Assembly (NCBI RefSeq): GCF_020193575.1
Contig: NZ_JADYVD010000045.1
Span: forward strand, 1-64,000
DNA from: Ensifer sp. IC4062
GTDB taxonomy: Bacteria; Pseudomonadota; Alphaproteobacteria; Rhizobiales; Rhizobiaceae
Length of the DNA: 64,000 nucleotides
Direction: 5' to 3'
Shown: in pieces, positions 1-64,000 of the stretch
Position numbering within the stretch: position 1 is the stretch's first letter
Layout of the letters: every line of letters starts with the position of its first letter
The notes under the pieces: model-generated
Database searches by the model: none
What the model saw: only the letters and a program-made list of their open reading frames with translations
What the model was told of the DNA's origin: nothing
Made by a program: the position numbers and the translations under genes

Positions 1-35
1 GGTCGCCGAAGCACTCGTCAATATCCGAACCTATT

Positions 36-311
36 TTATGCCAAAGCGGGCAAAGCAGAAATTCTGAAAGACAGCGCTATTGCCATTCCGTCAACGCCGA
101 AAGCCGTGGGCTGTTCGTCGCGCTCACGTTCCTTTTCGACCTGAAGCGCATAGGGCGCGGCACTGGGTAGACGCACGCTCATGTGACTACCCAGATGAAA
201 GGTCCGATTGTCCCATCCACCGAACCGGACAGGACTGACCGGAAGATCCGCCCACTCCGGAAATTGCGCGGCGATCAGCCGGCTGACGAGAGATGCATCG
301 ATGCTCTGCAT
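36..311 (-). pseudogene. N-terminal fragment of an aminoglycoside phosphotransferase (APH)-family protein
   Basis: Reading from an ATG at 311, the first 60 or so residues have the N-lobe start of APH-family kinases: a short helix, then a GGWDNRTFHLG strand-loop and a YALQVEKE stretch where the family continues into a long kinase domain. Here the frame departs from the family right after VEKE and stops about 30 residues later, at 36. The normal protein is near 300 residues, so this is a truncated remnant. The catalytic loop (HxDxxxxN) is absent from the readable part. A 13-bp direct repeat (96-108 and 466-478) lies within and beyond the fragment and may mark the rearrangement. No convincing ribosome binding site was seen. 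Confidence 0.55.
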
Positions 312-499
312 ATTGGTAGTTGCAGTTGACAGTGAAAGAATAGCAACCTTGTAGGGATATCGTGGCAAAGCGCAAAACCGCCTCCGCGTTCCGTACCGCG
401 CTAAACCACGGGAATTGACCACGTTTAGGCCTTCAAATGGCCTCAACTGCGTCTTGTCATCGGCTGCCGAAAGCCGTGACCACTTTTCGTGGAATTGCT

Positions 500-1768
500 T
501 TATCCTTCCTGACGCAGCGTCTCCTTCTGTGTGATCAGTCGGGCGCTGTGCTGGCCGCTAAGATAACTCCACAGCCAGCTCCAGGCCACGGCGAAGCGGC
601 TGCGCGTGCCAATCAGGAAGTAAATATGGGCAATGCCCCAGATCCACCAGGCAAGCGCGCCCTTGAGCTTTATCCTGCCGAAGTCGATGATGGCGGCACG
701 CTTGCCGATCGTGGCGAGGCTCCCCTGGTGGCGGTAGCGGAACGCTCCCGGCGTCGCTTTGCCCTCGAGCCTGGCGCGGATCACGCGGGCAACGTAGGCA
801 CCCTGCTGCTTGGCGGCAGGCGCGATACCCGGCACCGGTTTGCCTTCCTCCTGCATGACGGAGGCCGTGTCACCGATGACGAAAATATCGGGCAGCCCGG
901 GAGCGCTGAGATCTTTTTCAACGATGGCGCGGCCGGCACGGTCCGCCTCGATGCCGAGCCAACGGGCCGCGGGCGAGGCCTGGACGCCGGCGGCCCAGAC
1001 GACGGTGCAGCTTGGCATGAAGGCGTCGCCGATCATCACGCCGGCGTCTGTGCAGTCGGTGACGGCAGCCCCGGTGCGCACCTCCACGCCGAGTTTTGCG
1101 AGTTCGCCCGCCGCGTAGGCGGACAGGTCCTCGGTGAAGGCGGGAAGGATGCGCGGTCCAGCCTCGACTAGCACCACCCGGGCCTGTCGTGTATCGATGC
1201 GGCGGAACTCGCCCGGCAGTGTCCGATGCGCCATTTCGGCGATGATCCCGGCGAGTTCCACCCCGGTCGGACCTGCGCCGATCACCGTGAAGGTGAGCAA
1301 TGCATCGCGCTTCGCAGCATCCTCCTCGACCTCCGCCCGCTCGAAAGCGAGAAGCACGCGCCGGCGGATGGTCGTCGCGTCTTCCAGCGTCTTCAACCCG
1401 GGCGCCACCGGTGCCCATTCGTCGTGGCCGAAATAGGCATGCGTTGCGCCGGTCGCGAGCACGAGCGTGTCGTACGGGATCGACTTGCCGCTGGTCAGGA
1501 TCACGCTCTTGTTAGTCGTATCGACGCCCACGACCTCGCCGAGCAGTGTGGTCACCTCCGGCCGGTCGCGATAGAGGTTGCGGATCGGCCACGCGATCTC
1601 CGAGGTCGCCAGCAGCGTCGTCGCCACCTGGTAAAGCAACGGCTGGAAGAGATGGTGGTTGCGCTTGTCGATCAGCGTTATCCGGACCCGCGCACCGCGA
1701 AGGTCGTTGACGAGCTGAAGCCCGCCAAAACCTCCGCCAACGACGACGAGATGATGATTGTCGTGCAT
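500..1768 (-). CDS. ndh: Type II NADH dehydrogenase (NDH-2), FAD-dependent
   Basis: This is a single-subunit, non-proton-pumping NADH:quinone oxidoreductase that would feed electrons into the quinone pool at the inner face of the membrane. The 422-residue protein has a GGGFGG dinucleotide motif at residues 11-16 for FAD and a second GAGPTG motif at about 164-169 for NADH. It also has the ATG segment at 106-108 and the late FVIGD FAD-contact motif. Near the C-terminus a Trp-rich hydrophobic stretch (LAWWIWGIAHIYFLIG) fits the membrane-association region of NDH-2. I chose the ATG at 1768 because the first 33 codons of the longer frame precede the conserved start. It is monocistronic. Related FAD/NAD disulfide-family enzymes are the only realistic alternative. 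Confidence 0.9.
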   Translation of the reverse strand: MHDNHHLVVVGGGFGGLQLVNDLRGARVRITLIDKRNHHLFQPLLYQVATTLLATSEIAWPIRNLYRDRPEVTTLLGEVVGVDTTNKSVILTSGKSIPYDTLVLATGATHAYFGHDEWAPVAPGLKTLEDATTIRRRVLLAFERAEVEEDAAKRDALLTFTVIGAGPTGVELAGIIAEMAHRTLPGEFRRIDTRQARVVLVEAGPRILPAFTEDLSAYAAGELAKLGVEVRTGAAVTDCTDAGVMIGDAFMPSCTVVWAAGVQASPAARWLGIEADRAGRAIVEKDLSAPGLPDIFVIGDTASVMQEEGKPVPGIAPAAKQQGAYVARVIRARLEGKATPGAFRYRHQGSLATIGKRAAIIDFGRIKLKGALAWWIWGIAHIYFLIGTRSRFAVAWSWLWSYLSGQHSARLITQKETLRQEG

Positions 1769-1879
1769 GACTTTCACACCGCTCGCAATACTCTGCGAAC
1801 CCTCTACCTTTGTCCGGTCCGACGCAACCCACCCGTTCGGCATGGCTCCATTGCAAACTTGCCGCACCGGTCAGCGCAC

Positions 1880-1990
1880 ATCGAGGCTCGGAGGAGAAGC
1901 CTTGCCGTACCGCAACCGACGAGGCCGAAGCTGGCTACTGTCGTGTACTGTGGCTGTACGTAGCCCGTCACGCGGCTGCGTACAGCCACC
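1880..1990 (-). repeat. Degenerate copy of a MITE-like dispersed repeat
   Basis: This stretch shares the core GAGAAGCCTTGCC-TACCGCA, the following CGACGAG, and CTGTCGTGTAC with the reverse complement of 39582-39712, in the same order. The two copies are therefore homologous and inverted relative to each other in the window. The copy here is more diverged and its ends are uncertain. It fills most of the gap between ndh and the Lrp-type regulator, and no gene is apparent in that gap. The small open frames that cross it are explained by the repeat. Confidence 0.55.
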
Positions 1991-2024
1991 CAAACGAAAA
2001 CGCCGCATCCGGCAATAGGCCACC

Positions 2025-2489
2025 CTACTCTGCATAACCGACCGGCACGGCCGTGCCGCTTTTCAAGACTTCCATAGAAATTGAGGCGGAAACGTCGAAG
2101 AGTTCCACCTTGCGAACGATCTGCTTGTAGACGACGTCGTAGTGCTCCACGCGCGGGAGCACGACCTTGACGATATAGTCGTAGTTGCCAGTCAGCCGGT
2201 GCGCCTCGACAATCTCGGGAATATCGCTGATTGCGCGCCGGAACTTTTCGATCCATTCATCGGAATGATGCGCGGTCTTGATCAGCGCGAACACGGTTGT
2301 CGGCACGCCCATCTTTTCCCGGTCGAGCACCACGATGCGCCGCGCGATGTAGCCCGCCTCCTCCAGGCGCTGAATGCGGCGCGAACAGGCGGAAAGCGAC
2401 AGGTTCACGCGCTCCGCCAGGTCGCTCATGGCCACGCTGCCATCCTCCTGCAGGAGCGCCAGCAGCTTCCGGTCTCTCTCATCCAACAC
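2025..2489 (-). CDS. Lrp/AsnC-family transcriptional regulator
   Basis: This is a feast/famine DNA-binding regulator of about 154 residues. It has an N-terminal winged HTH (LDERDRKLLALLQEDG, then SLSACSRRIQRLEEAGYI) and a C-terminal RAM/ligand domain containing the typical TGNYDYIVKV strand. The GTG at 2489 is preferred over the ATG at 2516 because it follows GAGGAG at good spacing and gives the usual MLDERDRKLL start. The gene is divergent from an aspartate/glutamate-racemase-family gene. Lrp-type regulators often control the neighbouring amino-acid gene and themselves, so a link to that gene is a reasonable inference. The effector cannot be read from sequence. Confidence 0.88.
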   Translation of the reverse strand: MLDERDRKLLALLQEDGSVAMSDLAERVNLSLSACSRRIQRLEEAGYIARRIVVLDREKMGVPTTVFALIKTAHHSDEWIEKFRRAISDIPEIVEAHRLTGNYDYIVKVVLPRVEHYDVVYKQIVRKVELFDVSASISMEVLKSGTAVPVGYAE

Positions 2490-2710
2490 GCCAGTGACTC
2501 CTCGCCGCGGCACCAATTGACGCTGATAATTTGCGAAAAATGTGACCGTGACACAAATATTGCGCGCAGATTTCCCCAGATCTCTCCATCAATGCAAACA
2601 CATCCGGTCAAAGCCGCGCCATACTTTTAACAATGGAACGGGATCAGAAGGTGGCAAGACCCGATCTTCTTCGTCCCGCAATCGAATGCCTGTTCAAGAA
2701 CGAGGGAACC

Positions 2711-3430
2711 ATGGAAATGCGCAAGATCGGCCTTATCGGCGGCATGAGCTTTGAGAGTTCGGCGGTTTACTACCGCATGGTCAACGAGGCCGTGCGCGAG
2801 CGCCTGGGCGCGCTGCATTCGGCCGAAGTGCTGCTTCACTCCGTGGACTTCCAGAAGATCGTCGACCTGCAGAAGGCGGGCTGTTGGGACGACGCCGCTC
2901 AGCGCCTCTCCGAGGTCGCGCGCGGGCTCAAGGCCGCTGGGGCGCAATGCGTGCTGATCTGCACCAACACCATGCACCTGATTGCCGATCAGGTGCAGGC
3001 CTCGGTCGACGTACCCCTGATCAACATTATCGATGAGACCGCGGCGCGATTGAAGGCGGCGGGCAGTCGCAAGCCACTGCTGCTTGCCACGCGCTACACC
3101 ATGGAGCACGGCTTTTATGCCGAGCGCATGAAGAGCCATGGGATCGAATTGATGGTCCCGGACGCCAATGGCCGCACACTGACTCACAACGTCATCTTCG
3201 ACGAGCTTTGCGCCGGCAAAGTGCTGGAGCCGTCGCGCAAGGCGCTGATCGCCCTCATCGAAAAGGCCAAGGCCGAAGGCGCCGACGCGGTCATTCTCGG
3301 CTGCACCGAGATCTGCCTGATCCTCGACCCTGCTAAGCTGCCGCTTCCCGGCTTCGATTCCACCGCCATCCATGCCGACGCCGCCGTCGAATTCGCGCTT
3401 GGTCGCGAGGCCGCGAGCTGCGCGGCGTAA
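2711..3430 (+). CDS. Aspartate/glutamate racemase family protein
   Basis: This 239-residue cofactor-independent racemase-family enzyme carries the two-cysteine active-site pattern: C84 in CTNTMH and C198 in LGCTE. It begins with the family's RKIGLIGGMSFESSAVYY segment. It would interconvert L- and D-Asp or Glu, or a related amino acid, in the cytoplasm. I took the ATG at 2711, which has GAGGGA just upstream, rather than 2633, because the extra 26 codons lie before the conserved start. It is divergently transcribed from an Lrp-type regulator, with about 220 bp between the two starts. Substrate is not predictable; hydantoin racemase-like members share the fold. Confidence 0.85.
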   Translation: MEMRKIGLIGGMSFESSAVYYRMVNEAVRERLGALHSAEVLLHSVDFQKIVDLQKAGCWDDAAQRLSEVARGLKAAGAQCVLICTNTMHLIADQVQASVDVPLINIIDETAARLKAAGSRKPLLLATRYTMEHGFYAERMKSHGIELMVPDANGRTLTHNVIFDELCAGKVLEPSRKALIALIEKAKAEGADAVILGCTEICLILDPAKLPLPGFDSTAIHADAAVEFALGREAASCAA

Positions 3431-3629
3431 CGCGGCGGCACAGTTTTGCCGCCGGCGAAGACACCAGCAAAGTGCTTCCGGATGTGGCAGTCACCGTAGC
3501 CCGGAGGCGCGAAGAAGTAATCAGACGATAGTCGCCTGGATGGGGGACGACCGAAGGCCGTCGCGCCCCTGGCTTCACGCTGGCAGCGGGAATGCGCGTT
3601 CAGTCGCCCCCCAACGAACAGGGCCCGCC

Positions 3630-3794
3630 TTATCGGCGCAGATACATCAAGCCCGCTGCAGCACCGAGAGCAATGCCGATGGCGACACCGGCCGGGACAT
3701 TATCGAGCGCTGCCCCTATGACCGCGCCAATGCCGACGCCGATCGCTGTGCTCAATACCATGAGGGTGGCGATACCACAGACATGTGGCGACAA
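3630..3794 (-). CDS. Small glycine-zipper membrane peptide (54 aa)
   Basis: A short frame starting at TTG 3794 encodes a hydrophobic peptide with repeated G/A-x-x-x-G spacing (IGVGIGAVIGAAL, then GVAIGIALGAAAG) ending in LRR. This composition fits two closely packed transmembrane helices of the glycine-zipper kind. It begins 5 bp after the HxlR stop codon on the same strand, so it may be co-transcribed. A purine-rich AGGCGG lies immediately upstream, though its spacing is very short. ATG codon 12 is an alternative start but would remove the first helix's beginning. Function is unknown. Confidence 0.45.
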   Translation of the reverse strand: MSPHVCGIATLMVLSTAIGVGIGAVIGAALDNVPAGVAIGIALGAAAGLMYLRR

Positions 3795-3799
3795 TCCGC

Positions 3800-4204
3800 C
3801 TACGGCACCTGGTCATACTCCGCCCGCGCCTTGCGGATCGCGTCGTGGTTTTGAAGCGACCAGTCGACGAACAGCTTCAGCGGCACCAGAAACGATCGGC
3901 CGAGATCAGTAAGGCTGTATTCCACGCTCGGCGGCTGCGTCGGATAGACGGTGCGGCTCAGATAGCCGTCGCGCTGCAGGTCGCGCAATGTCTGCGTGAG
4001 CATGCGCTGCGAAATGTCCGGGATCAGCCGCCGGAGCTGCGAGAAACGCAAGGGACCCTCGGCAAGCGACAAAATCATCAGCGAATTCCACTTGCCGCCG
4101 ATATTGTCCATTACGTCGCGCACCGGACAGTTGGCCATATCCATCGGCACGCCGCATACCATAACCACCCTCTTGCCCTTTACCGCGCCTGTCGTCCTGT
4201 TCAT
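3800..4204 (-). CDS. HxlR-family (DUF24) transcriptional regulator
   Basis: This 134-residue winged-helix regulator has the family's CPVRDVMDNIGGKWNSLMIL start and the FSQLRRLIPDISQRMLTQTLRDLQRDGYL recognition region. Two N-terminal cysteines (in MVCGVP and ANCPV) are present; the conserved Cys of this family is the thiol/quinone sensor in characterised members such as YodB, HypR and QorR. It is divergent from a QorB-like quinone/NAD(P)H oxidoreductase. That arrangement parallels QorR-qor2 of Corynebacterium, so redox- or quinone-responsive repression of the divergent gene is likely. That role is inferred, not shown. Confidence 0.88.
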   Translation of the reverse strand: MNRTTGAVKGKRVVMVCGVPMDMANCPVRDVMDNIGGKWNSLMILSLAEGPLRFSQLRRLIPDISQRMLTQTLRDLQRDGYLSRTVYPTQPPSVEYSLTDLGRSFLVPLKLFVDWSLQNHDAIRKARAEYDQVP

Positions 4205-4363
4205 GGCGGTACCCTTTCCGTAACCACCGCAGCAAAAACTGCCTCCTTTACAGTTCCTAGCAGATTACGGGATAAGAGCAAATCTCAAAAAGAGACCAGA
4301 ACTCACAAATATCCCAAACCTCGATGAGAGACGGCTGGAAGGCAGAACGAAAGGAAAAGATAT

Positions 4364-5251
4364 ATGTCCGAAACATTGCTCGTGACCGGCGCTGCAGGTC
4401 AACTCGGTAAGCTCGTGCTCGATGCGCTGCTCGCTTCCGGCAAAGTAAGGCCGGCCGATATTATCGCCGCCAGCCGCGACACCACCAAGCTCGCCGCCTA
4501 CGCCGCCAAGGGCGTGCAGACTCGCGCAGCCGACTTCGACGACCCGGCCTCGCTCGAAAAGGCATTTGCCGGCGCGGACCGTATCCTCATCATCTCGACT
4601 GACGCGCTGGGTCAGCCGGGCAAGCGGCTGCAACAGCATCTGAATGCCGTAGCCGCTGCCAAGAAGACCGGCGCCAAGCACATCGTCTACACCTCGATGC
4701 CAAACCCGGAAACCTCGGTCATTCCCTTCGCGCCCGATCATCTCGGCACCGAAAACGCCATCAAGGAAACCGGCATTCCCTACACGATCCTCAGGAACGG
4801 ATGGTACATGGAAAACCTGTTCATGGCCTTGCCACACGCCCTTGAGACCGGGCAGTGGTTCTCCTCCGCCGGTGCCGGCCGCCTCGCCCATATCGCCCGC
4901 GGCGACGCGGCGGAAGCCGCGGCAGCGACACTCCTTTCCGCTTCGACGGAAAGCCGCACCTTTACGCTGACTGGCGCCGAACTGCATTCAACCGACGAGA
5001 TCGCCGCGCTCGTTGCCGGCACCACAGGCAAGAAACTCGAGGTCGTCCACATTTCCGACGAAGCGCTCGCCGGCGGCCTCAAAGGCGCGGGTCTACCCGA
5101 CTTCCTGATCCCGATCGTCGTCTCCTTCGACAGCAACACCCGTGAGGGCCATATCGGTATGGTGACTGGGGACTTCGCCGCTCTGACGGGCAAAAGGCCG
5201 ATGAGCCTGCCAGCATTCCTCGAAGCGAGCAAGGCAACGCTGGTCCAATAA
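4364..5251 (+). CDS. NmrA/QorB-like NAD(P)H:quinone oxidoreductase (SDR family)
   Basis: This 295-residue atypical short-chain dehydrogenase has the GAAGQLG nucleotide-binding motif at residues 9-15 and the HIVYTSMPNP and PYTILRNGWYMEN segments typical of the QorB/YtfG group. These reduce quinones with NAD(P)H and protect against quinone or electrophile stress. An AAGGAAAAG ribosome site precedes the ATG. It is divergent from an HxlR regulator and ends at a strong hairpin terminator (5263-5295). NmrA-like redox-sensing proteins share the fold, but the HxlR pairing favours the enzyme. Confidence 0.85.
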   Translation: MSETLLVTGAAGQLGKLVLDALLASGKVRPADIIAASRDTTKLAAYAAKGVQTRAADFDDPASLEKAFAGADRILIISTDALGQPGKRLQQHLNAVAAAKKTGAKHIVYTSMPNPETSVIPFAPDHLGTENAIKETGIPYTILRNGWYMENLFMALPHALETGQWFSSAGAGRLAHIARGDAAEAAAATLLSASTESRTFTLTGAELHSTDEIAALVAGTTGKKLEVVHISDEALAGGLKGAGLPDFLIPIVVSFDSNTREGHIGMVTGDFAALTGKRPMSLPAFLEASKATLVQ

Positions 5252-5262
5252 GTCCGTACGTC

Positions 5263-5295
5263 AAAGCCCCGGGCCTCAACCGTCCGGGGCTTTTT
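5263..5295 (+). terminator. Rho-independent terminator of the qorB-like gene
   Basis: AAAGCCCCGG (5263-5272) pairs with CCGGGGCTTT after an 11-nt loop and runs into five Ts. It starts 12 bp after the stop codon. Confidence 0.9.
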
Positions 5296-5391
5296 GTCGA
5301 GGGCCGCATTGGCGCGCAGCGGCCGGGCACTATCTACCTCTCCCACATTCAATGCCGATCTAAGGAAGCATGCAGCAGGGGAGGAAGAGCA

Positions 5392-6003
5392 ATGACGGCA
5401 CCGATTGACTTCTGGTTCTCGATAGGAAGCCCTTACACCTTTCTGGCCGTAATGCGATTGGCTGAAGTCGCCGAGAGGGCAGACGTCGAGGTTCGCTGGA
5501 GGCCCTTCAATGCCCGCGCGATTCAGCTTGACGCAAACGATGTTCCCTTCGCCGACAAGCCGCTCAAGGCCGCCTATATGTGGCGCGATATCGAGCGGCG
5601 CGCCGCGAAGTTCGGCCTGCCCTTGAGATTGCCTATCCCCTACCCGCTGCCCGAGTTGGAACAGGCCAATCGCGTTGCGGTGCTCGCCGCCGATGAAGGC
5701 TGGTGCCCGGCCTATACGACCACGACCTACCGCCGCTGGTTCGTCGACCGCGAGCCGGTCGGCAGCGAGCCGAACCTCTCGGCGAGCATCAGGGAAGTGG
5801 GACAGGACCCCGTCCGCGTGCTGGAGAAGGCAAACACCGGCGCCGTGGCGGATGCGCTCGACGCCGCTACCAGAGAGGCGAAAGAGATCGGCATTTTCGG
5901 CTCGCCCTCCTTCGTCTCAGACGGAGAACTATTTTGGGGCCACGATCGCCTGGAGGACGCGGTCGAATGGCAGCACAATCTGGATCTGGGGAATCCCGGG
6001 TGA
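5392..6003 (+). CDS. 2-hydroxychromene-2-carboxylate isomerase-like (DsbA-fold) protein
   Basis: This 203-residue kappa-class GST/DsbA-fold protein starts with IDFWFSIGSPYTFLA, which contains the catalytic-serine region of HCCA isomerases in place of the CxxC of true DsbA. It ends with the GIFGSPSFVSDGELFWGHDRLED signature containing the cis-Pro loop and the glutathione-binding FWG.DR segment. In characterised members it isomerises 2-hydroxychromene-2-carboxylate in naphthalene catabolism. No aromatic degradation genes are nearby, so a general glutathione-dependent isomerase role is safer. GGGGAGGAAGAGC precedes the start. Confidence 0.85.
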   Translation: MTAPIDFWFSIGSPYTFLAVMRLAEVAERADVEVRWRPFNARAIQLDANDVPFADKPLKAAYMWRDIERRAAKFGLPLRLPIPYPLPELEQANRVAVLAADEGWCPAYTTTTYRRWFVDREPVGSEPNLSASIREVGQDPVRVLEKANTGAVADALDAATREAKEIGIFGSPSFVSDGELFWGHDRLEDAVEWQHNLDLGNPG

Positions 6004-6026
6004 AGCAGCGACGACATGTCGAGTTT

Positions 6027-6199
6027 GCCCCTCATCCGCCTGCCGGCACCTTATCCCCTTTCTTGACGGGGAGCAGGACGTATGCCGCCCCCTCTCGCTA
6101 CTCTTCCGCGCAAGCGGGGGCCGAAAGGGGATTGAGCGACCGCCTCGAGTCCCTTCTCTCCGCTTGCGGGGAGAAGGTCGCGACAGCGGGATGAGGGGC
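6027..6199. repeat. Intergenic palindromic element with 11-bp terminal inverted repeats
   Basis: The 173-bp stretch begins GCCCCTCATCC and ends GGATGAGGGGC, perfect 11-bp inverted repeats. An 18-bp segment, ATCCGCCTGCCGGCACCT at 6034-6051, is identical to 42392-42409 in a second copy. Inside are further complementary stretches (CCTTCTCTCCGCTTGC and GGGGAGAAGG). It separates two convergent genes, the usual location of such elements. Open frames crossing it are not genes. Confidence 0.75.
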
Positions 6200-6206
6200 A
6201 GAACGC

Positions 6207-6713
6207 CTACACTTTTCCTCTCCCCGACCCGAGCCACCAATCCACCGACAGCCTGCCTGCACCCCACGTAATGACGCCGAGCGCCATTGCCGCCCAGGTA
6301 AGATGAATCGGCCATCCGTCCGGAACGGTGAACTGCACGACGATTGTCATTGCGAGAAGTCCGAGCGCGACGAGACGCGTCGCCAGCCCCAGGACAACGA
6401 GCGTCGGCAGCAGGACCTCCGCGCAGGCGACCACGAAGGCGGTAATCGCCGGCGCCGGGAAGGGATATGGCCCTCCGGGCAGATGCAACTGGAACTCCGA
6501 TGTGAAGAGTAGAACGGCTACATCGTTGAGCTGCAGGAAGCCGTCCCATTTGCTCATGCCGGACCGCCAGAAGGGCACGGCAAGCCCCAGGCGCAAGGCA
6601 AGCTGGGCGAGAGAGGCCGGCGCGTTGGCGGCGATCAGGCTGTCGATCCAACCGAACCAACCTGCCCCGCCCCAGTTTTCGTGCTTTTCGAACAATTTTG
6701 GTACGAGAGTCAC
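6207..6713 (-). CDS. DoxX-family membrane protein of the bufferin locus
   Basis: This small membrane protein of about 168 residues has four predicted helices and the DoxX start (LALRLGLAVPFWRSGMSKWDG). It is the last gene of a four-gene unit bufA-bufB-bufC-doxX. DoxX proteins commonly close bufferin operons; their exact role is not settled, with redox or membrane handling of the modified peptide being plausible. I chose GTG 6713 because GGAGGGTGAG lies just upstream and it follows the bufC stop by 4 bp. The ATG at 6758 would overlap bufC by 41 bp. Confidence 0.82.
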   Translation of the reverse strand: MTLVPKLFEKHENWGGAGWFGWIDSLIAANAPASLAQLALRLGLAVPFWRSGMSKWDGFLQLNDVAVLLFTSEFQLHLPGGPYPFPAPAITAFVVACAEVLLPTLVVLGLATRLVALGLLAMTIVVQFTVPDGWPIHLTWAAMALGVITWGAGRLSVDWWLGSGRGKV

Positions 6714-6717
6714 GTTC

Positions 6718-7518
6718 TCACCCTCCCTGGCGAATCGCGGTAAAGACACCGGCCTCAAGCATCACGGCGATCGCCGTTGCGAGATCGAATTCCGGACAGC
6801 GCACACTTGCCGTCGCGGCAGCGCTTCCAAATGGCTCGGCGGACAGGAGGCTGCCGAGGAAGACATCGGCGCCCGGCGGAAGGCGGCGAACCTCCACGTC
6901 GAGCGCCGGTCTCGTTATCAGCGCGCTCTCAGGTTGCCTTGCCTCGATGCGGCCGACCGGGCCGCGCTGGCGGTTTGCGGAAAAGATCGTCACCGCTGGA
7001 TAGGCCGAGCAGACCAAGCGCGTTGACGGGTGCGCCTTGAAGACGGCGTCGCTGAGCGCTTCCGCCGGCAACGATGTCAAGGCATGTGGCGGCAGGACGG
7101 GCGCATCCGCCGCGTGATAGGCGTCGAGCCAGGCCCGCTCGATGCGGGCGACATCGGCCAGCCACGGCATCGGTTGCGCATATTGGTAACGCTCTATGAA
7201 ACCGGGAAAGTCCCGGCCGTAGTCGAAGAGAAGCGGCGACGTCGGCGGCCTCTCCCGCGCGTGAAACCGCGCCATCGCGCGAAAGAAAGTCTCGCCGGTG
7301 ATGCGCATCGTCGCGGGAAATGCCGCGGCGAGCGCGTCGATCAAGCTGACGGTCACGTTGTTACGGTAGACGTTGAAGCGCTTGTTGGCGGCCTTGCCCC
7401 GAGGCCCCGCGACGAGGGCGGGCGTGGCGCGGCCGGGATCGAGCAGCGCCGGCACGAAGCCTGTCGGGTAATCCAGCCTGTCGGCGGCGACGTCCCAATT
7501 GCTCTCAGGAATGCGCAT
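6718..7518 (-). CDS. bufC: DUF2063 protein, BufC/HvfC-like partner of the MNIO enzyme
   Basis: This 266-residue protein of the DUF2063 'putative DNA-binding' family has the family's [21 protein letters not shown] segment near residue 50. In described systems this protein is the recognition partner of the DUF692 multinuclear iron oxidase and binds the leader of the precursor; the DNA-binding label is historical. The start at 7518 follows GGAGGAAGAGCC and overlaps the end of bufB by 14 bp, indicating translational coupling. Its neighbours on both sides make the bufferin assignment firm. Confidence 0.85.
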
Positions 7519-8434
7519 GGCTCTTCCTCCGCAGGAATGCGCCGGCGTGCCGATCGAGGATCGCTTGTGCCGCAATCGCTTCGGCCTTCAGCACCGGCCA
7601 GTCGGGAATGGCGCTGTCCCATTCGATAAGCGTTGGAAGCGGGCCGCACCGGCCAATGACGATGTCGAAGAGCGTCCAGACGGCGTCGGCGACCGGCCCG
7701 TCGTGGCTGTCGATCAGGAAGAGATCGCCCTCGTCGTCCTCTTGCTCGGCGTGGCCGGCCAGATGGATCTCGCCGACATGTTCGAGTGGATAATCCGCGA
7801 GATAGTCGAGGGCGGAAAATCCATGATTGGTTGCCGAAACGAAGACATTGTTGACGTCGAGCAGGAGACCGCAACCGGTACGCCGGACCAGTTCGCGGAT
7901 GAACGCGGTTTCACTCATCGTCGATTCCTTGAAGACCAGATAGGTCGACGGGTTCTCGAGCAGTATCGGCCGCTTGATCGTCTCCTGAACCTCGTCAATA
8001 TGATCGGCGACGCGCCGCAGGGTGGCTTCGGTATAGGGCAGCGGCAGAAGGTCGTTGTAATAGGTCGTGTCATGCGTCGACCAGGCCAGATGCTCCGAGA
8101 CGAGCGCCGGTTCGTATCGCTCGACCAGCCCGGCAAAGCGGCCGAGATGGGCCTTGTCCAGCGGCTGCGGCCCACCGATCGACATGCAGACGCCATGAAG
8201 TGAAACCGGACAGTCCTGGCGTATTCGCGTAAGCGCCGCATGCGGCGGCCCGCCCGCGCCCATATAGTTTTCCGCGTGAACCTCAAAGAAGCCGCGCTTG
8301 GCCGCCTGATCTTCGAGAATGGATGTGATGTGCTGGTGCTTGAAACTGGTGCCTGCCAGTCCATCGATCCGATGCGCCGGAAAACGGAAGCCTTCCGACG
8401 CGCCGCGATCCGCGTGAGTTGCCAATTTGGCCAT
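7505..8434 (-). CDS. bufB: DUF692 multinuclear non-heme iron oxidase (MNIO), BufB-like
   Basis: This 309-residue TIM-barrel oxidase of the DUF692/MNIO family shows the metal-ligand stations of the family: [58 protein letters not shown] and EWD. In bufferin systems it oxidatively modifies cysteines of the BufA precursor, reported as thiooxazole formation, helping cells sequester copper and related metals. The ATG at 8434 has GGAGG 5-6 nt upstream. It lies 38 bp downstream of bufA and overlaps bufC, so all are one unit. Confidence 0.9.
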
Positions 8435-8472
8435 CGTCGCCTCCGTTTTCCGGCGCTTACGTTGCATCTGAA

Positions 8473-8796
8473 TTAGGAGGGAAGGTCGCGCGACAGCGGC
8501 TCCGGCGAGCCCTTGCGGCCGTCCGGCAGTTCCATCGTCGTGCAGGTGCCGCCATCGACGAATTTCCAGGCATTACCCTGGTAGTCCACCGTTGACGTCG
8601 CCTGGCAGGTGGTGCCCGGGCCGGCCGCGCAATCATTCTGGCCCTTGAGCGCGACGCCGAAGCACTTCTCCTTGCCGGCATCCATTGCTGCCTTGACCTC
8701 GGCCCCCGAAAGGGGCGCGGCGATCGCGAAGGACGACACCGCGGCTGCGACGGCACTCGCCAGCATGGCCGCACTTATCGTGGATTTCGTAGACAT
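8473..8796 (-). CDS. bufA: DUF2282 bufferin precursor, secreted Cys-containing peptide
   Basis: This 107-residue precursor has a clear N-terminal signal sequence (alanine-rich core ending [11 protein letters not shown]) and a mature part with four cysteines: EKCFG, NDCAAG, TTCQA and GTCTT. The [14 protein letters not shown] arrangement is the DUF2282 hallmark. In bufferin loci the central cysteines are modified by the BufB-BufC pair and the peptide acts in the periplasm against copper or gold stress. The ATG at 8796 is preceded by GGAGACGAA. A SigF-type promoter lies 57 bp upstream. The longer open frame reaching 9138 has no support. Confidence 0.88.
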
Positions 8797-8852
8797 GACT
8801 TCGTCTCCGTGTTGGTTTCTAGGGTGTACCGCTCCAGGCACACAGAGGCTCG

Positions 8853-8878
8853 TTCGCACCAACAGGAGATATGTTACA
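8853..8878 (-). promoter_or_regulatory. SigF-type ECF promoter of bufABC-doxX
   Basis: On the minus strand, TGTAAC (8878-8873) and CGAA (8856-8853) are separated by exactly 16 nt. The same two boxes with the same spacer length precede the divergent sigma-factor gene. This agrees with the GTAAC/CGAA pattern known for Caulobacter SigF targets. Confidence 0.8.
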
Positions 8879-9009
8879 TTCGGCGTCAACACGCTTTCGT
8901 GAGCCCACGTCCACCGCCAGATCACGATGACGGGAGGCCGAGGATACGGGCGGAATACCGCTTTACATTCTTCGTCGTCCCATTTTAGCCAAAGGATTGC
9001 TGGCGGCGA

Positions 9010-9035
9010 TGTAACGAACGGCAAAGACGAGCGAA
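9010..9035 (+). promoter_or_regulatory. SigF-type ECF promoter of the sigF-nrsF operon
   Basis: TGTAAC (9010-9015), a 16-nt spacer and CGAA (9032-9035) match the promoter of the divergent buf operon box for box. This implies autoregulation. The -10 box is only 16 nt before the annotated GTG, so the leader would be very short. Confidence 0.78.
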
Positions 9036-9051
9036 TTGGGAGGAAGCACCC

Positions 9052-9585
9052 GTGGACGGCGTGGATGAAAGGAGCCTCGCCAGACTTTTCCGCGCGGCGC
9101 TCGCCGGCGACGAGCGGGCCTATGGCAACTTCCTGCATGAGGCCGCTCGCCTCGTTCGCGCCTGGGCGCGCCGCAGGGCATTCGGCGGTCCGGATCCGGA
9201 AGACATCGTTCAGGAAACGCTACTCGCCATCCATGTGAAGCGCCACACCTGGCGAAGCGACGATCCGGTGACGCCATGGCTCTACGCGATTGCAAAGCAC
9301 AAGCTGGTCGATGCCTTGCGGCGGCAAGGCCGCCATCCCCGGGTTGAGATCAGCGAGGTGGAGGACCGGGTAGCCGCCGAGGAAGTGGAGACGGTCAGGG
9401 ATTGGGAAATCGGCCGTGCGCTCGAAACGCTCACCCCAGGCCAGCGTTCGGTGGTGACGGCAATATCGGTCGAGGGGCGCACGATATCGGAAGCGGCGCG
9501 CAGCCTCGACATGAACGAAACGGCAGTTCGCGTCGCGCTTCATCGCGGCCTTGCTGCCATCGCCCGGCGATTTGGACGAGACTGA
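9052..9585 (+). CDS. sigF: ECF sigma factor, SigF-like regulator of the bufferin locus
   Basis: This 177-residue extracytoplasmic-function sigma factor has a region 2 containing [20 protein letters not shown] and [17 protein letters not shown], and a region 4 containing [44 protein letters not shown]. The next gene is a NrsF-like six-helix membrane anti-sigma factor and the divergent genes are the buf operon, the same set controlled by SigF-NrsF in Caulobacter. GTG 9052 follows GGGAGGAAG. A second GTG at 9061 is possible. It is separated from nrsF by 1 bp. Confidence 0.88.
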
Positions 9586-9586
9586 C

Positions 9587-10225
9587 ATGGAGACACACGA
9601 ACTCATCAAGGCTCTTGCTGCGGACAGCCGGCGCACCGGCGTGGCGATGAACACCGTCTGGTGGGGCGCGGTCTTTGTCGCGATCGTCGTCGCCACGACA
9701 GTTTTTTTCGCCCTGCTCGGTCCGCGGCCGGATATCGCCAGTGCCGCGCAGACGATCCGTTTTCTCTTCAAGTTCGTTGTGACGATCGCCCTGGCGGCAA
9801 GCGCCTTCGGCCTGCTGCGCCTGTTGTCGCGTCCGGAGACTGACCCGCGCGGCGTACTGCCCTATCTCGCGGTCGCTCCGGCACTCGTCCTTGCGGGAGT
9901 TGCGATCGAGCTCATCGTTGCACCCGCAGAAACGTGGTCGACCAGGCTTGTCGGGACGAACAGCCTGCAGTGCCTGACCTTCATTCCGCTGATCGGGATC
10001 GGCCCACTCGCGTTGCTTTTGCTCGCGCTGCGCCACGGTGCCCCGTCCCATCCGACCCTCGCCGGCGCGATCGCGGGGCTTGCGGCCGGCGGCATCGCCG
10101 CGACGTTCTACGCTTCCCATTGCACCGATGATTCACCTCTGTTCGTCGTCACCTGGTACACGATCGCGGTCGGGGTCCTGGCGCTCCTCGGCGCCCTCAC
10201 CGGCCGCCATGTTGCGCGCTGGTGA
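9587..10225 (+). CDS. nrsF: DUF1109 membrane anti-sigma factor, NrsF-like
   Basis: This 212-residue integral membrane protein has about six helices and the DUF1109 start (LIKALAADSRR followed by a long helix). NrsF holds SigF inactive at the membrane and releases it on oxidative or heavy-metal stress. Two cysteines in or near membrane segments (in SLQCLTF and ASHCTDD) correspond in kind to the paired cysteines implicated in NrsF sensing. The ATG at 9587 follows the sigma-factor stop by 1 bp, with GGACGAG upstream, so the two are translationally linked. Confidence 0.87.
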   Translation: METHELIKALAADSRRTGVAMNTVWWGAVFVAIVVATTVFFALLGPRPDIASAAQTIRFLFKFVVTIALAASAFGLLRLLSRPETDPRGVLPYLAVAPALVLAGVAIELIVAPAETWSTRLVGTNSLQCLTFIPLIGIGPLALLLLALRHGAPSHPTLAGAIAGLAAGGIAATFYASHCTDDSPLFVVTWYTIAVGVLALLGALTGRHVARW

Positions 10226-10244
10226 CCCCTCGACCGCGTCGCAA

Positions 10245-10670
10245 TCAGGACGTAGTGCTTGCCTTTGGCCCTTCCGGCGCCTGCGGCAGGGTCTTGCGCA
10301 CGACCTTGCCCTCTTCCGCCTTGTAGAAGAACTGGCTTGCGACCAGCCAACCCTTCAGCGGTCTCAGCGGCGGGATGCAGGTGAGAAGCATGAACGGCCC
10401 GGTCGTCAGCAGATGCACCCAAAGCGGCGCGGCATACTGCACCTCCAGCCAAACACCGAGGAAGACGCTCGGCACGCAGGCGAAGCAGATGACGAAAAAG
10501 GCCGGGCCGTCGGCCGGATCGGCGAACGAATAGTCAAGGCCGCAGACCTCGCATTCCGGGCGGAGCTTCAGGAAGCCTTCGAACAGATGCCCTTGGCCGC
10601 AACGGGGGCAGCGGCCGCGCAGGCCCGTCTGCAACGGCGGAAGGGCCGGCCAATCTTCGTGTGAAGACAT
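10245..10670 (-). CDS. DUF983 zinc-ribbon membrane protein
   Basis: This 141-residue protein starts with a four-cysteine zinc-ribbon-like segment (RGRCPRCGQGHLFEGFLKLRPECEVCGLDY), followed by two transmembrane helices (about residues 57-78 and 85-105). This is the DUF983 layout found next to cytochrome oxidase or elsewhere in alphaproteobacteria; its function is not established. The ATG at 10670 has GGAAAGGAAAG upstream; the longer frame to 10811 is not needed. A symmetric site at 10808-10833 upstream resembles a site before the MocR gene, so the neighbour may regulate it. Confidence 0.85.
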   Translation of the reverse strand: MSSHEDWPALPPLQTGLRGRCPRCGQGHLFEGFLKLRPECEVCGLDYSFADPADGPAFFVICFACVPSVFLGVWLEVQYAAPLWVHLLTTGPFMLLTCIPPLRPLKGWLVASQFFYKAEEGKVVRKTLPQAPEGPKASTTS

Positions 10671-10807
10671 TGTCTTTCCTTTCCAGGTTTTGGTCGGCGG
10701 CACGTGCAGGTGCGCAATTGCGTGAGGCGCTCGTTCGGCGCCGACATGCCGGATGGCTGCGGACGATCCGCGTCCTCGCCGGCTTCCACAACAGGAAGCC
10801 ATACAAA

Positions 10808-10833
10808 GCATACATTGTCAAATCATTGTATGC
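10808..10833. promoter_or_regulatory. Candidate operator (inverted repeat) upstream of the DUF983 gene
   Basis: GCATACA (10808-10814) and TGTATGC (10827-10833) form a perfect 7-bp inverted repeat with a 12-nt centre. The motif CAATGTATG on its minus strand (10817-10809) recurs exactly at 12391-12399 in front of the MocR regulator gene, suggesting a shared binding protein. Confidence 0.4.
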
Positions 10834-10876
10834 ATAAATGCCTGCGACAATTACGCCGGATTACGGTGCCGCCGCA

Positions 10877-10972
10877 TACAGCGCCGCGCGTCCAATCGGA
10901 CAAGCAACGGTCGCTGTAGCATTTTAAGAACATCTTCCTGCTTTCATTGGTTCCAATTGAAAGCAGGCTGCT
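10877..10972. repeat. Partial RIME-type palindromic repeat and adjacent hairpin
   Basis: ACAGCGCCGCGCGTCC-AATC-GGACAAGC then CGCTGTA forms a cruciform-like palindrome matching the left half of the repeat at about 14755 and 39556. After it, GCTTTCATTGG-TTCCAATTGAAAGC gives a second hairpin, ending in CTCTAGA. The remainder of the 302-bp gap between the DUF983 and MocR genes holds only the candidate operator and no gene. Confidence 0.6.
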
Positions 10973-12370
10973 CTAGACGACGAAGTTTACCGCAGCCGGC
11001 GATTGCACGAGAAGATCGGCGATGATGGTGAGGCTGCGCTGAAGCTCCACGCGCGTTTCCGCTGCGCCGAGTCCCAGCCGCACCGCCTCGGGCGCATTGG
11101 CAAGCGCAAACGCGTCGCTTGTGACGATGCTAATACCGGCCGTACGCAGGCGGGCGGTGAACTCACCACGTGTCCAGCCGGAGGGCAACGTGAGCCAAAG
11201 GTGAAAGGCCTCCGGATTGGTCAGGACGCGATCGGCGGGCAGGATCTCCGCCGCGATCTGTTGGCGCCGTCCGGCCTCGGCGCGAATGGCGGCAAGCACC
11301 GCATTCGCCGTTCCATCCTCGATCCAGTAAGTGGCGATCGCCGCCGAAAGCGGCGAGGCCATGCCAGCGGTCGCGCGGATCGCGCCCTCAAGGCGAACGG
11401 AACTCACGGCATCCGGAACGACGAGATACGCGATGCGGAGCGCCGGCGAAAGGCACTTGGCAAGCCCGGCCACGTAATAGACGAGATCGGGAGCGAGCGC
11501 GGCAAGCGGTGGTATCGGGTCAGTCGGCAGCGCGCCATAAGCATCGTCCTCTATGATCGCGATGCCGTGCCTGCGGGCGATTGCAACGACCGCCTCCCTG
11601 CGCTTGAGCGACAGTGTCGCCGTTGTCGGATTGTGTAGCGTCGGGTTGCAATAAAGCGCCTTCGGCCGGTGCTTGACGCATGCGGCCTCGAGCGCCTCCG
11701 GCAAAAGCCCCTGTTCGTCCACGGCAACGGCAGCAAGGCCTATGCCGAGATGGGCCGCAAGCGATCGCAGGCCCGGATAGGTGAGTGCCTCGGCGCAGAT
11801 CACGTCGCCGCGCGCCGCAAGCATGCTGACCGTGGCAAGCAGCGCCCCTTGTGCACCGGGGCAGATCAGCAGGCGCTCCGCCGCCACGTCGCCGAGCCTC
11901 GGCCGCAGCCAGGACGCCCCTGCTGTTTTATCCGGCAGGGCGCCACCGACTGCCTGGTAGCGCATCAGGAGGTCCAATCCACGCTCGTCCTCAAGTGCGT
12001 CGATGCCGCCCCACATCCGAGCGATAAGGTTCGGATCTTCGAAGAGCGGCGGCAGGTTCATGCTCATGTCGACGAGCCCGCCACCGGACGATCGGCCGCC
12101 ATTCTTTCGCCGGGCCTTGACATAGGTGCCCTGCCCGACGCGACCCTCGATCAATCCCCGCGCCCGCGCCTCGTTATAGGCACGGCTGACGGTCGTGAAA
12201 TCGATACCTAGAACACCCGCAAGCGCCCGCTGCGGCGGCAGGCGCATTCCCTCCTTGAGCTCGCCGGCCGCGATATCCGCCGCTAAAGCATCCGCGATCG
12301 CCAGGTAAAGCGGGCCGGCTTCCTCGCTTAGCGCCGGCACCCAGGAAAGATGCGCGTGATCCCTGTCCAT
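10973..12370 (-). CDS. MocR-type (GntR wHTH plus aminotransferase-like) transcriptional regulator
   Basis: This 465-residue protein has an N-terminal GntR-type winged helix (LYLAIADALAADIAAGELKEGMRLPPQRALAGVLGIDFTTVSRAYNEA) joined to a fold-type I aminotransferase domain. The expected PLP lysine is in the GLAKCLSPALRIAY segment, and CNPTLHNPTT and IIEDDAYG match PLP-contact motifs. MocR regulators sense PLP or PLP-amino-acid adducts. pdxJ lies about 2.7 kb away but is not adjacent, so a PdxR-like role is only a possibility. I chose ATG 12370 over 12409; candidate operator repeats sit at 12391-12416. Confidence 0.85.
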   Translation of the reverse strand: MDRDHAHLSWVPALSEEAGPLYLAIADALAADIAAGELKEGMRLPPQRALAGVLGIDFTTVSRAYNEARARGLIEGRVGQGTYVKARRKNGGRSSGGGLVDMSMNLPPLFEDPNLIARMWGGIDALEDERGLDLLMRYQAVGGALPDKTAGASWLRPRLGDVAAERLLICPGAQGALLATVSMLAARGDVICAEALTYPGLRSLAAHLGIGLAAVAVDEQGLLPEALEAACVKHRPKALYCNPTLHNPTTATLSLKRREAVVAIARRHGIAIIEDDAYGALPTDPIPPLAALAPDLVYYVAGLAKCLSPALRIAYLVVPDAVSSVRLEGAIRATAGMASPLSAAIATYWIEDGTANAVLAAIRAEAGRRQQIAAEILPADRVLTNPEAFHLWLTLPSGWTRGEFTARLRTAGISIVTSDAFALANAPEAVRLGLGAAETRVELQRSLTIIADLLVQSPAAVNFVV

Positions 12371-12390
12371 CGACAATATCCCATTTTCCA

Positions 12391-12416
12391 CAATGTATGG
12401 ATATTGCATGGATACA
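12391..12416. promoter_or_regulatory. Candidate MocR operator (direct and inverted repeats)
   Basis: ATGGATA occurs twice (12397-12403 and 12408-12414), 11 bp apart and therefore about one helical turn. TGTAT (12394-12398) and ATACA (12412-12416) form an overlapping inverted repeat. The site lies just upstream of the chosen MocR start, where autoregulation is usual. Confidence 0.4.
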
Positions 12417-12535
12417 GCGTTTAGGCAAGCGCCGCGGGCGAGCGCCGATCATCGGCGGATTGCGTGTCGCCGGCATTCGGCGCCCGTTGCCACAGCGGTT
12501 TTCCATAAGACCAAGGAGCTCGGACCTAGATCATT

Positions 12536-14533
12536 TCACCGAGCCAATGGGGGCGCGAACGGTGGGGCCACGGCATCTTTCATCATCACAGGCACCAAGG
12601 TTGTCGAACCGAAAACGCTAAGGTGGTGATCGTCTGAATAGAGCGGAATGCCGTCCTTTGCGACCATGCAAACGGGCCTGCACAGCAGCGGAACGGCACT
12701 GACGCGCTGCACGCCCGCATCCCTGTCCGCGATTTCAAGCACCCGGTTGACACGCGCGGTACGCGCCTCGACCACAGCCCTCGTCGGGACTGGCGGCAGC
12801 GCGGCATCGATAAAGTGGTTAAGACCGAGAACGCGAGGAACGGACCAGCCGATATCCGGAATGTCATCGACAATGATGACCTTTCGGCCGGTGCTGCGGA
12901 TCGCTCGCACGGTCTTCAGCAGCGCGCTCTCGAAGAGAGCATACTCCTGCTCGGGATCGGCTTCGCCGCCCCCTTTGCGGACGAGCTGCGCCTGTGGGCC
13001 GCTTCGTTCACTGGCGGGATCGACCATGCGCGACCAGCGCGCACTGAGGACGACCACCGGTGCGTCGCGACCCTTCCGGAGCATCGACATAACCGCTGCG
13101 TTGAAGTCGGAGCAATCGTGGGCGGGCCCCTTGTCCAACCGTTCCACGCCAAGAAGTGGCGGACACCCCCCTTTGAACGCAACCTTGCCCCGTTTGTGGC
13201 TTCTCTCAAGCAAAACGTCGAGGCCGGACATGATTGCTCCGGCGTGGGAATCCCCCCAGAGGAGGATGCTGTTCTTGCCGCTTGCGGCGTCGGCTTCCGC
13301 CCCGATGCGGCACAGGCCCTCCCGAGGTGTCTTGCCGCCACAGTGATCGCGTTGCCCGTCAATATCGAAGGTGCCGGAATAGGCCAGCTGCGCATCAAGC
13401 GAGAGGCGCCCCGGAAAGCCTTCCCACATATTCACCGTCGCCGCCACCAGCGCGACGGCTGCAATGGCGGCCGAAGAAGAGGCAAGAATGAAGCGGGGCG
13501 TAAAGCCGCTCGGCCCCCGGCGGCGGAACGGCGTTTCGATGAAACGCCAACTCGCGTAGGCGCATGCAAATGACAAGATGATGGCAACCAGCATCTGCTG
13601 CGGAGTAATTTCCACTGTGCCGCTCACCAATTTGAAATAGACGATGATGGGCCAGTGCCAAAGGTAAAGCGAATAGGAGATCAGTCCGATCGCCACCGGT
13701 ATCGAACCCGACAACATCCGGCCGACGAGTGTTATCCTCTGCTCGCCCGCCCACAGCAGCGCCAAGGCGCCGAAAGCGGGCAGCACCGCGCTGACCCCGG
13801 GTAACAGCGTTGTACTATCGAAGAACGCCACCGCCGCCAGGATGGCGCCCAAGCCGATGAGCGACGCCACCTGGGCAAGCCTTGCACTGCGGCAGACAGG
13901 AAATGCGCCGACGGCAAGCAGCACCCCAAGCCCAAGTTCCCAGGCCCGGGTTGGCGCCAGGTAGAAGTTCGCCCGCGGGTATGCGCCGCTCGCCCATACG
14001 GAAAGCAAGAACGACGCGAAACACAAGCCGGCGAATGACATGATCATGGCCCGTCGCGGCAAACGGAAGAGCCACCACAGAACCAAGGGAAAAACGATAT
14101 AGAATTGCTCCTCAACACCCAAGGACCAGGTGTGAAGCAGCGGTTCGAGATCCGCATCCGGGGCGAAATAGTCCGCGTTCGCGTACCAGAACCAGATATT
14201 GGACGAGGAGAAGATCGCCGCCAGCGCAGAACGCGCCAGCCCGACGAACATGTCCGGCAGCAGCAGCAACGCTCCCGCTACGAGGCAAGCAGCAATCGCG
14301 AAGAAAAGCGCCGGCAATATTCGTCGCGCTCGCCGCTCATAGAATGAGATCAGCGAGAAGCGCCCTGCTGCAAGCTCTCGATGGAGAATTCCGGCGATCA
14401 GAAAACCCGAAACTACAAAAAAAACATCGACGCCAACTAAACCGCCGGAAAAACCAGGAACTCCAGCATGACAGAATACAACCGACATCACGGCGATGGC
14501 TCGCACGCCGTCAATATCCCTGCGGTATTCCAC
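12536..14533 (-). CDS. OafA-type membrane O-acyltransferase with C-terminal SGNH domain
   Basis: This 665-residue protein has an N-terminal acyltransferase-3 domain starting YRRDIDGVRAIAVMSVVFCHAG, with VGVDVFFVVSGFLIAGIL, FYERRARRILPAL and about ten transmembrane helices. It is followed from about residue 390 by a periplasmic SGNH hydrolase-like domain (GDSHAG nucleophile; late DDHHLS Asp-His pair). Such two-part proteins O-acetylate surface polysaccharide or lipopolysaccharide. No polysaccharide genes flank it, so the substrate is unknown. GTG 14533 follows a GGGGGG tract and starts right at the conserved domain; the longer frame to 14728 is not needed. Confidence 0.88.
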   Translation of the reverse strand: MEYRRDIDGVRAIAVMSVVFCHAGVPGFSGGLVGVDVFFVVSGFLIAGILHRELAAGRFSLISFYERRARRILPALFFAIAACLVAGALLLLPDMFVGLARSALAAIFSSSNIWFWYANADYFAPDADLEPLLHTWSLGVEEQFYIVFPLVLWWLFRLPRRAMIMSFAGLCFASFLLSVWASGAYPRANFYLAPTRAWELGLGVLLAVGAFPVCRSARLAQVASLIGLGAILAAVAFFDSTTLLPGVSAVLPAFGALALLWAGEQRITLVGRMLSGSIPVAIGLISYSLYLWHWPIIVYFKLVSGTVEITPQQMLVAIILSFACAYASWRFIETPFRRRGPSGFTPRFILASSSAAIAAVALVAATVNMWEGFPGRLSLDAQLAYSGTFDIDGQRDHCGGKTPREGLCRIGAEADAASGKNSILLWGDSHAGAIMSGLDVLLERSHKRGKVAFKGGCPPLLGVERLDKGPAHDCSDFNAAVMSMLRKGRDAPVVVLSARWSRMVDPASERSGPQAQLVRKGGGEADPEQEYALFESALLKTVRAIRSTGRKVIIVDDIPDIGWSVPRVLGLNHFIDAALPPVPTRAVVEARTARVNRVLEIADRDAGVQRVSAVPLLCRPVCMVAKDGIPLYSDDHHLSVFGSTTLVPVMMKDAVAPPFAPPLAR

Positions 14534-14754
14534 GACAACGCCCCCCAACAAGAGCGTGTTCTTAAATGAATTGCGTACGCATGATTGGGTATTCAAAATC
14601 AGGGGGATGTCTATACGGCGGCTTTTGGACACATTTGTGAAACCGGCGCCCTTAAATGCGGTTGAGCCGTTTTTCGACCGACGCTCCTGAGCTCCGGGTC
14701 GCCACGAGCCGCGCTCATTCAGAAGCACAACGGCCGCCGGAACACCTTGAATTC

Positions 14755-14858
14755 CTGCGGCGTCGCGTGTCCAATCGGACGCGCAAAGATTGCTGTAGCG
14801 CTTTGAATTGCTGCGTGATTTTGTCCTTAGATTGATTCCGATTTAAGGAATCATGCAG
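14755..14858. repeat. RIME-type palindromic intergenic repeat (most complete copy)
   Basis: Two palindromes lie in tandem. The first is GTGTCC-AATC-GGACGCGC followed by a GCTGTAGCG segment. The second, at 14811-14858, pairs CTGCGTGATT with AATCATGCAG around inner TCCTTA/TAAGGA arms. Related or partial copies occur at 10877, 22405, 29704 and around 39556-39790. This fits the small mosaic palindromic elements (RIME) known from rhizobia. Most of the 497-bp gap between the acyltransferase and pdxJ is this repeat plus a GAGCGGCT/AGCCGCTC hairpin (14876-14909); no gene was seen. Confidence 0.65.
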
Positions 14859-15030
14859 TCGCTGATTTTCCCCGCGAGCGGCTCAGGATCGGAGACCATG
14901 CAGCCGCTCAGCGTTCCCGAAGCGCGCGTACCAGAGGCTCTTCAAAATCCCGTTACCGCTCGGCTCTAATGCATCTCGCCCGAAAGTGTGTAGCGGCTTT
15001 GGGACGTGCACAAACCAAAGATGTGAACGG

Positions 15031-15783
15031 CTAGATCGCCTCACCGCAGGCGCGGCGGAAGCGGCGCACCGTCTCCGCAATGCCGTATTCCAGCGCGTCC
15101 GCCGTCAGGCCGTGGCCGATCGAAACCTCGGCGAGCTCCGGAATGTGTTTTACCAACAGCGGCAGGTTGGCGACGGTGAGGTCGTGGCCGGCGTTGACGG
15201 CAAGGCCAAGGCCAAGTGCAATCTCCGCGGTGCGGCCGAGTTCTGCAGCGATCCGCTCGGCCTTCTCGGGGTCATTGTAGCAGCCACCATAGGGGCCGGT
15301 ATAAAGTTCGATCCGGTCCGCCCCGGTTTCCTTGGCGATCGTCAACGCCTCCGGATCCGGATCGCCATCGGCGAAGAGCGAAACGCGGAAGCCCTTTTTC
15401 TTCAGTCGCCCGACCACATTCCCAATGAGGCTGTGGTTCTTGCGAAAATCCCAGCCGTGATCCGAGGTCGCCTGCGCCGGATCGTCCGGCACCAGCGTCA
15501 CCTGCTCCGGCTGGTGTCGTTCGACCAGTTGAAGAAAATCTTCGTTGGGGAAGCCTTCCATGTTGAATTCCGCCTGCGGAAACTCGTCATCGATCAGGTC
15601 GCGGATAGGCTGAAGGTCGGAGAAGCGGATGTGGCGCTGGTCCGGGCGCGGGTGAACGGTCAACCCGCTCGCCCCCGCCTGAAGCGCAATGCGGCCAAGG
15701 CCGGTCACGGACGGCCAGGGAAGATCACGCCGATTGCGCAGCATCGCGACGGCATTCAGATTCACAGACAGTTTTGCTGGCAT
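15031..15783 (-). CDS. pdxJ: Pyridoxine 5'-phosphate synthase
   Basis: PdxJ condenses 3-amino-2-oxopropyl phosphate with 1-deoxyxylulose 5-phosphate, the ring-closing step of the DXP-dependent vitamin B6 pathway. The 250-residue TIM barrel starts with the family's [16 protein letters not shown]. It contains [46 protein letters not shown] and [12 protein letters not shown] phosphate- and substrate-binding segments. Length is normal for the family. It is monocistronic, with weak purine-rich sequence before the ATG. Confidence 0.95.
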
Positions 15784-15961
15784 GTCGAAACTTTCACAGA
15801 GGCGGGGACATCATCGATGCCGCTGTTCTACCTCAGATTTTATAAAACCGGAATCGCCGTTTCTATGGTTACGTCCACCATTTTTGACATGACGAAATTA
15901 TGTTGATATCAACGTTAATGGCAGGATGAAAGTAAATCGCAGAGGCCGAGAGGAGGCGATC

Positions 15962-16666
15962 ATGACGACCACATTCATCCCGGCGATGGAACTGGCGGCA
16001 AGAAACCACGCGAGCTTTCCCAACGAAAGCGACGATTACCGGCGGGCGCGCAACGCGTTGCTCGCGGAGGAGATCGAGCTAAGGCGTCATATCGAGCGCG
16101 TTGCCGAGTTGCGCCGGCAGTTGCCGCCGGGCGGGGAGGTTACCGAGGATTATCGTTTCGAGGGCGAGAATGGGCCCGTCACGCTTGCCGATCTTTTCGG
16201 CGGCAAGGACACACTCATCATCTACAGCTACATGTTCGGCCCGAAGCGCGAAAAGCCATGCCCGATGTGCACCTCGCTGATGGGAGCATGGGAGCGGAAG
16301 GTTCCGGATATAGAGCAGCGCGTCGCGCTCGCGCTGGTGGCTCGCTCACCGATCGAGCGGCTGGTGGCTGCGAAAGAGGAACGCGGCTGGACGAGGCTCA
16401 AGGTCTATTCCGACGGAGACGGCGACTTCACCCGCGACTATGTCAGCGCCGAGGATGCGGACGTCCCCGGCTACACGGTGTTCACCCGCCGCGACGGCAC
16501 CATCCGGCATTTCTGGAGCGGCGAAATGAACGGCAAGATGGCCGACCCCGGCCAGGACCCGCGCGGCGCACCGGACCTCGACCCACTGTGGACCCTTCTC
16601 GACACCACGCCCGAAGGCCGCGGCAAGGATTGGTATCCGAAGCTCGAATACCCCCACGGCAGGTAA
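15962..16666 (+). CDS. DUF899 thioredoxin-fold protein
   Basis: This 234-residue protein of the DUF899 family is a thioredoxin/AhpC-like fold without peroxiredoxin assignment. Family landmarks are the EEIELRRHIERVAELRRQLPPGG start, LFGGKDTLIIYSYMFGP, CPMCTSLMGAW (a CxxC) and FTRRDGTIRHFWSGEM. The ATG at 15962 follows AGAGGAGG, so the longer 15926 start is not needed. A perfect 12-bp-arm hairpin follows at 16703-16736. Biochemical function is not known. Confidence 0.85.
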   Translation: MTTTFIPAMELAARNHASFPNESDDYRRARNALLAEEIELRRHIERVAELRRQLPPGGEVTEDYRFEGENGPVTLADLFGGKDTLIIYSYMFGPKREKPCPMCTSLMGAWERKVPDIEQRVALALVARSPIERLVAAKEERGWTRLKVYSDGDGDFTRDYVSAEDADVPGYTVFTRRDGTIRHFWSGEMNGKMADPGQDPRGAPDLDPLWTLLDTTPEGRGKDWYPKLEYPHGR

Positions 16667-16702
16667 AAGCGCCGCGGACCGTCCCCGCCTTCGCGATCGA
16701 CA

Positions 16703-16736
16703 CGCGCTCTCCCGATACACCTGGCGGGAGAGCGCG
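16703..16736. terminator. Strong hairpin downstream of the DUF899 gene
   Basis: CGCGCTCTCCCG (16703-16714) and CGGGAGAGCGCG (16725-16736) are perfect 12-bp arms around a 10-nt loop. There is no T-run, so it may stabilise the mRNA end or act as a Rho-dependent-type end rather than an intrinsic terminator. Confidence 0.55.
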
Positions 16737-16910
16737 ATCCTGCCGACACCCGGCCCGCAGGATGAGTCGCGTATTTCAGAAAAAGTGCGACTAATCGTCA
16801 TCGAGCCTGACAACCGCCGTTTTTGGGCTTAAGGTCCGAATCAGATTCAAGTTGTTCTTCCCGGCAATCTCGGTTCCGGCATTCCGCCCGTATCTTGTGG
16901 AGCTACATCG

Positions 16911-18020
16911 ATGACGCCAGCCGAAAGGCCCTGCGACGAGACGATCCGGCTGGCGCTGCGCCGGGTTCTCGACAGCCGCAGCTTTCGGCGGTCCGAAAGG
17001 TTGCGTGCGTTCCTCGCCTATGTCGTCGAAAAGGAAATGATCGGCGAAGGCGCCCAGCTCAAAGGATATTCGATCGGCGTCGACGTCTTCGGCCGCGACC
17101 ATAGCTTCAATGCCGACGGCGACCCACTCGTCCGCGTCCATGCCGGCAAGCTGCGCAAGCTGCTCAAGACTTTCTACGAAACCGAAGGCGCCGCCGAGAA
17201 GTGGCAGATTACCATTCCGAAGGGGACCTACGTGCCGGAATATCGTCGCGTGCATGTCGCCGACCCCGGCGCCGCTTCGGTCCGGCAGGAAAAGAGCGCC
17301 GGCCGCTCGTCGCCCGGGCGCCGCGCTCCCTGGCAGCCGACTCCCTTGTCTTCTCCCTGGGCGGTACTCAGCGTATTGCCGCTGCTCCTCTTCGCACCCC
17401 TGCCCTCGCCTGAAATGACGCTGGATATCGACGCGGAGGCGAAGCTCGTCGCGGGTCCGATGGCGGCCATCCGCGGCCTGCCGTCGGTCAGTGTCAGCGT
17501 GTCTGGCCCGGAACATAAGGGTACCAGGCAATTCGCAAAGGCGCTGCACGACGCGGCGCTTCGTCACAGGACGCTCGCCAAGGCGAATGCGGTCGAGGAC
17601 GAAGGCGCGTCCGCCTCGAGCAATCAGGCTCTGGCTTTTTCGATCGACCTCGCCTGGTACGACGCGCCCACAGCGGGCATCCGCGTCACGCTCTCGCATG
17701 ACGGTGAAGGCATTCCGCTGCGGAGCGACTTCATCACTGCGGAACGGCTGACGAGTGAGCCGGACATTCTCTACGAGAGCACCTCGCTTGCCGCGCAGTT
17801 TTTTGCACTCGACGGCGAGATCTACGCCCACGCCGCCGCGGAGAGAATCCAAAGCACGCTTATGGAATGCATGACGGCAACGGCGCGCTACCGCCGGCTG
17901 CTGACGCGCGACAGCTTCCAGAAAGCCTGGGCCTGCCAGCAGAAGCTCGGTCCGCTCAGGGGCGACGAGCCACTCTTCATCATTTCCGCCAATAGCCCGT
18001 TCAAGGTCATCGGTCACTAG
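16911..18020 (+). CDS. Membrane-anchored protein with N-terminal winged-helix-like domain (unknown function)
   Basis: This 369-residue protein contains, in the first 115 residues, a segment (RRSERLRAFLAYVVEKEMIG, LKGYSIGVDVFGRD, DPLVRVHAGKLRKLLKTFY, IPKGTYVPEY) that also occurs at the N-terminus of many rhizobial cyclase/TPR proteins and resembles an OmpR-like winged helix. A Ser/Arg/Pro-rich linker leads to one hydrophobic helix at about 149-165. The rest (about 200 residues) would be periplasmic and matches nothing I recognise. The layout resembles membrane-bound one-component regulators such as CadC or ToxR. This is an inference from architecture. GGAG precedes the start. Confidence 0.6.
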   Translation: MTPAERPCDETIRLALRRVLDSRSFRRSERLRAFLAYVVEKEMIGEGAQLKGYSIGVDVFGRDHSFNADGDPLVRVHAGKLRKLLKTFYETEGAAEKWQITIPKGTYVPEYRRVHVADPGAASVRQEKSAGRSSPGRRAPWQPTPLSSPWAVLSVLPLLLFAPLPSPEMTLDIDAEAKLVAGPMAAIRGLPSVSVSVSGPEHKGTRQFAKALHDAALRHRTLAKANAVEDEGASASSNQALAFSIDLAWYDAPTAGIRVTLSHDGEGIPLRSDFITAERLTSEPDILYESTSLAAQFFALDGEIYAHAAAERIQSTLMECMTATARYRRLLTRDSFQKAWACQQKLGPLRGDEPLFIISANSPFKVIGH

Positions 18021-18122
18021 AGCATCCCGCTTTCACGTGGCATCACCGAAAGCGGATAAGATGCTCTAGAATCACATTGCTAGAGCCTCCTTTGTGCGTT
18101 CATCTGAACGCGCGGCGCTCTA
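18018..18122. repeat. Two tandem hairpin elements following the membrane-anchored regulator
   Basis: TAGAGCATC (18018-18026) pairs with GATGCTCTA (18060-18068), with inner GCTTTC/GAAAGC arms. TAGAGC (18081-18086) pairs with GCTCTA (18117-18122), with inner GCGTTCA/TGAACGC arms. The first begins at the stop codon itself. From 18123 to 18478 I see no gene or clear signal except the MerR gene's upstream region. Confidence 0.6.
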
Positions 18123-18478
18123 GGCTCCGACGGCGCCCGCTACTGAAGGCGCTTTTTCCCGGCGATATTAAGACTGTTCATTTGCGTGATTCGCGCTTAC
18201 CGTGCGTATGTGCGTTGGATTTCATGCCGGGTTGCTCACTGGAGCACCGCGCGTTCGGGCGAATGCGTAACGGGGTTCCAGCCAGTCGGAACTGCGACGT
18301 CTTGGGTTTGTCGCAGACGTGCACATTGGTTAGCAGTAGCCGCGCCCTGCGCGGATGTGTCCCACGAGCAGCAGGTGTCGAGGTCGGCGATCAGCCGGAC
18401 GCTTGGCTGGAGGAAGCGGTCTCCGCCAAAAGATCGGCGGGTTGCGACGCCTTCCAGACGAACGGGGGGACATAGGAA

Positions 18479-19147
18479 ATGTCGCAGGATTCCTGGAAAA
18501 AAGCGGACGCATATCCTTTCGGCTTTCTGCCGCGACTGTCCGTGCCCTACCATGGCCCCGACGATCGGCTCGCTATCGCCGAGATGGCGGAGGTTTTCGG
18601 CGTGACGCACCGGACATTGCATTTCTATGAAGAGAAAGGCTTGCTGACAGCCGCCCGCATAGGGCCGATGCGCGTTTACGGCGAGGACCATATCCGCCGC
18701 ATGGCAGTGATCAATGCTTGCCGTGAGATCGACATGCCGATCGCCGCGATCCAGGAACTGATGGCGGCACTCGATCGGACCGAAAGTCAGGCGCGCGCAG
18801 ACGAATTGTTCGACGCCGCCTTGCAGGCGCGTCGTCGCGAGCTCGCTGCCCAGCAATCGATCCTGCGCCGCCAGATGCAAAAAATCGCCGAGCTGCTCGA
18901 GGCTAGATCGGCCGACGGCGAAGACGATCCGATGGCAGCGGAGCATGTCCACCTGTCGCCGATCGAGTCCGATTGCCTCGGCTTCATGGCCGAAGGCTAT
19001 CCCGCCTCCCGCATAGCCGGGCTGATGGACATGGATCTGACCGCGGCCCTCACGCTGGAATCCGGGATCATTCGCAAGTTCGGTGCGCACAATCGCTTTC
19101 AGGCCGTCGCCAAGGCCGTTCTCGCCGGCCTGATTGCATCGGAATAG
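18479..19147 (+). CDS. MerR-family regulator with a LuxR-type C-terminal HTH
   Basis: This 222-residue protein has an N-terminal MerR winged helix (LAIAEMAEVFGVTHRTLHFYEEKGLLTAARIGPMRVYGEDHIRRM), a coiled-coil region to about residue 145, and then LSPIESDCLGFMAEGYPASRIAGLM with FGAHNRFQAVAKAVLAGLI, which follows the LuxR/GerE HTH pattern. No N-terminal metal-binding cysteine pattern typical of metal MerR proteins is present. The start ATG follows GACATAGGAA. Two DNA-binding modules in one chain is unusual; which one reads DNA is unclear. Confidence 0.75.
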   Translation: MSQDSWKKADAYPFGFLPRLSVPYHGPDDRLAIAEMAEVFGVTHRTLHFYEEKGLLTAARIGPMRVYGEDHIRRMAVINACREIDMPIAAIQELMAALDRTESQARADELFDAALQARRRELAAQQSILRRQMQKIAELLEARSADGEDDPMAAEHVHLSPIESDCLGFMAEGYPASRIAGLMDMDLTAALTLESGIIRKFGAHNRFQAVAKAVLAGLIASE

Positions 19148-19437
19148 GGAACGAGAAGGTCCGTTCTGGCCACAAACCGATACAACCTGTCGTAATATTT
19201 GACGGGGAGGAATAGGCCCGACAATTGTCATTGCGACGGTGCGGCAGTAATATTTGGGCGCGGCTGGGCACGTCTTTAACGACGACCTGTATGTCTTGCC
19301 AGCAATATGCTTCTGACCGAGCAGAAGAGCGTCTCGTTATTCGAGGTGCGTATTCAGAAGCTTATTTCCATCCGACGCCAGAAATGGCGCGTCCGCCGAT
19401 CTTTATTGCGCTCGCGCGGATATACTTGGAGGAAAAA

Positions 19438-19680
19438 ATGGACAAGCTCACGGTAATTCTGATCCTCGCAGGCGGCCTCACTTTGTCCGGCTGCCAATCC
19501 GCGACGACCTCCAGCACGCGCGCTGGCGAGTTCGGCTGCATCGCCGGTACGGTCGGTGGAGCGGTTGTCGGCGGCCTGGTCGGCTCGACCATTGGCGCGG
19601 GAACCGGCCAGCTCTGGGCTGTTGGTACCGGCGCCACGCTGGGCGCTGCGGGCGGCAATGCCTTGACCTGCTATTACTGA
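19438..19680 (+). CDS. Small glycine-zipper lipoprotein
   Basis: This 80-residue protein has a signal peptide ending in the lipobox LTLSGC (lipidated Cys at about residue 19). It is followed by a glycine-rich hydrophobic zone (GGAVVGGLVGSTIGAGTGQ, GTGATLGAAGG) typical of glycine-zipper outer-membrane or periplasmic lipoproteins. TTGGAGGAAAAA immediately precedes the ATG at 19438, so the longer frame from 19225 is not used. The EF-hand gene starts 11 bp downstream of its stop, suggesting co-transcription. The 290 bp upstream contain no recognisable gene. Confidence 0.8.
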   Translation: MDKLTVILILAGGLTLSGCQSATTSSTRAGEFGCIAGTVGGAVVGGLVGSTIGAGTGQLWAVGTGATLGAAGGNALTCYY

Positions 19681-19691
19681 CGCGGGGCTGG

Positions 19692-20048
19692 ATGATGACA
19701 AAATTGATCCTCATGACAGCATTCGCATTTCTTCAGGCCATTGCGGTCGCAGCGCAGAATCAGCCTGCCGCCATGAACCAGGGCCAAATGGATCGGCTCG
19801 ATCGCAACAGGAATGGCGCGATCGACCAGTCCGAATACCAGGCCTTCATGACGTCGGCCTTCGTCAGCCTGGACAAGAACAAGGACGGCAGCCTGCGCAA
19901 GGAAGAAGTCGGCCAAATTCTGAACGCGCAACAATTTGCCGCCACTGACGCCAACCGCGACGGCAGGCTCACGCAAAACGAGTTCCTGAACAGGGTGATG
20001 GCCGACTTCAAGGCCGCCGACCGCAGCGGCGACGGCAATCTCCAGTAG
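19692..20048 (+). CDS. Secreted EF-hand calcium-binding protein
   Basis: This 118-residue protein has a signal peptide (cleavage likely after VAVAA) and EF-hand loops DRNRNGAIDQSE, DKNKDGSLRKEE and DANRDGRLTQNE. A fourth loop, DRSGDGNLQ, is cut by a stop codon three residues before its final acidic position. Such CALERYTHRIN-like proteins occur widely in rhizobia and probably bind Ca2+ in the periplasm. The reading frame continues A-A-Y after the stop, so the C-terminus may have been longer in an ancestor. It follows the lipoprotein gene closely. Confidence 0.82.
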   Translation: MMTKLILMTAFAFLQAIAVAAQNQPAAMNQGQMDRLDRNRNGAIDQSEYQAFMTSAFVSLDKNKDGSLRKEEVGQILNAQQFAATDANRDGRLTQNEFLNRVMADFKAADRSGDGNLQ

Positions 20049-20435
20049 GCGGCCTACCGCAGCGGCGGCACGTCTTCCAGCGCGTTGTGCGTTCAGTCTG
20101 GCGCTTTGACTTGGAGAGTCTCGCTTTCGGTCATTCGGGTTGAAAGCGCGATCCTCCGGCGCACGCGCTGATTTTCTTGGATGCTAAAGATCATCCAGTC
20201 CGTTACTTTTCTCCCTGAATGCTGCGCCCGCCACCGCATCTACTCGCGCGATCGTCACAGCTTTATCCACGTAGAGCGAGCGCAACTCCAAGAATTACTC
20301 TCGGAAACAACTTGCACTAATCTTGACACGCTTAACGCTAAATCAACGATTTTAGCAAACTGTGGTTGCACAAGTTGAGGACGAGGAAAACGCTTCATTG
20401 CGGCACAGACCTCTTGAGGAAAACAGGATACCGTC

Positions 20436-20765
20436 ATGGCGATCCGCCAGGAGGCTTACGGACGGCGCGGGGAACGTCCGGTCAATAGAGCGGCGCTCTG
20501 TATTCATTCCCTGCTTTTCGTCGTTCTTGTCCTCTCCGTCTGGGCGATACCCCGTGGTCACTTCGTGCTTGTCGTCACACATCCGAACGACCCGCCGCAA
20601 AAGGCCATGTCGCTGATTGCTGCGGCCGGCGGTTCCTTCGTCGGCAGCCGAGGGCTGCCGTGGATTTCGCTGGCGCATGCCGACTCCGAAGATTTCCCGG
20701 CGAGATTGCTGCGCGCCGGCGCATTGCTTGTTCTCAACGCAAGCCTCTCCACCGTTTGTTCCTAG
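20436..20765 (+). CDS. Small single-helix membrane protein preceding the chemotaxis receptor (unknown function)
   Basis: This 109-residue protein has one N-terminal membrane helix at about residues 23-41 and a short outer domain beginning [14 protein letters not shown], with [14 protein letters not shown] and [16 protein letters not shown]. Only 10 bp separate its stop from the MCP start and both use the same strand, so they probably form an operon. AGGA precedes the ATG. The 387-bp region upstream (20049-20435) has a TTGACA box at about 20321 but no other gene. I recognise no domain. Confidence 0.55.
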
Positions 20766-20775
20766 GAAAGTTAAA

Positions 20776-22404
20776 ATGAGCGCTCTCGAAAAAATTCGCC
20801 AAAAGGTGTCGCTGGGAATCGTCGCGCTCCTTTGGATCAACGTCGCACTGATCGCCTTCACGACCACAATGCGCGCGGGCGGCTTCGACCGTTTCGCGGT
20901 CGGGGCTGCAGTCGTTATCGTGGCATCAGCCACGATCGGGTGGATCCGGGACAGGACGGGGCCGACAACCCGGATCGTGACCGCAATGGCTCACGCCGCC
21001 ACGGTTGCCATGCTTGTCTTTGCCTTCTCCGGCTCACCGCTGCAGATCGACATGCATATGTATTTCTTCGCCAGTCTCGCCATCTGCGCCGCCTGGATCG
21101 ATTGGCGGGCAATTGTCGGCTATGCAGCGCTGGTGAGCGTTCATCACCTGCTTCTCTATTTTGTCTCACCCTTCGCGGTTTTTCCGCAAAGCTCAGATTT
21201 TTCGCGCGTGCTCCTCCACGCGGCGATCCTGACGCTGGAAAGCGCGGTTCTCATCGCGATGGTCTTTTCCCTGGTCTCCGCCTTGGTCTCGGCGGAACAG
21301 GCGACGCACGAAGCGGAGGCAGCCCAGCGTCAAAACGCCGAGATGGCCGAGCGAGCAAGGGCGGCCGACCTCGCCGCCGAAGCCGAGCGCGTGCGGTTGA
21401 CGAAGGAAGCGGACGAGGCCGCGCGCTTGCGCCTGCAGGAGGCCACCGCCGGGCTTGCGGTCGGGCTTCGCCGGCTGGCAGCCGGTGACCTCGCCTTCCA
21501 ACTCACCGAACCCTTCGCCCCGGATTTCGAGCCGCTTCGCCACGATCTCAACGGGACGGTCGCGCAACTCAGCGAAACCTTGGAAGGCGTGGCACGCGCC
21601 GCAGCCGCTATCGACGGCAACTCGCGCGACATCAGCCGGAGCTCCGGCGAACTCTCTACGCGCACCGAAAGGCAGGCAGCGTCTCTGGAAGAAACCGCGG
21701 CCGCCCTTGGCCAGATGACCGCCAACGTCACCCACGCATCCAAACGGGCGGAGGAAGCCCGCATCGTTGCGGCTCAAGCCAATAGCAGCGCACTGCAGTC
21801 CGGCAGGATCGTCTCCGAAGCCGTCAACGCCATGGGCAGGATCGAACAGTCGTCGACGCAGATCTCCAGCATTATCGGCGTCATCGACGACATTGCCTTC
21901 CAGACCAATCTGCTCGCATTGAATGCGGGCGTAGAGGCCGCGCGGGCAGGTGAAGCGGGCAAGGGATTCGCCGTCGTCGCCCAGGAAGTGCGTGAACTCG
22001 CGCAACGCTCCGCCCAGGCGGCCAAGGAGATCAAGGAACTCATCCGCAATTCAAGCGCGGAGGTCCAGAACGGAGTGAAGCTTGTCAGCGAGACCGGTGC
22101 GACGCTGAGCGCGATCGAGACCTATATCGCGACCGTCAACGAGCACATGGACGCAATCGCGCTCTCCACGCGCGAACAGTCGTCGGACCTCGCCGGCGTC
22201 AATACCGCCGTAACCCAGATGGACCAGGTTACACAACGGAACGCAACGATGGTCGAGGAAGCGACCGCGGCAGGCGCAGCACTCGCCGGAGCGGCGGCCC
22301 AGCTTCGCGGCTTGCTCTCGCACTTCCAGTTGGGAGATATGTCGGCCGCACGATCCACCATTACAGCGCCGCGCATTCTCTCCGGCGTCCAGAAGGTCGC
22401 GTAA
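20776..22404 (+). CDS. Methyl-accepting chemotaxis protein with six-helix membrane sensor
   Basis: This 542-residue receptor has about six membrane helices in residues 10-175 with very short outside loops and no periplasmic ligand domain. A charged coiled coil follows, then a HAMP-like stretch ([13 protein letters not shown]), then the methyl-accepting signalling domain with the hairpin tip [43 protein letters not shown]. No C-terminal CheR-tethering pentapeptide is visible. ATG 20776 follows TAGGAAAG and starts directly at helix 1, so the longer 20617 start is rejected. No other chemotaxis genes are in the window; the stimulus is unknown. Confidence 0.9.
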
Positions 22405-22610
22405 GGCATTGAGCTGCTGCGTGATTTTACATGAGCGATCCCGACGGTGTCTGGCCGGGATCGCAATGATGCGGATTGAGGAATCCCTACAGCGGCCTTT
22501 TGCGCATCGCACGGCATCGTGGGGCACTATCGTCTTGCCGCCGTCGATCGCGCGCTGACAAGGAACCCGACGATTGTCGCGACGTCGAGCAGCTTGTCGA
22601 AATATGTCCA

Positions 22611-23327
22611 TCAGTCGCGGTGACGTTGCGGCGCTAGGTTCATCGACTGCGCGTAGGCCAGTGGCGAGCGGTTTCCCGGCATGTTCTCGTCCAGAACCAG
22701 CGTCTTGAGGTCATCGAAGCGGACGTCGAGAGCCACTGCCCGTTGAAGTTTGTCGACTGACCAAACGACGTAGCCAAGCTTCGCGCTGTACCCACACTCA
22801 CATCCGCAGTTGCAATTATGTTCACGTTTTTGCTCGTCTTTGTCTTCGCCCTCGCATTCACATTTCGCTGCGATGATTTTGTGCGGGGAGACGGGTAGAA
22901 TCATGATTTGCGGCTTCGGCAGTTTGTAGCAATGCCCTTCATAGGCATAGCCGTAAATTACCCCAACACTTTCGTATCCAGCGCTCGCGCCAGCATCAAC
23001 CGTTAGATAATGAATATATTTTTCTGTTTTTACCGCAATTATTACATTATCTGGATCGATGCTCGACCTTTTAATCACGTCTTCAATAACATATCCCATT
23101 AATTCAGTAATATCACCGTAAATTTCGGGTGAAAATTTTGGGTTATCTCTCAGACGACCTTCCAATAACTCCCTGTAGTACTTTTGCATGTCGTCTGAAT
23201 CTTTCGGCTTCCTGATACGACCGGGCCTTCCGTAGAGCCTGATTTCTCCGGGGTTGTAGGGACCCCCACGCCCCGTTATCTCGTCCGGGCCTGTGAACAA
23301 GCTTGGATTTCCGCAACAATCGCTCAC
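22611..23327 (-). CDS. Cys-rich protein of unknown function, last gene of the YcaO-TfuA operon (candidate substrate)
   Basis: This 238-residue protein starts at GTG 23327 with AAGGAAAG upstream, 20 bp after the preceding gene. It begins MSDCCGNPS and has, at about 150-182, a run of cysteines CECEG...NCNCGCECGY in an acidic/basic context, followed by KLGYVVWSVDKLQ. No known domain is recognised. The middle of the gene is clearly AT-richer than its neighbours (around 22990-23120), which suggests foreign origin. Because it closes an operon encoding YcaO, TfuA and a metallopeptidase-like protein, it could be the protein or peptide substrate of that machinery. A metal-binding role for the Cys run is the main alternative. 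Confidence 0.6.
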   Translation of the reverse strand: MSDCCGNPSLFTGPDEITGRGGPYNPGEIRLYGRPGRIRKPKDSDDMQKYYRELLEGRLRDNPKFSPEIYGDITELMGYVIEDVIKRSSIDPDNVIIAVKTEKYIHYLTVDAGASAGYESVGVIYGYAYEGHCYKLPKPQIMILPVSPHKIIAAKCECEGEDKDEQKREHNCNCGCECGYSAKLGYVVWSVDKLQRAVALDVRFDDLKTLVLDENMPGNRSPLAYAQSMNLAPQRHRD

Positions 23328-23347
23328 GTTGCTTTCCTTTCTCAGCT

Positions 23348-24532
23348 CTATCTTCGACTGATGATCTCACGCCATGCAAAATTCGATTCCAGTAGCCCGG
23401 CCGCCGGACCATGAGCCGCGGCAATCACTGCGTTTGCCGCCTGATCGAGCCGCAACGTGTTTGGGTCGAGCGTCCGCAGTGCTGCCGCGACCGCCTGGCC
23501 AACTGCATCGCGTGCAGCGGTCAGCGCCAATCTGAAAATCATCGGCTTGACCTGGAAGGCGTCCGCCGTCATCTGGCGGAACCGGTCGAAATCATCCTGC
23601 TCCAGATCTCGAACGTCGATGTCCACAAGCCGTATGTCGGCACAGTCGCGCGCAACCAGTTCCCGATGATAAAGTTCGACGATGGTGTCGAAGATGGCGC
23701 CGATGAACGGAAGTGCTCGGTCATGCACGTTACGCGTCGTCTCGGATACGCGGCGAAAATTGGTGGCGAGACGAATCTGAGTCTCCGGGCTCGTTTCGGC
23801 AAAGCGGTTGAGTTCGTTGTAAAGGAGCAGATTGCCTCTCGTTCGCCGCAACAGCCGGTCGATGGCGGAGTCGAAATGCAGGAAAGAGATCAGCGACACC
23901 ACGTCTGAAAAGGCTTCTGAGAATGGAAAGAAATCGTCCCCCCGGGATGGGGCCGTCGGGATCCCTGTCTCGGAAAGCAAGATAATGTGGCCGACCTCAT
24001 GGGCGATCGCATCGAAATTCAAGGCGTAAGGCCGTCTTATGCCGCCGACATCGGAGCACCCTAGTTCGAGGAAGCCATATCCCGCCTGTGCGTTGTCCCA
24101 GTTTACGAAGGCGACAATCTCGAGCCTCGGAAAGGTTTGGCCAAAAAACCACCGGATCGGGCGGCCCAGATAGCTCTGCCAGATGTCAAGAACGAAATGC
24201 ACGCAGGCATAGGCGTGCACGCCAAGAAATCCCCTCGAGTCAGGTAGCAGATTGTCGAAGTGACGGTCCGGACCGGGGGTTGGTGGAGCACGCCTTGCTC
24301 CGCCGAACGGCGGGAGTTGATTGAAGCTGTACGGCTGCTTGTCCATGAGCGGATCGACCACATACATGGTCGGGTCGCTTGGCCCCTCCCCAATTTCGTC
24401 ACGCGGTATCGAAAGCCAAACGCGGTCCGGCTGTTCATAACCGGGAATGAAAGGCGGCTGGGGAAATATCCAGAAGCGCGTGCCAAGGCGCGCGCTCGCC
24501 GGTTCGAGGACATCGTCTCGAAGCAGACGCAT
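23348..24532 (-). CDS. HExxH metallopeptidase-like protein of the YcaO-TfuA operon
   Basis: This 394-residue protein has HEVGH at residues 178-182 and a downstream SEAFSD with Glu 206, the arrangement of thermolysin-type (gluzincin) zinc sites. No signal peptide is seen, so it should be cytoplasmic. It starts at ATG 24532 with GAGGGGGG upstream, 35 bp after the TfuA gene. A similar HExxH/EAFAD layout occurs in the larger protein at 47455-49590. In this operon it could trim a modified precursor or digest a target. Family assignment beyond 'gluzincin-like' is not possible by eye. Confidence 0.68.
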   Translation of the reverse strand: MRLLRDDVLEPASARLGTRFWIFPQPPFIPGYEQPDRVWLSIPRDEIGEGPSDPTMYVVDPLMDKQPYSFNQLPPFGGARRAPPTPGPDRHFDNLLPDSRGFLGVHAYACVHFVLDIWQSYLGRPIRWFFGQTFPRLEIVAFVNWDNAQAGYGFLELGCSDVGGIRRPYALNFDAIAHEVGHIILLSETGIPTAPSRGDDFFPFSEAFSDVVSLISFLHFDSAIDRLLRRTRGNLLLYNELNRFAETSPETQIRLATNFRRVSETTRNVHDRALPFIGAIFDTIVELYHRELVARDCADIRLVDIDVRDLEQDDFDRFRQMTADAFQVKPMIFRLALTAARDAVGQAVAAALRTLDPNTLRLDQAANAVIAAAHGPAAGLLESNFAWREIISRR

Positions 24533-24567
24533 CGTACAATTGCCCCCCTCGGTGGAAAATCCGGCAA

Positions 24568-25347
24568 TTACGGATTCAATTTATAAGTGTTCACTAAATT
24601 TGAGTCAATGCCGCTAGCCTCGAGATCGCGGATGAAGGTGTTCGTCGCAACCCAGCCGGCGGGGCTGCGCGCCTCTGGGCGTTGCAGTGCAAGGGCGGGC
24701 GCGCGATGCAGTGCGAGAAGCGCGTCGCGCTTCTTCTGTCGCACGATCTCGTTTCGCAGCTTCTTCACCTCGTCGTCCCGCCACCAGGCGGCCCGCAGGA
24801 CGGCGTCGAACGAGCGCTCCCGAAAGTTCATCTCTCGCGCGATCGTTGTGAGCAGATCCCGCTCGGCGGCCCCGATTAGGCCTCGGCGCATCAGGCTCGA
24901 CGACGTTCGCTGAAGATCGACGAGCGCGTCCGTGAGCGGCGGAAAGCCGAGTTCGGCAGGGCCTGAGTGAACGGCAACCGCGTCGTCGGGCCCCAGCCGC
25001 CAGCGCCGATACCATCGATAGATCAGGCCGACACCAATCATGCCGAATGCATCGAGCTCCGCTGCCCGGAGCGCTCCCATGCTGGCGGCACCGATCATTG
25101 CAATGCCTTGCGCCATTGCCCACAGGATTTCCTTGTGCCGGACGGCCGGCCGGTCCTCGAATTGTCCGTCGATCAGAACCATCGCGCGTGGATGAAATGC
25201 ATGGGCGGCAAGCAGAATGTCGCCTTGCGCGGCCGGCTGCAGATAGATGGCGTCGAGCACCGCCTCCGCTTCCGCGAGCCTGAGGGTCGGGCCAAGAAAC
25301 ACCAGGATCGGGCCTTGTTTGCTCGTATCGGTCATTGGCGCTCTCAT
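24568..25347 (-). CDS. TfuA-like protein
   Basis: This 259-residue TfuA-domain protein has VFLGPTLRLAEAEAVLDAIYLQPAAQGD near the start, then ILWAMAQGIAMIGAASMGALRAAEL and GMIGVGLIYRWY, which are the family's landmarks. TfuA was first linked to trifolitoxin production in Rhizobium and acts as partner of YcaO enzymes in thioamide-forming systems. The chosen ATG at 25347 overlaps the YcaO stop in an ATGA arrangement, indicating translational coupling. ATG 25335 is an alternative. Its immediate partner is the upstream YcaO. Confidence 0.85.
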   Translation of the reverse strand: MRAPMTDTSKQGPILVFLGPTLRLAEAEAVLDAIYLQPAAQGDILLAAHAFHPRAMVLIDGQFEDRPAVRHKEILWAMAQGIAMIGAASMGALRAAELDAFGMIGVGLIYRWYRRWRLGPDDAVAVHSGPAELGFPPLTDALVDLQRTSSSLMRRGLIGAAERDLLTTIAREMNFRERSFDAVLRAAWWRDDEVKKLRNEIVRQKKRDALLALHRAPALALQRPEARSPAGWVATNTFIRDLEASGIDSNLVNTYKLNP

Positions 25348-26582
25348 CGCAGAACGGAAAAGGGCGTGGCTCCCGGCAGGATGACCCTCACGCATTGCAC
25401 GCCCGTTTCCTCGTCCCCGCCCACCGGCACCGCCACGACGGGGCCGAGTCCTGCCGCCAGCACCCCGTCGATGAGCGAAGCAAGATCGGCAACCACCGGT
25501 GCCTCACTCGATGCATTTTGCATCGAGGACGCTCCCTCGATAATGAGCTGACGCGCCTGGGAAACGACCGCGTCCATGCTTCTTCGATAGTGCCCTCGGG
25601 TCTGGTCGTCGCGCGCCCCCGATATCGCGCCGGCGCGCGCCGCGAGTGCTTCGAGCATGGCGCTCGCCGCGGCTGCCGCAACGCTTGGACCGGCCGCATA
25701 ACCCTCGGTCGGGAGTGCCAGGATGGGTTCACCGAGGCCCGTTTCGATTGACTGGCACCAGACGACCGGAACACGTGTTGGCGAGGGCGCCAGCCACAGA
25801 CCGAACGACACGCCGCACGCGCCGGCAACGGATCGGATGTGGTCAACTCGGTCCCCCAGCCCCGATGGCGCGAGCCGCATCCGGTCGAAGAAGCCATGTG
25901 TGGTGAAGGCACGCGCAATCGCGTCGCGCTCGATGCATTCGAACAGCCCGTGCACGAATGCGCCGTAGGCCGAAGTATGACAGGCAAGGCCGGTGGTCGT
26001 GCGTGTGAACAGGCCGTCACCGGAGGGCGGCGGCTCGCTATAGCAGGTATGGACGAGCTCAAGGGGAACTGGCCGGGCGGCTCCGGTGGTGATGTCGATC
26101 CCGGTGATCCAATGGATTGCCCTCTTCCGCCAGTTCGCCCCGACCCCTGGTACCAGAAGATTTTCAAACAGACCTTCCGCCAGTCCGAGATCGTCGGCCG
26201 TGGCGAGGAAAACGCGCTCGGCTGGAATGGATTCGGCGAAGAACCGCTCGAGCGATTCCATGATCGCTCCCACCGCCGCCTCCGCCATCGCAAGGCCGCG
26301 GCCGAGAGACGTCACTTCCGAGAGCGCTGCCGGCCGGATCGCCTGGACGACTGGAAAGCCGATCCGGTCGAGCCCGGTCAAATCCGCGACCCGTGTTATC
26401 CGTGCTCGCCGACAAATCGGTATAACTGTCCGAAAGCACTGTTCCATCTTTTCCGGTTCGGCACGCGCCGAAACGGGGGCTCTCAGGCGGGAAAGGATCG
26501 CGTTCCGGAACTCCTGAAGCGTCGAGCCAGAATGCCGCCCGCCACTTGGCCACCGCTCTTCGGGCTCAACGCTCAATGTCAA
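25344..26582 (-). CDS. YcaO-domain ATP-dependent backbone-modifying enzyme
   Basis: This 412-residue YcaO protein shows the ATP/Mg-binding motifs of the family: SLGRGLAMAEAAVGAIMESLERF at 92-114 (acidic residues E101, E109, E112), SAYGAFVHGLFECIERDA at 204-221 (E215, E218), and a third EG-A-SVAAAAASAMLEAL...ARAGAISGARDD segment near 300-330. YcaO enzymes activate peptide amides with ATP to make azolines or, with TfuA, thioamides. The C-terminus lacks the PxPxP seen in azoline-forming types, in keeping with a TfuA partner. It starts at TTG 26582, overlapping the upstream cyclase gene by 17 bp. Confidence 0.88.
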   Translation of the reverse strand: MTLSVEPEERWPSGGRHSGSTLQEFRNAILSRLRAPVSARAEPEKMEQCFRTVIPICRRARITRVADLTGLDRIGFPVVQAIRPAALSEVTSLGRGLAMAEAAVGAIMESLERFFAESIPAERVFLATADDLGLAEGLFENLLVPGVGANWRKRAIHWITGIDITTGAARPVPLELVHTCYSEPPPSGDGLFTRTTTGLACHTSAYGAFVHGLFECIERDAIARAFTTHGFFDRMRLAPSGLGDRVDHIRSVAGACGVSFGLWLAPSPTRVPVVWCQSIETGLGEPILALPTEGYAAGPSVAAAAASAMLEALAARAGAISGARDDQTRGHYRRSMDAVVSQARQLIIEGASSMQNASSEAPVVADLASLIDGVLAAGLGPVVAVPVGGDEETGVQCVRVILPGATPFSVLR

Positions 26583-29500
26583 TCCCGAGCTCCCGGATTG
26601 AGCGTCGTGCCCGCTCGATCAGAGCCTTTGCGCCCTGAAGTTCCGCGATTTCGAGAGCCGACCGCAAGTCGGCCACGACGATATCCTTCGAGGCATTGCC
26701 TCGCGCGTGAAGAACGGCACGGCATCGGTAAAGTTCGGCCAGCCAGTAGGCGTGGTGCGTTTCTTTTGCCTTCTCGATCGCCTCGTTGGCGACTTCGATC
26801 GCCGCCCCGTATTTCTGCGCGAGGCCAAGCATCGTGGCGTGCATATAGAGATAAATCGGAAGGTCTATAACCGCGCCAAGCTGCTTTAGAAGGGAGAGCC
26901 CATCTTGAAATGTCCTGTGACCGCTCGCCAGATTTTCGAGGTTCGCGCAAGCCCAACCTTCGAAAAGCAGCGACATACCCGTCAGGGACTGCATCTCATG
27001 CCTCCCGGCAAATTCTGCCATTCGCCGTGAAACATCGATGAGGCGCTCGAAATCGTCCCGATAGAAGGCGGACACCGCCTCCGTATCAAGCGAATGTGCT
27101 TTGCTCGGTGCATGCGCGATCCTGTCGACAAAGGCGATCATTTCCGATAGCGCCGCATCCGACGCCTTCTGCTCTCCGGTCAGCCACAATGAGAGCGCCA
27201 GTTGTCCGAGGCCGCAAACTTTCGCGTCGTGCCCACCATAGAGAGTGCGGCCCGTTTTCGCCGACTGCTCATCGTAGAGCGCCAACCCCGCTTCGATCGC
27301 CTCTTGGGTCTCGTGATGATGGCCAAGATTGAAGTCGATGGCCCAGATGCAATGGTTGATCTGTAGCCGGATTTCCGGATCTTCGGTCTCCGCTAGCATC
27401 GTCTGCACCTGCAAGGCGCGGTCGTGCATGACGCGAAAATCCGCTCCGGTGAACCACCAGCCCCAATAGATCGGAAACCACTTGGATTGGTCCTCCATCG
27501 GCTGCCTGCGAGCAATCTCCACACCATCCTCATAGAGCTTGCGCGCAGGCGGCGAGTTCAGCCCCACCAGCCCGGTCAGGATCGGCCCGAGCGCGGTCAG
27601 AGCCGAGAGCTGCAGCAGCTCGACTTTGTGCCCGTCGCCTATGCGCTCCGAGAGCGCGAGGGCGTGTTCGAGATATTGGCGCGCCTCGACCATCGCCGAG
27701 CGGCTCGAGCTCTCCTTTCCCGCCGCGATGAACAGCTCGATCGCGTTTTCGAGAAGCCCCGCCCGTTCCGCATGTTCGGCAAGCTCGCCGGTATCGATCC
27801 AGGCTGCGACCTGGCGTTCCTCGCTGACGGCGCCGAAAAGGCGCCGATGCAATGTCTGCCGCTGCTTGCGCAACAGCGCGTTGTAGATCGTCTCCTGGAT
27901 CAGCACGTGCCGGAAGCCGTAGGCGGTGCGCCGCGGCGCTCTGATGCGTATCAGGAATCCGGTATCGCAGAGTATATCGGCCGCAGCTGCCAGCGCCTTC
28001 TTGCTGAATTCCGGCAAGAGCGCGTGCAGCAACGGTAGCGTGAACTGGGAGCCTGCAATCGCTCCCGCTCGCGCGACGTCCCGGGCGGGCCCCAGATGCT
28101 GGAGACGCGCGTCAAGGATGCTCTCGAAGGTCGAGACGTGACTGGGCTTGACACTTTCCGAGAGGTTCATCGTGTCGGCGCCCACGTTCTGCGACGCCCA
28201 TTGGCAGATCTCTTCGATGAAGAGGGGAACGCCGCCCGAAATTCTTTCCGTGACATCGAAAAGTTCGGGAAGCATGGCGAGCCTGTGCTCTGGCCACCTC
28301 GCCCTGATCGCCAGCCGCGTCTCGTCGCGATCGAGCGCGTGCAGGGTAATACGTTTCGGCTTTGCCGCGTCAAGCCAGTGCACCGGGCTACCGGCCGGTT
28401 GGTGTCCTGTCGTCTGGGCTCGCGGGCGTGAGGTGACAATGAGGAGGATCGGAAGCTCGCGTAGGACCTGTGCGGCTTCCGCCAGCAGGTCCTGCGAGGT
28501 GGGGTCTATCCAGTGCACGTCCTCGACCACGATGACGATCGGTCCGTCTTGGCAGGCCGCCTTCAGCGCACGGTACACGGCGCGATGCGCCTTTTCCCGA
28601 ACGGCCTTCGGATCGCTGCCAGGCAAAAACTCGTTTCCCCCCTGCGCTCCGAGCAAATAAGCAAAAACGTCCGTGACTTCCGGATCGTAAATCCCGTTCC
28701 GTTCGAAGAGCTTCGCCACCGCGGCCGCCGTCAGCTGCCCGCTGGCTTCCGAGATGTCGCCGGGAAAACTGTTGCGCAACGGATGCAGCGTCGAGCGGAA
28801 GCCGCCGGGAAGGCATTGGAAGAAAAACAGCTTGGACCGCCGGTCGCGCGTCTTGCGGCGAACCTCCCGCAACAGCCGGGACTTGCCGATGCCAGCCTCT
28901 CCCACGATCAGCAGTACCTCGCCCTCACCGCCAAGCACACCCTCCCAAACCCTGGCGATCGCAGCCAGCTCGCTTTCGCGTCCGATGAACGGGCCACCGA
29001 GTCTTCCATATGCGTAAAAGCGATTAACCTCGACCTTGTGCCCGAGCGCGCGCCACACTTTTTCCGGCTCCGAGAAGCCCTTGAGCGTCTTGCTGCCCTG
29101 AAACACGAAGGTATGCGACCGGCCGGCCAGGTTGCGCGTGTCCTCGGAGACCAGCACGCTGTCCGGTACTGCTATAGACTCCAGCCGGGTTGCCATCGCG
29201 AGGGCCGCGCCGGTGACGGCCTCCTGCGTCCAGTTCTCCATCTTTGCTTCGTTGACGAGCGCAATCGACGTCGCGACACCGACCCGAACGTGCAAATCGG
29301 CACGCCCCGCCTCTCGCCCAACGCGCCTGCAGCCTTCGATGATGTCCAACCCGGCGCGGATGGCGAGCGAGGCCGCATCCTTCGCGTCGAGCTCGATAGG
29401 AAACAGCGCCACGCCACCGTCGCCCGCCTCGTGCTGGATAATGCCTGAATGTGAGGCGATCGATTGTCTCGCCGCAGCCGCAAAGGCGGTCATCAGCTCC

Positions 29501-29661
29501 TGATAGTCTTCGATGTCCATACGTTGGAAAAGATGGGTCGAGCCGACGAGATCGTAGCAGAGCGCAGTTACGATGCGCCGCTCGCTGTCATGCGTGGATG
29601 AACCGCGCCGTGACCGCTTGGTCGATCGTCGTGGTGTGTTGTTCCGGCTCTCGCGAAGCAT
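26566..29661 (-). CDS. Class III nucleotide cyclase/AAA ATPase/TPR signalling protein
   Basis: This 1031-residue protein has a cyclase domain at about 28-205 (Asp 37 in CYDLVGST, Asp 81 in EAGDGG, the two expected metal ligands). An FIGRESEL-led ATPase follows, with Walker A GEAGIGKS at 254-261 and Walker B IVIVVEDVHW at about 375-384, then a long helical repeat region of TPR type to the end. This is the layout of soluble adenylyl-cyclase-like proteins and related rhizobial signal proteins. GGGAG precedes the ATG. It is the first gene of the operon with YcaO and TfuA, so it may sense or gate that pathway. No HTH was seen. Confidence 0.85.
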   Translation of the reverse strand: MLRESRNNTPRRSTKRSRRGSSTHDSERRIVTALCYDLVGSTHLFQRMDIEDYQELMTAFAAAARQSIASHSGIIQHEAGDGGVALFPIELDAKDAASLAIRAGLDIIEGCRRVGREAGRADLHVRVGVATSIALVNEAKMENWTQEAVTGAALAMATRLESIAVPDSVLVSEDTRNLAGRSHTFVFQGSKTLKGFSEPEKVWRALGHKVEVNRFYAYGRLGGPFIGRESELAAIARVWEGVLGGEGEVLLIVGEAGIGKSRLLREVRRKTRDRRSKLFFFQCLPGGFRSTLHPLRNSFPGDISEASGQLTAAAVAKLFERNGIYDPEVTDVFAYLLGAQGGNEFLPGSDPKAVREKAHRAVYRALKAACQDGPIVIVVEDVHWIDPTSQDLLAEAAQVLRELPILLIVTSRPRAQTTGHQPAGSPVHWLDAAKPKRITLHALDRDETRLAIRARWPEHRLAMLPELFDVTERISGGVPLFIEEICQWASQNVGADTMNLSESVKPSHVSTFESILDARLQHLGPARDVARAGAIAGSQFTLPLLHALLPEFSKKALAAAADILCDTGFLIRIRAPRRTAYGFRHVLIQETIYNALLRKQRQTLHRRLFGAVSEERQVAAWIDTGELAEHAERAGLLENAIELFIAAGKESSSRSAMVEARQYLEHALALSERIGDGHKVELLQLSALTALGPILTGLVGLNSPPARKLYEDGVEIARRQPMEDQSKWFPIYWGWWFTGADFRVMHDRALQVQTMLAETEDPEIRLQINHCIWAIDFNLGHHHETQEAIEAGLALYDEQSAKTGRTLYGGHDAKVCGLGQLALSLWLTGEQKASDAALSEMIAFVDRIAHAPSKAHSLDTEAVSAFYRDDFERLIDVSRRMAEFAGRHEMQSLTGMSLLFEGWACANLENLASGHRTFQDGLSLLKQLGAVIDLPIYLYMHATMLGLAQKYGAAIEVANEAIEKAKETHHAYWLAELYRCRAVLHARGNASKDIVVADLRSALEIAELQGAKALIERARRSIRELGIDIER

Positions 29662-29703
29662 GCACCACTCCCGCCCCCTGCCGTCGTGCGGCTATCCGTC
29701 GCG

Positions 29704-29775
29704 CTAAGGTCGCTGCAACGCCCTGAATTGCTGCGTGATCTCGTCCATGATCAGACTCCGATCGAAGGCAACCAT
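29704..29775. repeat. Degenerate RIME-type repeat upstream of the cyclase/YcaO operon
   Basis: GGTCGCTGCAACGCCCTGAATTGCTGCGTGATC followed by GACTCCGATCGAAGGCAACCATG follows the order of the better copy at 14790-14858 with many changes. The rest of the 29662-30104 gap shows no gene; the open frames there are not supported by a ribosome site or family resemblance. Confidence 0.5.
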
Positions 29776-30104
29776 GAACAACAGCGCCGTACCCGCTCAA
29801 GCCGCACGAAAGTACCGTCTTCCAGGATTCTCTCGTGAAAACTTTAGCATGAGCAAATACAGATCGTTGGCGGTCGAATGTCAATCGCCCTGCAGCGTCA
29901 ATCAGATGCGCAGAGGCGTGGCCGCACCTCCGATCAGTGCATGGTTCACCCTAGAGCTCGGCCTATGCTTGGAGGCTAAAACGCTCCACCCATCGCGAAC
30001 CCCCATCAGAATCGACAGAAGCATTCCCGTAAAATTCGAAACAGCGATGGATAGCCTCGGCATCCGAAGAGCGGCTGAGAAGCCGCCTTGGCCGGCATCC
30101 TGCG

Positions 30105-31232
30105 TCACCGGACGATCGTCAGCCGCTCTGCCGCGCGGGTGATCGCCGTGTAGAGCCAGCGCTCGCGCGTGTCGCGAAAGGCAAAGCTCTCGTCGAAGAG
30201 CACGACATTGTTCCACTGAGAGCCCTGCGCTTTATGCACCGTCAACGCGTAGCCGTAGTCGAACTCGTCATAGCGCTTGCGGGTGGACCAGGGGATCTCG
30301 CCTTCGACATCCTCGAAAGCAGTCTTCAGGAGCTTGATCTTCGCCGCACCGCGATCCATGTCGTCGTCTTCCGGGCGGATCATCAGGTTGATGCCTGGCT
30401 TCACCGTTTCCTTCGACGAGCTCATCACCTGCCAGAGCGAGCCGTTAAGCAGCCCCTTGGCCGGATCATTCCGAAGGCAGACCAGCTTGTCGCCGGATTG
30501 CGGATATTCGCTAGTGAAGCCTTTAAGCTCGCGAAGCCGCTGGTTGTAGCGCCTCCGCGTTCTGTTGGTGCCGACGAGCACCTGGTCGGCTTCCAGCACC
30601 AGTTCCTGCGTCACCTGCCCGCGCCCGATCACCTGCGCCGTGCCGTAGTCGCCATGCATGATCTCGCTACCCTCGCGCACCTGCATGGCCAGTTGGATGA
30701 TCGGATTGTCGCGCGCCTGGCGGTGGATATCCGTCAGCAGGTAATCGGGTTCCTGATTGGTGAAGTAGCCGCCGCCGGAGACGGGCGGCAACTGTCCCGG
30801 ATCGCCAAGGACGAGGATCGGCGTGCCGAAGCTCATCAGGTCCTTGCCGAGCGCCTCGTCGACCATCGAGCATTCGTCCACGATGATCAGCGCGGCTTTC
30901 GCGACCGGGCTCTGCCGGTTGATCGAGAACATCGGCGCGATCGAGGTCTTGCCGGTTTCCTCGTCCTCCACCTCCTCCTCGCCGCGCGGCCGATAGATCA
31001 GCGAATGGATGGTCTTGGCATTGCTCGCGCCCTTGGAACGCAGCACCTGTGCTGCCTTGCCGGTGAAAGCGGCAAACAGCACCTCGCCGTCCACGTGCTC
31101 GGCGAAATGCCGGGCGAGCGTGGTCTTGCCGGTTCCGGCATAGCCGAACAGCCGGAAAAGCGGCGAGCGCCCTTCCTTCAGCCAGCGCGAAACGGCCTGC
31201 AAGGCCTCATCCTGTTGCGGAGCGAACTGCAT
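30105..31232 (-). CDS. RecD/Dda-like ATP-dependent DNA helicase (superfamily 1)
   Basis: This 375-residue helicase has Walker A GYAGTGKT at residues 30-37, motif II ALIIVDECSMVDE, GDPGQLPPV (motif III), and near the C-terminus the UvrD_C_2-type YALTVHKAQGSQW and YTAITRAAERL (motifs V and VI). The compact size matches Dda-like 5'-3' helicases often annotated as RecD-like in rhizobia. ATG 31232 is chosen; the 31286 start adds 18 unconserved residues. Its exact role in recombination or repair is unknown. Confidence 0.88.
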   Translation of the reverse strand: MQFAPQQDEALQAVSRWLKEGRSPLFRLFGYAGTGKTTLARHFAEHVDGEVLFAAFTGKAAQVLRSKGASNAKTIHSLIYRPRGEEEVEDEETGKTSIAPMFSINRQSPVAKAALIIVDECSMVDEALGKDLMSFGTPILVLGDPGQLPPVSGGGYFTNQEPDYLLTDIHRQARDNPIIQLAMQVREGSEIMHGDYGTAQVIGRGQVTQELVLEADQVLVGTNRTRRRYNQRLRELKGFTSEYPQSGDKLVCLRNDPAKGLLNGSLWQVMSSSKETVKPGINLMIRPEDDDMDRGAAKIKLLKTAFEDVEGEIPWSTRKRYDEFDYGYALTVHKAQGSQWNNVVLFDESFAFRDTRERWLYTAITRAAERLTIVR

Positions 31233-31442
31233 GGCCCGCAGTGTCAGGATTCGGGGGCAGTGCGCAAGTGCGGATTTCTCAATCACGGCCCTCGACGTGG
31301 CAGCTCATGGACAAAGGACCCCTCCGGCTGTAGCACTTTTTTGCGGTGCGCCTTGAAGCCCGGTCGCAAATGCTTCTACCCTGCGCTGCATTCAATCCGG
31401 TGCAGAAGCAACAGCACCATGAAATCGCGCACACGCTTTTTC

Positions 31443-31458
31443 CGGAAATCGATTTCCG
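31443..31458. promoter_or_regulatory. Perfect 16-bp palindrome near the start of the AbrB-family gene
   Basis: CGGAAATC-GATTTCCG is a perfect dyad 12 bp upstream of the chosen ATG at 31470. It could be an operator. If translation starts at the upstream ATG (31419) it would instead be coding sequence. Confidence 0.3.
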
Positions 31459-31469
31459 ATTTTCCGGTT

Positions 31470-32639
31470 ATGCGCTACCAACCGTTGCGCATCCTGCGCC
31501 GCCAATTCGTTCGCCCGCCACCGGACGCTGGGGAACACCGGAGAAGGCCATTGAGACCGGAACACCCAGCAACGCCATCCCCGCCGGAAAACGCAGGGAT
31601 CGGACGCTTGCGGCCAGCGTTGCAGTGGTGCGTGCTCACGCCCATCTCACTCGCCTTCGCGGCGATCCTCGAGACGATCGGCCTTCCGGCCGGCCTGCTG
31701 ATAGGCCCGATGCTTGCCGGCGCGTTCGTCGGGATGAACGGTGGCACCATCCGCCTGCCGCGTCAGCTCTACTTTTGTGTCCAGTTCATCCTGGCGATGA
31801 TGATCGCCGGCTCGATGACGCCCGCCTTGCTGGTCGCCTTTTCCGGCAACTGGCCGCTTTTCCTGGCCGTCGTTCTTGCCGTCATCGGCGTCAGCACGCT
31901 TTGCGGCTGGATCATGACGCGGATGCGCATCCTGCCTGGCACGACGGCGATCTGGGGCTCCTCGGCCGGCGCCGCTTCGACCATGCTGCTGATGGCGGAT
32001 GCCTATGGTGCCGACGCGAGACTGGTCGCCTTCATGCAATATTTGCGCGTCGTCTTCGTCGCCAGCGCCGCCACGCTCGTAGCCCATCTGTGGATCGCAG
32101 GCGCCGAGGTCCGCCCTACCGCCGGCTGGTTCGCGCCGGTCGCCGGCCTCCCCTTCCTGGCAACGCTTGCCGTCGGCCTTGCCGGCGGCTTCCTCGGCAA
32201 GGTCCTGCGCCTACCCGGCGGCGTCTTCCTCGTGCCTTTCGCCATCGGTTCCGCTCTCAACATCACCGGCGCGCTGACGACGGAGCTGCCAAGATGGCTG
32301 ATTGCCCTGTGCTCCGTCATGCTCGGCTGGAACATCGGCCTCGGTTTCACCCGCGCGATCCTGGCGCATGCCCGCCGGGCATTGGTGCCGACGGTCATTT
32401 CCATTCTGATTTTGATGTCCTTTTCCGCATTGCTTGCGGTGCTTCTGATCGTCGCCGCAGGTATCGATCCGCTGACGGCCTATCTCGCCACCAGCCCCGG
32501 CGGTCTCGACTCGATCGCCATCATCGCCACGTCGAGCAATGTCGATGTGTCCTTCGTCATGGCACTGCAGACAGTACGGGTACTGATCATCACCATGCTC
32601 GGCCCGGCTCTCGCCCGCTTCGTCGCCGACCGCGCGTGA
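31470..32639 (+). CDS. AbrB-family (ammonia monooxygenase-like, COG3180) membrane protein
   Basis: This integral membrane protein of about 389 residues has two repeated halves, each with several helices (GLPAGLLIGPMLAGAFVG...; later ALTTELPRWLIALCSVMLGWNIGLGFTR), and the closing TAYLATSPGGLDSIAIIATSSNVDVSFVMALQTVR. These are the hallmarks of the AbrB/COG3180 family, unrelated to the Bacillus DNA-binding AbrB. Function is unproven; a transporter is often proposed. Neither ATG 31470 nor ATG 31419 has a convincing ribosome site; the extra N-terminal 50 or so residues are basic and poorly structured. Frames reaching back to 30234 are antisense to the helicase. Confidence 0.78.
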   Translation: MRYQPLRILRRQFVRPPPDAGEHRRRPLRPEHPATPSPPENAGIGRLRPALQWCVLTPISLAFAAILETIGLPAGLLIGPMLAGAFVGMNGGTIRLPRQLYFCVQFILAMMIAGSMTPALLVAFSGNWPLFLAVVLAVIGVSTLCGWIMTRMRILPGTTAIWGSSAGAASTMLLMADAYGADARLVAFMQYLRVVFVASAATLVAHLWIAGAEVRPTAGWFAPVAGLPFLATLAVGLAGGFLGKVLRLPGGVFLVPFAIGSALNITGALTTELPRWLIALCSVMLGWNIGLGFTRAILAHARRALVPTVISILILMSFSALLAVLLIVAAGIDPLTAYLATSPGGLDSIAIIATSSNVDVSFVMALQTVRVLIITMLGPALARFVADRA

Positions 32640-32849
32640 GACCCATTGTCGCGCTCCTATGCGCTACAGCGCCGCTTATGCGCGTAATCGTCTTTCCCCA
32701 CCCGCCTCAACCATCACGAGCGCATAGGGGAATAAATCCTGCATTCTTCGTGTCTTATCCGCGAACCTGCCAGAAAGCGGTTCCGCTTCAGCGGGAGGGA
32801 TAAACCCCTCGCCCCGCGAAAGAAACCTGTTGAGGAAGGAAAGCCCCCC

Positions 32850-33224
32850 ATGAGAACGTTTCCATCAGCCATCGCGATTTGCCTTGCCGCGAGCGCTTCC
32901 GCCTTTGCCGCACCACCGGTGAAGACGGTCGAATCGGAAAAGGGCAATGTGCTGGCCGCAGCAAACGGCATGACGCTTTACACATACAGAGACGACCAGA
33001 AGGGCGTCTCCACCTGCTATGATGCGTGCGCCAAGAATTGGCCACCCTTCATGGTGGAAGGCAATGCAACGGCCGACGGCGCCTATTCGATCGTCGAGCG
33101 TAAGGACGGAACCAAGCAATGGGCGAAGGACGGGATGCCGCTTTATTTCTGGGTGAAGGACAAGAAGATGGGTGACGTTAGCGGCGACGGCGTGAAGGGC
33201 GAATGGGATGTCGCACGGCCGTGA
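32850..33224 (+). CDS. Secreted-repeat protein (COG4315), first gene of a sigma/anti-sigma operon
   Basis: This 124-residue exported protein has a signal peptide ending SASAFA-A and two repeats of the 'secreted repeat of unknown function' type: NGMTLYTYRDDQKGVSTCYDACAKNWPPF and KQWAKDGMPLYFWVKDKKMGDVSGDGV. GAGGAAGGAAAG precedes the ATG. The downstream ECF sigma gene starts inside its 3' end. This trio with sigma and anti-sigma is common in rhizobia and suggests an envelope-stress regulon controlling its own first gene. Confidence 0.85.
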   Translation: MRTFPSAIAICLAASASAFAAPPVKTVESEKGNVLAAANGMTLYTYRDDQKGVSTCYDACAKNWPPFMVEGNATADGAYSIVERKDGTKQWAKDGMPLYFWVKDKKMGDVSGDGVKGEWDVARP

Positions 33225-33762
33225 CGGTCAAGAGGGGAGCGCGGGGACGGATCCATCCGCCCCCGACGCGTTCGAGGAAGGGGTCCTCGCCCTGATGCCG
33301 GCGCTCCGGCGTTATTCGCGCAGCCTCACCCGGTCCGATCCGGACGGGGAGGATCTGCTGCAGGATTGCGTAGAGAAGGTCCTGGCGCGCCGCGCGCAGT
33401 GGCGCGGGGTGAACCTGCGCGCCTGGGCCTTCACGATCATGACCAATCTCTACCGCAACCGGCATCGGCACAGGGCCCAGCATCCGGAGGTGGAACTCGA
33501 TGACGAACTCGGTCTCGCCGCGGCCGAAGATAACGCCGATCCGCTGGAGAAGCTGCGCCTCGAACGCGCGCTCGACAGGCTTTCGGCCGAAAATCGCTCG
33601 GTGCTGATGCTGGTGGTGATCGAAGGTTATCGCTACCAGGACGTGGCGGAGTTGATGGCGATCCCGATCGGCACGGTGATGTCGCGCCTGTCGCGTGCCC
33701 GCCGCCAACTCGCCGAAGCTATGAAGGACGACAACGTGGTTGCCCTGCGGAGACCGAAATGA
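33208..33762 (+). CDS. ECF-family RNA polymerase sigma factor
   Basis: This 184-residue sigma factor has region 2 with LPALRRYSRSLTRSDPDGEDLLQDCVEKVL and LRAWAFTIMTNLYRNRHR, and region 4 with LDRLSAENRSVLMLVVIEGYRYQDVAELMAIPIGTVMSRLSRARRQL. It overlaps the preceding secreted-repeat gene by 17 bp and the anti-sigma gene by 4 bp (ATGA), so all three are translated together. A GGGATAAACCCC element near 32805 upstream of the operon could be its own promoter, but no second copy in the window tests this. Confidence 0.9.
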   Translation: MSHGRDGQEGSAGTDPSAPDAFEEGVLALMPALRRYSRSLTRSDPDGEDLLQDCVEKVLARRAQWRGVNLRAWAFTIMTNLYRNRHRHRAQHPEVELDDELGLAAAEDNADPLEKLRLERALDRLSAENRSVLMLVVIEGYRYQDVAELMAIPIGTVMSRLSRARRQLAEAMKDDNVVALRRPK

Positions 33763-34568
33763 CGGACGAATTCAACACTGTCTCCGAGGACGAGCTGCAC
33801 GCCTATGTCGATGGGCACTTGAGCCAGCCGGAGCGCGAGCGCATCGAAGCGTGGCTTGAAGGACACCCGGCGCCCGCGGAGGAAGTGCGGCAGTGGCAGG
33901 CGCAGGCCGCGGCGCTGAAATCGCATTTCGCCAGCTATGCCCGCAGTGAGGATAGCGACCGCACGCTCGTCGCCACCGGCCGGGCAGCACCCAAGGTCGG
34001 GACGCCCCTCCGTGACATGCTCAGACGCGTCGCCGCCGGTCTGCTGATCTTCGCCGCAGGCGCGCTCACCGGCCTCTATGCGCCCGCGATCGTGGCTCCC
34101 GACAGGCCGCTTCAGATCGCTGAAGAGCCCGACACGCTGCCCCGGCAGGCACAGTCGGCTTTCCTCATCTATGCGAGCGAGGTGCGCCACCCGGTCGAAG
34201 TGGGCGCCAACGAGCAGGGACATCTCGCCACCTGGCTTGGCAAGCGGCTCGACTATGCCCTGAGGATCCCCGACCTCTCCGCGTTTGGCTTCTCGCTCGT
34301 CGGCGGCCGACTCGTTCCGGTCAATGGCAAGGCAGGCGCCATGCTGATGTACGAGGACGGCACGGGTCAGCGGGTGACGGTCCTTCTCGGCCGCAACACC
34401 GAGAACCGCGAGACGAGCTTCCGCATTGCGAGCCATGGCGGCGTCGAAACCTTCTACTGGATCGACGGAGGGATCGGCTATGCGGTCACCGGCGAGGTGC
34501 CACGCGAACTTTTGCAGAAAGTCGCTAATGAATGCTATCGGCAGTTCGAGGGTTCGTCAGCGTCGTGA
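33759..34568 (+). CDS. Transmembrane anti-sigma factor
   Basis: This 269-residue protein has an N-terminal cytoplasmic helical domain (SEDELHAYVDGHLSQPERERIEAWL, the typical anti-sigma start), one transmembrane helix at about residues 88-108, and a periplasmic part of about 160 residues. The HxxxCxxC zinc motif of ZAS anti-sigma factors is absent. It overlaps the sigma gene by ATGA. It is expected to sequester the ECF factor at the membrane until an envelope signal arrives. Its last 34 bp overlap the convergent GNAT gene. Confidence 0.88.
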   Translation: MTDEFNTVSEDELHAYVDGHLSQPERERIEAWLEGHPAPAEEVRQWQAQAAALKSHFASYARSEDSDRTLVATGRAAPKVGTPLRDMLRRVAAGLLIFAAGALTGLYAPAIVAPDRPLQIAEEPDTLPRQAQSAFLIYASEVRHPVEVGANEQGHLATWLGKRLDYALRIPDLSAFGFSLVGGRLVPVNGKAGAMLMYEDGTGQRVTVLLGRNTENRETSFRIASHGGVETFYWIDGGIGYAVTGEVPRELLQKVANECYRQFEGSSAS

Positions 34569-35116
34569 AATGACGCGCGGCGCTGTAGGAACTCAAAGTC
34601 GAGCAAGCCCATCATGACGTCGTCATGCCATGTTCCGTTGACAAAGGCGGCCTCGCGCTCTCTTCCCTCCACGACAAAACCAGACTTTTCATAAGCCCTT
34701 ATCGCCCGTTCGTTGTAGCTGAGCACACGAATGCCAATTCGGTGAAGCCTCATCGGACCAAAGGCGTGCTTCAGAAGAAGGTCGATTGCCTCACTGCCAA
34801 ACCCACGCCCAAGCAGGGCGCTGTTATATATTCCGATTGCCATTGAGGCGCGCCGGTCATGCTGGTCGACACGGTCCAGCCTGATCTCTCCAGCGCACGT
34901 CCCCTGAATTTCAATGATCCAGGCATGCGGGTGCTCACCCAAGTTCCGCACCCAGGTTGCCGCCCTTTCTCTCGTTATCGGCCGCACGTCTTCTCTGCTG
35001 AGACCGAACATTTCGGCGATCTCCGGATCGCTCCCCAAGAGAAAGCGCGCCTCGATGTCCGCTTCACAAGGGGGCCGGAGCCTGATGTTCGCTCCTTCGA
35101 GAATGGGTGTTTGCAC
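34535..35116 (-). CDS. GNAT-family N-acetyltransferase (RimJ/RimL-like)
   Basis: This 193-residue acetyltransferase has RLRPPCEADIEARF at the start, GEIRLDRVDQHDRRASMAIGIYNSALLGRGFGSEAIDLLLKHAF (acetyl-CoA loop GRGFGS) and RVLSYNERAIRAYEKSGFVVEGRERE. It probably acetylates a protein N-terminus, an antibiotic or a small amine; the substrate cannot be read. GTG 35116 follows GGATGGCGG and begins 19 bp after the stop of the nitrile hydratase accessory gene, so it may be the last gene of that operon. Its 3' end overlaps the convergent anti-sigma gene. Confidence 0.82.
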   Translation of the reverse strand: MQTPILEGANIRLRPPCEADIEARFLLGSDPEIAEMFGLSREDVRPITRERAATWVRNLGEHPHAWIIEIQGTCAGEIRLDRVDQHDRRASMAIGIYNSALLGRGFGSEAIDLLLKHAFGPMRLHRIGIRVLSYNERAIRAYEKSGFVVEGREREAAFVNGTWHDDVMMGLLDFEFLQRRASFHDADEPSNCR

Positions 35117-35135
35117 GCGCCGCCATCCTTTCGTC

Positions 35136-35561
35136 CTATCGCAGCGGATCGTTCTCGATGACGATCGGCTTGCCATGCGAAGTGGCTTCGGCAGCACGCT
35201 GCCAACTTCGCGTAAGCGCGTCTAGTTCGCGTGCGGAAGCGATGGAGAGCTCCGTTACCAGGCGGGAAAGCGCGGCCACCCAGCAATCGTAATAGTCGCT
35301 GGCATCGGCCCTGCGGCCGGGCTTAAAGAGCTCGGCCGAGAGCGCTGCCGCCCACTCGCTCCAGGAAAACACGCCTTGCTCGTAGAGCCGCACGGTCATC
35401 GCGAAAACGGTGGCCTGCCAGGGCTCGGCAAAGACGGGGTCGCCCTCGGCGGACTTCGGCAATTCTTGCGAGGCAAACAGTGGGGAGCGAGAAAAAGCCG
35501 ACGCCGACTCTCGCCCCTTTTCCCCCTCGGACAGTTGCGAAACGGTTTCACGCTTGCTCAA
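35136..35561 (-). CDS. Nitrile hydratase accessory (activator) protein
   Basis: This protein of about 141 residues follows the beta-subunit gene and contains PVFAEPWQATVFAMTVRLYEQGVFSWSEWAAALSAEL and DYYDCWVAALSRLV, the conserved core of nitrile hydratase activators that deliver cobalt to the alpha subunit. TTG 35561 is preferred since GGGAG lies 6 nt upstream and it overlaps the beta subunit's end. ATG 35579 is possible but has no ribosome site. The homology of this core to the beta-subunit N-terminus is typical of Co-type systems. Confidence 0.85.
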   Translation of the reverse strand: MSKRETVSQLSEGEKGRESASAFSRSPLFASQELPKSAEGDPVFAEPWQATVFAMTVRLYEQGVFSWSEWAAALSAELFKPGRRADASDYYDCWVAALSRLVTELSIASARELDALTRSWQRAAEATSHGKPIVIENDPLR

Positions 35562-36207
35562 GATAGCTCTCCCAGGCATCGATCGAGATCGTCAGCGTCG
35601 GGTCCGCCCCCTCGCCCCAGATCTCGCCGCCGTCGAACACGACCGTATAGACCCATTGCGGGTTCTCGCCCTTGCCGTGCGCGTTGTCGTCCGGGAAGAC
35701 GAAGCCGCCCTGCACTGCCTCCACCACGCCCGTCTTGGCGCGAGCGTAGCGCGGCAGACGCGTATGGGTTTCGGGATTGAAGTTTTTGGTGCGCACCCTT
35801 TCGCCGACGACGAAACGCGGCGGCGTTGCGATCGGCCTGTCGCACGGGCCGCCCTTGGCGAGCACGCCCGCCACCATCTCGGCCTTCAGCACCCGCTTCG
35901 GCTCGGCCCCCTTCTCCAGCATATGACCGGCATCGAGTTCGGCCTGGGTCAGGAAGCCGTGACGCTTGAGCAACGTCTCCAGCGCGCGGGCCCAGATCTC
36001 GTAGTAGCTTGCCGAAAGGTAGGTCGCCGGCGGCAGGCTTTCGCGCGCATGCCGGCTCTCGTCGATCGTCCAGGCGCCGAAGGCACCGCAGGAGAGTGTC
36101 ACGCCGAGCGCCCGTTTTTCCCATTCCGCATGGAAATAGGGCTCGTCCGTTTCGGGCGCGACCGGCCCAAGGCCGTGCTGGCCGCCAAGGTCGTGCGGAC
36201 CGTTCAT
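35548..36207 (-). CDS. nthB: Nitrile hydratase beta subunit
   Basis: This 219-residue subunit starts [16 protein letters not shown], the standard beta-subunit start. It continues with [25 protein letters not shown] and ends with an SH3-like barrel ([45 protein letters not shown]). With the alpha subunit it hydrates nitriles to amides. ATG 36207 overlaps the alpha stop (ATGA). The long upstream part of this frame to 36849 is antisense or out-of-frame to the alpha gene and is not used. Confidence 0.93.
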
Positions 36208-36842
36208 CGCGCGGCCTCCGGCGAAAGCGCCAAGCCGGTGCCGATCATCGAGTCCCGCGTCACCAGTTCGGCCAGTTGCTCCTCGCTGAAGCCCTCGGTG
36301 CCCTCCGGCCGTTCGGGTACGACGAGATAGCGCAGTTCCGCCGTAGAGTCCCAGACGCGAATCTTCTTTTCCGCCGAGAGTTCGAGCCCGAATTCGGCAA
36401 GGACACCCCGCGGATCGATGACCGCGCGCGAACGATAAGGCGGCGCCTTGTACCAGACAGGCGGCAGACCCAACACCGCCCAAGGATAGCAGGAGCAGAG
36501 CGTGCAGACGATGAGATTGTGCGTGTCGGGCGTGTTGAACACGGCGCGCATGTGCTCGCCCTGCCGTCCGGTAAAGCCGAGGCTCGCGATCGCCGCCGTC
36601 GCGTCGCGTTTCAACCATTCGGCAAACTGCGGATCGCCCCAGGCCTTGGCAACGACGCGCGCACCATTTCTTGGTCCCACCTTCGTTTCGTAAGTCTCGA
36701 CGATCGCATCGATCGCGGCCGGGTCGATCAGCCCCTTTTCCGTCAGCACCGTTTCCAGCGCCTTCACCCGCGCTTCCATGTCGGTGAAATGATTGTCGTG
36801 ATCGTGATGATCGTGGCCGTGGCCATGATGATGCTCTGACAT
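36204..36842 (-). CDS. nthA: Nitrile hydratase alpha subunit, cobalt type
   Basis: This 212-residue catalytic subunit has the metal claw [10 protein letters not shown] with C113, C116 and C118. Thr in CTLCSC indicates the cobalt class rather than iron (CSLCSC). The N-terminus is very His-rich (nine His in the first 18 residues), more so than usual, and may bind metal. ATG 36842 is preceded by GAGGAGTGCGG. First gene of nthA-nthB-activator-(GNAT). No amidase, aldoxime dehydratase or cobalt transporter gene lies nearby, so the downstream use of the amide is unknown. Confidence 0.94.
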
Positions 36843-36993
36843 TCCGCACTCCTCTGCCGGAAACGCCGTTCTTTCTAGTACATTAGCGCAAGAACCGGAA
36901 TCGGTTTCTGAGTGCGCCTGAGGATTTCGCAATGACGGAAGCGGTTGTATCCAGTCGGCTTTCACGCGGCGTGGTTTCAGCTAAGTTCATGCC

Positions 36994-38277
36994 ATGAACA
37001 TCCTGATTCTCGGCGCGACCGGCTTCATCGGCTCCGCCATTGCCAGAAAACTCGTCGACGACGGCCACCAAGTCACAGGGCTCGGCCGCGATCCTTCGCG
37101 CGCCGCGCTGAAGATGCCTGCGCTTCGCTGGGTCGGGGCCGACCTTGCTGGCATGACGCAGAGCGGTGACTGGCATGGTGCGCTTGCGGGCCAAGACGTG
37201 GTCATCAATTGCGCCGGCGCTCTGCAGGACGGGCTTTCGGACAATCTCGTCGCCACGCAGGAGAAGGCGATGCTGGCGCTCTACGAGACTGCACTCGGCA
37301 GCGGGCTGCGGCTTGTCGTGCAGATATCGGCAGAAACCGAGCGCGCCGGTCGCGATCTTGCCTTTCTGGCGACCAAGCGCAGAGCGGACGCGGCGCTTGC
37401 TGCGAGCGGGCTACCCTTTGTCATCCTTCGTCCGGCGCTGGTCATCGGCCGCAACGCCCATGGCGGCTCCGCGCTGCTGAGAGCTCTTGCCGCCCTCCCA
37501 TTTGCAATCCCGCTGATCCATGCCGAACGTCCTGTCGCCACGGTCGCGCTTGATGATGTCGCAAGCGCCGTCAGCGCGGCTGTCAACGGCGATCTGCCGG
37601 CCGGCTCTGATCTTGCGCTCGGCAACGACGAAGATTTGACGTTGAAGGATCTCGTTCTCATCCATCGCCGCTGGCTCGGCCTCCCGCCCGCTCCGGCAAT
37701 TGCCTTGCTGCCCGCCTTGGCGCGGCCGGTAACCTGGCTCGCGGATATGGCAGGGATGATCGGCTGGCGGTCGCCACTCCGCTCCACGGCGATGACGGTC
37801 ATGTCCGGCTGCATCGCGAGCAGGCCGTCATCGGATTTCAAGCCGCGTCTATTGTCCGCCGCTGAAACCCTTGGCGCCGTCCCTTCGGGCGTCCAAGATC
37901 TCTGGTTTGCCCGGCTCTATCTGTTGAAGCCGCTAATCGTCGCAGCCCTTTCGCTCTTCTGGCTCATCTCCGGCCTGGTGCCGTTTTTCGCCTTCGAGGC
38001 GGCAAGCGCACATTTCGCGACCTTCCTGCCGAGGCCGCTTGCAAGCGCGGCGACCATCGCGACCTGTCTTGCGGATATCGCGCTCGGGCTTGTTGTTCTC
38101 GTGCGGCCCTGGGCAAGGCGAGCGCTCGTCGGCATGCTTTCGCTGACGCTTGCCTATCTGCTTGCAGCGACGTTTGCTGAACCCGCACTCTGGCTCGATC
38201 CGCTCGGTCCGCTGGTCAAGGTTCTACCGTCGATCCTTCTGACCCTCGCGGCGCTTGCCATCCTGGACGAACGCTGA
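36994..38277 (+). CDS. NAD(P)-binding SDR-like protein fused to a DoxX-like membrane domain
   Basis: This 427-residue protein has an atypical SDR domain at 1-270 (ILGATGFIGSAIA nucleotide motif; DVVINCAGAL; FVILRPALVIG) followed by four hydrophobic helices from about residue 310 that resemble the DoxX-like SdpI/DUF4267 region. Both parts are in one continuous frame. It overlaps the next gene by one base (TGATG). The role is unknown; a membrane-attached oxidoreductase acting on a quinone or lipid is a fair guess. It is divergent from nthA. Confidence 0.8.
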   Translation: MNILILGATGFIGSAIARKLVDDGHQVTGLGRDPSRAALKMPALRWVGADLAGMTQSGDWHGALAGQDVVINCAGALQDGLSDNLVATQEKAMLALYETALGSGLRLVVQISAETERAGRDLAFLATKRRADAALAASGLPFVILRPALVIGRNAHGGSALLRALAALPFAIPLIHAERPVATVALDDVASAVSAAVNGDLPAGSDLALGNDEDLTLKDLVLIHRRWLGLPPAPAIALLPALARPVTWLADMAGMIGWRSPLRSTAMTVMSGCIASRPSSDFKPRLLSAAETLGAVPSGVQDLWFARLYLLKPLIVAALSLFWLISGLVPFFAFEAASAHFATFLPRPLASAATIATCLADIALGLVVLVRPWARRALVGMLSLTLAYLLAATFAEPALWLDPLGPLVKVLPSILLTLAALAILDER

Positions 38278-38756
38278 TGGCCTTCGAAGACCTGCTTAGA
38301 CTCCTTCACGTGCTCGGCGCCGCCGTGCTCTTCGGAACCGGCGCCGGCATCGCCTTCTTCATGGTGATGGCCGAACGTACACGCGATCCGCGCTTGATCG
38401 CCCATATCGCCGGAACTGTGGTTCTTGCCGATACCGTCTTCACCGCGACCGCGGTCGTACTGCAGCCGCTGACCGGCTACGGGTTGGCGCACGCGATCGG
38501 CTGGCCGCTTACAGAGGGCTGGATCGTCCTGTCGCTGGCACTCTATGTTCTAACCGGCCTGTTCTGGCTGCCAGTCGTCTGGATCCAGATCAAACTGCGG
38601 GACCTGGCGAAGCAAGCTGTCGCAGCGGAAGCGCCCCTTCCGCCGGCCTTCGATCGCCTCTATCGCATCTGGTTCGCCTGCGGGTTTCCCGCCTTTGCCG
38701 CGGTGATCGCGATTTTTTGGCTGATGCTGACGAAGCCGGACATTACTCTATTTTAG
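38277..38756 (+). CDS. DUF2269 integral membrane protein
   Basis: This 159-residue protein has four helices and the DUF2269 start LLRLLHVLGAAVLFGTGAGIAFFMVMAERT. A His early in helix 1 and another in GLAHAIGWPL could be of functional interest. The ATG overlaps the stop of the preceding SDR-DoxX gene, so the two are coupled. The 3' end overlaps the convergent LysE gene by 9 bp. Function is not established. Confidence 0.85.
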   Translation: MAFEDLLRLLHVLGAAVLFGTGAGIAFFMVMAERTRDPRLIAHIAGTVVLADTVFTATAVVLQPLTGYGLAHAIGWPLTEGWIVLSLALYVLTGLFWLPVVWIQIKLRDLAKQAVAAEAPLPPAFDRLYRIWFACGFPAFAAVIAIFWLMLTKPDITLF

Positions 38757-39341
38757 CATCGGCCAGAGGCTGACGACGAGCAATACGGCCATGGTAATGT
38801 TGAACCATTTGAGCCGTGACGGCTCGGAGAGCCACTGCCGCAGCGCCGAGCCGAAGCCAGCCCAGGTCGAAACGCTCGGAAGGTTCACAAGCGCGAAGAC
38901 GAGGCCGACGAACAGCACGCTCACGAGATAGCTGTCGTCGCTCGTGTAGGTGGCCATGGCCGAGACCGCCATCACCCATGCCTTCGGATTGACCCACTGG
39001 AAGGCCGCCGCCTGCAGGAAGGTCATCGGCCGCGCGCTCACCTTTCCCTCGCCAAGCGATCGCGATGATCCGATCTTCCAGGCGATCCAGAAGAGATAGG
39101 CGCCGCCGGCAAATTTCAGCGCCGTGTATATGAGCGGCACCGAGTGGAGCAGCGCACCGAGGCCGAGACCGACTGCCAGCAAAAGCACAAAAAAGCCGAC
39201 GCCGATGCCGAGCATGTGCGGAATGGTGCGCGCGAAGCCGAAATTCACGCCTGAGGCAAACAGCATCATGTTGTTCGGTCCCGGCGTGATCGACGTCGTG
39301 AAGGCAAACAGGAACAGCGCGAGCAGCGTATCCAGTTGCAT
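38748..39341 (-). CDS. LysE-family amino-acid/homoserine exporter
   Basis: This 197-residue LysE/RhtB translocator has about six helices, the conserved ITPGPNNMMLFASGVNFGF segment at 17-35 and KFAGGAYLFWIAWKIG. It would export an amino acid or a related metabolite across the inner membrane. GGAGGAAAATCC precedes the ATG. No Lrp or LysG regulator is adjacent. Substrate unknown. Confidence 0.9.
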   Translation of the reverse strand: MQLDTLLALFLFAFTTSITPGPNNMMLFASGVNFGFARTIPHMLGIGVGFFVLLLAVGLGLGALLHSVPLIYTALKFAGGAYLFWIAWKIGSSRSLGEGKVSARPMTFLQAAAFQWVNPKAWVMAVSAMATYTSDDSYLVSVLFVGLVFALVNLPSVSTWAGFGSALRQWLSEPSRLKWFNITMAVLLVVSLWPMLK

Positions 39342-39555
39342 GGATTTTCCTCCGGCAGCGCGGCTCCGCCGTGGCGACGTGCCCCATCTATTTGATTTAG
39401 TGGCAATCCGTCAGAATCGAAAGCGGTTCCAGTCAATTTAGGTCAGCCTACCTGCCGTAAATGCAATGGCCAGCCAATTCTTGTCATGGTTACAAAACGG
39501 GATCTGATGGGAGTCTTCGGGCGAACGATCCGGCTTTTCGCAGCTGCCTTGTCCC

Positions 39556-39790
39556 CACAGCGCCGCGCGCCCAATCGGACGACCCGGTACACGACAGCGG
39601 CGTACTGCGTCTCGTCGCTCTGCGGTAGGGCAAGGCTTCTCGTCCCAACCTCATTCCTGTGCTTGCCAGAGGCATGACGGCGAAGAAAACTATGCTGCTG
39701 GGGTAGACGGCGATCGGACGCTCAAACGTCACTGTCTTTGAATTGCTGCATGATTTTGCCCTTAGATCGATTCCGATTTAGGGAATCATG
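39556..39790. repeat. RIME-type repeat interrupted by a 131-bp MITE-like insertion
   Basis: The left half (CACAGCGCCGCGCGCCCAATCGGACG, ending 39581) and the right half (ATCGGACGCTCAAACG...TTTGAATTGCTGCATGATT, from 39713) together rebuild the repeat seen intact at 14755-14858. They are separated by 39582-39712, and ATCGGACG is present on both sides (39574-39581 and 39713-39720). This looks like an 8-bp target duplication. The region 39342-39832 otherwise holds no gene. Confidence 0.65.
39582..39712. mobile_element. MITE-like short insertion with 8-bp flanking duplication
   Basis: The 131-bp insert has imperfectly complementary ends (a CCGGTACACGACAGCGGCGTA-like left end against a CCGTCTACCCCAGCAGCATAG-like right end read inward). 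It encodes nothing. A diverged inverted copy lies at 1880-1990. No transposase in the window could be matched to it. Confidence 0.5.
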
Positions 39791-39832
39791 CGGTAGCGCG
39801 GAAATCGGCCGCGCACGACATGGAAGGCTCAG

Positions 39833-40561
39833 ATGGCACAAAATATCTACGACAAACCCGAATTCTTCACGGGTTACGGCCAGCTCTCGAGATCCGTGCA
39901 CGGGCTTGCGGGAGCTCCTGAGTGGCCGGCGATCCGCGCCATGCTGCCCGAGCTCAAGGGCCTACGGGTGGTCGATCTCGGCTGCGGATTCGGTTGGTTC
40001 GCACGCTGGGCGCGGGAAAACGGCGCCGCGCAGGTAATCGGCTTCGACCTTTCCGAAAACATGATCGCGCGGGCGAGGAAGGATACGAGCGACCCGGCGA
40101 TCGAATACCGCATCGCCGATCTCGAGCTCCTGGCCCTGCCGGAGGCGAGCTTCGATTTCGCCTATAGCTCGCTCGCCTTCCACTACATCGAGGACTTCGA
40201 ACGGCTGGTGCGGACGATCCACGGGAGTCTCGTTCCCGGCTCGCGTATCGTCTTCACGATCGAGCATCCGATCTTCATGGCACCGACGAACCCCGGCTGG
40301 TCGACGGACGCCGAGGGCCGCCGCATCTGGCCGCTCGACCGTTACTCGGTCGAGGGGAAACGCGTCACCGATTGGCTCGCCAAGGGCGTCGTCAAATATC
40401 ACCGGACGATCGGCACCACGGTCAACGCCCTCGTCAAGGCCGGCTTCGCGATCCGCCATGTCGTGGAGTGGAGCCCGACAGCCGAACAGATCGCCGCCAA
40501 TCCCGATCTCGCGGAAGAGGTCGACCGGCCGATGATGCTGCTTATCGCCGCACAGCGTTAA
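39833..40561 (+). CDS. Class I SAM-dependent methyltransferase
   Basis: This 242-residue methyltransferase has motif I VVDLGCGFGWFARWARENGA at about 44-63, motif post-I VIGFDLSENMIARAR, and FDFAYSSLAFHYIEDF (motif II/III region). It is a UbiE/Tam-like small-molecule methyltransferase; substrate unknown. GGAAGG lies before the ATG. It stands alone, downstream of the repeat region. Confidence 0.88.
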   Translation: MAQNIYDKPEFFTGYGQLSRSVHGLAGAPEWPAIRAMLPELKGLRVVDLGCGFGWFARWARENGAAQVIGFDLSENMIARARKDTSDPAIEYRIADLELLALPEASFDFAYSSLAFHYIEDFERLVRTIHGSLVPGSRIVFTIEHPIFMAPTNPGWSTDAEGRRIWPLDRYSVEGKRVTDWLAKGVVKYHRTIGTTVNALVKAGFAIRHVVEWSPTAEQIAANPDLAEEVDRPMMLLIAAQR

Positions 40562-40585
40562 AGCAATGAGCCTCCCGAAAGTTGC

Positions 40586-40807
40586 CTATTTATGCTTTTG
40601 CGCTGTTCGTTTCTCGGGGGCAGGATTTGCTGCCTCTTCTGCGGCTTCCTTTTCCAGCCGCAACTGCCGGAGGCGAGCCGTCTTCTTCTCGCGGGCAAGC
40701 TTTTCCTGCTCCACGATCGCGCGTGAGGCGAGCGTCGCCTGGTCGGCGCGGTCGGACGGATTTTTCTTGCCCGGCTTGAATACGCTGTTGGTCTGGCTTT
40801 CCTTCAT
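40586..40807 (-). CDS. Small basic coiled-coil protein (unknown function)
   Basis: This 73-residue, highly charged protein (FKPGKKNPSDRADQATLASRAIVEQEKLAREKKTARLRQLRLEKEAAEEAA) is predicted to form one long helix. AAAGGAGAACCG precedes the ATG, a strong ribosome site. It lies just downstream of the csp terminator on the same strand. It looks like a real rhizobial small protein from its codon use and start signal, with no known role. Confidence 0.7.
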   Translation of the reverse strand: MKESQTNSVFKPGKKNPSDRADQATLASRAIVEQEKLAREKKTARLRQLRLEKEAAEEAANPAPEKRTAQKHK

Positions 40808-40832
40808 GAACGGTTCTCCTTTCCGAAGGCAA

Positions 40833-40859
40833 TAAAAAAGGCCGGGCGAACCCGACCTT
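40833..40859 (-). terminator. Rho-independent terminator downstream of the cold-shock gene
   Basis: On the minus strand AAGGTCGGG, a TTCG loop and CCCGGCCTT lead into a T-run (TTTTTTATT). It sits about 100 bp after the csp stop and just before the small basic-protein gene. Confidence 0.85.
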
Positions 40860-40962
40860 CCCTCATCATCTCAACCTGCCAGTGCCAGTACATCCGTGGT
40901 CAAAGGCAAGGAGATGATAATCTCGTAGAATGCGATCATGGAGCACAATCGCGTGCGCAAGC

Positions 40963-41172
40963 TCAAAGGGCGCGCAGGTTTTCCGCGGACGTCTTGCCCG
41001 TGCGGCGATCCTGGGCGAGTTCGAAGCTGACCTTCTGCCCGTCCTTAAGCGTGGACAGGCCGGCGCGCTCAACGGCCGAGATGTGCACGAACACGTCAGA
41101 CGCACCATCATCCGGCTGGATGAACCCGAAGCCCTTGGTGCTATTGAACCACTTTACTGTTCCGGAAGCCAC
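40963..41172 (-). CDS. Cold-shock protein (CspA family)
   Basis: This 69-residue single OB-fold nucleic-acid chaperone has RNP1 KGFGFIQ and RNP2 VFVHISAV and starts [10 protein letters not shown]. Length is normal. GAAAGGACGC precedes the ATG. A long leader region upstream (41173 to about 41330) contains small hairpins such as ATCGCG-GAAA-CGCGAT, compatible with the post-transcriptional control usual in csp mRNAs. No gene lies in 41173-41523. Confidence 0.95.
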
Positions 41173-41523
41173 GTCAGCGTCCTTTCAATCGCTCATGGAA
41201 AAACAACATCGCGTTTCCGCGATGTATTAAAACCGATTTTGTCAGGATCTTCGTGACGATACGCCGAAGCGCAGAAACAAATATCGTCGATCAATATCGA
41301 TCACATCTATGTAGGTTAGAATTGTGTCCCTTGCAAGGCGGTAATTGTTTTTATTTCTCGATGAGTTAGCAGTGATGCGCCGCTGTTATGATTACCCCCC
41401 GCTGCAGTCGAAGACAGCAGCGGAGGAACGCACTTTCCGCCCCGTAGCGGCGCTTGTCGTCATGGACTTTCTCGCGTCGGATCTTAATCTTGGAGTGTCG
41501 AGCCAACCTCAGGACGATTTCCG

Positions 41524-42369
41524 ATGCACGATCTAATCCCGACCACCACTTTTCCCGACGGCCGCACGGTTCCAGTGCTTGGCCAAGGCACCTGGCGCAT
41601 GGGTGAGAACCGCGCCCGGGCAGCGGAGGAAATCCGCAGCCTGCAGGCCGGGCTGGATCTCGGCATGACGCTGATCGACACGGCGGAAATGTACGGTAAT
41701 GGCGGCGCGGAGCGCATCGTCGGCGAGGCGATCAAGGGCCGGCGCGACGGGGTCTTTATCGTCAGCAAGGTGCTGCCCTCCAATGCCAGCCGTTCCGGCA
41801 CCGTCGCCGCCTGTGAACGCAGCCTCAAATGTCTCGGTACCGACCGGATCGATCTCTATCTTCTGCATTGGCGCGGCGGATACCCGCTTGCCGAAACCGT
41901 CGCCGCCTTCGAGACGCTGAAGAAGGCTGGCAAGATCGCCGCCTGGGGCGTCTCGAATTTCGACGTCGACGATATGGAGGAACTGGAATCGGTGCCGGAC
42001 GGCAGCAATGTCGCCGCCAACCAGGTGCTCTACAACCTCGCCCGCCGCGGCGTCGAATACGACCTCCTGCCCTGGTGCCGCGACCGCGGTGTGCCGATTA
42101 TGGCCTACTCGCCGCTCGACGAGGGCCGGTTGCTTCACAACCCCGACCTGATTCATATCGCCAAGGCGCACCAATCGACACCCGCGCAGGTGGCGCTCGC
42201 CTTCCTCAAAAGCGGCCCGGGCGTCATCTCGATCCCGAAGACCGGCTCGGCCAACCGAGCCCGCGAAAACCGCGACGCGATGGATATTCACTTCACGGCG
42301 GAGAACCTCGCCGAGCTGGACGAGCTCTTCCCGCCGCCAAGGAGGAAGATGCGGCTGGAGATTATTTGA
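41524..42369 (+). CDS. Aldo/keto reductase
   Basis: This 281-residue AKR-family oxidoreductase has [32 protein letters not shown] (catalytic Asp and Tyr), [10 protein letters not shown] (Lys), DLYLLHWRG (His), [13 protein letters not shown] and an [19 protein letters not shown] cofactor-binding end. It reduces aldehydes or ketones with NADPH. The start is at GATTTCCGATG with GGACGA upstream. It is monocistronic, followed by a palindromic repeat. Confidence 0.92.
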
Positions 42370-42389
42370 GAGACTGCGGTGTCAGCCGC

Positions 42390-42489
42390 CTATCCGCCTG
42401 CCGGCACCTCCCCGCAAGGGGGCGAACGGAGTCGCGGCGCTGGCTAAAGTCCCTCTCCCCGCCTGCGGGGAGAGGGCTAGGGTGAGGGC
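42390..42489. repeat. Second copy of the TCCGCCTGCCGGCACC intergenic element
   Basis: It shares ATCCGCCTGCCGGCACCT with 6034-6051 and contains a perfect 12-bp-arm hairpin, CCCTCTCCCCGC (42451-42462) with GCGGGGAGAGGG (42465-42476). It ends GGGTGAGGGCA. It lies between convergent genes, like the first copy, and may also end transcription of both. Confidence 0.7.
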
Positions 42490-42531
42490 AATCGCGGCAC
42501 CTAGCGGCTCAATTGGAAATACAGGCCGGGC

Positions 42532-43104
42532 TCACATCCCCTGCGGGCCGCGGTTCATCGCGGCGATGCCGGTGCGGCAGACCTCGATCAGCCCAAGCGG
42601 CTTCATGATGGCGATGAACTGCTCGATTTTTGACGGCTTGCCGGTGATCTCGAAGACGAAATGCTCGATATTGGCATCGATGACGGACGCACGGAACGCA
42701 TCGGCGAGCCGCAGCGCCTCCACGCGGTGTTCACCGGAGCCGTGCACCTTGACGAGCGCCAGTTCGCGCTCGATCGGCCGGTCGTGGCCGAGGCTGGCGG
42801 CGCGGACAGTGAGATCGACGACCCGATGCACGGGCACCAGCCGTTCGAGCTGGTTCTTGATCTGCTCCAGCACGTGCGGCGTGCCGCGGGTGACGATGGT
42901 GATGCGCGACAGATGCGCCTCGTGTTCCGTCTCGGATACCGTCAGGCTCTCGATATTGTACCCGCGGCCGGAAAAGAGCCCTATGACGCGGGCGAGCACG
43001 CCCGGCTCGTTGTCGACGAGTACCGAGAGCGTATGCGTCTCCGCAAGCTCCGTCTCCTTGGCGATGAAATAGGCAGAGCCCGTCGGCTGAAGATGTGCAC
43101 TCAT
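42532..43104 (-). CDS. ilvH: Acetolactate synthase small (regulatory) subunit
   Basis: This 190-residue regulatory subunit has an N-terminal ACT domain (HTLSVLVDNEPGVLARVIGLFSGRGYNIESLTVS) that mediates valine feedback, followed by the second ferredoxin-like domain. It partners with the large subunit encoded 22 bp upstream. ATG 43104 follows AAGGTAGGAAAG. Expression should be set by the leader peptide and attenuator at 44964-45076. Confidence 0.95.
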   Translation of the reverse strand: MSAHLQPTGSAYFIAKETELAETHTLSVLVDNEPGVLARVIGLFSGRGYNIESLTVSETEHEAHLSRITIVTRGTPHVLEQIKNQLERLVPVHRVVDLTVRAASLGHDRPIERELALVKVHGSGEHRVEALRLADAFRASVIDANIEHFVFEITGKPSKIEQFIAIMKPLGLIEVCRTGIAAMNRGPQGM

Positions 43105-43126
43105 ATTGTTCTTTCCTACCTTTTCA

Positions 43127-44905
43127 TCAGACGAGCTGGCGGCCCTTGGCGTCGATTGCATTGGCGACCGCCTCGTCCGTCGCCTCGTCGGGCAACAGCA
43201 TTTCGTTGTGCGCCTTGCCCGAGGGGATCATCGGGAAGCAGTTGGCGAGATTGGCGACGCGGCAGTCGAAGATGACCGGCTGCGGCGTGTCGATCATCTG
43301 GCGGATCGCCTCATCCAGTTCGCCGGGCTTTTCGCAGCGGATGCCGACGCCGCCATAGGCTTCGGCGAGCTTGACGAAGTCCGGCATCGCTTCCGTGTAG
43401 GAGTGCGACAGACGGTTGCCGTGGAGCAACTGCTGCCATTGCCGGACCATGCCCATGTACTGGTTGTTGAGGATGAAGATCTTGACCGGCAGGCCGTATT
43501 GCACCGCGCAGGACATTTCCTGAATACACATCTGGATCGAGGCGTCGCCAGCGATGTCGATGACGAGGCTTTCCGGATGCGCGACCTGAACGCCGACGGC
43601 AGCCGGGAAGCCGTAGCCCATGGTGCCGAGGCCGCCCGAGGTCATCCAGCGGTTCGGCTGCTCGAAGCCGAAGAACTGCGCCGCCCACATCTGGTGCTGC
43701 CCGACTTCGGTGGTGATGTAGGTGTCGCGGTCCTTGGTCAGTTCATAGAGCCTCTGGATCGCGTATTGCGGCATGATCACGTCGTCGCTCGGCGTATAGG
43801 CCAGCGAATTGCGCGCCCGCCACTTGGCGATGTTGCTCCACCAATCCTCGAGCCGCGCCTTGTCGACGGTCTTCGCCGCCGCGCGCCACAGGCGGTCCAT
43901 GTCCTCGAGGACCGTCGCGACATCGCCGAGGATCGGAATGTCGACGCGGACGTTCTTGTTGATCGAGGACGGGTCGATGTCGATGTGGATCTTCTTCGAG
44001 TTCGGCGAAAACGCGTTGAGGCGTCCGGTGATGCGGTCGTCGAAACGGGCGCCGATGCAGACCATGACGTCGCAGTCGTGCATGGCCATGTTGGCTTCGT
44101 ACGTGCCGTGCATGCCGAGCATGCCGAGCCAGTTCTTGCCGGAGGCCGGATAGGCGCCGAGGCCCATCAGCGTCGAGGTGATCGGGAAGCCGGTAAGCTC
44201 GACCAGCTCGCGCAGGAAATGCGAGGCCTGCGGGCCGGAATTGATGACGCCGCCGCCGGAATAGATGATCGGCCGGCGCGCCGTCTTCATCAGTTCGACC
44301 GCTTCCTCGATTTTCTTCAGATCGCCTTGCATCTTCGGCTGATAGCTCTTCTGGCTCGGGACGGCCGAAGGCGGCGTGTAGGTGCCGGTCGCGAACTGGA
44401 CGTCCTTAGGAATATCGACGACGACCGGGCCAGGACGGCCGGACTGCGCGATGCGGAAGGCCTCGTGAATGATACGGGCAAGATCGTTGACGTCTTTGAC
44501 CAGCCAGTTGTGCTTGGTGCAGGGCCGGGTGATGCCGACAGTGTCGCATTCCTGGAAGGCATCCGACCCGATCAGCGGCGTCGGAACCTGGCCGGAGATG
44601 CAGACGAGCGGGATCGAGTCCATCAGCGCGTCCTGGAGCGGCGTGACAGCGTTGGTCGCGCCGGGACCTGACGTGACGAGCATGACGCCGACCTTGCCGG
44701 TCGAGCGGGCATAGCCCTCGGCCATGTGGCCGGCGCCCTGCTCGTGGCGGACGAGAATGTGCTCGATCTCTTCCTGCTGGAAGATCTCGTCATAGATCGG
44801 AAGCACGGCACCGCCGGGGTAGCCGAAGATATGCTTGACGCCATTGTCCTTCAGTGCCTGGAGAACGATCTCCGCGCCCGTCATCTGGTTTTCTGTTCCG
44901 CTCAT
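43127..44905 (-). CDS. ilvI: Acetolactate synthase large (catalytic) subunit
   Basis: This 592-residue ThDP/FAD enzyme makes 2-acetolactate and 2-aceto-2-hydroxybutyrate, the first common step of valine, leucine and isoleucine synthesis. Landmarks are FGYPGGAVLPIYDE, HEQGAGHMAEGYAR (catalytic Glu), SGPGATNAVTPLQDALMDS and the ThDP motif GDASIQMCIQEMSCAVQYGLPVKIFILNN. ATG 44905 is preferred to 44929. It forms an operon with ilvH and is preceded by a regulatory leader. Confidence 0.96.
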   Translation of the reverse strand: MSGTENQMTGAEIVLQALKDNGVKHIFGYPGGAVLPIYDEIFQQEEIEHILVRHEQGAGHMAEGYARSTGKVGVMLVTSGPGATNAVTPLQDALMDSIPLVCISGQVPTPLIGSDAFQECDTVGITRPCTKHNWLVKDVNDLARIIHEAFRIAQSGRPGPVVVDIPKDVQFATGTYTPPSAVPSQKSYQPKMQGDLKKIEEAVELMKTARRPIIYSGGGVINSGPQASHFLRELVELTGFPITSTLMGLGAYPASGKNWLGMLGMHGTYEANMAMHDCDVMVCIGARFDDRITGRLNAFSPNSKKIHIDIDPSSINKNVRVDIPILGDVATVLEDMDRLWRAAAKTVDKARLEDWWSNIAKWRARNSLAYTPSDDVIMPQYAIQRLYELTKDRDTYITTEVGQHQMWAAQFFGFEQPNRWMTSGGLGTMGYGFPAAVGVQVAHPESLVIDIAGDASIQMCIQEMSCAVQYGLPVKIFILNNQYMGMVRQWQQLLHGNRLSHSYTEAMPDFVKLAEAYGGVGIRCEKPGELDEAIRQMIDTPQPVIFDCRVANLANCFPMIPSGKAHNEMLLPDEATDEAVANAIDAKGRQLV

Positions 44906-44963
44906 TGGCCTGCTTCCGTCCCTTTTCAAGGTTTGGGGGTGTGATTAGCTTTTCTCAGGGCAT

Positions 44964-44988
44964 AAAAAAAGGCCCCTTCAGGAGCCTC
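44964..44988 (-). terminator. Attenuator terminator in the ilvIH leader
   Basis: On the minus strand AGGCTCC-TGAA-GGGGCCT followed by seven Ts forms an intrinsic terminator between the leader peptide and ilvI. A competing upstream structure pairs GCGCATGGG with CCCATGCGC and GGATGG with CCATCC, which fits the attenuation design. Confidence 0.85.
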
Positions 44989-45019
44989 GTTCAGCGCATG
45001 GGTGGCTACCGCCGGATGG

Positions 45020-45076
45020 TTACACCATCCTGCCCATGCGCCGTCCCACCACAAGAATAACCGCGAAATTTTTCAT
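45020..45076 (-). CDS. ilv leader peptide (18 aa, Val/Ile/Leu-rich)
   Basis: The frame from ATG 45076 reads MKNFAVILVVGRRMGRMV and stops at TAA 45020-45022. Four of five consecutive codons before the glycine are branched-chain ones plus another Val near the end, as expected of a peptide sensing charged Val/Ile/Leu tRNA. It is followed by nested hairpins and an intrinsic terminator before ilvI. The predicted transcription start lies only a few bases before the ATG, so the mRNA is probably leaderless, as reported for trpL in Sinorhizobium. Confidence 0.85.
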   Translation of the reverse strand: MKNFAVILVVGRRMGRMV

Positions 45077-45084
45077 GGGGCGAT

Positions 45085-45113
45085 TTGATAAACAGAAAAA
45101 TCCTGCCCGTCAA
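45085..45113 (-). promoter_or_regulatory. Sigma-70-type promoter of the ilvL-ilvIH unit
   Basis: On the minus strand TTGACG (45113-45108) and TATCAA (45090-45085) are separated by 17 nt. Transcription should begin near 45078, almost at the leader-peptide ATG. Confidence 0.75.
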
Positions 45114-45203
45114 CGCCTTTTCCCGTTGCGCGCAAAAGGCGAAAGAGAGCGGCACCTTTCGATAACAGCGCGAAACCACTTATTAAATCCCTTCCGCTAA
45201 TCT

Positions 45204-47273
45204 ATGGAGCTATTCGTCGCGAGAGGTGCTGAATTGCTCGACAGTGATCTTCATTCCTCGGTCCGTGCCGGAGAGCGGGATCGCCGTGACAATCTTAAAC
45301 CCGGTAATCGCTTCCTCGGTCGTGTCGTTGGCTGCACAGGCTCGCGTGCAACAATCGCCGCGGTTGCCGAAAATGGCGAAACCTCGCTGACGGAGCTCTG
45401 GTCGGTCGGTCGCCTGATTTCCATTTCCGTCGGCGCCAACCGCGTCGTCGCGCTGGTCTATGCCATGCAGACCGTCGCCAGCGAATGGGGCGAAGAGGCG
45501 AACAACACCTTCCGCATCGAGGTCGAGCTGATGGGCGAGGTCCACACCGACCCGGACGGGCGCGAGTCGTTCTCCACCGGCATCAGCCAATATCCCTACC
45601 TCGGCGCGATCGCCCACCGCATCCGCGCCACGGACCTTGCCCGCATCTACGAGTCGAGTCAGACGGACAGTTGCGTCATCGGTAAGCTGACCCAGGACGA
45701 AAGCCTCGACGCCACGATCCATGTGCCGTCGATGCTCGCCAAGCATTTTGCCATTGTCGGAACGACGGGCGTCGGCAAGTCGACGGCCCTCACGCTGCTT
45801 CTGCATAAGGCGATCGCTGCCGACCCGAAGATGCGCGTGCTGATCCTCGACCCGCACAACGAGTTCGCCGCCGCCTTCCCGGAACATGCCGTCGTTATCG
45901 ACACGGACACGCTCGACCTCCCCTTCTGGCTCTTCCGGCTGGAAGAATTCGCTGAAGTGATTTTCCGCGGCCGCCCGCCGGTTCCGGAAGAGCTCGACAT
46001 CCTGCGCGATGTCATTCCGGATGCGAAGAAGGCCTTCAAGGGCGGCGAGTCCGGACTGATGCGCCGCCAGAACGAAAAGAGTTCGATCACGGTTGACACG
46101 CCGGTGCCCTATCGCATCGCCGATCTTCTCGCGATGATCGACGAACGCATCGGCCGGCTGGAGGGTCGCACGGACAAGCCGCATCTGCGCTCGCTCAAGA
46201 TCAAGATCGTCTCCGCGATCAACGATCCGCGTTACCACTTCATGTTCTCGTCGAACACGATCACCGATACGATCCAGGACACGATCGCCAAGATCTTCCG
46301 CATTCCCGGCGAAGGCCGGCCGATCGCCACTTTCGAACTCGCCGGCATTCCTTCGGAAGTCGTCAATTCGGTCGCCTCGGTGCTCTGCCGTATGGCGTTC
46401 GAAATTGGGCTCTGGAGCGACGGCGGCATCCATATGCTGGTCGTCTGCGAAGAGGCGCACCGCTACGTGCCGGCCGACGCCTCGCTCGGCTTCCTGCCGA
46501 CCCGCCAGGCGATCGCGCGCATTGCCAAGGAAGGGCGCAAATATGGCGTCTCGCTCGGCATCATCACGCAGCGCCCGGGTGAGCTCGACCCGACCATCCT
46601 GTCGCAATGCTCCACGGTCTTCGCCATGCGGCTTGCCAATGATCGCGACCAGGAGATTATCCGCTCGGCGATCTCGAATTCGTCGATCTCCACCACGAGC
46701 TTCATCTCCTCGATCGGCAACGGCGAAGCAATCGCCTTCGGCGAGGCGGTCGCTGTGCCGATGCGCATGCGCTTCACCCGCGTCGAGGATCGGCACCTTC
46801 CGCGTGCCCACGGCATCACCGACAAGCCGGACGAGGACACGTCCCCGAGCGTCGACCTGCGCTCAATCGTCAGCCGGATGCGCGCGATCTCCGGGCCGGA
46901 CATTTCAACCTTCCAGCAGAGCTATCTGGCCGCGCAGAGTGCCAAGGCGTCTACCTTCGATGACGACGAGCCCGTTCATGAAGTCGCCCACGGCGCCAAC
47001 CAGCCTTCCGAGGCTGAAGTCTGGCACGAGCCGGAGTTCGAGCCCTACCGGCCGGACATGCTTCCGCGCCCGGAGCCGGTCAACCCGCAGCTCGAGCGTT
47101 TCAACCAGATCCGCGAGCAAATCCTCTCCGGCCAGGCTGAAAGGGAAGTCAGTCCGAGACCGCATGCCCCGGATCCACGCCTCACGCAGCCGCCAACCGA
47201 GCCGCGCCGTGAGGGCTCGTCGCTACGCGAAAGCCTGCTCAAACGCCCGCTCGGCAGTCTCATCCGCAAATAG
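45204..47273 (+). CDS. HerA-like hexameric ATPase (DUF87/HAS-barrel)
   Basis: This 689-residue protein has an N-terminal HAS-barrel-like domain (RFLGRVVGCTGSRATIAAV), Walker A GTTGVGKST at about 187-195, LILDPHNEF, Walker B HMLVVCEEAHRYVP at about 410-423, and the ITQRPGELDPTILSQCSTVFAMRLAND segment of the HerA/FtsK-like DNA pump superfamily. The last 130 residues are proline- and charge-rich and probably disordered. HerA proteins usually pair with NurA nuclease or with defence genes; no NurA is adjacent here. Rhizobia often carry this as a stand-alone gene. Role in DNA processing is inferred. Confidence 0.87.
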   Translation: MELFVARGAELLDSDLHSSVRAGERDRRDNLKPGNRFLGRVVGCTGSRATIAAVAENGETSLTELWSVGRLISISVGANRVVALVYAMQTVASEWGEEANNTFRIEVELMGEVHTDPDGRESFSTGISQYPYLGAIAHRIRATDLARIYESSQTDSCVIGKLTQDESLDATIHVPSMLAKHFAIVGTTGVGKSTALTLLLHKAIAADPKMRVLILDPHNEFAAAFPEHAVVIDTDTLDLPFWLFRLEEFAEVIFRGRPPVPEELDILRDVIPDAKKAFKGGESGLMRRQNEKSSITVDTPVPYRIADLLAMIDERIGRLEGRTDKPHLRSLKIKIVSAINDPRYHFMFSSNTITDTIQDTIAKIFRIPGEGRPIATFELAGIPSEVVNSVASVLCRMAFEIGLWSDGGIHMLVVCEEAHRYVPADASLGFLPTRQAIARIAKEGRKYGVSLGIITQRPGELDPTILSQCSTVFAMRLANDRDQEIIRSAISNSSISTTSFISSIGNGEAIAFGEAVAVPMRMRFTRVEDRHLPRAHGITDKPDEDTSPSVDLRSIVSRMRAISGPDISTFQQSYLAAQSAKASTFDDDEPVHEVAHGANQPSEAEVWHEPEFEPYRPDMLPRPEPVNPQLERFNQIREQILSGQAEREVSPRPHAPDPRLTQPPTEPRREGSSLRESLLKRPLGSLIRK

Positions 47274-47454
47274 GCCCGCGAGCGCGACGGGCTTGTCTCG
47301 CCTTCAGCAAATCGCCTCGCCTCCGTATCTGCAATCGTGAGTTGACTTTCCTGTCAGGCGGCCGAATCCTTCCTGTTGCAATATCGAGGTGGCCGAACTT
47401 CAAGGAATGCATCGACAGGAAAGCAAATAGCGGCGGCAATCCCGGGAGGAGCAG

Positions 47455-49590
47455 ATGTCCGTTTTATCGACCATGGCTCCGCGCAAGCTCCGAATCTTCG
47501 CCTTCGACCCGAGCATGGGGCGGCGACACGAAACACTGCCGCTCAATGAAGTGATCGTCTCGATCCCCTGGGAGATGGACAAGCTTGATCCCGGCGTCCC
47601 GTTCGTCGGTCCCGTTGGCGAATATGTCGAGGTCGTCGACTTCGACCCATCGCTCGATCTCGTCTATAGGCCGGTCAACCTGCACGATCCGAGCCTGCTT
47701 GCCGACAATGGCCTCAGACCGGCGGAATGGAACCCGCAATTCCACCAGCAGATGACCTACGCCGTGGCGATGAACACTATCGTCAATTTCGAAAGCGCGC
47801 TCGGCCGGATCGCGCTCTGGGCGCCGCGCGACCGCGACGAGAAAGGCCGATGGATCAACCCGCAATATGTGCAGCGTCTGCGCATCTATCCGCATGCACT
47901 ACGTGACGCCAACGCCTACTATAGCCCTGAGAAAAAGGCCTTGCTCTTCGGCTATTTCGCGGCCGGCGAGGGCCAGTCTGGAGCACCCGCCGGCACCATC
48001 ATATTCACCTGTCTTTCCCACGACATCATCGCCCATGAAACGTCACATGCGCTGCTCGACGGCATGCATCCGCGCTTCAGCGAGGCGACCAATCCGGACG
48101 TGCTCGCGCTGCACGAAGCCTTCGCCGACATCGTCGCGATCTTCCAGCATTTCTCGTATCCGGACGTACTGAAGGACCAGATCGCGCGCACGCGCGGAGA
48201 CCTTGAGAGCCAGAACCTCCTCGGCCAGCTCGCCCAGGAATTCGGCCAGGTGCTCGGCCGCGGGGCGGCGTTGCGCGATGCTCTCGGCGGTTGGAAGGAC
48301 GGCGTCTGGCGGGCGCACGAGCCCAATCCGAAGCTTCTGCGCGAGACGGAGGAGGTGCACGACCGCGGCGCCATTCTGGTGGCCGCCGTGTTCCGGGCCT
48401 TCCTGTCGATCTATCGCGCACGCATATCCGATCTCCTGCGCATCGCGTCGAGCGGCACGGGCATTCTACCCGCGGGCGCGCTGCATCCCGATCTCGTCAA
48501 CCGTCTGGCTAAGGAGGCATCGAAATCGGCCCGGCACATCCTGCAGATGTGCATTCGGGCGCTCGATTATTGTCCGCCCGTCGACGTCACCTTCGGCGAC
48601 TACCTGCGCGCGATTATTACCGCTGACCGCGATCTCTACCCCGAGGACGAGCACAACTATCGCGTCGCGGTGATGGAGGCGTTCCTCGCCTGGGGCATCG
48701 TTCCGCGCGAGATGCCGATCGTTTCTGTCCAGACGCTACTCTGGCCGACGATGGGCCAAGCAGCCGCCGATTATCAAGCCGCCTTCCCCCGCCTGAGCGA
48801 TCTCAAAGGTGATGTCGCCTATCTGCTTTCGCGGCCACTCGAAATGATCGACGAACTCAAGACCCGCAGCGACTTTCACGATAGCGAAGGTCAGAAATTC
48901 CTGGACGGCCTGGATCGCACCGCACAGGAAATCTTCAATGAGCTGACCAAAGCGATGGGCAACCGTCTGCCGCGGACTGCCAAGCGGTCGAAATCGTCAC
49001 TTCGGGAAATTCTCGGCCGCAATCTCCTCGAGCTTGGGCTCGAAGCCGACCGCAAGGTCGAATGGCTGGCGCGCGACCTCTACGGACGGTTGTTCTGGGG
49101 GCTCATCACCGAAGCCAAGAATGCACCCATTCGCGACATCATCCGCATCCGGACGGATGCCGACGCACCGGCGACAGTCCGGCGCAGCAAGATCGTCACC
49201 GGCCCGGCCATCGAAGTGCACAGCGTTCGCATGGCTGCACGCCGCGGCAACCGCGACCAGATCGAGCGCGAATATGTCGTCGAACTGACGCAGACCCGCC
49301 ATGGCTATCTCGACCCCAAGAAGCAGGAGGCGGCGGACAAGGGCAAGCCGCCGAAAGGTCCCCACGATTTCTATTTTCGCCGCGGCTGCACGCTGCTCAT
49401 CGACGCCGAGACTTTCGAGATCCGGCGGGTCATCCGCACGCCGGGTGACATTTGCGACGACGCGGAGCTCGAAAGAATGCGGGCCTACCTGACCCGCCAG
49501 GCTCGGAGGCGGGAAAACGCCTTCACCGGCAGCACGAGCAGACCCGTTCGGCCGGAGATTTTCGCGCATCTTCATCGACAGGGGAGCTAG
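47455..49590 (+). CDS. Large HExxH gluzincin-like metallopeptidase (unknown target)
   Basis: This 711-residue protein has HETSH at residues 194-198 and EAFAD with Glu 221, a thermolysin-type zinc site. No signal peptide or membrane helix was seen. The layout resembles the smaller HExxH protein at 23348-24532, including an arginine- and leucine-rich segment after the zinc site. The C-terminal 200 residues contain LTQTRHGYLDP and FRRGCTLLIDAETFEIRRVIRTPGD, with no family I recognise. The stop is 3 bp before an MBL-fold gene with the same orientation. GGGAGGAGCAG precedes the ATG. A processing or defence enzyme is a guess. Confidence 0.72.
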   Translation: MSVLSTMAPRKLRIFAFDPSMGRRHETLPLNEVIVSIPWEMDKLDPGVPFVGPVGEYVEVVDFDPSLDLVYRPVNLHDPSLLADNGLRPAEWNPQFHQQMTYAVAMNTIVNFESALGRIALWAPRDRDEKGRWINPQYVQRLRIYPHALRDANAYYSPEKKALLFGYFAAGEGQSGAPAGTIIFTCLSHDIIAHETSHALLDGMHPRFSEATNPDVLALHEAFADIVAIFQHFSYPDVLKDQIARTRGDLESQNLLGQLAQEFGQVLGRGAALRDALGGWKDGVWRAHEPNPKLLRETEEVHDRGAILVAAVFRAFLSIYRARISDLLRIASSGTGILPAGALHPDLVNRLAKEASKSARHILQMCIRALDYCPPVDVTFGDYLRAIITADRDLYPEDEHNYRVAVMEAFLAWGIVPREMPIVSVQTLLWPTMGQAAADYQAAFPRLSDLKGDVAYLLSRPLEMIDELKTRSDFHDSEGQKFLDGLDRTAQEIFNELTKAMGNRLPRTAKRSKSSLREILGRNLLELGLEADRKVEWLARDLYGRLFWGLITEAKNAPIRDIIRIRTDADAPATVRRSKIVTGPAIEVHSVRMAARRGNRDQIEREYVVELTQTRHGYLDPKKQEAADKGKPPKGPHDFYFRRGCTLLIDAETFEIRRVIRTPGDICDDAELERMRAYLTRQARRRENAFTGSTSRPVRPEIFAHLHRQGS

Positions 49591-49593
49591 GAG

Positions 49594-51141
49594 ATGCCGA
49601 GAATGCAGGCACCCGAGTCCGGCGTCACGGTGCGCATGTACCGACAGGGCCACGGCGACTGCTTTCTTCTGGCGACGCGCAAGACGGACGGCAGCACCTG
49701 CTACATGCTGATCGACTGCGGCCTATGGACGAACTCCGAAATTAAGCCCGAACAGACGATCGACAAGGTGATCTCCGACATCGCCGAAGCGACCGGCAAC
49801 CGATTGGACGTCGTGCTGGTGACCCATGAGCACATGGATCACGTCAACGGCTTTGCGGCGAAGGATCCCGCGACGAGAAAGCCATGCTTCGACCCGATCG
49901 AGATCGGCGAACTCTGGCTGGCATGGACCGAGGACGATGATGATCCGTTTGCCAATAGCCTGCGCGAGCGCTTCCACGACACGCTGCTCGCCCTGATGGG
50001 CGCCGACGAGCGGCTCGAGCGTGCGGGCTTTGGCATCCATTCGCCGAACCGCACGATGCTGCGCGATCTCCTTTCCTTCGAGACTGGGGAGGATGCCACC
50101 GACGCGCTTCGGGAACGCTTCAGAGACGTCAAACGGCGCCACCCGGCACTCTCTCCTCGAAGGCAGGGCGCGCTTGCCATCGAAGGGATCACCAACAAGC
50201 GCGCCATCAAATATCTGCGCGAACGCATCGCCGGCGAGCCGGTTTTCCTGCGACCCGACCATGAGCCCTACAGGCTGCCGGGCGTCGAGGGCGTGCGAAT
50301 CTATGCGCTTGGACCGCCGCGCGATGTCGCGCTGCTGCTTTCGCTGGAGCCGCAGGGCGAGGAGGAATTCAGTCTGTCGGCCGATGGGGCGACGCTGAGC
50401 CTGCTAACGGCAACTGTCGACGGCGACCCGGAAAACGCCAGCCGGAGCTTCGACCCGCGCTTCGGTATTTCGCGCAAGGACGTCGAGCGGAGCCAAGATG
50501 CATTTCTGAAGGCGTTTTTTGCCGATCACTATGGCCTCAAGGGGAAGCGGAGTGCCGCCGAGGCGTGGCGGCAGATCGACAACGACTGGCTTGAGAGTGC
50601 GGAAACGCTGGCGCTCAGGCTGAACGACGAGGTGAACAACACCAGCCTCGTCATCGCGATCGAACTCCCCGGAACCGGCAAGGTACTGCTCTTCACCGGC
50701 GACGCCCAGCGCGGCAACTGGATCTCCTGGGCGTCGCTCAAATGGACGGTCGATGGCAGGCTCATCACCGCGCGCGACCTTCTCGGCCGCACGGTTCTCT
50801 ACAAGGTCGGCCATCACGGCAGCCACAATGCCACGCTCGACGGTAGCGTGGGGGCGGACTATGCCAACCTCTCGTGGTTGGCAAGCAACGGCTTCCAGGA
50901 CGAATTCGTGGCGATGATCCCGGCCAATACGCCCTGGGCGGCGCATAGGGACAAGCCATGGGAGCATCCGCTTCGCTTCATCGAGGAGAGGCTTATGCAA
51001 AAGGCCCGCGGTCGCGTCTTCCGCAACGATGTCGACCACGTTGCAAAACCCGATGACATCAGCGCCGACGAGTGGCAAAAATTCAAGCGGATCGAGAGCG
51101 ACCTCTTTTTTGAATACACCGTCGCCGACAGCCCGGCGTAA
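49594..51141 (+). CDS. Metallo-beta-lactamase-fold hydrolase, ComEC-like
   Basis: This 515-residue MBL-fold protein has the start TVRMYRQGHGDCFLLATR, the metal motif THEHMDHVNG at about residues 77-86 and the later LFTGDAQRGNW and LYKVGHHGSHNATLDGSVG segments. These resemble the ComEC/Rec2 beta-lactamase-like domain but without its membrane part. It follows the large HExxH gene by 3 bp, so they are co-translated as a two-gene unit. It may hydrolyse a nucleic acid or other phosphodiester. The substrate is not predictable. Confidence 0.8.
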   Translation: MPRMQAPESGVTVRMYRQGHGDCFLLATRKTDGSTCYMLIDCGLWTNSEIKPEQTIDKVISDIAEATGNRLDVVLVTHEHMDHVNGFAAKDPATRKPCFDPIEIGELWLAWTEDDDDPFANSLRERFHDTLLALMGADERLERAGFGIHSPNRTMLRDLLSFETGEDATDALRERFRDVKRRHPALSPRRQGALAIEGITNKRAIKYLRERIAGEPVFLRPDHEPYRLPGVEGVRIYALGPPRDVALLLSLEPQGEEEFSLSADGATLSLLTATVDGDPENASRSFDPRFGISRKDVERSQDAFLKAFFADHYGLKGKRSAAEAWRQIDNDWLESAETLALRLNDEVNNTSLVIAIELPGTGKVLLFTGDAQRGNWISWASLKWTVDGRLITARDLLGRTVLYKVGHHGSHNATLDGSVGADYANLSWLASNGFQDEFVAMIPANTPWAAHRDKPWEHPLRFIEERLMQKARGRVFRNDVDHVAKPDDISADEWQKFKRIESDLFFEYTVADSPA

Positions 51142-51239
51142 GCAGTGGTGGCAAGGCCGCCCTGCCATATGCGGCGCTTGGATCCTTGCGCCTGCTCGAG
51201 CGTTGGGGTGTAGGCCGTCGGGAACCAATGGAGGAGCCT

Positions 51240-51587
51240 ATGGACGACGCTCACGCATGGGAGACGGAACAAAGGCTTTGGCTCGAAGGCCTGGACACCT
51301 ATCGGAAGCTGCTCGATAAGCAATGCATCATGGCCTTTCCTACACCGGCGGGCCTCATGCAGGGACCCTCAATCGTCAACAGCCTGGAGGGCGCGCCGCG
51401 ATGGGATCGCGTGGTTATGACCGATAGAACAATCGGCCGCCCGGCACACGGCTGCGTGGTTCTCGGATATCGCGCCGCAGGTCATCGGGCGGACAGGAAG
51501 CCCTACGCCGCCTATTGCACCTCCACCTATTGCGATACCGGGGTGGGCTGGAAACTCGTGCAGCACCAGCAGACGCCGATCCCCTGA
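51240..51587 (+). CDS. Hypothetical small protein, NTF2/DUF4440-like
   Basis: This 115-residue protein starts at ATG 51240, with GGAGGAGCC just upstream. DDAHAWETEQRLWLEGLDTYRKLLDKQCIMAFPTPAGLM, then GPSIVNSLEGAPRWDRVVMTD, follow the pattern of SnoaL/DUF4440-type NTF2-like proteins. Function unknown. It follows the MBL-fold gene by about 100 bp on the same strand. Confidence 0.6.
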   Translation: MDDAHAWETEQRLWLEGLDTYRKLLDKQCIMAFPTPAGLMQGPSIVNSLEGAPRWDRVVMTDRTIGRPAHGCVVLGYRAAGHRADRKPYAAYCTSTYCDTGVGWKLVQHQQTPIP

Positions 51588-51679
51588 TCGCGCTGACACC
51601 GCCGGCACGTCATAGGAACCGCACGCGACGGGCGTGCGTTTTCATCCTAACTGTTCGAACAAAATTCAGGACCGGAATC

Positions 51680-52111
51680 ATGGAAGAGATCCTCCGACGC
51701 TTCTTCGCGCGATACGAAACCATGGCCAATCGCGTGCTTGCCGCCGAAATGGATGTCGGTGAGACGACTTCCGCCTTCGCCTCGGAATTCATCGCCGCCT
51801 CGCCTGCGGGCGTGCTTGCCGGCAAGAACGACGACAGCCTGAAGGTCTCGATGGCGAGGGGCTATGCCCGCTATCGCGCCATCGGCACCAAGGAGCTGAA
51901 GATCCGCAAGAATACAATCACCCCGATCGACAACCAGCATTTCCTCGTCAGGGTCGATTGGCGCTCCACCTACGACGTGCAGGACAGCCCGGATGTCACC
52001 ATCGACTTCGAGGTCCACTACCTGGTCCAGGTGCGCAATGACGAGCCGAAGATCTTCGGCTGGATCAGCGGCGATGAGGAAGCCGTGCTGAAGGAACACG
52101 GCATCGGCTGA
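51680..52111 (+). CDS. Hypothetical NTF2-like protein
   Basis: This 143-residue protein has RFFARYETMANRVLAAEMDVGETTSAFASEFIAASPAGVL followed by beta-rich sequence with VRVDWRSTYDVQDSPDVTIDFEVHYLVQV, consistent with an NTF2-like cone fold. The ATG at 51680 has weak upstream purines (CAGGACCGGAA). It ends 7 bp before the convergent miaA stop. Function unknown. Confidence 0.65.
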   Translation: MEEILRRFFARYETMANRVLAAEMDVGETTSAFASEFIAASPAGVLAGKNDDSLKVSMARGYARYRAIGTKELKIRKNTITPIDNQHFLVRVDWRSTYDVQDSPDVTIDFEVHYLVQVRNDEPKIFGWISGDEEAVLKEHGIG

Positions 52112-52118
52112 GCCCACC

Positions 52119-53030
52119 CTACAGCAGGGCCTCCGGCCCTTCGATACGCCGCCAGCTTTGATCGAGCTGGTTGCGGAACCAGGTCATCTGGCGCTTGGCA
52201 TATTGCCGCGTTGCGGCTGCCCCGGTGGCGATGACCTCCTCCTCACTGATCTCGCCCCTCAGCATTGCGGCAATCTGCTGGACGCCGATCGCCTTCATCA
52301 CCGGCATGTCGGGCGAGAGGTCGAGCGCCAGCAGCGCCCGCACCTCGTCGACTGCCCCCCGCTGAAGCATGGTCTCGAAACGCCGGTCGATCCGGCTGTG
52401 CAGGAGGGCGCGGTCCGGCAGCACCACGATTTTTTGTGCTTTGTCGGGATCGACGATCATGGGGCCGCGGCTCTGCTGGAAGAGATGGATCGGCTTGCCA
52501 GTCGCTTCGATCACCTCGAGCGCCCGAACGATCCGCTGCCCGTCGCCCGGCCGCAATTGCGCGGCGGTTTGCGGGTCTCGCGCGGCAAGCTGCCTGTGGA
52601 GCGCCTCGGCCCCCTCCTCCTTCAGCCGCACGCGCAACGCATCGCGGATCGTCGCCGGTATCTTCGGCATATCGGAAAGCCCGCCTGTCAGCGCCTTGAA
52701 ATAGAGCCCGGTGCCGCCGACAAAGACGGGCAGCCGCCCTTCTTCGCGCAACTGCGCGACAAGGACGTCCGCCTCGCGCAGCCACGCGCCGGTCGAATAG
52801 GCCTGTCCGGCCGGCACATGGCCATAGAGGAAATGTTCTATCCCGCCCATCTCTGCCTCGTCCGGCCTGGCGGTCAGGATCTTCAGCGTGTCGTAGACCT
52901 GCATGCTGTCAGCATTGATCACCACGCCACCGTGCCGACGCGCAAGTTCCACCGCAAGTGCGGACTTGCCGCTGGCGGTCGGCCCGGTTATCAGGATCGC
53001 GTCCGTGTCACTTTCAAGGTTCTTGATCAT
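52119..53030 (-). CDS. miaA: tRNA dimethylallyltransferase
   Basis: MiaA adds an isopentenyl group from DMAPP to A37 of tRNAs reading codons that start with U. The 303-residue protein has the P-loop GPTASGKS at residues 16-23, NADSMQVYDTLKILTARP, FVGGTGLYFKALTGGLSDMP and an ATRQYAKRQMTWFRNQ C-terminus. ATG 53030 overlaps head to head with the serB ATG at 53029 (shared CATG). An earlier ATG at 53057 would extend into serB. Promoters for each gene must then lie inside the other. Confidence 0.95.
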   Translation of the reverse strand: MIKNLESDTDAILITGPTASGKSALAVELARRHGGVVINADSMQVYDTLKILTARPDEAEMGGIEHFLYGHVPAGQAYSTGAWLREADVLVAQLREEGRLPVFVGGTGLYFKALTGGLSDMPKIPATIRDALRVRLKEEGAEALHRQLAARDPQTAAQLRPGDGQRIVRALEVIEATGKPIHLFQQSRGPMIVDPDKAQKIVVLPDRALLHSRIDRRFETMLQRGAVDEVRALLALDLSPDMPVMKAIGVQQIAAMLRGEISEEEVIATGAAATRQYAKRQMTWFRNQLDQSWRRIEGPEALL

Positions 53031-53916
53031 GGCTTTCGTTGCCACGCTTATCGCCAATCCGTCAAATCCTGTTCTGACGCCTGCGCTGGCGGAAGCGGCA
53101 GCGAGCGCCGTAAAAGCATCCGCGGTCTATTGGCTGGCGGATGGCGTCGCCTGCGACATCGCGCTCATGGACGGCACTGATCCGGACGCCGCCGAAGCGC
53201 GGTTGCGCGCCGAGGTGAACGGTTTTCCGGTCGACGTCGCGGTGCAGGATGCCGAAAGCCGTCGCAAGAAGTTTCTGATCGCCGACATGGATTCGACCAT
53301 GATCGGCCAGGAGTGCATCGACGAGCTTGCCGCGGAAGTGGGCCTCAAGGAAAAAGTTGCGGCGATCACCGCCCGCGCTATGAATGGCGAAATTGCCTTC
53401 GAGCCGGCGCTGATCGAGCGCGTGGCGCTCTTGAAGGGCCTGCCCGGCAGTGTCATCGAAGACGTGATCGCCAAGCGCATCACGCTTACGCCAGGAGGCC
53501 GAGAGCTGATCGCGACCATGAAGGCCAAGGGCCATTATACCGCCCTCGTCTCCGGTGGCTTCACCGTGTTCACCGGACCGATCGCGGCGAAACTCGGCTT
53601 TAACGAGAACCGCGCCAACGTGCTGATCGAGAAGGATGGTCGGCTTACCGGCGAGGTCGTCCACCCGATTCTCGGCAAGCAGGCCAAGGTCGACGCGCTC
53701 ATCGACATTTCTCGCAAGCTCGGCATTTCGACCGCCGAGGTGATCGCCGTCGGCGATGGCGCCAACGACCTCGGCATGCTGCAGCTTGCCGGCAGCGGCG
53801 TCGCGCTGCATGCGAAACCCGTGGTCGCTGAACAGGCGAAGATCCGGATCGACCACGGCGACCTGACGGCCCTTCTCTACCTCCAGGGCTATCGCAAAAC
53901 GGATTTCGTGGCGTGA
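53029..53916 (+). CDS. serB: Phosphoserine phosphatase
   Basis: SerB removes phosphate from O-phospho-L-serine, the last step of serine synthesis. The 295-residue HAD-family enzyme has an ACT-like N-terminal domain and the nucleophile motif IADMDSTMIGQE with the two catalytic Asp. Further motifs are ALVSGGFTVFTGP and VGDGANDLGML. It is divergent from miaA with overlapping start codons and overlaps the next gene by GTGA. Confidence 0.95.
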   Translation: MAFVATLIANPSNPVLTPALAEAAASAVKASAVYWLADGVACDIALMDGTDPDAAEARLRAEVNGFPVDVAVQDAESRRKKFLIADMDSTMIGQECIDELAAEVGLKEKVAAITARAMNGEIAFEPALIERVALLKGLPGSVIEDVIAKRITLTPGGRELIATMKAKGHYTALVSGGFTVFTGPIAAKLGFNENRANVLIEKDGRLTGEVVHPILGKQAKVDALIDISRKLGISTAEVIAVGDGANDLGMLQLAGSGVALHAKPVVAEQAKIRIDHGDLTALLYLQGYRKTDFVA

Positions 53917-54479
53917 TTATCCGCGAGACCGACAGGCTGCGCATTCGCGGCTGGAACGAGACCGACCGCGACCTCTTCGCCGAGATCAACAGCGATCCGA
54001 AGGTCATGGAATTCTTCGCCTTCCGCCGCAGCCGCGCGGAATCCGATGCGCTGTTTGATCGCATCGGCCGCGGCATCAGCGAAACCGGCTTCGGCTTCTT
54101 CGCGCTCGCATTGCGCGACAGCGACACCCCGATTGGCTTCTGCGGCCTGGCGCTCACCGATCTGGAGCCGCATCTGCCGAACGGCACGATCGAGATCGGC
54201 TGGCGGCTCGCCGTACCCTTCTGGGGCAAGGGATATGTGACCGAGGCGGCAGCGGCACTCCTCGACTACGGGTTTACCGAACGGAGCCTCGGCGAAATCG
54301 TCTCCTTCGCCGTGCCCGCGAACGCGCGCTCCACCGCCGTGATGAAACGGCTCGGCATGCGGCCAGACCCGAGCCGCGACTTCGACCACCCTCGCGTCCC
54401 CGACACGCATGCGCATCTGAAGCGTCACGTGCTTTACGCGATCACCGCGGATGAGTGGGCGCGCCGCGTTCCGGCTTAG
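53913..54479 (+). CDS. GNAT-family N-acetyltransferase (RimJ-like)
   Basis: This 188-residue acetyltransferase has RLRIRGWNETDRDLFAEINSDPKVMEFFAF, WRLAVPFWGKGYVTEAAAALLDYGF (acetyl-CoA loop) and SFAVPANARSTAVMKRLGM. It starts with GTG overlapping the serB stop (GTGA), so it is translated with serB. Such a gene follows serB in many rhizobia. The substrate is unknown. Confidence 0.88.
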   Translation: MIIRETDRLRIRGWNETDRDLFAEINSDPKVMEFFAFRRSRAESDALFDRIGRGISETGFGFFALALRDSDTPIGFCGLALTDLEPHLPNGTIEIGWRLAVPFWGKGYVTEAAAALLDYGFTERSLGEIVSFAVPANARSTAVMKRLGMRPDPSRDFDHPRVPDTHAHLKRHVLYAITADEWARRVPA

Positions 54480-54481
54480 GG

Positions 54482-55375
54482 TTAGGCGCCCTTCCGGCCG
54501 GGATAACAGCGCTCGATCCACGCGACGAAACGTCTGGCGGGTTCGGAGAGTGCATTGAACCGCCGGGCGACCAGCCAGAAGCAACCATAGGGAATGGAAA
54601 CGTCAAACGCTTGGACGAGACGTCCCGCGTCGAGATCGTCGCGCACATGGTCGCGAACCATGAGTGCGACGCCATGACCGCGGAGCGCCGCTTGAAGCAC
54701 AAGCGCGCCATCGGCGAAGATTGCGCCGCGCTCGACCCGCACTTGTCCCGCTCCGGCAGCCGCGAACCACTGCTCCCAGAGGCCCCTGGTATCCTCGTGC
54801 AGAAGGCCAAACCGCAAGAGGTCCAGCGGTTCGCGCAGCGCCCGAGGCGCGAGCGACGGTGCCATCACCGCGATCATCTCGACGTCGGCGAGATGCATGA
54901 CCTCGACGCGGGGCCATGAGGCGACCCTGGCGCTGTGCCGAATGGCAATCTCGACCTCATTGCCGCGAAATTCCACCAGCCGGGGATCGGCGTCGATGAC
55001 GAGATCGATTTCGGGATTTTCCGCCTGGAAATGCGCGAGATGCGGCACGAGCCAGCAACCAGCAAAGGAGGGCTCGGCGCTCACCGTCAGCGTCCCCGCC
55101 CGCTTCCTATCGGAAAGCGCATCAAGGCTTTCGCCGATCCGGTCGAAAGAATGCGTCAACACTGTCAGCAGCATTTTGCCATCCGCGGTCAGGCTTACGC
55201 TGCGATGATGCCGCTCGAACAGTGGCTTACCGATCAGGGCCTCAAGGTCGCGGATCTGACGGCTGATCGCCGCCTGCGAGACGAAAAGCTCCGCCGCAGC
55301 CTCCGTGAAGCTGCCGAGCCGTCCAGCCGCCTCGAAGCTTCGCAATGCCGTGAGAGGCAGCCGGCCGCGTTTCAT
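54482..55375 (-). CDS. LysR-family (GcvA-like) transcriptional regulator
   Basis: This 297-residue regulator has the GcvA-type start LPLTALRSFEAAGRLGSFTEAAAELFVSQAAISRQIRDLEALIGKPLFERHHR, a wHTH, then an effector-binding domain. ATG 55375 is chosen over 55459. It ends 2 bp after the convergent GNAT stop. The divergent short frame at 55499 is a possible target, as LysR proteins usually act on the adjacent promoter. Confidence 0.88.
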   Translation of the reverse strand: MKRGRLPLTALRSFEAAGRLGSFTEAAAELFVSQAAISRQIRDLEALIGKPLFERHHRSVSLTADGKMLLTVLTHSFDRIGESLDALSDRKRAGTLTVSAEPSFAGCWLVPHLAHFQAENPEIDLVIDADPRLVEFRGNEVEIAIRHSARVASWPRVEVMHLADVEMIAVMAPSLAPRALREPLDLLRFGLLHEDTRGLWEQWFAAAGAGQVRVERGAIFADGALVLQAALRGHGVALMVRDHVRDDLDAGRLVQAFDVSIPYGCFWLVARRFNALSEPARRFVAWIERCYPGRKGA

Positions 55376-55498
55376 GCATAACCCCAAGTCATCCGAGGCG
55401 AACTGTAAACTCGTTTGAGGAGCGGCGACAAGAGGAGTGGAATACAGCGGAAGACGCACGGGCCCAGCCCCCGTCCGGCACTCTGATAGGAAAACAAT

Positions 55499-55591
55499 AT
55501 GATGCGCGAGATCTTCTACACCATTCTCGCGGCGGTCCGCCTGCTTACCTTCCAGCCTGCACCGCGCCCGGCGCGGCGCCGGTCACGATGA
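55499..55591 (+). CDS. Very small protein (30 aa) divergent from the LysR gene
   Basis: From ATG 55499 the frame reads MMREIFYTILAAVRLLTFQ and continues with a Pro/Arg-rich tail ending RRRSR. The ribosome site GATAGGAAAACA is at good spacing. An amphipathic helix followed by a basic tail resembles small stress-associated rhizobial peptides. Not seen elsewhere in the window. It may be a small expressed protein, a fragment or chance. Confidence 0.4.
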   Translation: MMREIFYTILAAVRLLTFQPAPRPARRRSR

Positions 55592-55676
55592 TTTACGGCG
55601 AAGTGCAGCATTCGGCCGACGAAGTCCGGAGCGACTACTGGCGGCGGACATTCTCGGCCACTGACGTCAGAAAGAC

Positions 55677-56285
55677 TTACTTGAACCGCTCTGCAAACCA
55701 CGGTCTTGAAAGGGATCGGTCCAGGCCGGTTTGTTCCCACCCGTGTCCAGAGTCGAGTTCGCGGTAGGTCACCTGCGCCCCGGCAACGCGGAACTGTTGG
55801 GCGACGATCGGTGCATCCGAACGTTTTCGGCGGTCATCGTGTGCTCCCGCGAGGATGAGCACGGGATAACGCTCCAGCATTGGAAATGGCCTTTGCGGAT
55901 TTGGCGATTGCGGGCGCAGAAGTATGGCGCCGGAAGTGAGAATGCTCCGGCGGGCAACGACAGCCGCGGCGATTACGGCACCGCTCGAGTAGCCGGCAAC
56001 AACCGGAGGCCGGGTGAAGCCAAGCTGCGTCGATACTGCCTCGAGGAATGCGCAAAGATCTTCCGATCTGTGGGCCAGTTCCTCAAAGTTCAGACTTCGA
56101 TCCGGATTGCGCCGAAAGAATGTGAAACCTTGCTCCGACGGGATTGGACCACGAACCGAGAGACATGTGGAACGGGGAGCGACGTGTTGCGCGAAATCAC
56201 CCCAGTCCGTCTCCCTTCCGCTGCTGCCATGGAGGAGTACGATCGGAGGCTCACTTGAGGTCTTTATGGTGACCTCGAAAATCAA
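55677..56285 (-). CDS. Alpha/beta hydrolase (carboxylesterase/phospholipase-like)
   Basis: This 202-residue serine hydrolase has the oxyanion segment LLHGSSGRETDW, the nucleophile elbow AGYSSGA, the acid LAGAHDDRR and the catalytic His in SGHGWEQ. Members related to YpfH/MhqD hydrolyse acyl or thio-esters. It is cytoplasmic, with no signal peptide. It lies 40 bp downstream of degP on the same strand. Substrate unknown. Confidence 0.8.
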   Translation of the reverse strand: MIFEVTIKTSSEPPIVLLHGSSGRETDWGDFAQHVAPRSTCLSVRGPIPSEQGFTFFRRNPDRSLNFEELAHRSEDLCAFLEAVSTQLGFTRPPVVAGYSSGAVIAAAVVARRSILTSGAILLRPQSPNPQRPFPMLERYPVLILAGAHDDRRKRSDAPIVAQQFRVAGAQVTYRELDSGHGWEQTGLDRSLSRPWFAERFK

Positions 56286-56325
56286 AGCCCCCTGAATGCT
56301 GCATGGAAAGGACGCTTGCCCGCCG

Positions 56326-57828
56326 CTATTCCATCTGAACGGTGACGAAGCGCAGCTCGCCGGCCTTGTTGGCGATCATCAAAAGCGCATTGCGGCGGCC
56401 ATCGTTCTTCAGTTCTTCGACCCGCGCCGAAACGTCGTCCGGCGTGGCCATTGCCTCCTGACCGATCTCGACGATCACGTCGCCGACCGCGACCCGGCGC
56501 TCGGCCGCGGCCGAATTCGGCTGGACTTCGGTGATCACCACGCCTTCGACGCCATCGGCAATGCCGAAGCTCTTGCGGCGGTCGGCGTCAAGCACTGCGA
56601 GCTTCATGCCGAGTACGATGTCGCTCGCCGGCAGTTGCGCCGCGGGCGGTTGATCCGGCTGGGTACCTTCGCCGTTCTCCTTCACAGGCGCATTTGCGAG
56701 CTGCTCGCCATCCTCAAGCCGGCCGAGCGTGACGCGAACCGTCTGCTCCTTGCCGTCGCGAATGATGACCACGTCGACCAACTTGCCGACAGGGCTCTCG
56801 CCCACCGCGCGCATCAGGTCGCGGATCTCCGCAACATCCGTCCCATCGAAACGGGTGATGATATCGCCTGCCTTGATCTCACCCTTGGCGATCGGCCCGC
56901 CTTCGATGATGCCGGAAACCAGCGCACCATGCGGCCTCTCCATCTTCAGGCTTTCGGCGATATCATCGGTGACCGGCTGAATGCGAACGCCGAGCCAACC
57001 GCGCCGGGTCTCGCCGAATTCCTTAAGCTGATTGACGACATTCATCGCCAGTTCCGTCGGCACGGCGAAGCCGATGCCAACCGACATTCCGGTCTGAGAG
57101 AGGATCGCGGTATTGATGCCGATCACCTCGCCCCGCATGTTGAACAGCGGCCCGCCCGAATTGCCGCGGTTGATCGCGGCGTCCGTCTGGATGAAGCTGT
57201 CATAGGGGCCGGCATTGATGTTGCGCCCGCGCGCCGAGACGACGCCGACCGAAACCGACACGCCGAGGCCGAACGGATTACCGACCACCATCACCCAATC
57301 GCCGATCCGGATCTTCCGCGAGTCGCCGAAGGAAACGGCCTTGAGCGGCTTTTTCGGCTCGACCTTCAGCACCGCCAAATCGGTTTTGGTGTCGGTGCCA
57401 ACCAGGGTCGCCTTCAGCTTGGAGCCGTCTGAGAAGTTGATTTCGATGTCGTCTGCGTCCTGGATGACATGGTTGTTGGTGACGATGAAGCCGGCCGGAT
57501 CGATAACAAAACCGGAGCCAAGGGAGTTGACCGTTCGCGGCCGGTTACCCTCGCCGCCCTGCCCCTTGAAGAACTCGTCGAAGAATTCCTGATGCGGCGA
57601 GCCTTCCGGCACCTGCGGCATCGGGGCGTCGTCATCATCGCTCTTGACGTTCTGGGAAATGGAAATGTTGACCACGGCATCGAGCAGCCCCTCGGCGAGG
57701 TCGGCAACGGAGGGCGGTCCGGCCGCCGGTTGCGACGTTGCCGTCTCGGCAAGCGCCGTGTTGTTTAGAAGCAGTGCCGTCGCGGCCGCAAGCACCAGGC
57801 CGCGGAAGAATTCGGGTCGTGTCGACAA
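56326..57828 (-). CDS. degP: Periplasmic serine protease Do (DegP/HtrA family)
   Basis: This 500-residue protein has a signal peptide (cleavage after ALAE/A near residue 28), a trypsin-like domain with His 120 (TNNHVI), Asp 150 (TDLAVL) and Ser 224 (GNSGGP), and two PDZ domains from about 275. It degrades or refolds misfolded envelope proteins and handles heat or oxidative stress. It lies downstream of hflK-hflC, the standard rhizobial arrangement. A 16-bp palindrome at 57954-57969 lies upstream. Confidence 0.95.
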   Translation of the reverse strand: MSTRPEFFRGLVLAAATALLLNNTALAETATSQPAAGPPSVADLAEGLLDAVVNISISQNVKSDDDDAPMPQVPEGSPHQEFFDEFFKGQGGEGNRPRTVNSLGSGFVIDPAGFIVTNNHVIQDADDIEINFSDGSKLKATLVGTDTKTDLAVLKVEPKKPLKAVSFGDSRKIRIGDWVMVVGNPFGLGVSVSVGVVSARGRNINAGPYDSFIQTDAAINRGNSGGPLFNMRGEVIGINTAILSQTGMSVGIGFAVPTELAMNVVNQLKEFGETRRGWLGVRIQPVTDDIAESLKMERPHGALVSGIIEGGPIAKGEIKAGDIITRFDGTDVAEIRDLMRAVGESPVGKLVDVVIIRDGKEQTVRVTLGRLEDGEQLANAPVKENGEGTQPDQPPAAQLPASDIVLGMKLAVLDADRRKSFGIADGVEGVVITEVQPNSAAAERRVAVGDVIVEIGQEAMATPDDVSARVEELKNDGRRNALLMIANKAGELRFVTVQME

Positions 57829-57953
57829 GTCGCTAGGCTCCTATAATTCCTCTTTGACCACACCGGTCATGGATTTTAGCAATCCGGGATAGTGGCGTGA
57901 TCGATTCCCTTCAAGCGCACCATACGCCGCTGCCGCAGGTTCGCACACAAGCG

Positions 57954-57969
57954 ATCTTCACTTGAAGAT
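57954..57969. promoter_or_regulatory. Palindrome upstream of degP
   Basis: ATCTTCA-CT-TGAAGAT forms a perfect 7-bp-arm dyad about 125 bp upstream of the degP ATG. It could be a regulator site or the end of the preceding transcript. No other copy in the window. Confidence 0.25.
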
Positions 57970-58063
57970 ACGGCGGAATTCCGGAGCGTCCAAACACGAT
58001 TTCCTGATCCGTTCCCAGGAAGTCAGAGCGCCGACTCCTCCGGCTAGCGTCACCTTCGCGCGT

Positions 58064-58450
58064 TCAGCCAGTGATCTCGTGCCCGTGCTCCTTGAGCGCC
58101 TGCACCGCCTTCTCAAGGTTTGAGCCCGCGACGAAGACATAATCGGTGCTGAAGGTCGAATTGGCGAAGACGCCGACGCCGGCTGCGGAAAGCGGCCGCA
58201 GCACCGAAGACAGAACGCCCGGCACGTCGAAGCTGAAATGCTGCTCGATGCGGAAACAGCGCCATCCAAGCGAGCTCTGCACGCTCGACGGTACGCGGGC
58301 GGCACGACAGACCAGCGTCATTTCCTCACGAGAGCTGGACACCGTCCAGAAACCCGGCCCCGGCAGCCACTCCGGTATCGTGGACCCGACATTCAGACGG
58401 GTAATGGCATATTCGGCATCGACCAGCCGGATCAGCAGTTTATGTGGCAT
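58064..58450 (-). CDS. ACT-domain protein of unknown function
   Basis: This 128-residue protein has a first half ITRLNVGSTIPEWLPGPGFWTVSSSREEMTLVC and a second half RIEQHFSFDVPGVLSSVLRPLSAAGVGVFANSTFSTDYVFV, matching the ACT/CASTOR-like fold seen in small amino-acid-binding proteins. It sits between the DUF2065 gene and degP on the same strand, with about 235 bp of intergenic sequence before degP. The ligand is unknown. Confidence 0.82.
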   Translation of the reverse strand: MPHKLLIRLVDAEYAITRLNVGSTIPEWLPGPGFWTVSSSREEMTLVCRAARVPSSVQSSLGWRCFRIEQHFSFDVPGVLSSVLRPLSAAGVGVFANSTFSTDYVFVAGSNLEKAVQALKEHGHEITG

Positions 58451-58456
58451 TTCGCA

Positions 58457-58645
58457 TTATCCTCGAACCAACCAGACAAGTCCGACGCCAGCCGCCACCG
58501 AAACGAGTCCGGCCAGTCGGAGCTGATGTTCCGGGACATACGGCAAACGCTTCGCCAATTCCACCAAAACCAAAGGGGCCAGTGCGTACACCAGCCCCTC
58601 GATGATCAGGAAGAAACCTAACCCGATCAGAAAATCGGACATCAT
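58457..58645 (-). CDS. DUF2065 small membrane protein
   Basis: This 62-residue protein has two helices (LIGLGFFLIIEGLVYALAP and LAGLVSVAAGVGLVWLV) and corresponds to DUF2065/YjeT, a gene that is commonly next to hflC. It starts 4 bp after the hflC stop and ends 6 bp before the ACT-domain gene, so it is within the hfl operon. Function is not known. Confidence 0.88.
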   Translation of the reverse strand: MMSDFLIGLGFFLIIEGLVYALAPLVLVELAKRLPYVPEHQLRLAGLVSVAAGVGLVWLVRG

Positions 58646-58649
58646 CCGC

Positions 58650-59582
58650 TCAATCTGCGGTCGCAGGCGCCGCCGGCGCTATCGGCGGCTGTGTCAACGC
58701 CGCACCGTCCGCGCTGTTGAAATAGCGGAAGAATTCCGAATGCGGCGAGAGCACCACGGTTGTGTCCGGGTTACCGATGGATTGGGAATAAGCAGCCATC
58801 GAGCGGTAGAAGTCGAAGAAGCCGGGATCGCGCGTGAAAGCGTCGGCAAAGATCCCTGCCCGCTCGGCTTCACCCTCGCCTCGCAGGATTTCCGAATCAC
58901 GCTGGGCTTCCGCGACGATCTCGACCACCTGGCGATCGGCGATCGCGCGACGGCGCTGGCCTTCCTCGTTACCGCGTGCGCGGATCAACTCAGCCTCGGC
59001 CAGACGCTCCGCCTTCATCCTCTCGAAGGTTTGCTGCGACACCTCCTGCGTCAGGTCGGTCCGGCGGATGCGCACGTCCTCGATGTTGAGGCCGAGCGAT
59101 TCCGCGTCCGCCTTCAGGTCCGTCCGCACCTCGCGCATCATCGATGCGCGCTCATCCGAAAGTGCCGCCTCGAATCCCCTCAGGCCGTAGACACGACGCA
59201 GCGACGCGTCGAGACGGGTCCTGAGCCGTGCCTCGGCCGACTCGCGGTCGCCAGAAACGGTCTCGCGGAAACGCCGGGCGTCGGCGATCCTGTAAACCAC
59301 GAACGCATCCACCTCGTAGAACTTGCCGCCGGAGACCTGCACGCGGATGTTGTCGAGATCGAAGCGAAGCGCCTGGTCCTCGACAAACTGCACGCGATCG
59401 GCGTCCATGAAGGCGAAAGGAAGCTTGAAATAAAGGCCCGGCTCGGTCTTGACGGCCCGGATCTCGCCGAAGCGCACGACGATCGCCTGCTGGCGCTCGT
59501 TGACCACGAAGACCGACGAGTAGATCACGACGAGCACGGCCGCGAGGATGATCAAGACGATTGAACTGCGATTGTTTATCAT
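58650..59582 (-). CDS. hflC: HflC, membrane protease modulator
   Basis: This 310-residue protein has an N-terminal membrane anchor and a periplasmic SPFH/band 7 domain (VNERQQAIVVRFGEI, YRIADARRFRETVSG, RRTDLTQEVSQQTFERMKAER). With HflK it surrounds FtsH and limits its access to substrates. Its ATG overlaps the hflK stop (ATGA). Its order hflK-hflC-DUF2065-(ACT)-degP matches other alphaproteobacteria. Confidence 0.95.
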   Translation of the reverse strand: MINNRSSIVLIILAAVLVVIYSSVFVVNERQQAIVVRFGEIRAVKTEPGLYFKLPFAFMDADRVQFVEDQALRFDLDNIRVQVSGGKFYEVDAFVVYRIADARRFRETVSGDRESAEARLRTRLDASLRRVYGLRGFEAALSDERASMMREVRTDLKADAESLGLNIEDVRIRRTDLTQEVSQQTFERMKAERLAEAELIRARGNEEGQRRRAIADRQVVEIVAEAQRDSEILRGEGEAERAGIFADAFTRDPGFFDFYRSMAAYSQSIGNPDTTVVLSPHSEFFRYFNSADGAALTQPPIAPAAPATAD

Positions 59583-60667
59583 TGGGTACCTCCCGACTGC
59601 GCGGGTCTGCCGATTTCGTTGAGCGGCAGATAAGGCAGCACGCCCTGCCCGTTCTTCTCGTCGAGAATGACCTTCTTCGACTTACGGAAAACATCCTGCA
59701 TGGTTTCGAGATAAAGCCGCCTGCGCGTGACGTCTGGAGCCTTGGAGTAGGCGTCAAAGACCGAGATGAAGCGTTGCGCCTCACCCTGCGCTTCCTTGAC
59801 GACGCGGTCCTTGTAAGCGGCCGCCTCTTCGCGGATCTGCGCGCCCTGACCGCGCGCTTTGCCGAGCACCTGGTTGGCGTACTGGTTGGCTTCCTCGACG
59901 AAGCGGTCCTCGTCTTGTTCGGCCCGCTGCACCTCATCGAACGCGTCGGCCACTTCACGCGGGGGCGCTGCATCCTCGATGGCAACGGTGTTTACCGAAA
60001 CGCCGGCGCCGTAGCTGTCCATCGTTGCCTGAATCGTGTTCTTCACGTCGGCGGCGATCGCCTGGCGGTTGTCGCGGAAAATGTCCTGCGCCGGACGCCG
60101 GCCGACGACCTCGCGCATGGCGCTCTCGGCCACCTGCTGCAGCGTGTCGGACGGGTTCTCGACGTTGAAGAGATAGGCCTTCGGGTCGGTTACCGAGAAC
60201 AGTACCGAGAACTGCACGTTGACGATGTTCTGGTCGCCGGAGAGCATCAGCCCGGCATTGGACTGGCCACTGGCGCGTCCGCCGATATTCTGCTGCTGCT
60301 CCGTGACCTTGACGAACTCGACGGTTTCGAGGGGCCAGAAGTGATAGTGCAGGCCCGGCATCGAAATTTCTTCTTTCGGCCTACCGAAGCGCATCTCGAC
60401 GCCGCGTTCGTCCGGCTGAACCGTGTAGATCGAATTGAGCAGGATGAAACCGACAATCAAAAGGCCAACGATGACGAAGACGCCGCCGTTGAAGCCCCCC
60501 GGGACCACATTCTTCAATTGGTCCTGACCGCGCCGGATGATCTCTTCGAGATCTGGCGGGCCGCCTCTCCCGCCTCGCGGCCGATTGGGCCCCTGGCCCC
60601 ATGGCCCTTGATTGCCGCCGCCGCCCCACGGGCCGCCGCCGCCATTCTGATTGCTCCAGGGCATCAA
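59579..60667 (-). CDS. hflK: HflK, membrane protease modulator
   Basis: This 362-residue SPFH protein has a glycine/proline-rich cytoplasmic N-terminus (repeated GGG, NQGPWGQGPNRPRGG), one membrane helix at about residues 57-78, a band 7 domain (YTVQPDERGVEMRFGRP) and a helical part (VREVVGRRPAQDIF). It forms the HflKC cage with HflC. It is the first gene of the operon, so promoter sequence should be in 60668-60912. Confidence 0.95.
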   Translation of the reverse strand: MMPWSNQNGGGGPWGGGGNQGPWGQGPNRPRGGRGGPPDLEEIIRRGQDQLKNVVPGGFNGGVFVIVGLLIVGFILLNSIYTVQPDERGVEMRFGRPKEEISMPGLHYHFWPLETVEFVKVTEQQQNIGGRASGQSNAGLMLSGDQNIVNVQFSVLFSVTDPKAYLFNVENPSDTLQQVAESAMREVVGRRPAQDIFRDNRQAIAADVKNTIQATMDSYGAGVSVNTVAIEDAAPPREVADAFDEVQRAEQDEDRFVEEANQYANQVLGKARGQGAQIREEAAAYKDRVVKEAQGEAQRFISVFDAYSKAPDVTRRRLYLETMQDVFRKSKKVILDEKNGQGVLPYLPLNEIGRPAQSGGTQ

Positions 60668-60912
60668 AACCTCTCTTCAAAAAAACTCTCTCGCCGACCC
60701 GCCCGCAGGCACGAGCAAGCGGTCACGATGTGAAACCGTTATAGGTATCACATGCATTGCTTTCAACGCGATACGGCCGACTTCACCGTAAATGGGTTAA
60801 AATAGTTGAGAGACATGCTACACGAACAGGTGAGCGCCGCATGCGCGCCAAAAACGGCCTCGCATTTTCCGCATTCCGGTTTCTTTGCCTCACGCGGAAC
60901 GCGGGCGGGAAA

Positions 60913-61461
60913 TCATTCCGCTGTCTCCCGCCGGCGCCAGGTCGCGAAATGCATCGCGTGGCTATCCTTCTCGCTGCGCGGCAGCTCTTCCTCGAACACC
61001 CTCTCGAAGACCGCCGGATCGATCGGCGGGAAGCGCGTGTCGCCATCGACGTCAGCCTGCACCTCCGTCACGTGCAGCACGTCCGCAACGCCAATCGATT
61101 GGCGATAGATCTCTCCGCCGCCGATAATGCAGATCTCGTCAGCGCCGATCGCCGCCGCATGGCTGCGCGCCAATGCGAGCGCCGCCACCAGCGAGGGGGC
61201 GACATCCGCACCCTCTGCCTCGAAATCGCGATTGCGGCTGATGATGATGTTCGGTCGCCCCGGCAGCGGGCGCCCGAGCGAGGCCCAGGTCTTCCGACCC
61301 ATTACGACCGGCTTGCCGATCGTCAGCGCCTTGAAGCGCTTGAGGTCGGTCGAGAGTCGCCACGGCAGGCCGCCCTCGCGGCCGATCACCCCGTTGGTCG
61401 CAACCGCGACGACGATCACGATCTTCGGTTCAGCGCTCGTTTCAGTCTTTGCTTCAGTCAT
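60913..61461 (-). CDS. folA: Dihydrofolate reductase
   Basis: This 182-residue enzyme reduces dihydrofolate with NADPH to supply tetrahydrofolate. It has VVAVATNGVIGREGGLPWRLSTDLKRFKALT, PVVMGRKTWASLGRPLPGRPNIIISR and IIGGGEIYRQSI. It pairs functionally with thyA 0.8 kb upstream on the same strand, which produces the dihydrofolate. ATG 61461 is used; the GST stop overlaps its first codons. Confidence 0.94.
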   Translation of the reverse strand: MTEAKTETSAEPKIVIVVAVATNGVIGREGGLPWRLSTDLKRFKALTIGKPVVMGRKTWASLGRPLPGRPNIIISRNRDFEAEGADVAPSLVAALALARSHAAAIGADEICIIGGGEIYRQSIGVADVLHVTEVQADVDGDTRFPPIDPAVFERVFEEELPRSEKDSHAMHFATWRRRETAE

Positions 61462-62059
61462 GGAAACCACTCGGCTTGCTGTCGATCTCGCGCGCTCGCT
61501 GCAGGGCCGCCCGATCGGTTACGACGCGAATATAGCGGTCGATCACCTCGCTTTCGGGCAGGATCTTGCGCATCCATTGCAGCGCGCTCGCCAGCAACAG
61601 ATCGGCCGCGCTCATGGTCTCGCCGAGCAGAAAGGTTTGGCGACTGAGGACTCCGATCACGTGGGCGCACATTTCGCTGTACAGCCTCGCCAGCGCCGGA
61701 TTGTTGACGGTCACGCCGGAGATATGGGCAAGCGCCGTCGGCTCGATGACTCCGGCATAATAGGCGAGCCAGGAAAGATAGGCGCCGCGCTCGGGATGGC
61801 CCGGCGGCCGGCCGAGACTGCAGTCTGGGTAGAGGTCGGTCAGATATTGCGCGACCGCGGCCGACTCCCAGATCACCGCGCCGTTATGCAGAAGTGCCGG
61901 CACCTGCTTGTGCGGATGCGGATTGTTTTCATCGGGCCCGCCCGAACCATCCCAGCGGCGGATGTTGACATAGCGGATCTCGTATTCGGCGCCAATTTCC
62001 TCGAGCAACCAGATGATGCGCGACGAGCGCGACAGCGGCGCATGGATGAGCGTCAGCAT
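61454..62059 (-). CDS. Glutathione S-transferase family protein
   Basis: This 201-residue GST-fold protein has a thioredoxin-like N-domain (LTLIHAPLSRSSRIIWLLEEIGAEYEI, EVPALLHNGAVIWESAAVAQYL) and an all-helical C-domain (LLGETMSAADLLLASALQWM). It overlaps the folA start by 8 bp. Between thyA and GST a hairpin with TTTT occurs on the plus strand only (62075-62095). Its substrate is not predictable. Confidence 0.88.
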   Translation of the reverse strand: MLTLIHAPLSRSSRIIWLLEEIGAEYEIRYVNIRRWDGSGGPDENNPHPHKQVPALLHNGAVIWESAAVAQYLTDLYPDCSLGRPPGHPERGAYLSWLAYYAGVIEPTALAHISGVTVNNPALARLYSEMCAHVIGVLSRQTFLLGETMSAADLLLASALQWMRKILPESEVIDRYIRVVTDRAALQRAREIDSKPSGFHD

Positions 62060-62231
62060 CGAACCCTCCCTATTGCGCCGCCTCGCGGCGCTTTTCCGAG
62101 AGCGCCGCCCGCGTCCTAGGGAACGCGGGAGAAAGCTACCGGTATTTTCGTTTCAGAACATAGACCGCTTCAGATACGTCACTTGCGCCCCGGCATCCGC
62201 GCCGACGCGGCCGGGTTCCACCCCGCCCTAG

Positions 62232-63026
62232 CTAGACGGCGACCGGCGCCCTGATATGTGAATCCGCTTCGTAGCCAACGAGCGTAAAGTCCTCGAACTT
62301 AAAGGAAAATATGTCCTTGACCGCCGGATTAACGCGCATTTCCGGCAACCGCCTCGGCGTTCGCGTCAGTTGCAGCCGCGCCTGTTCGAAGTGGTTGTGA
62401 TAGATGTGGGCGTCGCCGAGCGTGTGGACAAAATCGCCGGGCTTCAGTCCCGTCACCTGCGCAACCATCAAAGTCAGCAGCGCATAGGAGGCGATGTTGA
62501 ACGGCACGCCGAGGAAGATGTCCGCCGAACGCTGGTAAAGCTGGCAGGAGAGCTTGCCGCCGGCCACGTAGAATTGGAACAGGCAATGGCAGGGTGGCAG
62601 CGCCATCTCGTCGACCAGCGCCGGATTCCAGGCCGAAACGATGTGGCGGCGGGAATTCGGATTGGTCTTCAAGCCTTCGACGAGTGCTGCGATCTGGTCG
62701 ATGTGACCGCCATCGGGTGCCGGCCAGGAGCGCCACTGGTAACCGTAGACCGGCCCGAGTTCGCCTTTCTCGTCCGCCCACTCGTCCCAAATGCTTACGC
62801 CGTGTTCCTTGAGATAAGCGATATTCGTTTCGCCTTTGAGGAACCACAGGAGCTCGTGGATGATCGAGCGCAGGTGCAGCTTCTTTGTGGTCAGCACCGG
62901 AAAGCCTTGCGAGAGGTCGAAGCGCATCTGGTAGCCGAAGACCGAGCGCGTGCCCGTACCGGTGCGGTCACCGCGGTCGGTTCCCGTTGTCATCACGTGT
63001 TCGAGGAGATCGAGATATTGTCGCAT
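62232..63026 (-). CDS. thyA: Thymidylate synthase
   Basis: This 264-residue ThyA, exactly the usual length, has [18 protein letters not shown], the catalytic Cys 146 in [11 protein letters not shown], the dUMP-binding [20 protein letters not shown] and a C-terminal [15 protein letters not shown]. It methylates dUMP to dTMP and yields dihydrofolate, recycled by FolA encoded downstream. ATG 63026 replaces the longer frame to 63239. Confidence 0.96.
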
Positions 63027-63204
63027 GCTTCTTCGCCGACGATTCGTTCGCTTCGCCCAAAATAGGACGAAGCCCCCGGCGAACCAATGGCTAAGGCGAG
63101 TTTTCCCGCAAATTGATGCCGCGCCCCCCACTGCTATCAAGGAACGCGGCAGACGCTCCCAGCGTTCCCGAAGAAGGAGCCCTCGCGGTGGATCTAACCA
63201 CGCC

Positions 63205-63621
63205 ATGGCCGAAACCCTATTCGTCTTTGTCTTCGGCACCTTGAAGAAAGGCTTTCCCCTACATCGGCGAGGCCTTGCTCGGGCACGTTTCGTCGGGTTC
63301 TATCGGACAGCCCGGAAATATCCGATGCTGATTGCCGGACCGTGGTTCGCTCCGATGATGCTAGACGAACCGGGGCACGGTCGTTATGTCAGCGGCGAGC
63401 TTTATCAGGTCGATCCCGCCACGCTCGCAAAGCTTGACCGGTTGGAGGCGGTGGGCCGGCCGGGGAATTTTCGAAAGCGGATCCGCATTACCCCGAAGGG
63501 ATTCGGGCCGAGTTGCGACGCATTCGCCTATTTCAAAGCCAGGTTTTTGGCTTATCCGGTCCACACCGCATATCTCGCTTCCTACGCCGACAGGCGTTTC
63601 GTGCCGCCATGGCGGCGCTGA
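63205..63621 (+). CDS. Gamma-glutamylcyclotransferase-family (AIG2-like) protein
   Basis: This 138-residue protein has [72 protein letters not shown], which is the butirosin biosynthesis/GGCT fold with the acidic residue in LDRLE. It may release 5-oxoproline from gamma-glutamyl amines. ATG 63205 starts at the conserved domain. It is divergent from thyA with a 178-bp gap. Confidence 0.8.
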
Positions 63622-63661
63622 GGCTATTTCCTCCAGTGTTCCGGTTCGTCTAGTCCCGCGC

Positions 63662-63880
63662 TCATTTCGCAGGACGCCGGTTTGCGGCGTGGTCCTGGTA
63701 TTGCTCGTTTCTCACGGCTCTTTCATCGAGGCCCCGCGTATCGGAATGCTGAGCCTTGTCCCGATTAGAAAGGACGTCGTTCTCACCAAGAACACCAGGT
63801 TTTACCTCAGTCTGTGCGCCGCTGCCTGAACCTTTGCCTTTGTCCGGTTTTCCGACGTGCTTGCGACTGGCGTGAGCCAT
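63662..63880 (-). CDS. Small basic, disordered protein (unknown function)
   Basis: This 72-residue protein (MAHASRKHVGKPDKGKGSGS..., VKPGVLGENDVLSNRDK, HSDTRGLDERAVRNEQYQDHAANRRPAK) is hydrophilic and probably unstructured. GAAAGGAGACGAACC precedes the ATG at 63880, a strong ribosome site, so it is probably a real small gene. The longer start at 63940 is unsupported. The end of the window (63881-64000) holds nothing recognisable. Confidence 0.65.
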   Translation of the reverse strand: MAHASRKHVGKPDKGKGSGSGAQTEVKPGVLGENDVLSNRDKAQHSDTRGLDERAVRNEQYQDHAANRRPAK

Positions 63881-64000
63881 GGTTCGTCTCCTTTCATTGT
63901 CTCGGATGAGTGCGAAAGTCTGCGCTTCAGCTCTCTGCACCCTTGTGGTGCCTGCTTTCCTGGTTCTTTCCGCGTGTCATGCTGCGATCGTCCTCATCGC

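What the first reader, a model, noticed from the sequence alone, without database searches (positions are those of the whole stretch)
22611..29661. Operon linking a cyclase/ATPase/TPR protein to YcaO, TfuA, an HExxH peptidase-like and a Cys-rich protein
Five minus-strand genes are joined by overlaps (17 bp and ATGA) or gaps of 20-35 bp. YcaO with TfuA is known to form thioamides or related backbone changes. Here it is led by a 1031-residue nucleotide cyclase/AAA/TPR protein of the kind used in signalling, and followed by a gluzincin-like protein and a Cys-rich protein. No transporter or typical RiPP precursor is present. This looks like a protein- or peptide-modifying system gated by a signal protein rather than a secreted-antibiotic cluster.
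Basis: partly seen in the sequence, partly recalled or inferred. Interest (0 to 1): 0.85.

Follow-up and report, generated by a model that had tools for sequence, protein, structure and literature searches.

The report
Cyclase-linked thioamide peptide (RiPP) operon
This bacterial operon looks like a peptide-making pathway: the last gene probably encodes a folded carrier protein with a short tail that the YcaO/TfuA pair modifies and a zinc protease cuts, and its relatives mostly sit beside nucleotide-cyclase-type signalling genes.

Summary
The five genes, overlaps and gaps are as described, and the order is conserved: 98 of 105 distinct, long-enough loci, nearly all found through the peptidase, keep all five in order. 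In Sinorhizobium, Rhizobium and Mesorhizobium the tail is one PGxRSPxxY segment; in distant relatives the same domain (hhalign E 4e-14) carries tandem repeats such as VSGAR, with mostly synonymous codon differences in seven proteins checked. In a screen of 1771 ORFs all 19 with such repeats were this gene. The peptidase-like protein has a thermolysin fold. The signalling link is supported: a cyclase lies in 26 of 28 broader-family loci, in two domain architectures, though the window's own cyclase domain lacks the catalytic Asn. Some loci lack YcaO/TfuA, others the peptidase. Likely a cyclase-coupled, mostly thioamidated peptide family: a new variant of YcaO/TfuA clusters. Product, modification and function are unproven.

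The parts
26566..29661 (-).
   Evidence: Pfam PF00211 4.5e-6, PF13191 1.2e-22; NCBIfam TIGR03903 TOMM_kin_cyc 2e-90 but 304 bits, below its 706-bit cut-off; in 99 sequences metal Asp 95 and 98, catalytic Asn position Ala in 86
25344..26582 (-). YcaO, probable ATP-dependent backbone-modifying (thioamide-type) enzyme, 412 aa (TTG start)
   Evidence: PF02624 3e-48; nearest NCBIfam model TIGR03266 McrA-glycine thioamidation 4.4e-38, below cut-off; E109 E112 E117 E215 E218 R219 kept in 102/102
24568..25347 (-). TfuA, YcaO partner, 259 aa from the ATGA overlap
   Evidence: PF07812 2.7e-41; NF033432 6.9e-50, below cut-off; start and overlap checked
23348..24532 (-). PEP: thermolysin-like zinc metallopeptidase (HEVGH...ExxxD), 394 aa
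   Evidence: invariant H178 E179 H182 E206 D210; predicted model pLDDT 83, best PDB matches vibriolysin/thermolysin, E 1.8e-5
22611..23327 (-). Gene 5: proposed precursor protein, 238 aa (GTG start)
   Evidence: follows PEP in the 105 long loci (104 by BLAST; L155 by position and pattern only), but is absent at the Nostoc PEP locus L173; no other small ORF within 900 bp is widely shared
22701..22970 (-). Gene 5, residues 120-209: conserved leader-like beta domain (GVIYGYAYEGHCY ... WSVDKL)
   Evidence: highest model confidence (pLDDT 89-92 in residues 121-150 and 89 in 181-200); homologous to the repeat-type proteins, hhalign 98.2%, E 4.2e-14, residues 116-218
22971..23219 (-). Gene 5, residues 37-119: hypervariable segment
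   Evidence: mean 52% identity in 59 pairs whose PEP is 95-99.9% identical (tail 96%)
22614..22700 (-). Gene 5, residues 210-238: C-terminal tail, proposed core (LVLDENMPGNRSPLAYAQSMNLAPQRHRD)
   Evidence: pLDDT 50-53 in residues 221-238; motif in 101 of 108 distinct homologues, the other 7 having repeats or an Arg-rich tail there

Best explanation
A RiPP-type pathway. Gene 5 is made as a precursor: a folded domain that the enzymes recognise, followed by a flexible C-terminal core (one core in Rhizobiaceae and near relatives; several tandem cores in distant relatives). YcaO, with ATP and TfuA helping to supply sulfur, alters the backbone of the core, most likely to a thioamide; the invariant Gly of the PG motif (G218) is my candidate site. 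The thermolysin-like peptidase then cuts the core free or into repeat units. The cyclase/ATPase protein senses a cue and switches the pathway on, by regulating these enzymes or by a nucleotide signal. No exporter is among the conserved genes, so the product may act inside the cell or leave by a general route. Shown: gene order, families, peptidase fold, repeat architecture, conservation. Inferred: substrate role, chemistry, cleavage and direction of control.
For: Five-gene order in 98 of 105 long loci; L155 has all five too, its gene 5 recognised by position and pattern, not BLAST. Gene-5 relatives end in arrays VSGAR, VSGSR, VSGAK, RAVMAS, DLVGRS, GMNV, NARGA, GMNAR, AYSGGK, RSSGG. In the seven proteins checked, repeat units differ mostly by synonymous codons. 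All 19 tandem-repeat ORFs among 1771 are gene 5. The leader domain is homologous across single-tail and repeat types, the alignment ending just before the tail. Unbiased by the peptidase: 15 of 247 family genomes found with a gene-5 query have a cyclase in 15, PEP in 14, YcaO and TfuA in 13. YcaO-TfuA-gene 5 without PEP (L202, L203) and PEP-gene 5 without YcaO/TfuA (L174, L175, L178, L187) both exist, so gene 5 is the shared partner. Active-site residues of PEP and YcaO are conserved. Cyclase in 26 of 28 loci against 41 matches in 7.1 Mb of the own genome, about 0.08 per 14 kb. Precedent for repeated thioamidated cores: thiovarsolins (PMC6511847, passages).
Against: No product, mass spectrum or mutant. 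The leader is long and unlike known leaders as far as I know; no PDB fold match, and the gene-5 model has mean pLDDT of only 69. The single tail is conserved in motif, unlike many antibiotics, while the variable part is an inner segment. Four loci lack YcaO/TfuA nearby; for three of them the whole plasmid lacks both. Five-residue arrays score weakly as pentapeptide-repeat proteins (3 of 70 members, best 2.7e-5), although periods of 4, 6 and 7 do not fit that fold. Conserved YcaO position 95 is Arg in 61 and Lys in 41 of 102, Lys being what I recall as usual. The cyclase domain may be inactive. L053 and L158 show no cyclase.
Confidence: 0.72

Rival explanations
1. Gene 5 is a stable working protein whose tail is thioamidated in place, as in McrA or ribosomal protein uL16 (the latter seen only as an abstract start, PMC13063428); the peptidase acts elsewhere or as a maturation factor, and no small peptide is released.
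For: The nearest NCBIfam models for both enzymes are the McrA-glycine thioamidation pair; the tail is single and its motif conserved in 101 of 108 homologues; no exporter among the conserved genes.
Against: Tail repeats of different sequence and period in relatives suit excised cores better; a thermolysin-like peptidase is present in 14 of 15 loci found with gene 5 alone; whole-gene exchange of gene 5 in one clade.
Confidence: 0.13
2. A stress or anti-phage signalling system: the cyclase/STAND-like ATPase senses infection or damage, the peptidase is activated and gene 5 is the effector; YcaO/TfuA tune it.
For: ATPase with cyclase domain; weak similarity of that domain to Pycsar cyclases in PADLOC, 2.3e-9; gene 5 swapped between relatives; many copies on plasmids or megaplasmids, though some are chromosomal (L127, L140).
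Against: No PADLOC match for the other four proteins at E 0.01; the catalytic Asn is missing; no Pfam effector domain in gene 5.
Confidence: 0.08
3. A conventional secreted antibiotic of the trifolitoxin or thioamitide kind.
For: YcaO/TfuA; over 500 TfuA-type clusters counted in Rhizobium in PMC8120280.
Against: No transporter or immunity gene in the conserved operon (single loci do have transporters nearby, such as the pump genes beside YcaO in L055); tail motif shared across genera.
Confidence: 0.05

Closest known systems
Thiovarsolin cluster (Streptomyces varsoviensis; PMC6511847, passages read)
   Same: YcaO + TfuA; precursor with repeated short cores; thioamide shown there
   Different: No specific protease in that cluster; here a thermolysin-like peptidase, a folded leader-like domain and a cyclase/ATPase protein
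McrA-glycine thioamidation pair (NCBIfam TIGR03266, NF033432)
   Same: Nearest NCBIfam models for this YcaO (4.4e-38) and this TfuA (6.9e-50)
   Different: Both below the curated cut-off; the proposed target here is gene 5, not McrA
TOMM system kinase/cyclase fusion protein (TIGR03903)
   Same: CYC matches nearly over its whole length (2e-90; L157 2.1e-135)
   Different: 304 bits against a cut-off of 706; the match starts at profile position 275, so the N-terminal part (the kinase, I infer from the name) is absent
Putative peptide modification system cyclase (TIGR04510)
   Same: Its name shows that cyclases beside peptide-modifying enzymes were noted before; the cyclase protein of another YcaO/TfuA locus of this genome matches weakly (3.7e-7)
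   Different: Not among the matches of the window's CYC; no open paper found under either accession
M4 thermolysin/vibriolysin peptidases
   Same: Fold and HExxH...ExxxD pattern
   Different: No Pfam match, 9-15% identity in the M4/M36 structures listed, no signal peptide obvious by eye (not tested); encoded in a YcaO/TfuA operon

Membership tests
YcaO/TfuA thioamidated RiPP cluster | adjacent ycaO and tfuA | tested here: met
YcaO/TfuA thioamidated RiPP cluster | YcaO ATP/Mg Glu and Arg positions intact | tested here: met
   102/102; the roles of these residues are recalled
YcaO/TfuA thioamidated RiPP cluster | a precursor with leader and core encoded in the cluster | tested here: inconclusive
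   architecture fits; not shown to be modified
YcaO/TfuA thioamidated RiPP cluster | thioamide in the product | not testable with these tools
   needs mass spectrometry or NMR
TIGR03903 TOMM kinase/cyclase | score above curated cut-off | tested here: not met
   304.2 against 705.75 bits
Class III nucleotide cyclase (active) | two metal-binding Asp | tested here: met
   D37 95/99, D81 98/99; residue roles recalled
Class III nucleotide cyclase (active) | transition-state Asn and Arg | tested here: not met
   Asn position is Ala in 86/99, Asn in 2/99; Arg kept 98/99; residue roles recalled
Gluzincin (M4-like) peptidase | HExxH plus downstream Glu ligand in ExxxD | tested here: met
   invariant in the 10-row and 39-row alignments
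Gluzincin (M4-like) peptidase | thermolysin fold | tested here: met
   Foldseek E 1.8e-5, prob 1.00, TM 0.44/0.56; 22 matches at E 0.001
Pentapeptide-repeat protein | five-residue period throughout the array | tested here: not met
   periods 4, 5, 6 and 7 among homologues

The most novel reading that the evidence does not exclude
A widespread alphaproteobacterial system in which a cyclase-bearing sensor governs the making of very small thioamidated peptides, cut from a folded, repeat-tailed carrier by a dedicated thermolysin-like protease, and used as intracellular or between-cell signals rather than antibiotics. The modules are interchangeable: cyclase architecture, YcaO/TfuA, peptidase and core repeat each come and go around a constant carrier domain.
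Probability: 0.25. Interest if true: 0.85.

Novelty: new variant of a known kind. Interest (0 to 1): 0.66.

Why it matters
PMC8120280 counts over 500 of 2,326 TfuA-type clusters in Rhizobium (passages), and most such clusters have no known product. This gives a concrete, testable precursor family with a predictable core, offers a role for the orphan peptidase, and ties peptide backbone modification to nucleotide-cyclase-type signalling proteins in root-nodule bacteria. If the short repeats are released as thioamidated peptides, they would be a new class of small bacterial peptides, and the carrier domain could serve as a search handle for many more.

Tried and rejected
Rejected: 'Cys-rich' as the defining property of gene 5 (0-19 Cys in 108 homologues). 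A separate small precursor gene: small ORFs (20-140 aa) within 900 bp of the operon were compared among 96 upstream and 103 downstream stretches; the most widely shared occurred in 8 upstream and 2 downstream loci. Pentapeptide-repeat (beta-helix) reading of the arrays: other periods exist. Known defence system: no PADLOC match beyond the cyclase and ATPase parts. A positive-selection reading of gene 5: in the swapped pairs 35-59% of same-residue codons of gene 5 differ, against 3-16% in the other genes, so whole-gene exchange fits better; these are 24 of 39 close pairs among 76 loci, all within 14 loci of the Mesorhizobium clade, so not independent.

Led nowhere: PDB fold search with gene 5 (none at E 0.001); promoter/terminator scan; literature under TIGR03903 and TIGR04510 and 'TOMM' with 'kinase cyclase fusion'; Nostoc locus L173 (a PEP relative without gene 5, YcaO or TfuA). 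L158: no YcaO found by tblastn, not followed up. Of 283 genome contigs relatives the best 80 were returned, so more distant named relatives were not read. Of 51 plasmid records with an L174-type gene 5 I read five (L174, L175, L178, and L202 and L203 from Paracoccus). Whether strains with L174-type loci have YcaO/TfuA on another replicon was not tested.

Literature limits: PMC8120280 was read as passages and sections 11, 12, 13; PMC6511847, PMC4603692 and PMC8939145 as passages; all others only as search listings. 'Not described in print' rests on the ten searches, open-access papers only; the supplementary figures of PMC8120280 were not seen.
Full report
Observation. The five ORFs, their overlaps (17 bp; ATGA) and gaps (35 and 20 bp) are as reported. 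Pfam finds cyclase + AAA_16, YcaO and TfuA; the last two proteins have no family. The window is from a Sinorhizobium/Ensifer relative: the same-genus genome G014 has a contig of the same length as one of Sinorhizobium psoraleae.

Conservation. In the relatives scan, 29 of 32 other same-genus genomes have a peptidase (PEP) match at E 1e-80 or better, one of them cut by a contig end; 3 genomes of the same order match at about 1e-74 or better. Class scan: 15 of 385 genomes at E 0.001, 8 of them at 1e-100 or better, own genome included. Phylum scan: 13 of 398, 7 at 1e-150 or better, own included, all 7 within the same class; two genomes outside the class match weakly. A plasmid of the cyanobacterium Nostoc carries a PEP relative (44.7% to L155). 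Loci were read from genomes, plasmids and named contigs. Of 111 distinct loci 105 were long enough; 98 have all five genes in order on one strand. The other seven: L155 (all five by eye; its gene 5 has no BLAST match and is assigned by position and pattern), L053, L054, L055, L153, L156 (no STAND-type CYC in line) and L158 (neither CYC nor YcaO found). The set was gathered almost wholly through PEP, so the count is conditional on PEP.

Gene 5. In 59 pairs with PEP 95-99.9% identical, its inner segment averages 52% identity and its tail 96%; at PEP 40-60% the tail averages 44%. Of 108 distinct homologues, 101 share the tail motif; my pattern demanded its P, G, R, P and Y, but the 7 without it are exactly the repeat or Arg-rich types. 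Relatives end in tandem arrays; in seven proteins checked the units differ mostly by synonymous codons, with a few residue changes such as VAGAR or RAVMTS, meaning the peptide unit is maintained rather than freshly copied. As a screen, 1771 ORFs of at least 100 aa from L053-L055, L062-L141, L152-L160, L173-L178 and L187-L203 were searched for three or more exact tandem 4-7-mers in their second half: 19 hits, all gene 5 (L155 by position). It missed some arrays, such as L189, where a longer overlapping ORF was preferred, and imperfect ones such as L174. The model of gene 5 (mean pLDDT 69) has a confident beta domain and a tail near pLDDT 50; no solved fold resembles it. Profile comparison joins single-tail and repeat types over residues 116-218 (98.2%, E 4.2e-14) and stops just before the tail. 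This is what one expects of a leader domain with exchangeable cores.

Peptidase. HExxH and ExxxD are invariant, and the model (pLDDT 83) matches vibriolysin and thermolysin.

Broader family. Searching with the R. etli p42c gene 5 found 15 of 247 family genomes and 51 plasmid records. All 15 genome loci were read: cyclase in 15, PEP in 14, YcaO and TfuA in 13; the one without PEP (L191) is a 6-kb fragment. With L053-L055, L153, L155-L158, three plasmid loci that I picked (L174, L175, L178; close kin) and two from Paracoccus, 28 loci were tabulated: cyclase 26, PEP 25, TfuA 23, YcaO 22. L174, L175, L178 and L187 have cyclase, PEP and gene 5 and no YcaO/TfuA nearby, and the plasmids of the first three have neither. 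L202 and L203 have cyclase, YcaO, TfuA and gene 5 but no PEP. A GNAT acetyltransferase of one type lies in 10 of the 28. Gene 5 is therefore the constant partner, and both YcaO/TfuA and PEP may plausibly act on it.

Signalling link. The window's CYC has a STAND-like architecture near TIGR03903. Of the 26 loci with a cyclase, L155 and L157 have that type and 24 match the cyclase protein of L054 or L174, cyclase + TPR in Pfam for L055; its middle part is TolB-like by my recollection. The own genome has 41 cyclase matches in 7.1 Mb, so about 0.08 is expected per 14 kb; other genomes may differ and the loci are related, so I give no probability. Another YcaO/TfuA locus of the same genome (L172) has a third arrangement, cyclase-NB-ARC-TPR. 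Repeated, differing cyclase partners argue for a functional link. But in 99 CYC sequences the position aligned with the catalytic Asn is Ala in 86, so the window's domain may bind rather than cyclise nucleotides. Taking that column as the catalytic Asn rests on the alignments and recalled knowledge of class III cyclases.

Allele exchange. Among 39 pairs with under 8% change in YcaO, TfuA and PEP, 24 have gene 5 changed by over 30%, with many synonymous changes too. In that clade gene 5 is swapped as a unit while its enzymes stay, as one sees for polymorphic products. The window and L024 show the same contrast more weakly.

Reading. The best account is a cyclase-coupled YcaO/TfuA RiPP pathway with a folded precursor and a dedicated peptidase. 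Chemistry, release and biological role are inferred; TfuA's part in sulfur supply is taken from a passage of PMC8939145. The searches run found no description of it in open papers, with the limits given. PMC8120280 counts over 500 TfuA clusters in Rhizobium, but the precursor types named in the sections I read are CCRG-2, albusnodin-like, thiopeptide-like and Nif11-like.

Noticed in passing
window 45204-51141 (+): HerA-type helicase, a 711-aa protein with weak similarity to the M4-like peptidase (E 2e-9 to A1; no Pfam match) and an MBL-fold protein; an AAA ATPase / M4-like / MBL trio also lies on a Hymenobacter plasmid (L176). PADLOC: strong HerA match, weak LmuA match for the MBL protein. Possibly an undescribed defence or repair module.
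   Followed up: partly
L172 (G000:C88:88000-102000), 4888-11068: Another YcaO-TfuA pair in the same genome, with a haem-oxygenase-like gene upstream on the other strand and a 902-aa cyclase/NB-ARC/TPR protein after TfuA.
   Followed up: partly
L171 (G000:C85:83000-97000), about 6200-8310: Third YcaO-TfuA pair of the genome. The genome has no second strong PEP match; gene 5 was not sought there with the window's own sequence.
   Followed up: no
L173, Nostoc sp. UHCC 0302 plasmid, 7001-13190: A cyanobacterial relative of the peptidase beside a radical SAM protein and two ferritin-like proteins, without YcaO or TfuA on the plasmid and with no gene 5 seen beside it.
   Followed up: no
L188, L189, L192, L194 gene 5: These repeat-type proteins carry a large insertion (roughly 100 aa) between the first strand and the main domain, absent from the other 16 rows of the alignment.
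   Followed up: no
L195-L201, L054, L055, L153: A GNAT acetyltransferase of one type lies near the cyclase in 10 of 28 loci; it could acetylate a released peptide. Thiovarsolins are N-acetylated, there thought to be by an enzyme from outside the cluster.
   Followed up: no
L058 9417-9782; L174 8974-9312; L175 8961-9293: A further small gene of unknown function follows gene 5 in these loci (121, 112 and 110 aa, no repeats); it could belong to the system there.
   Followed up: no
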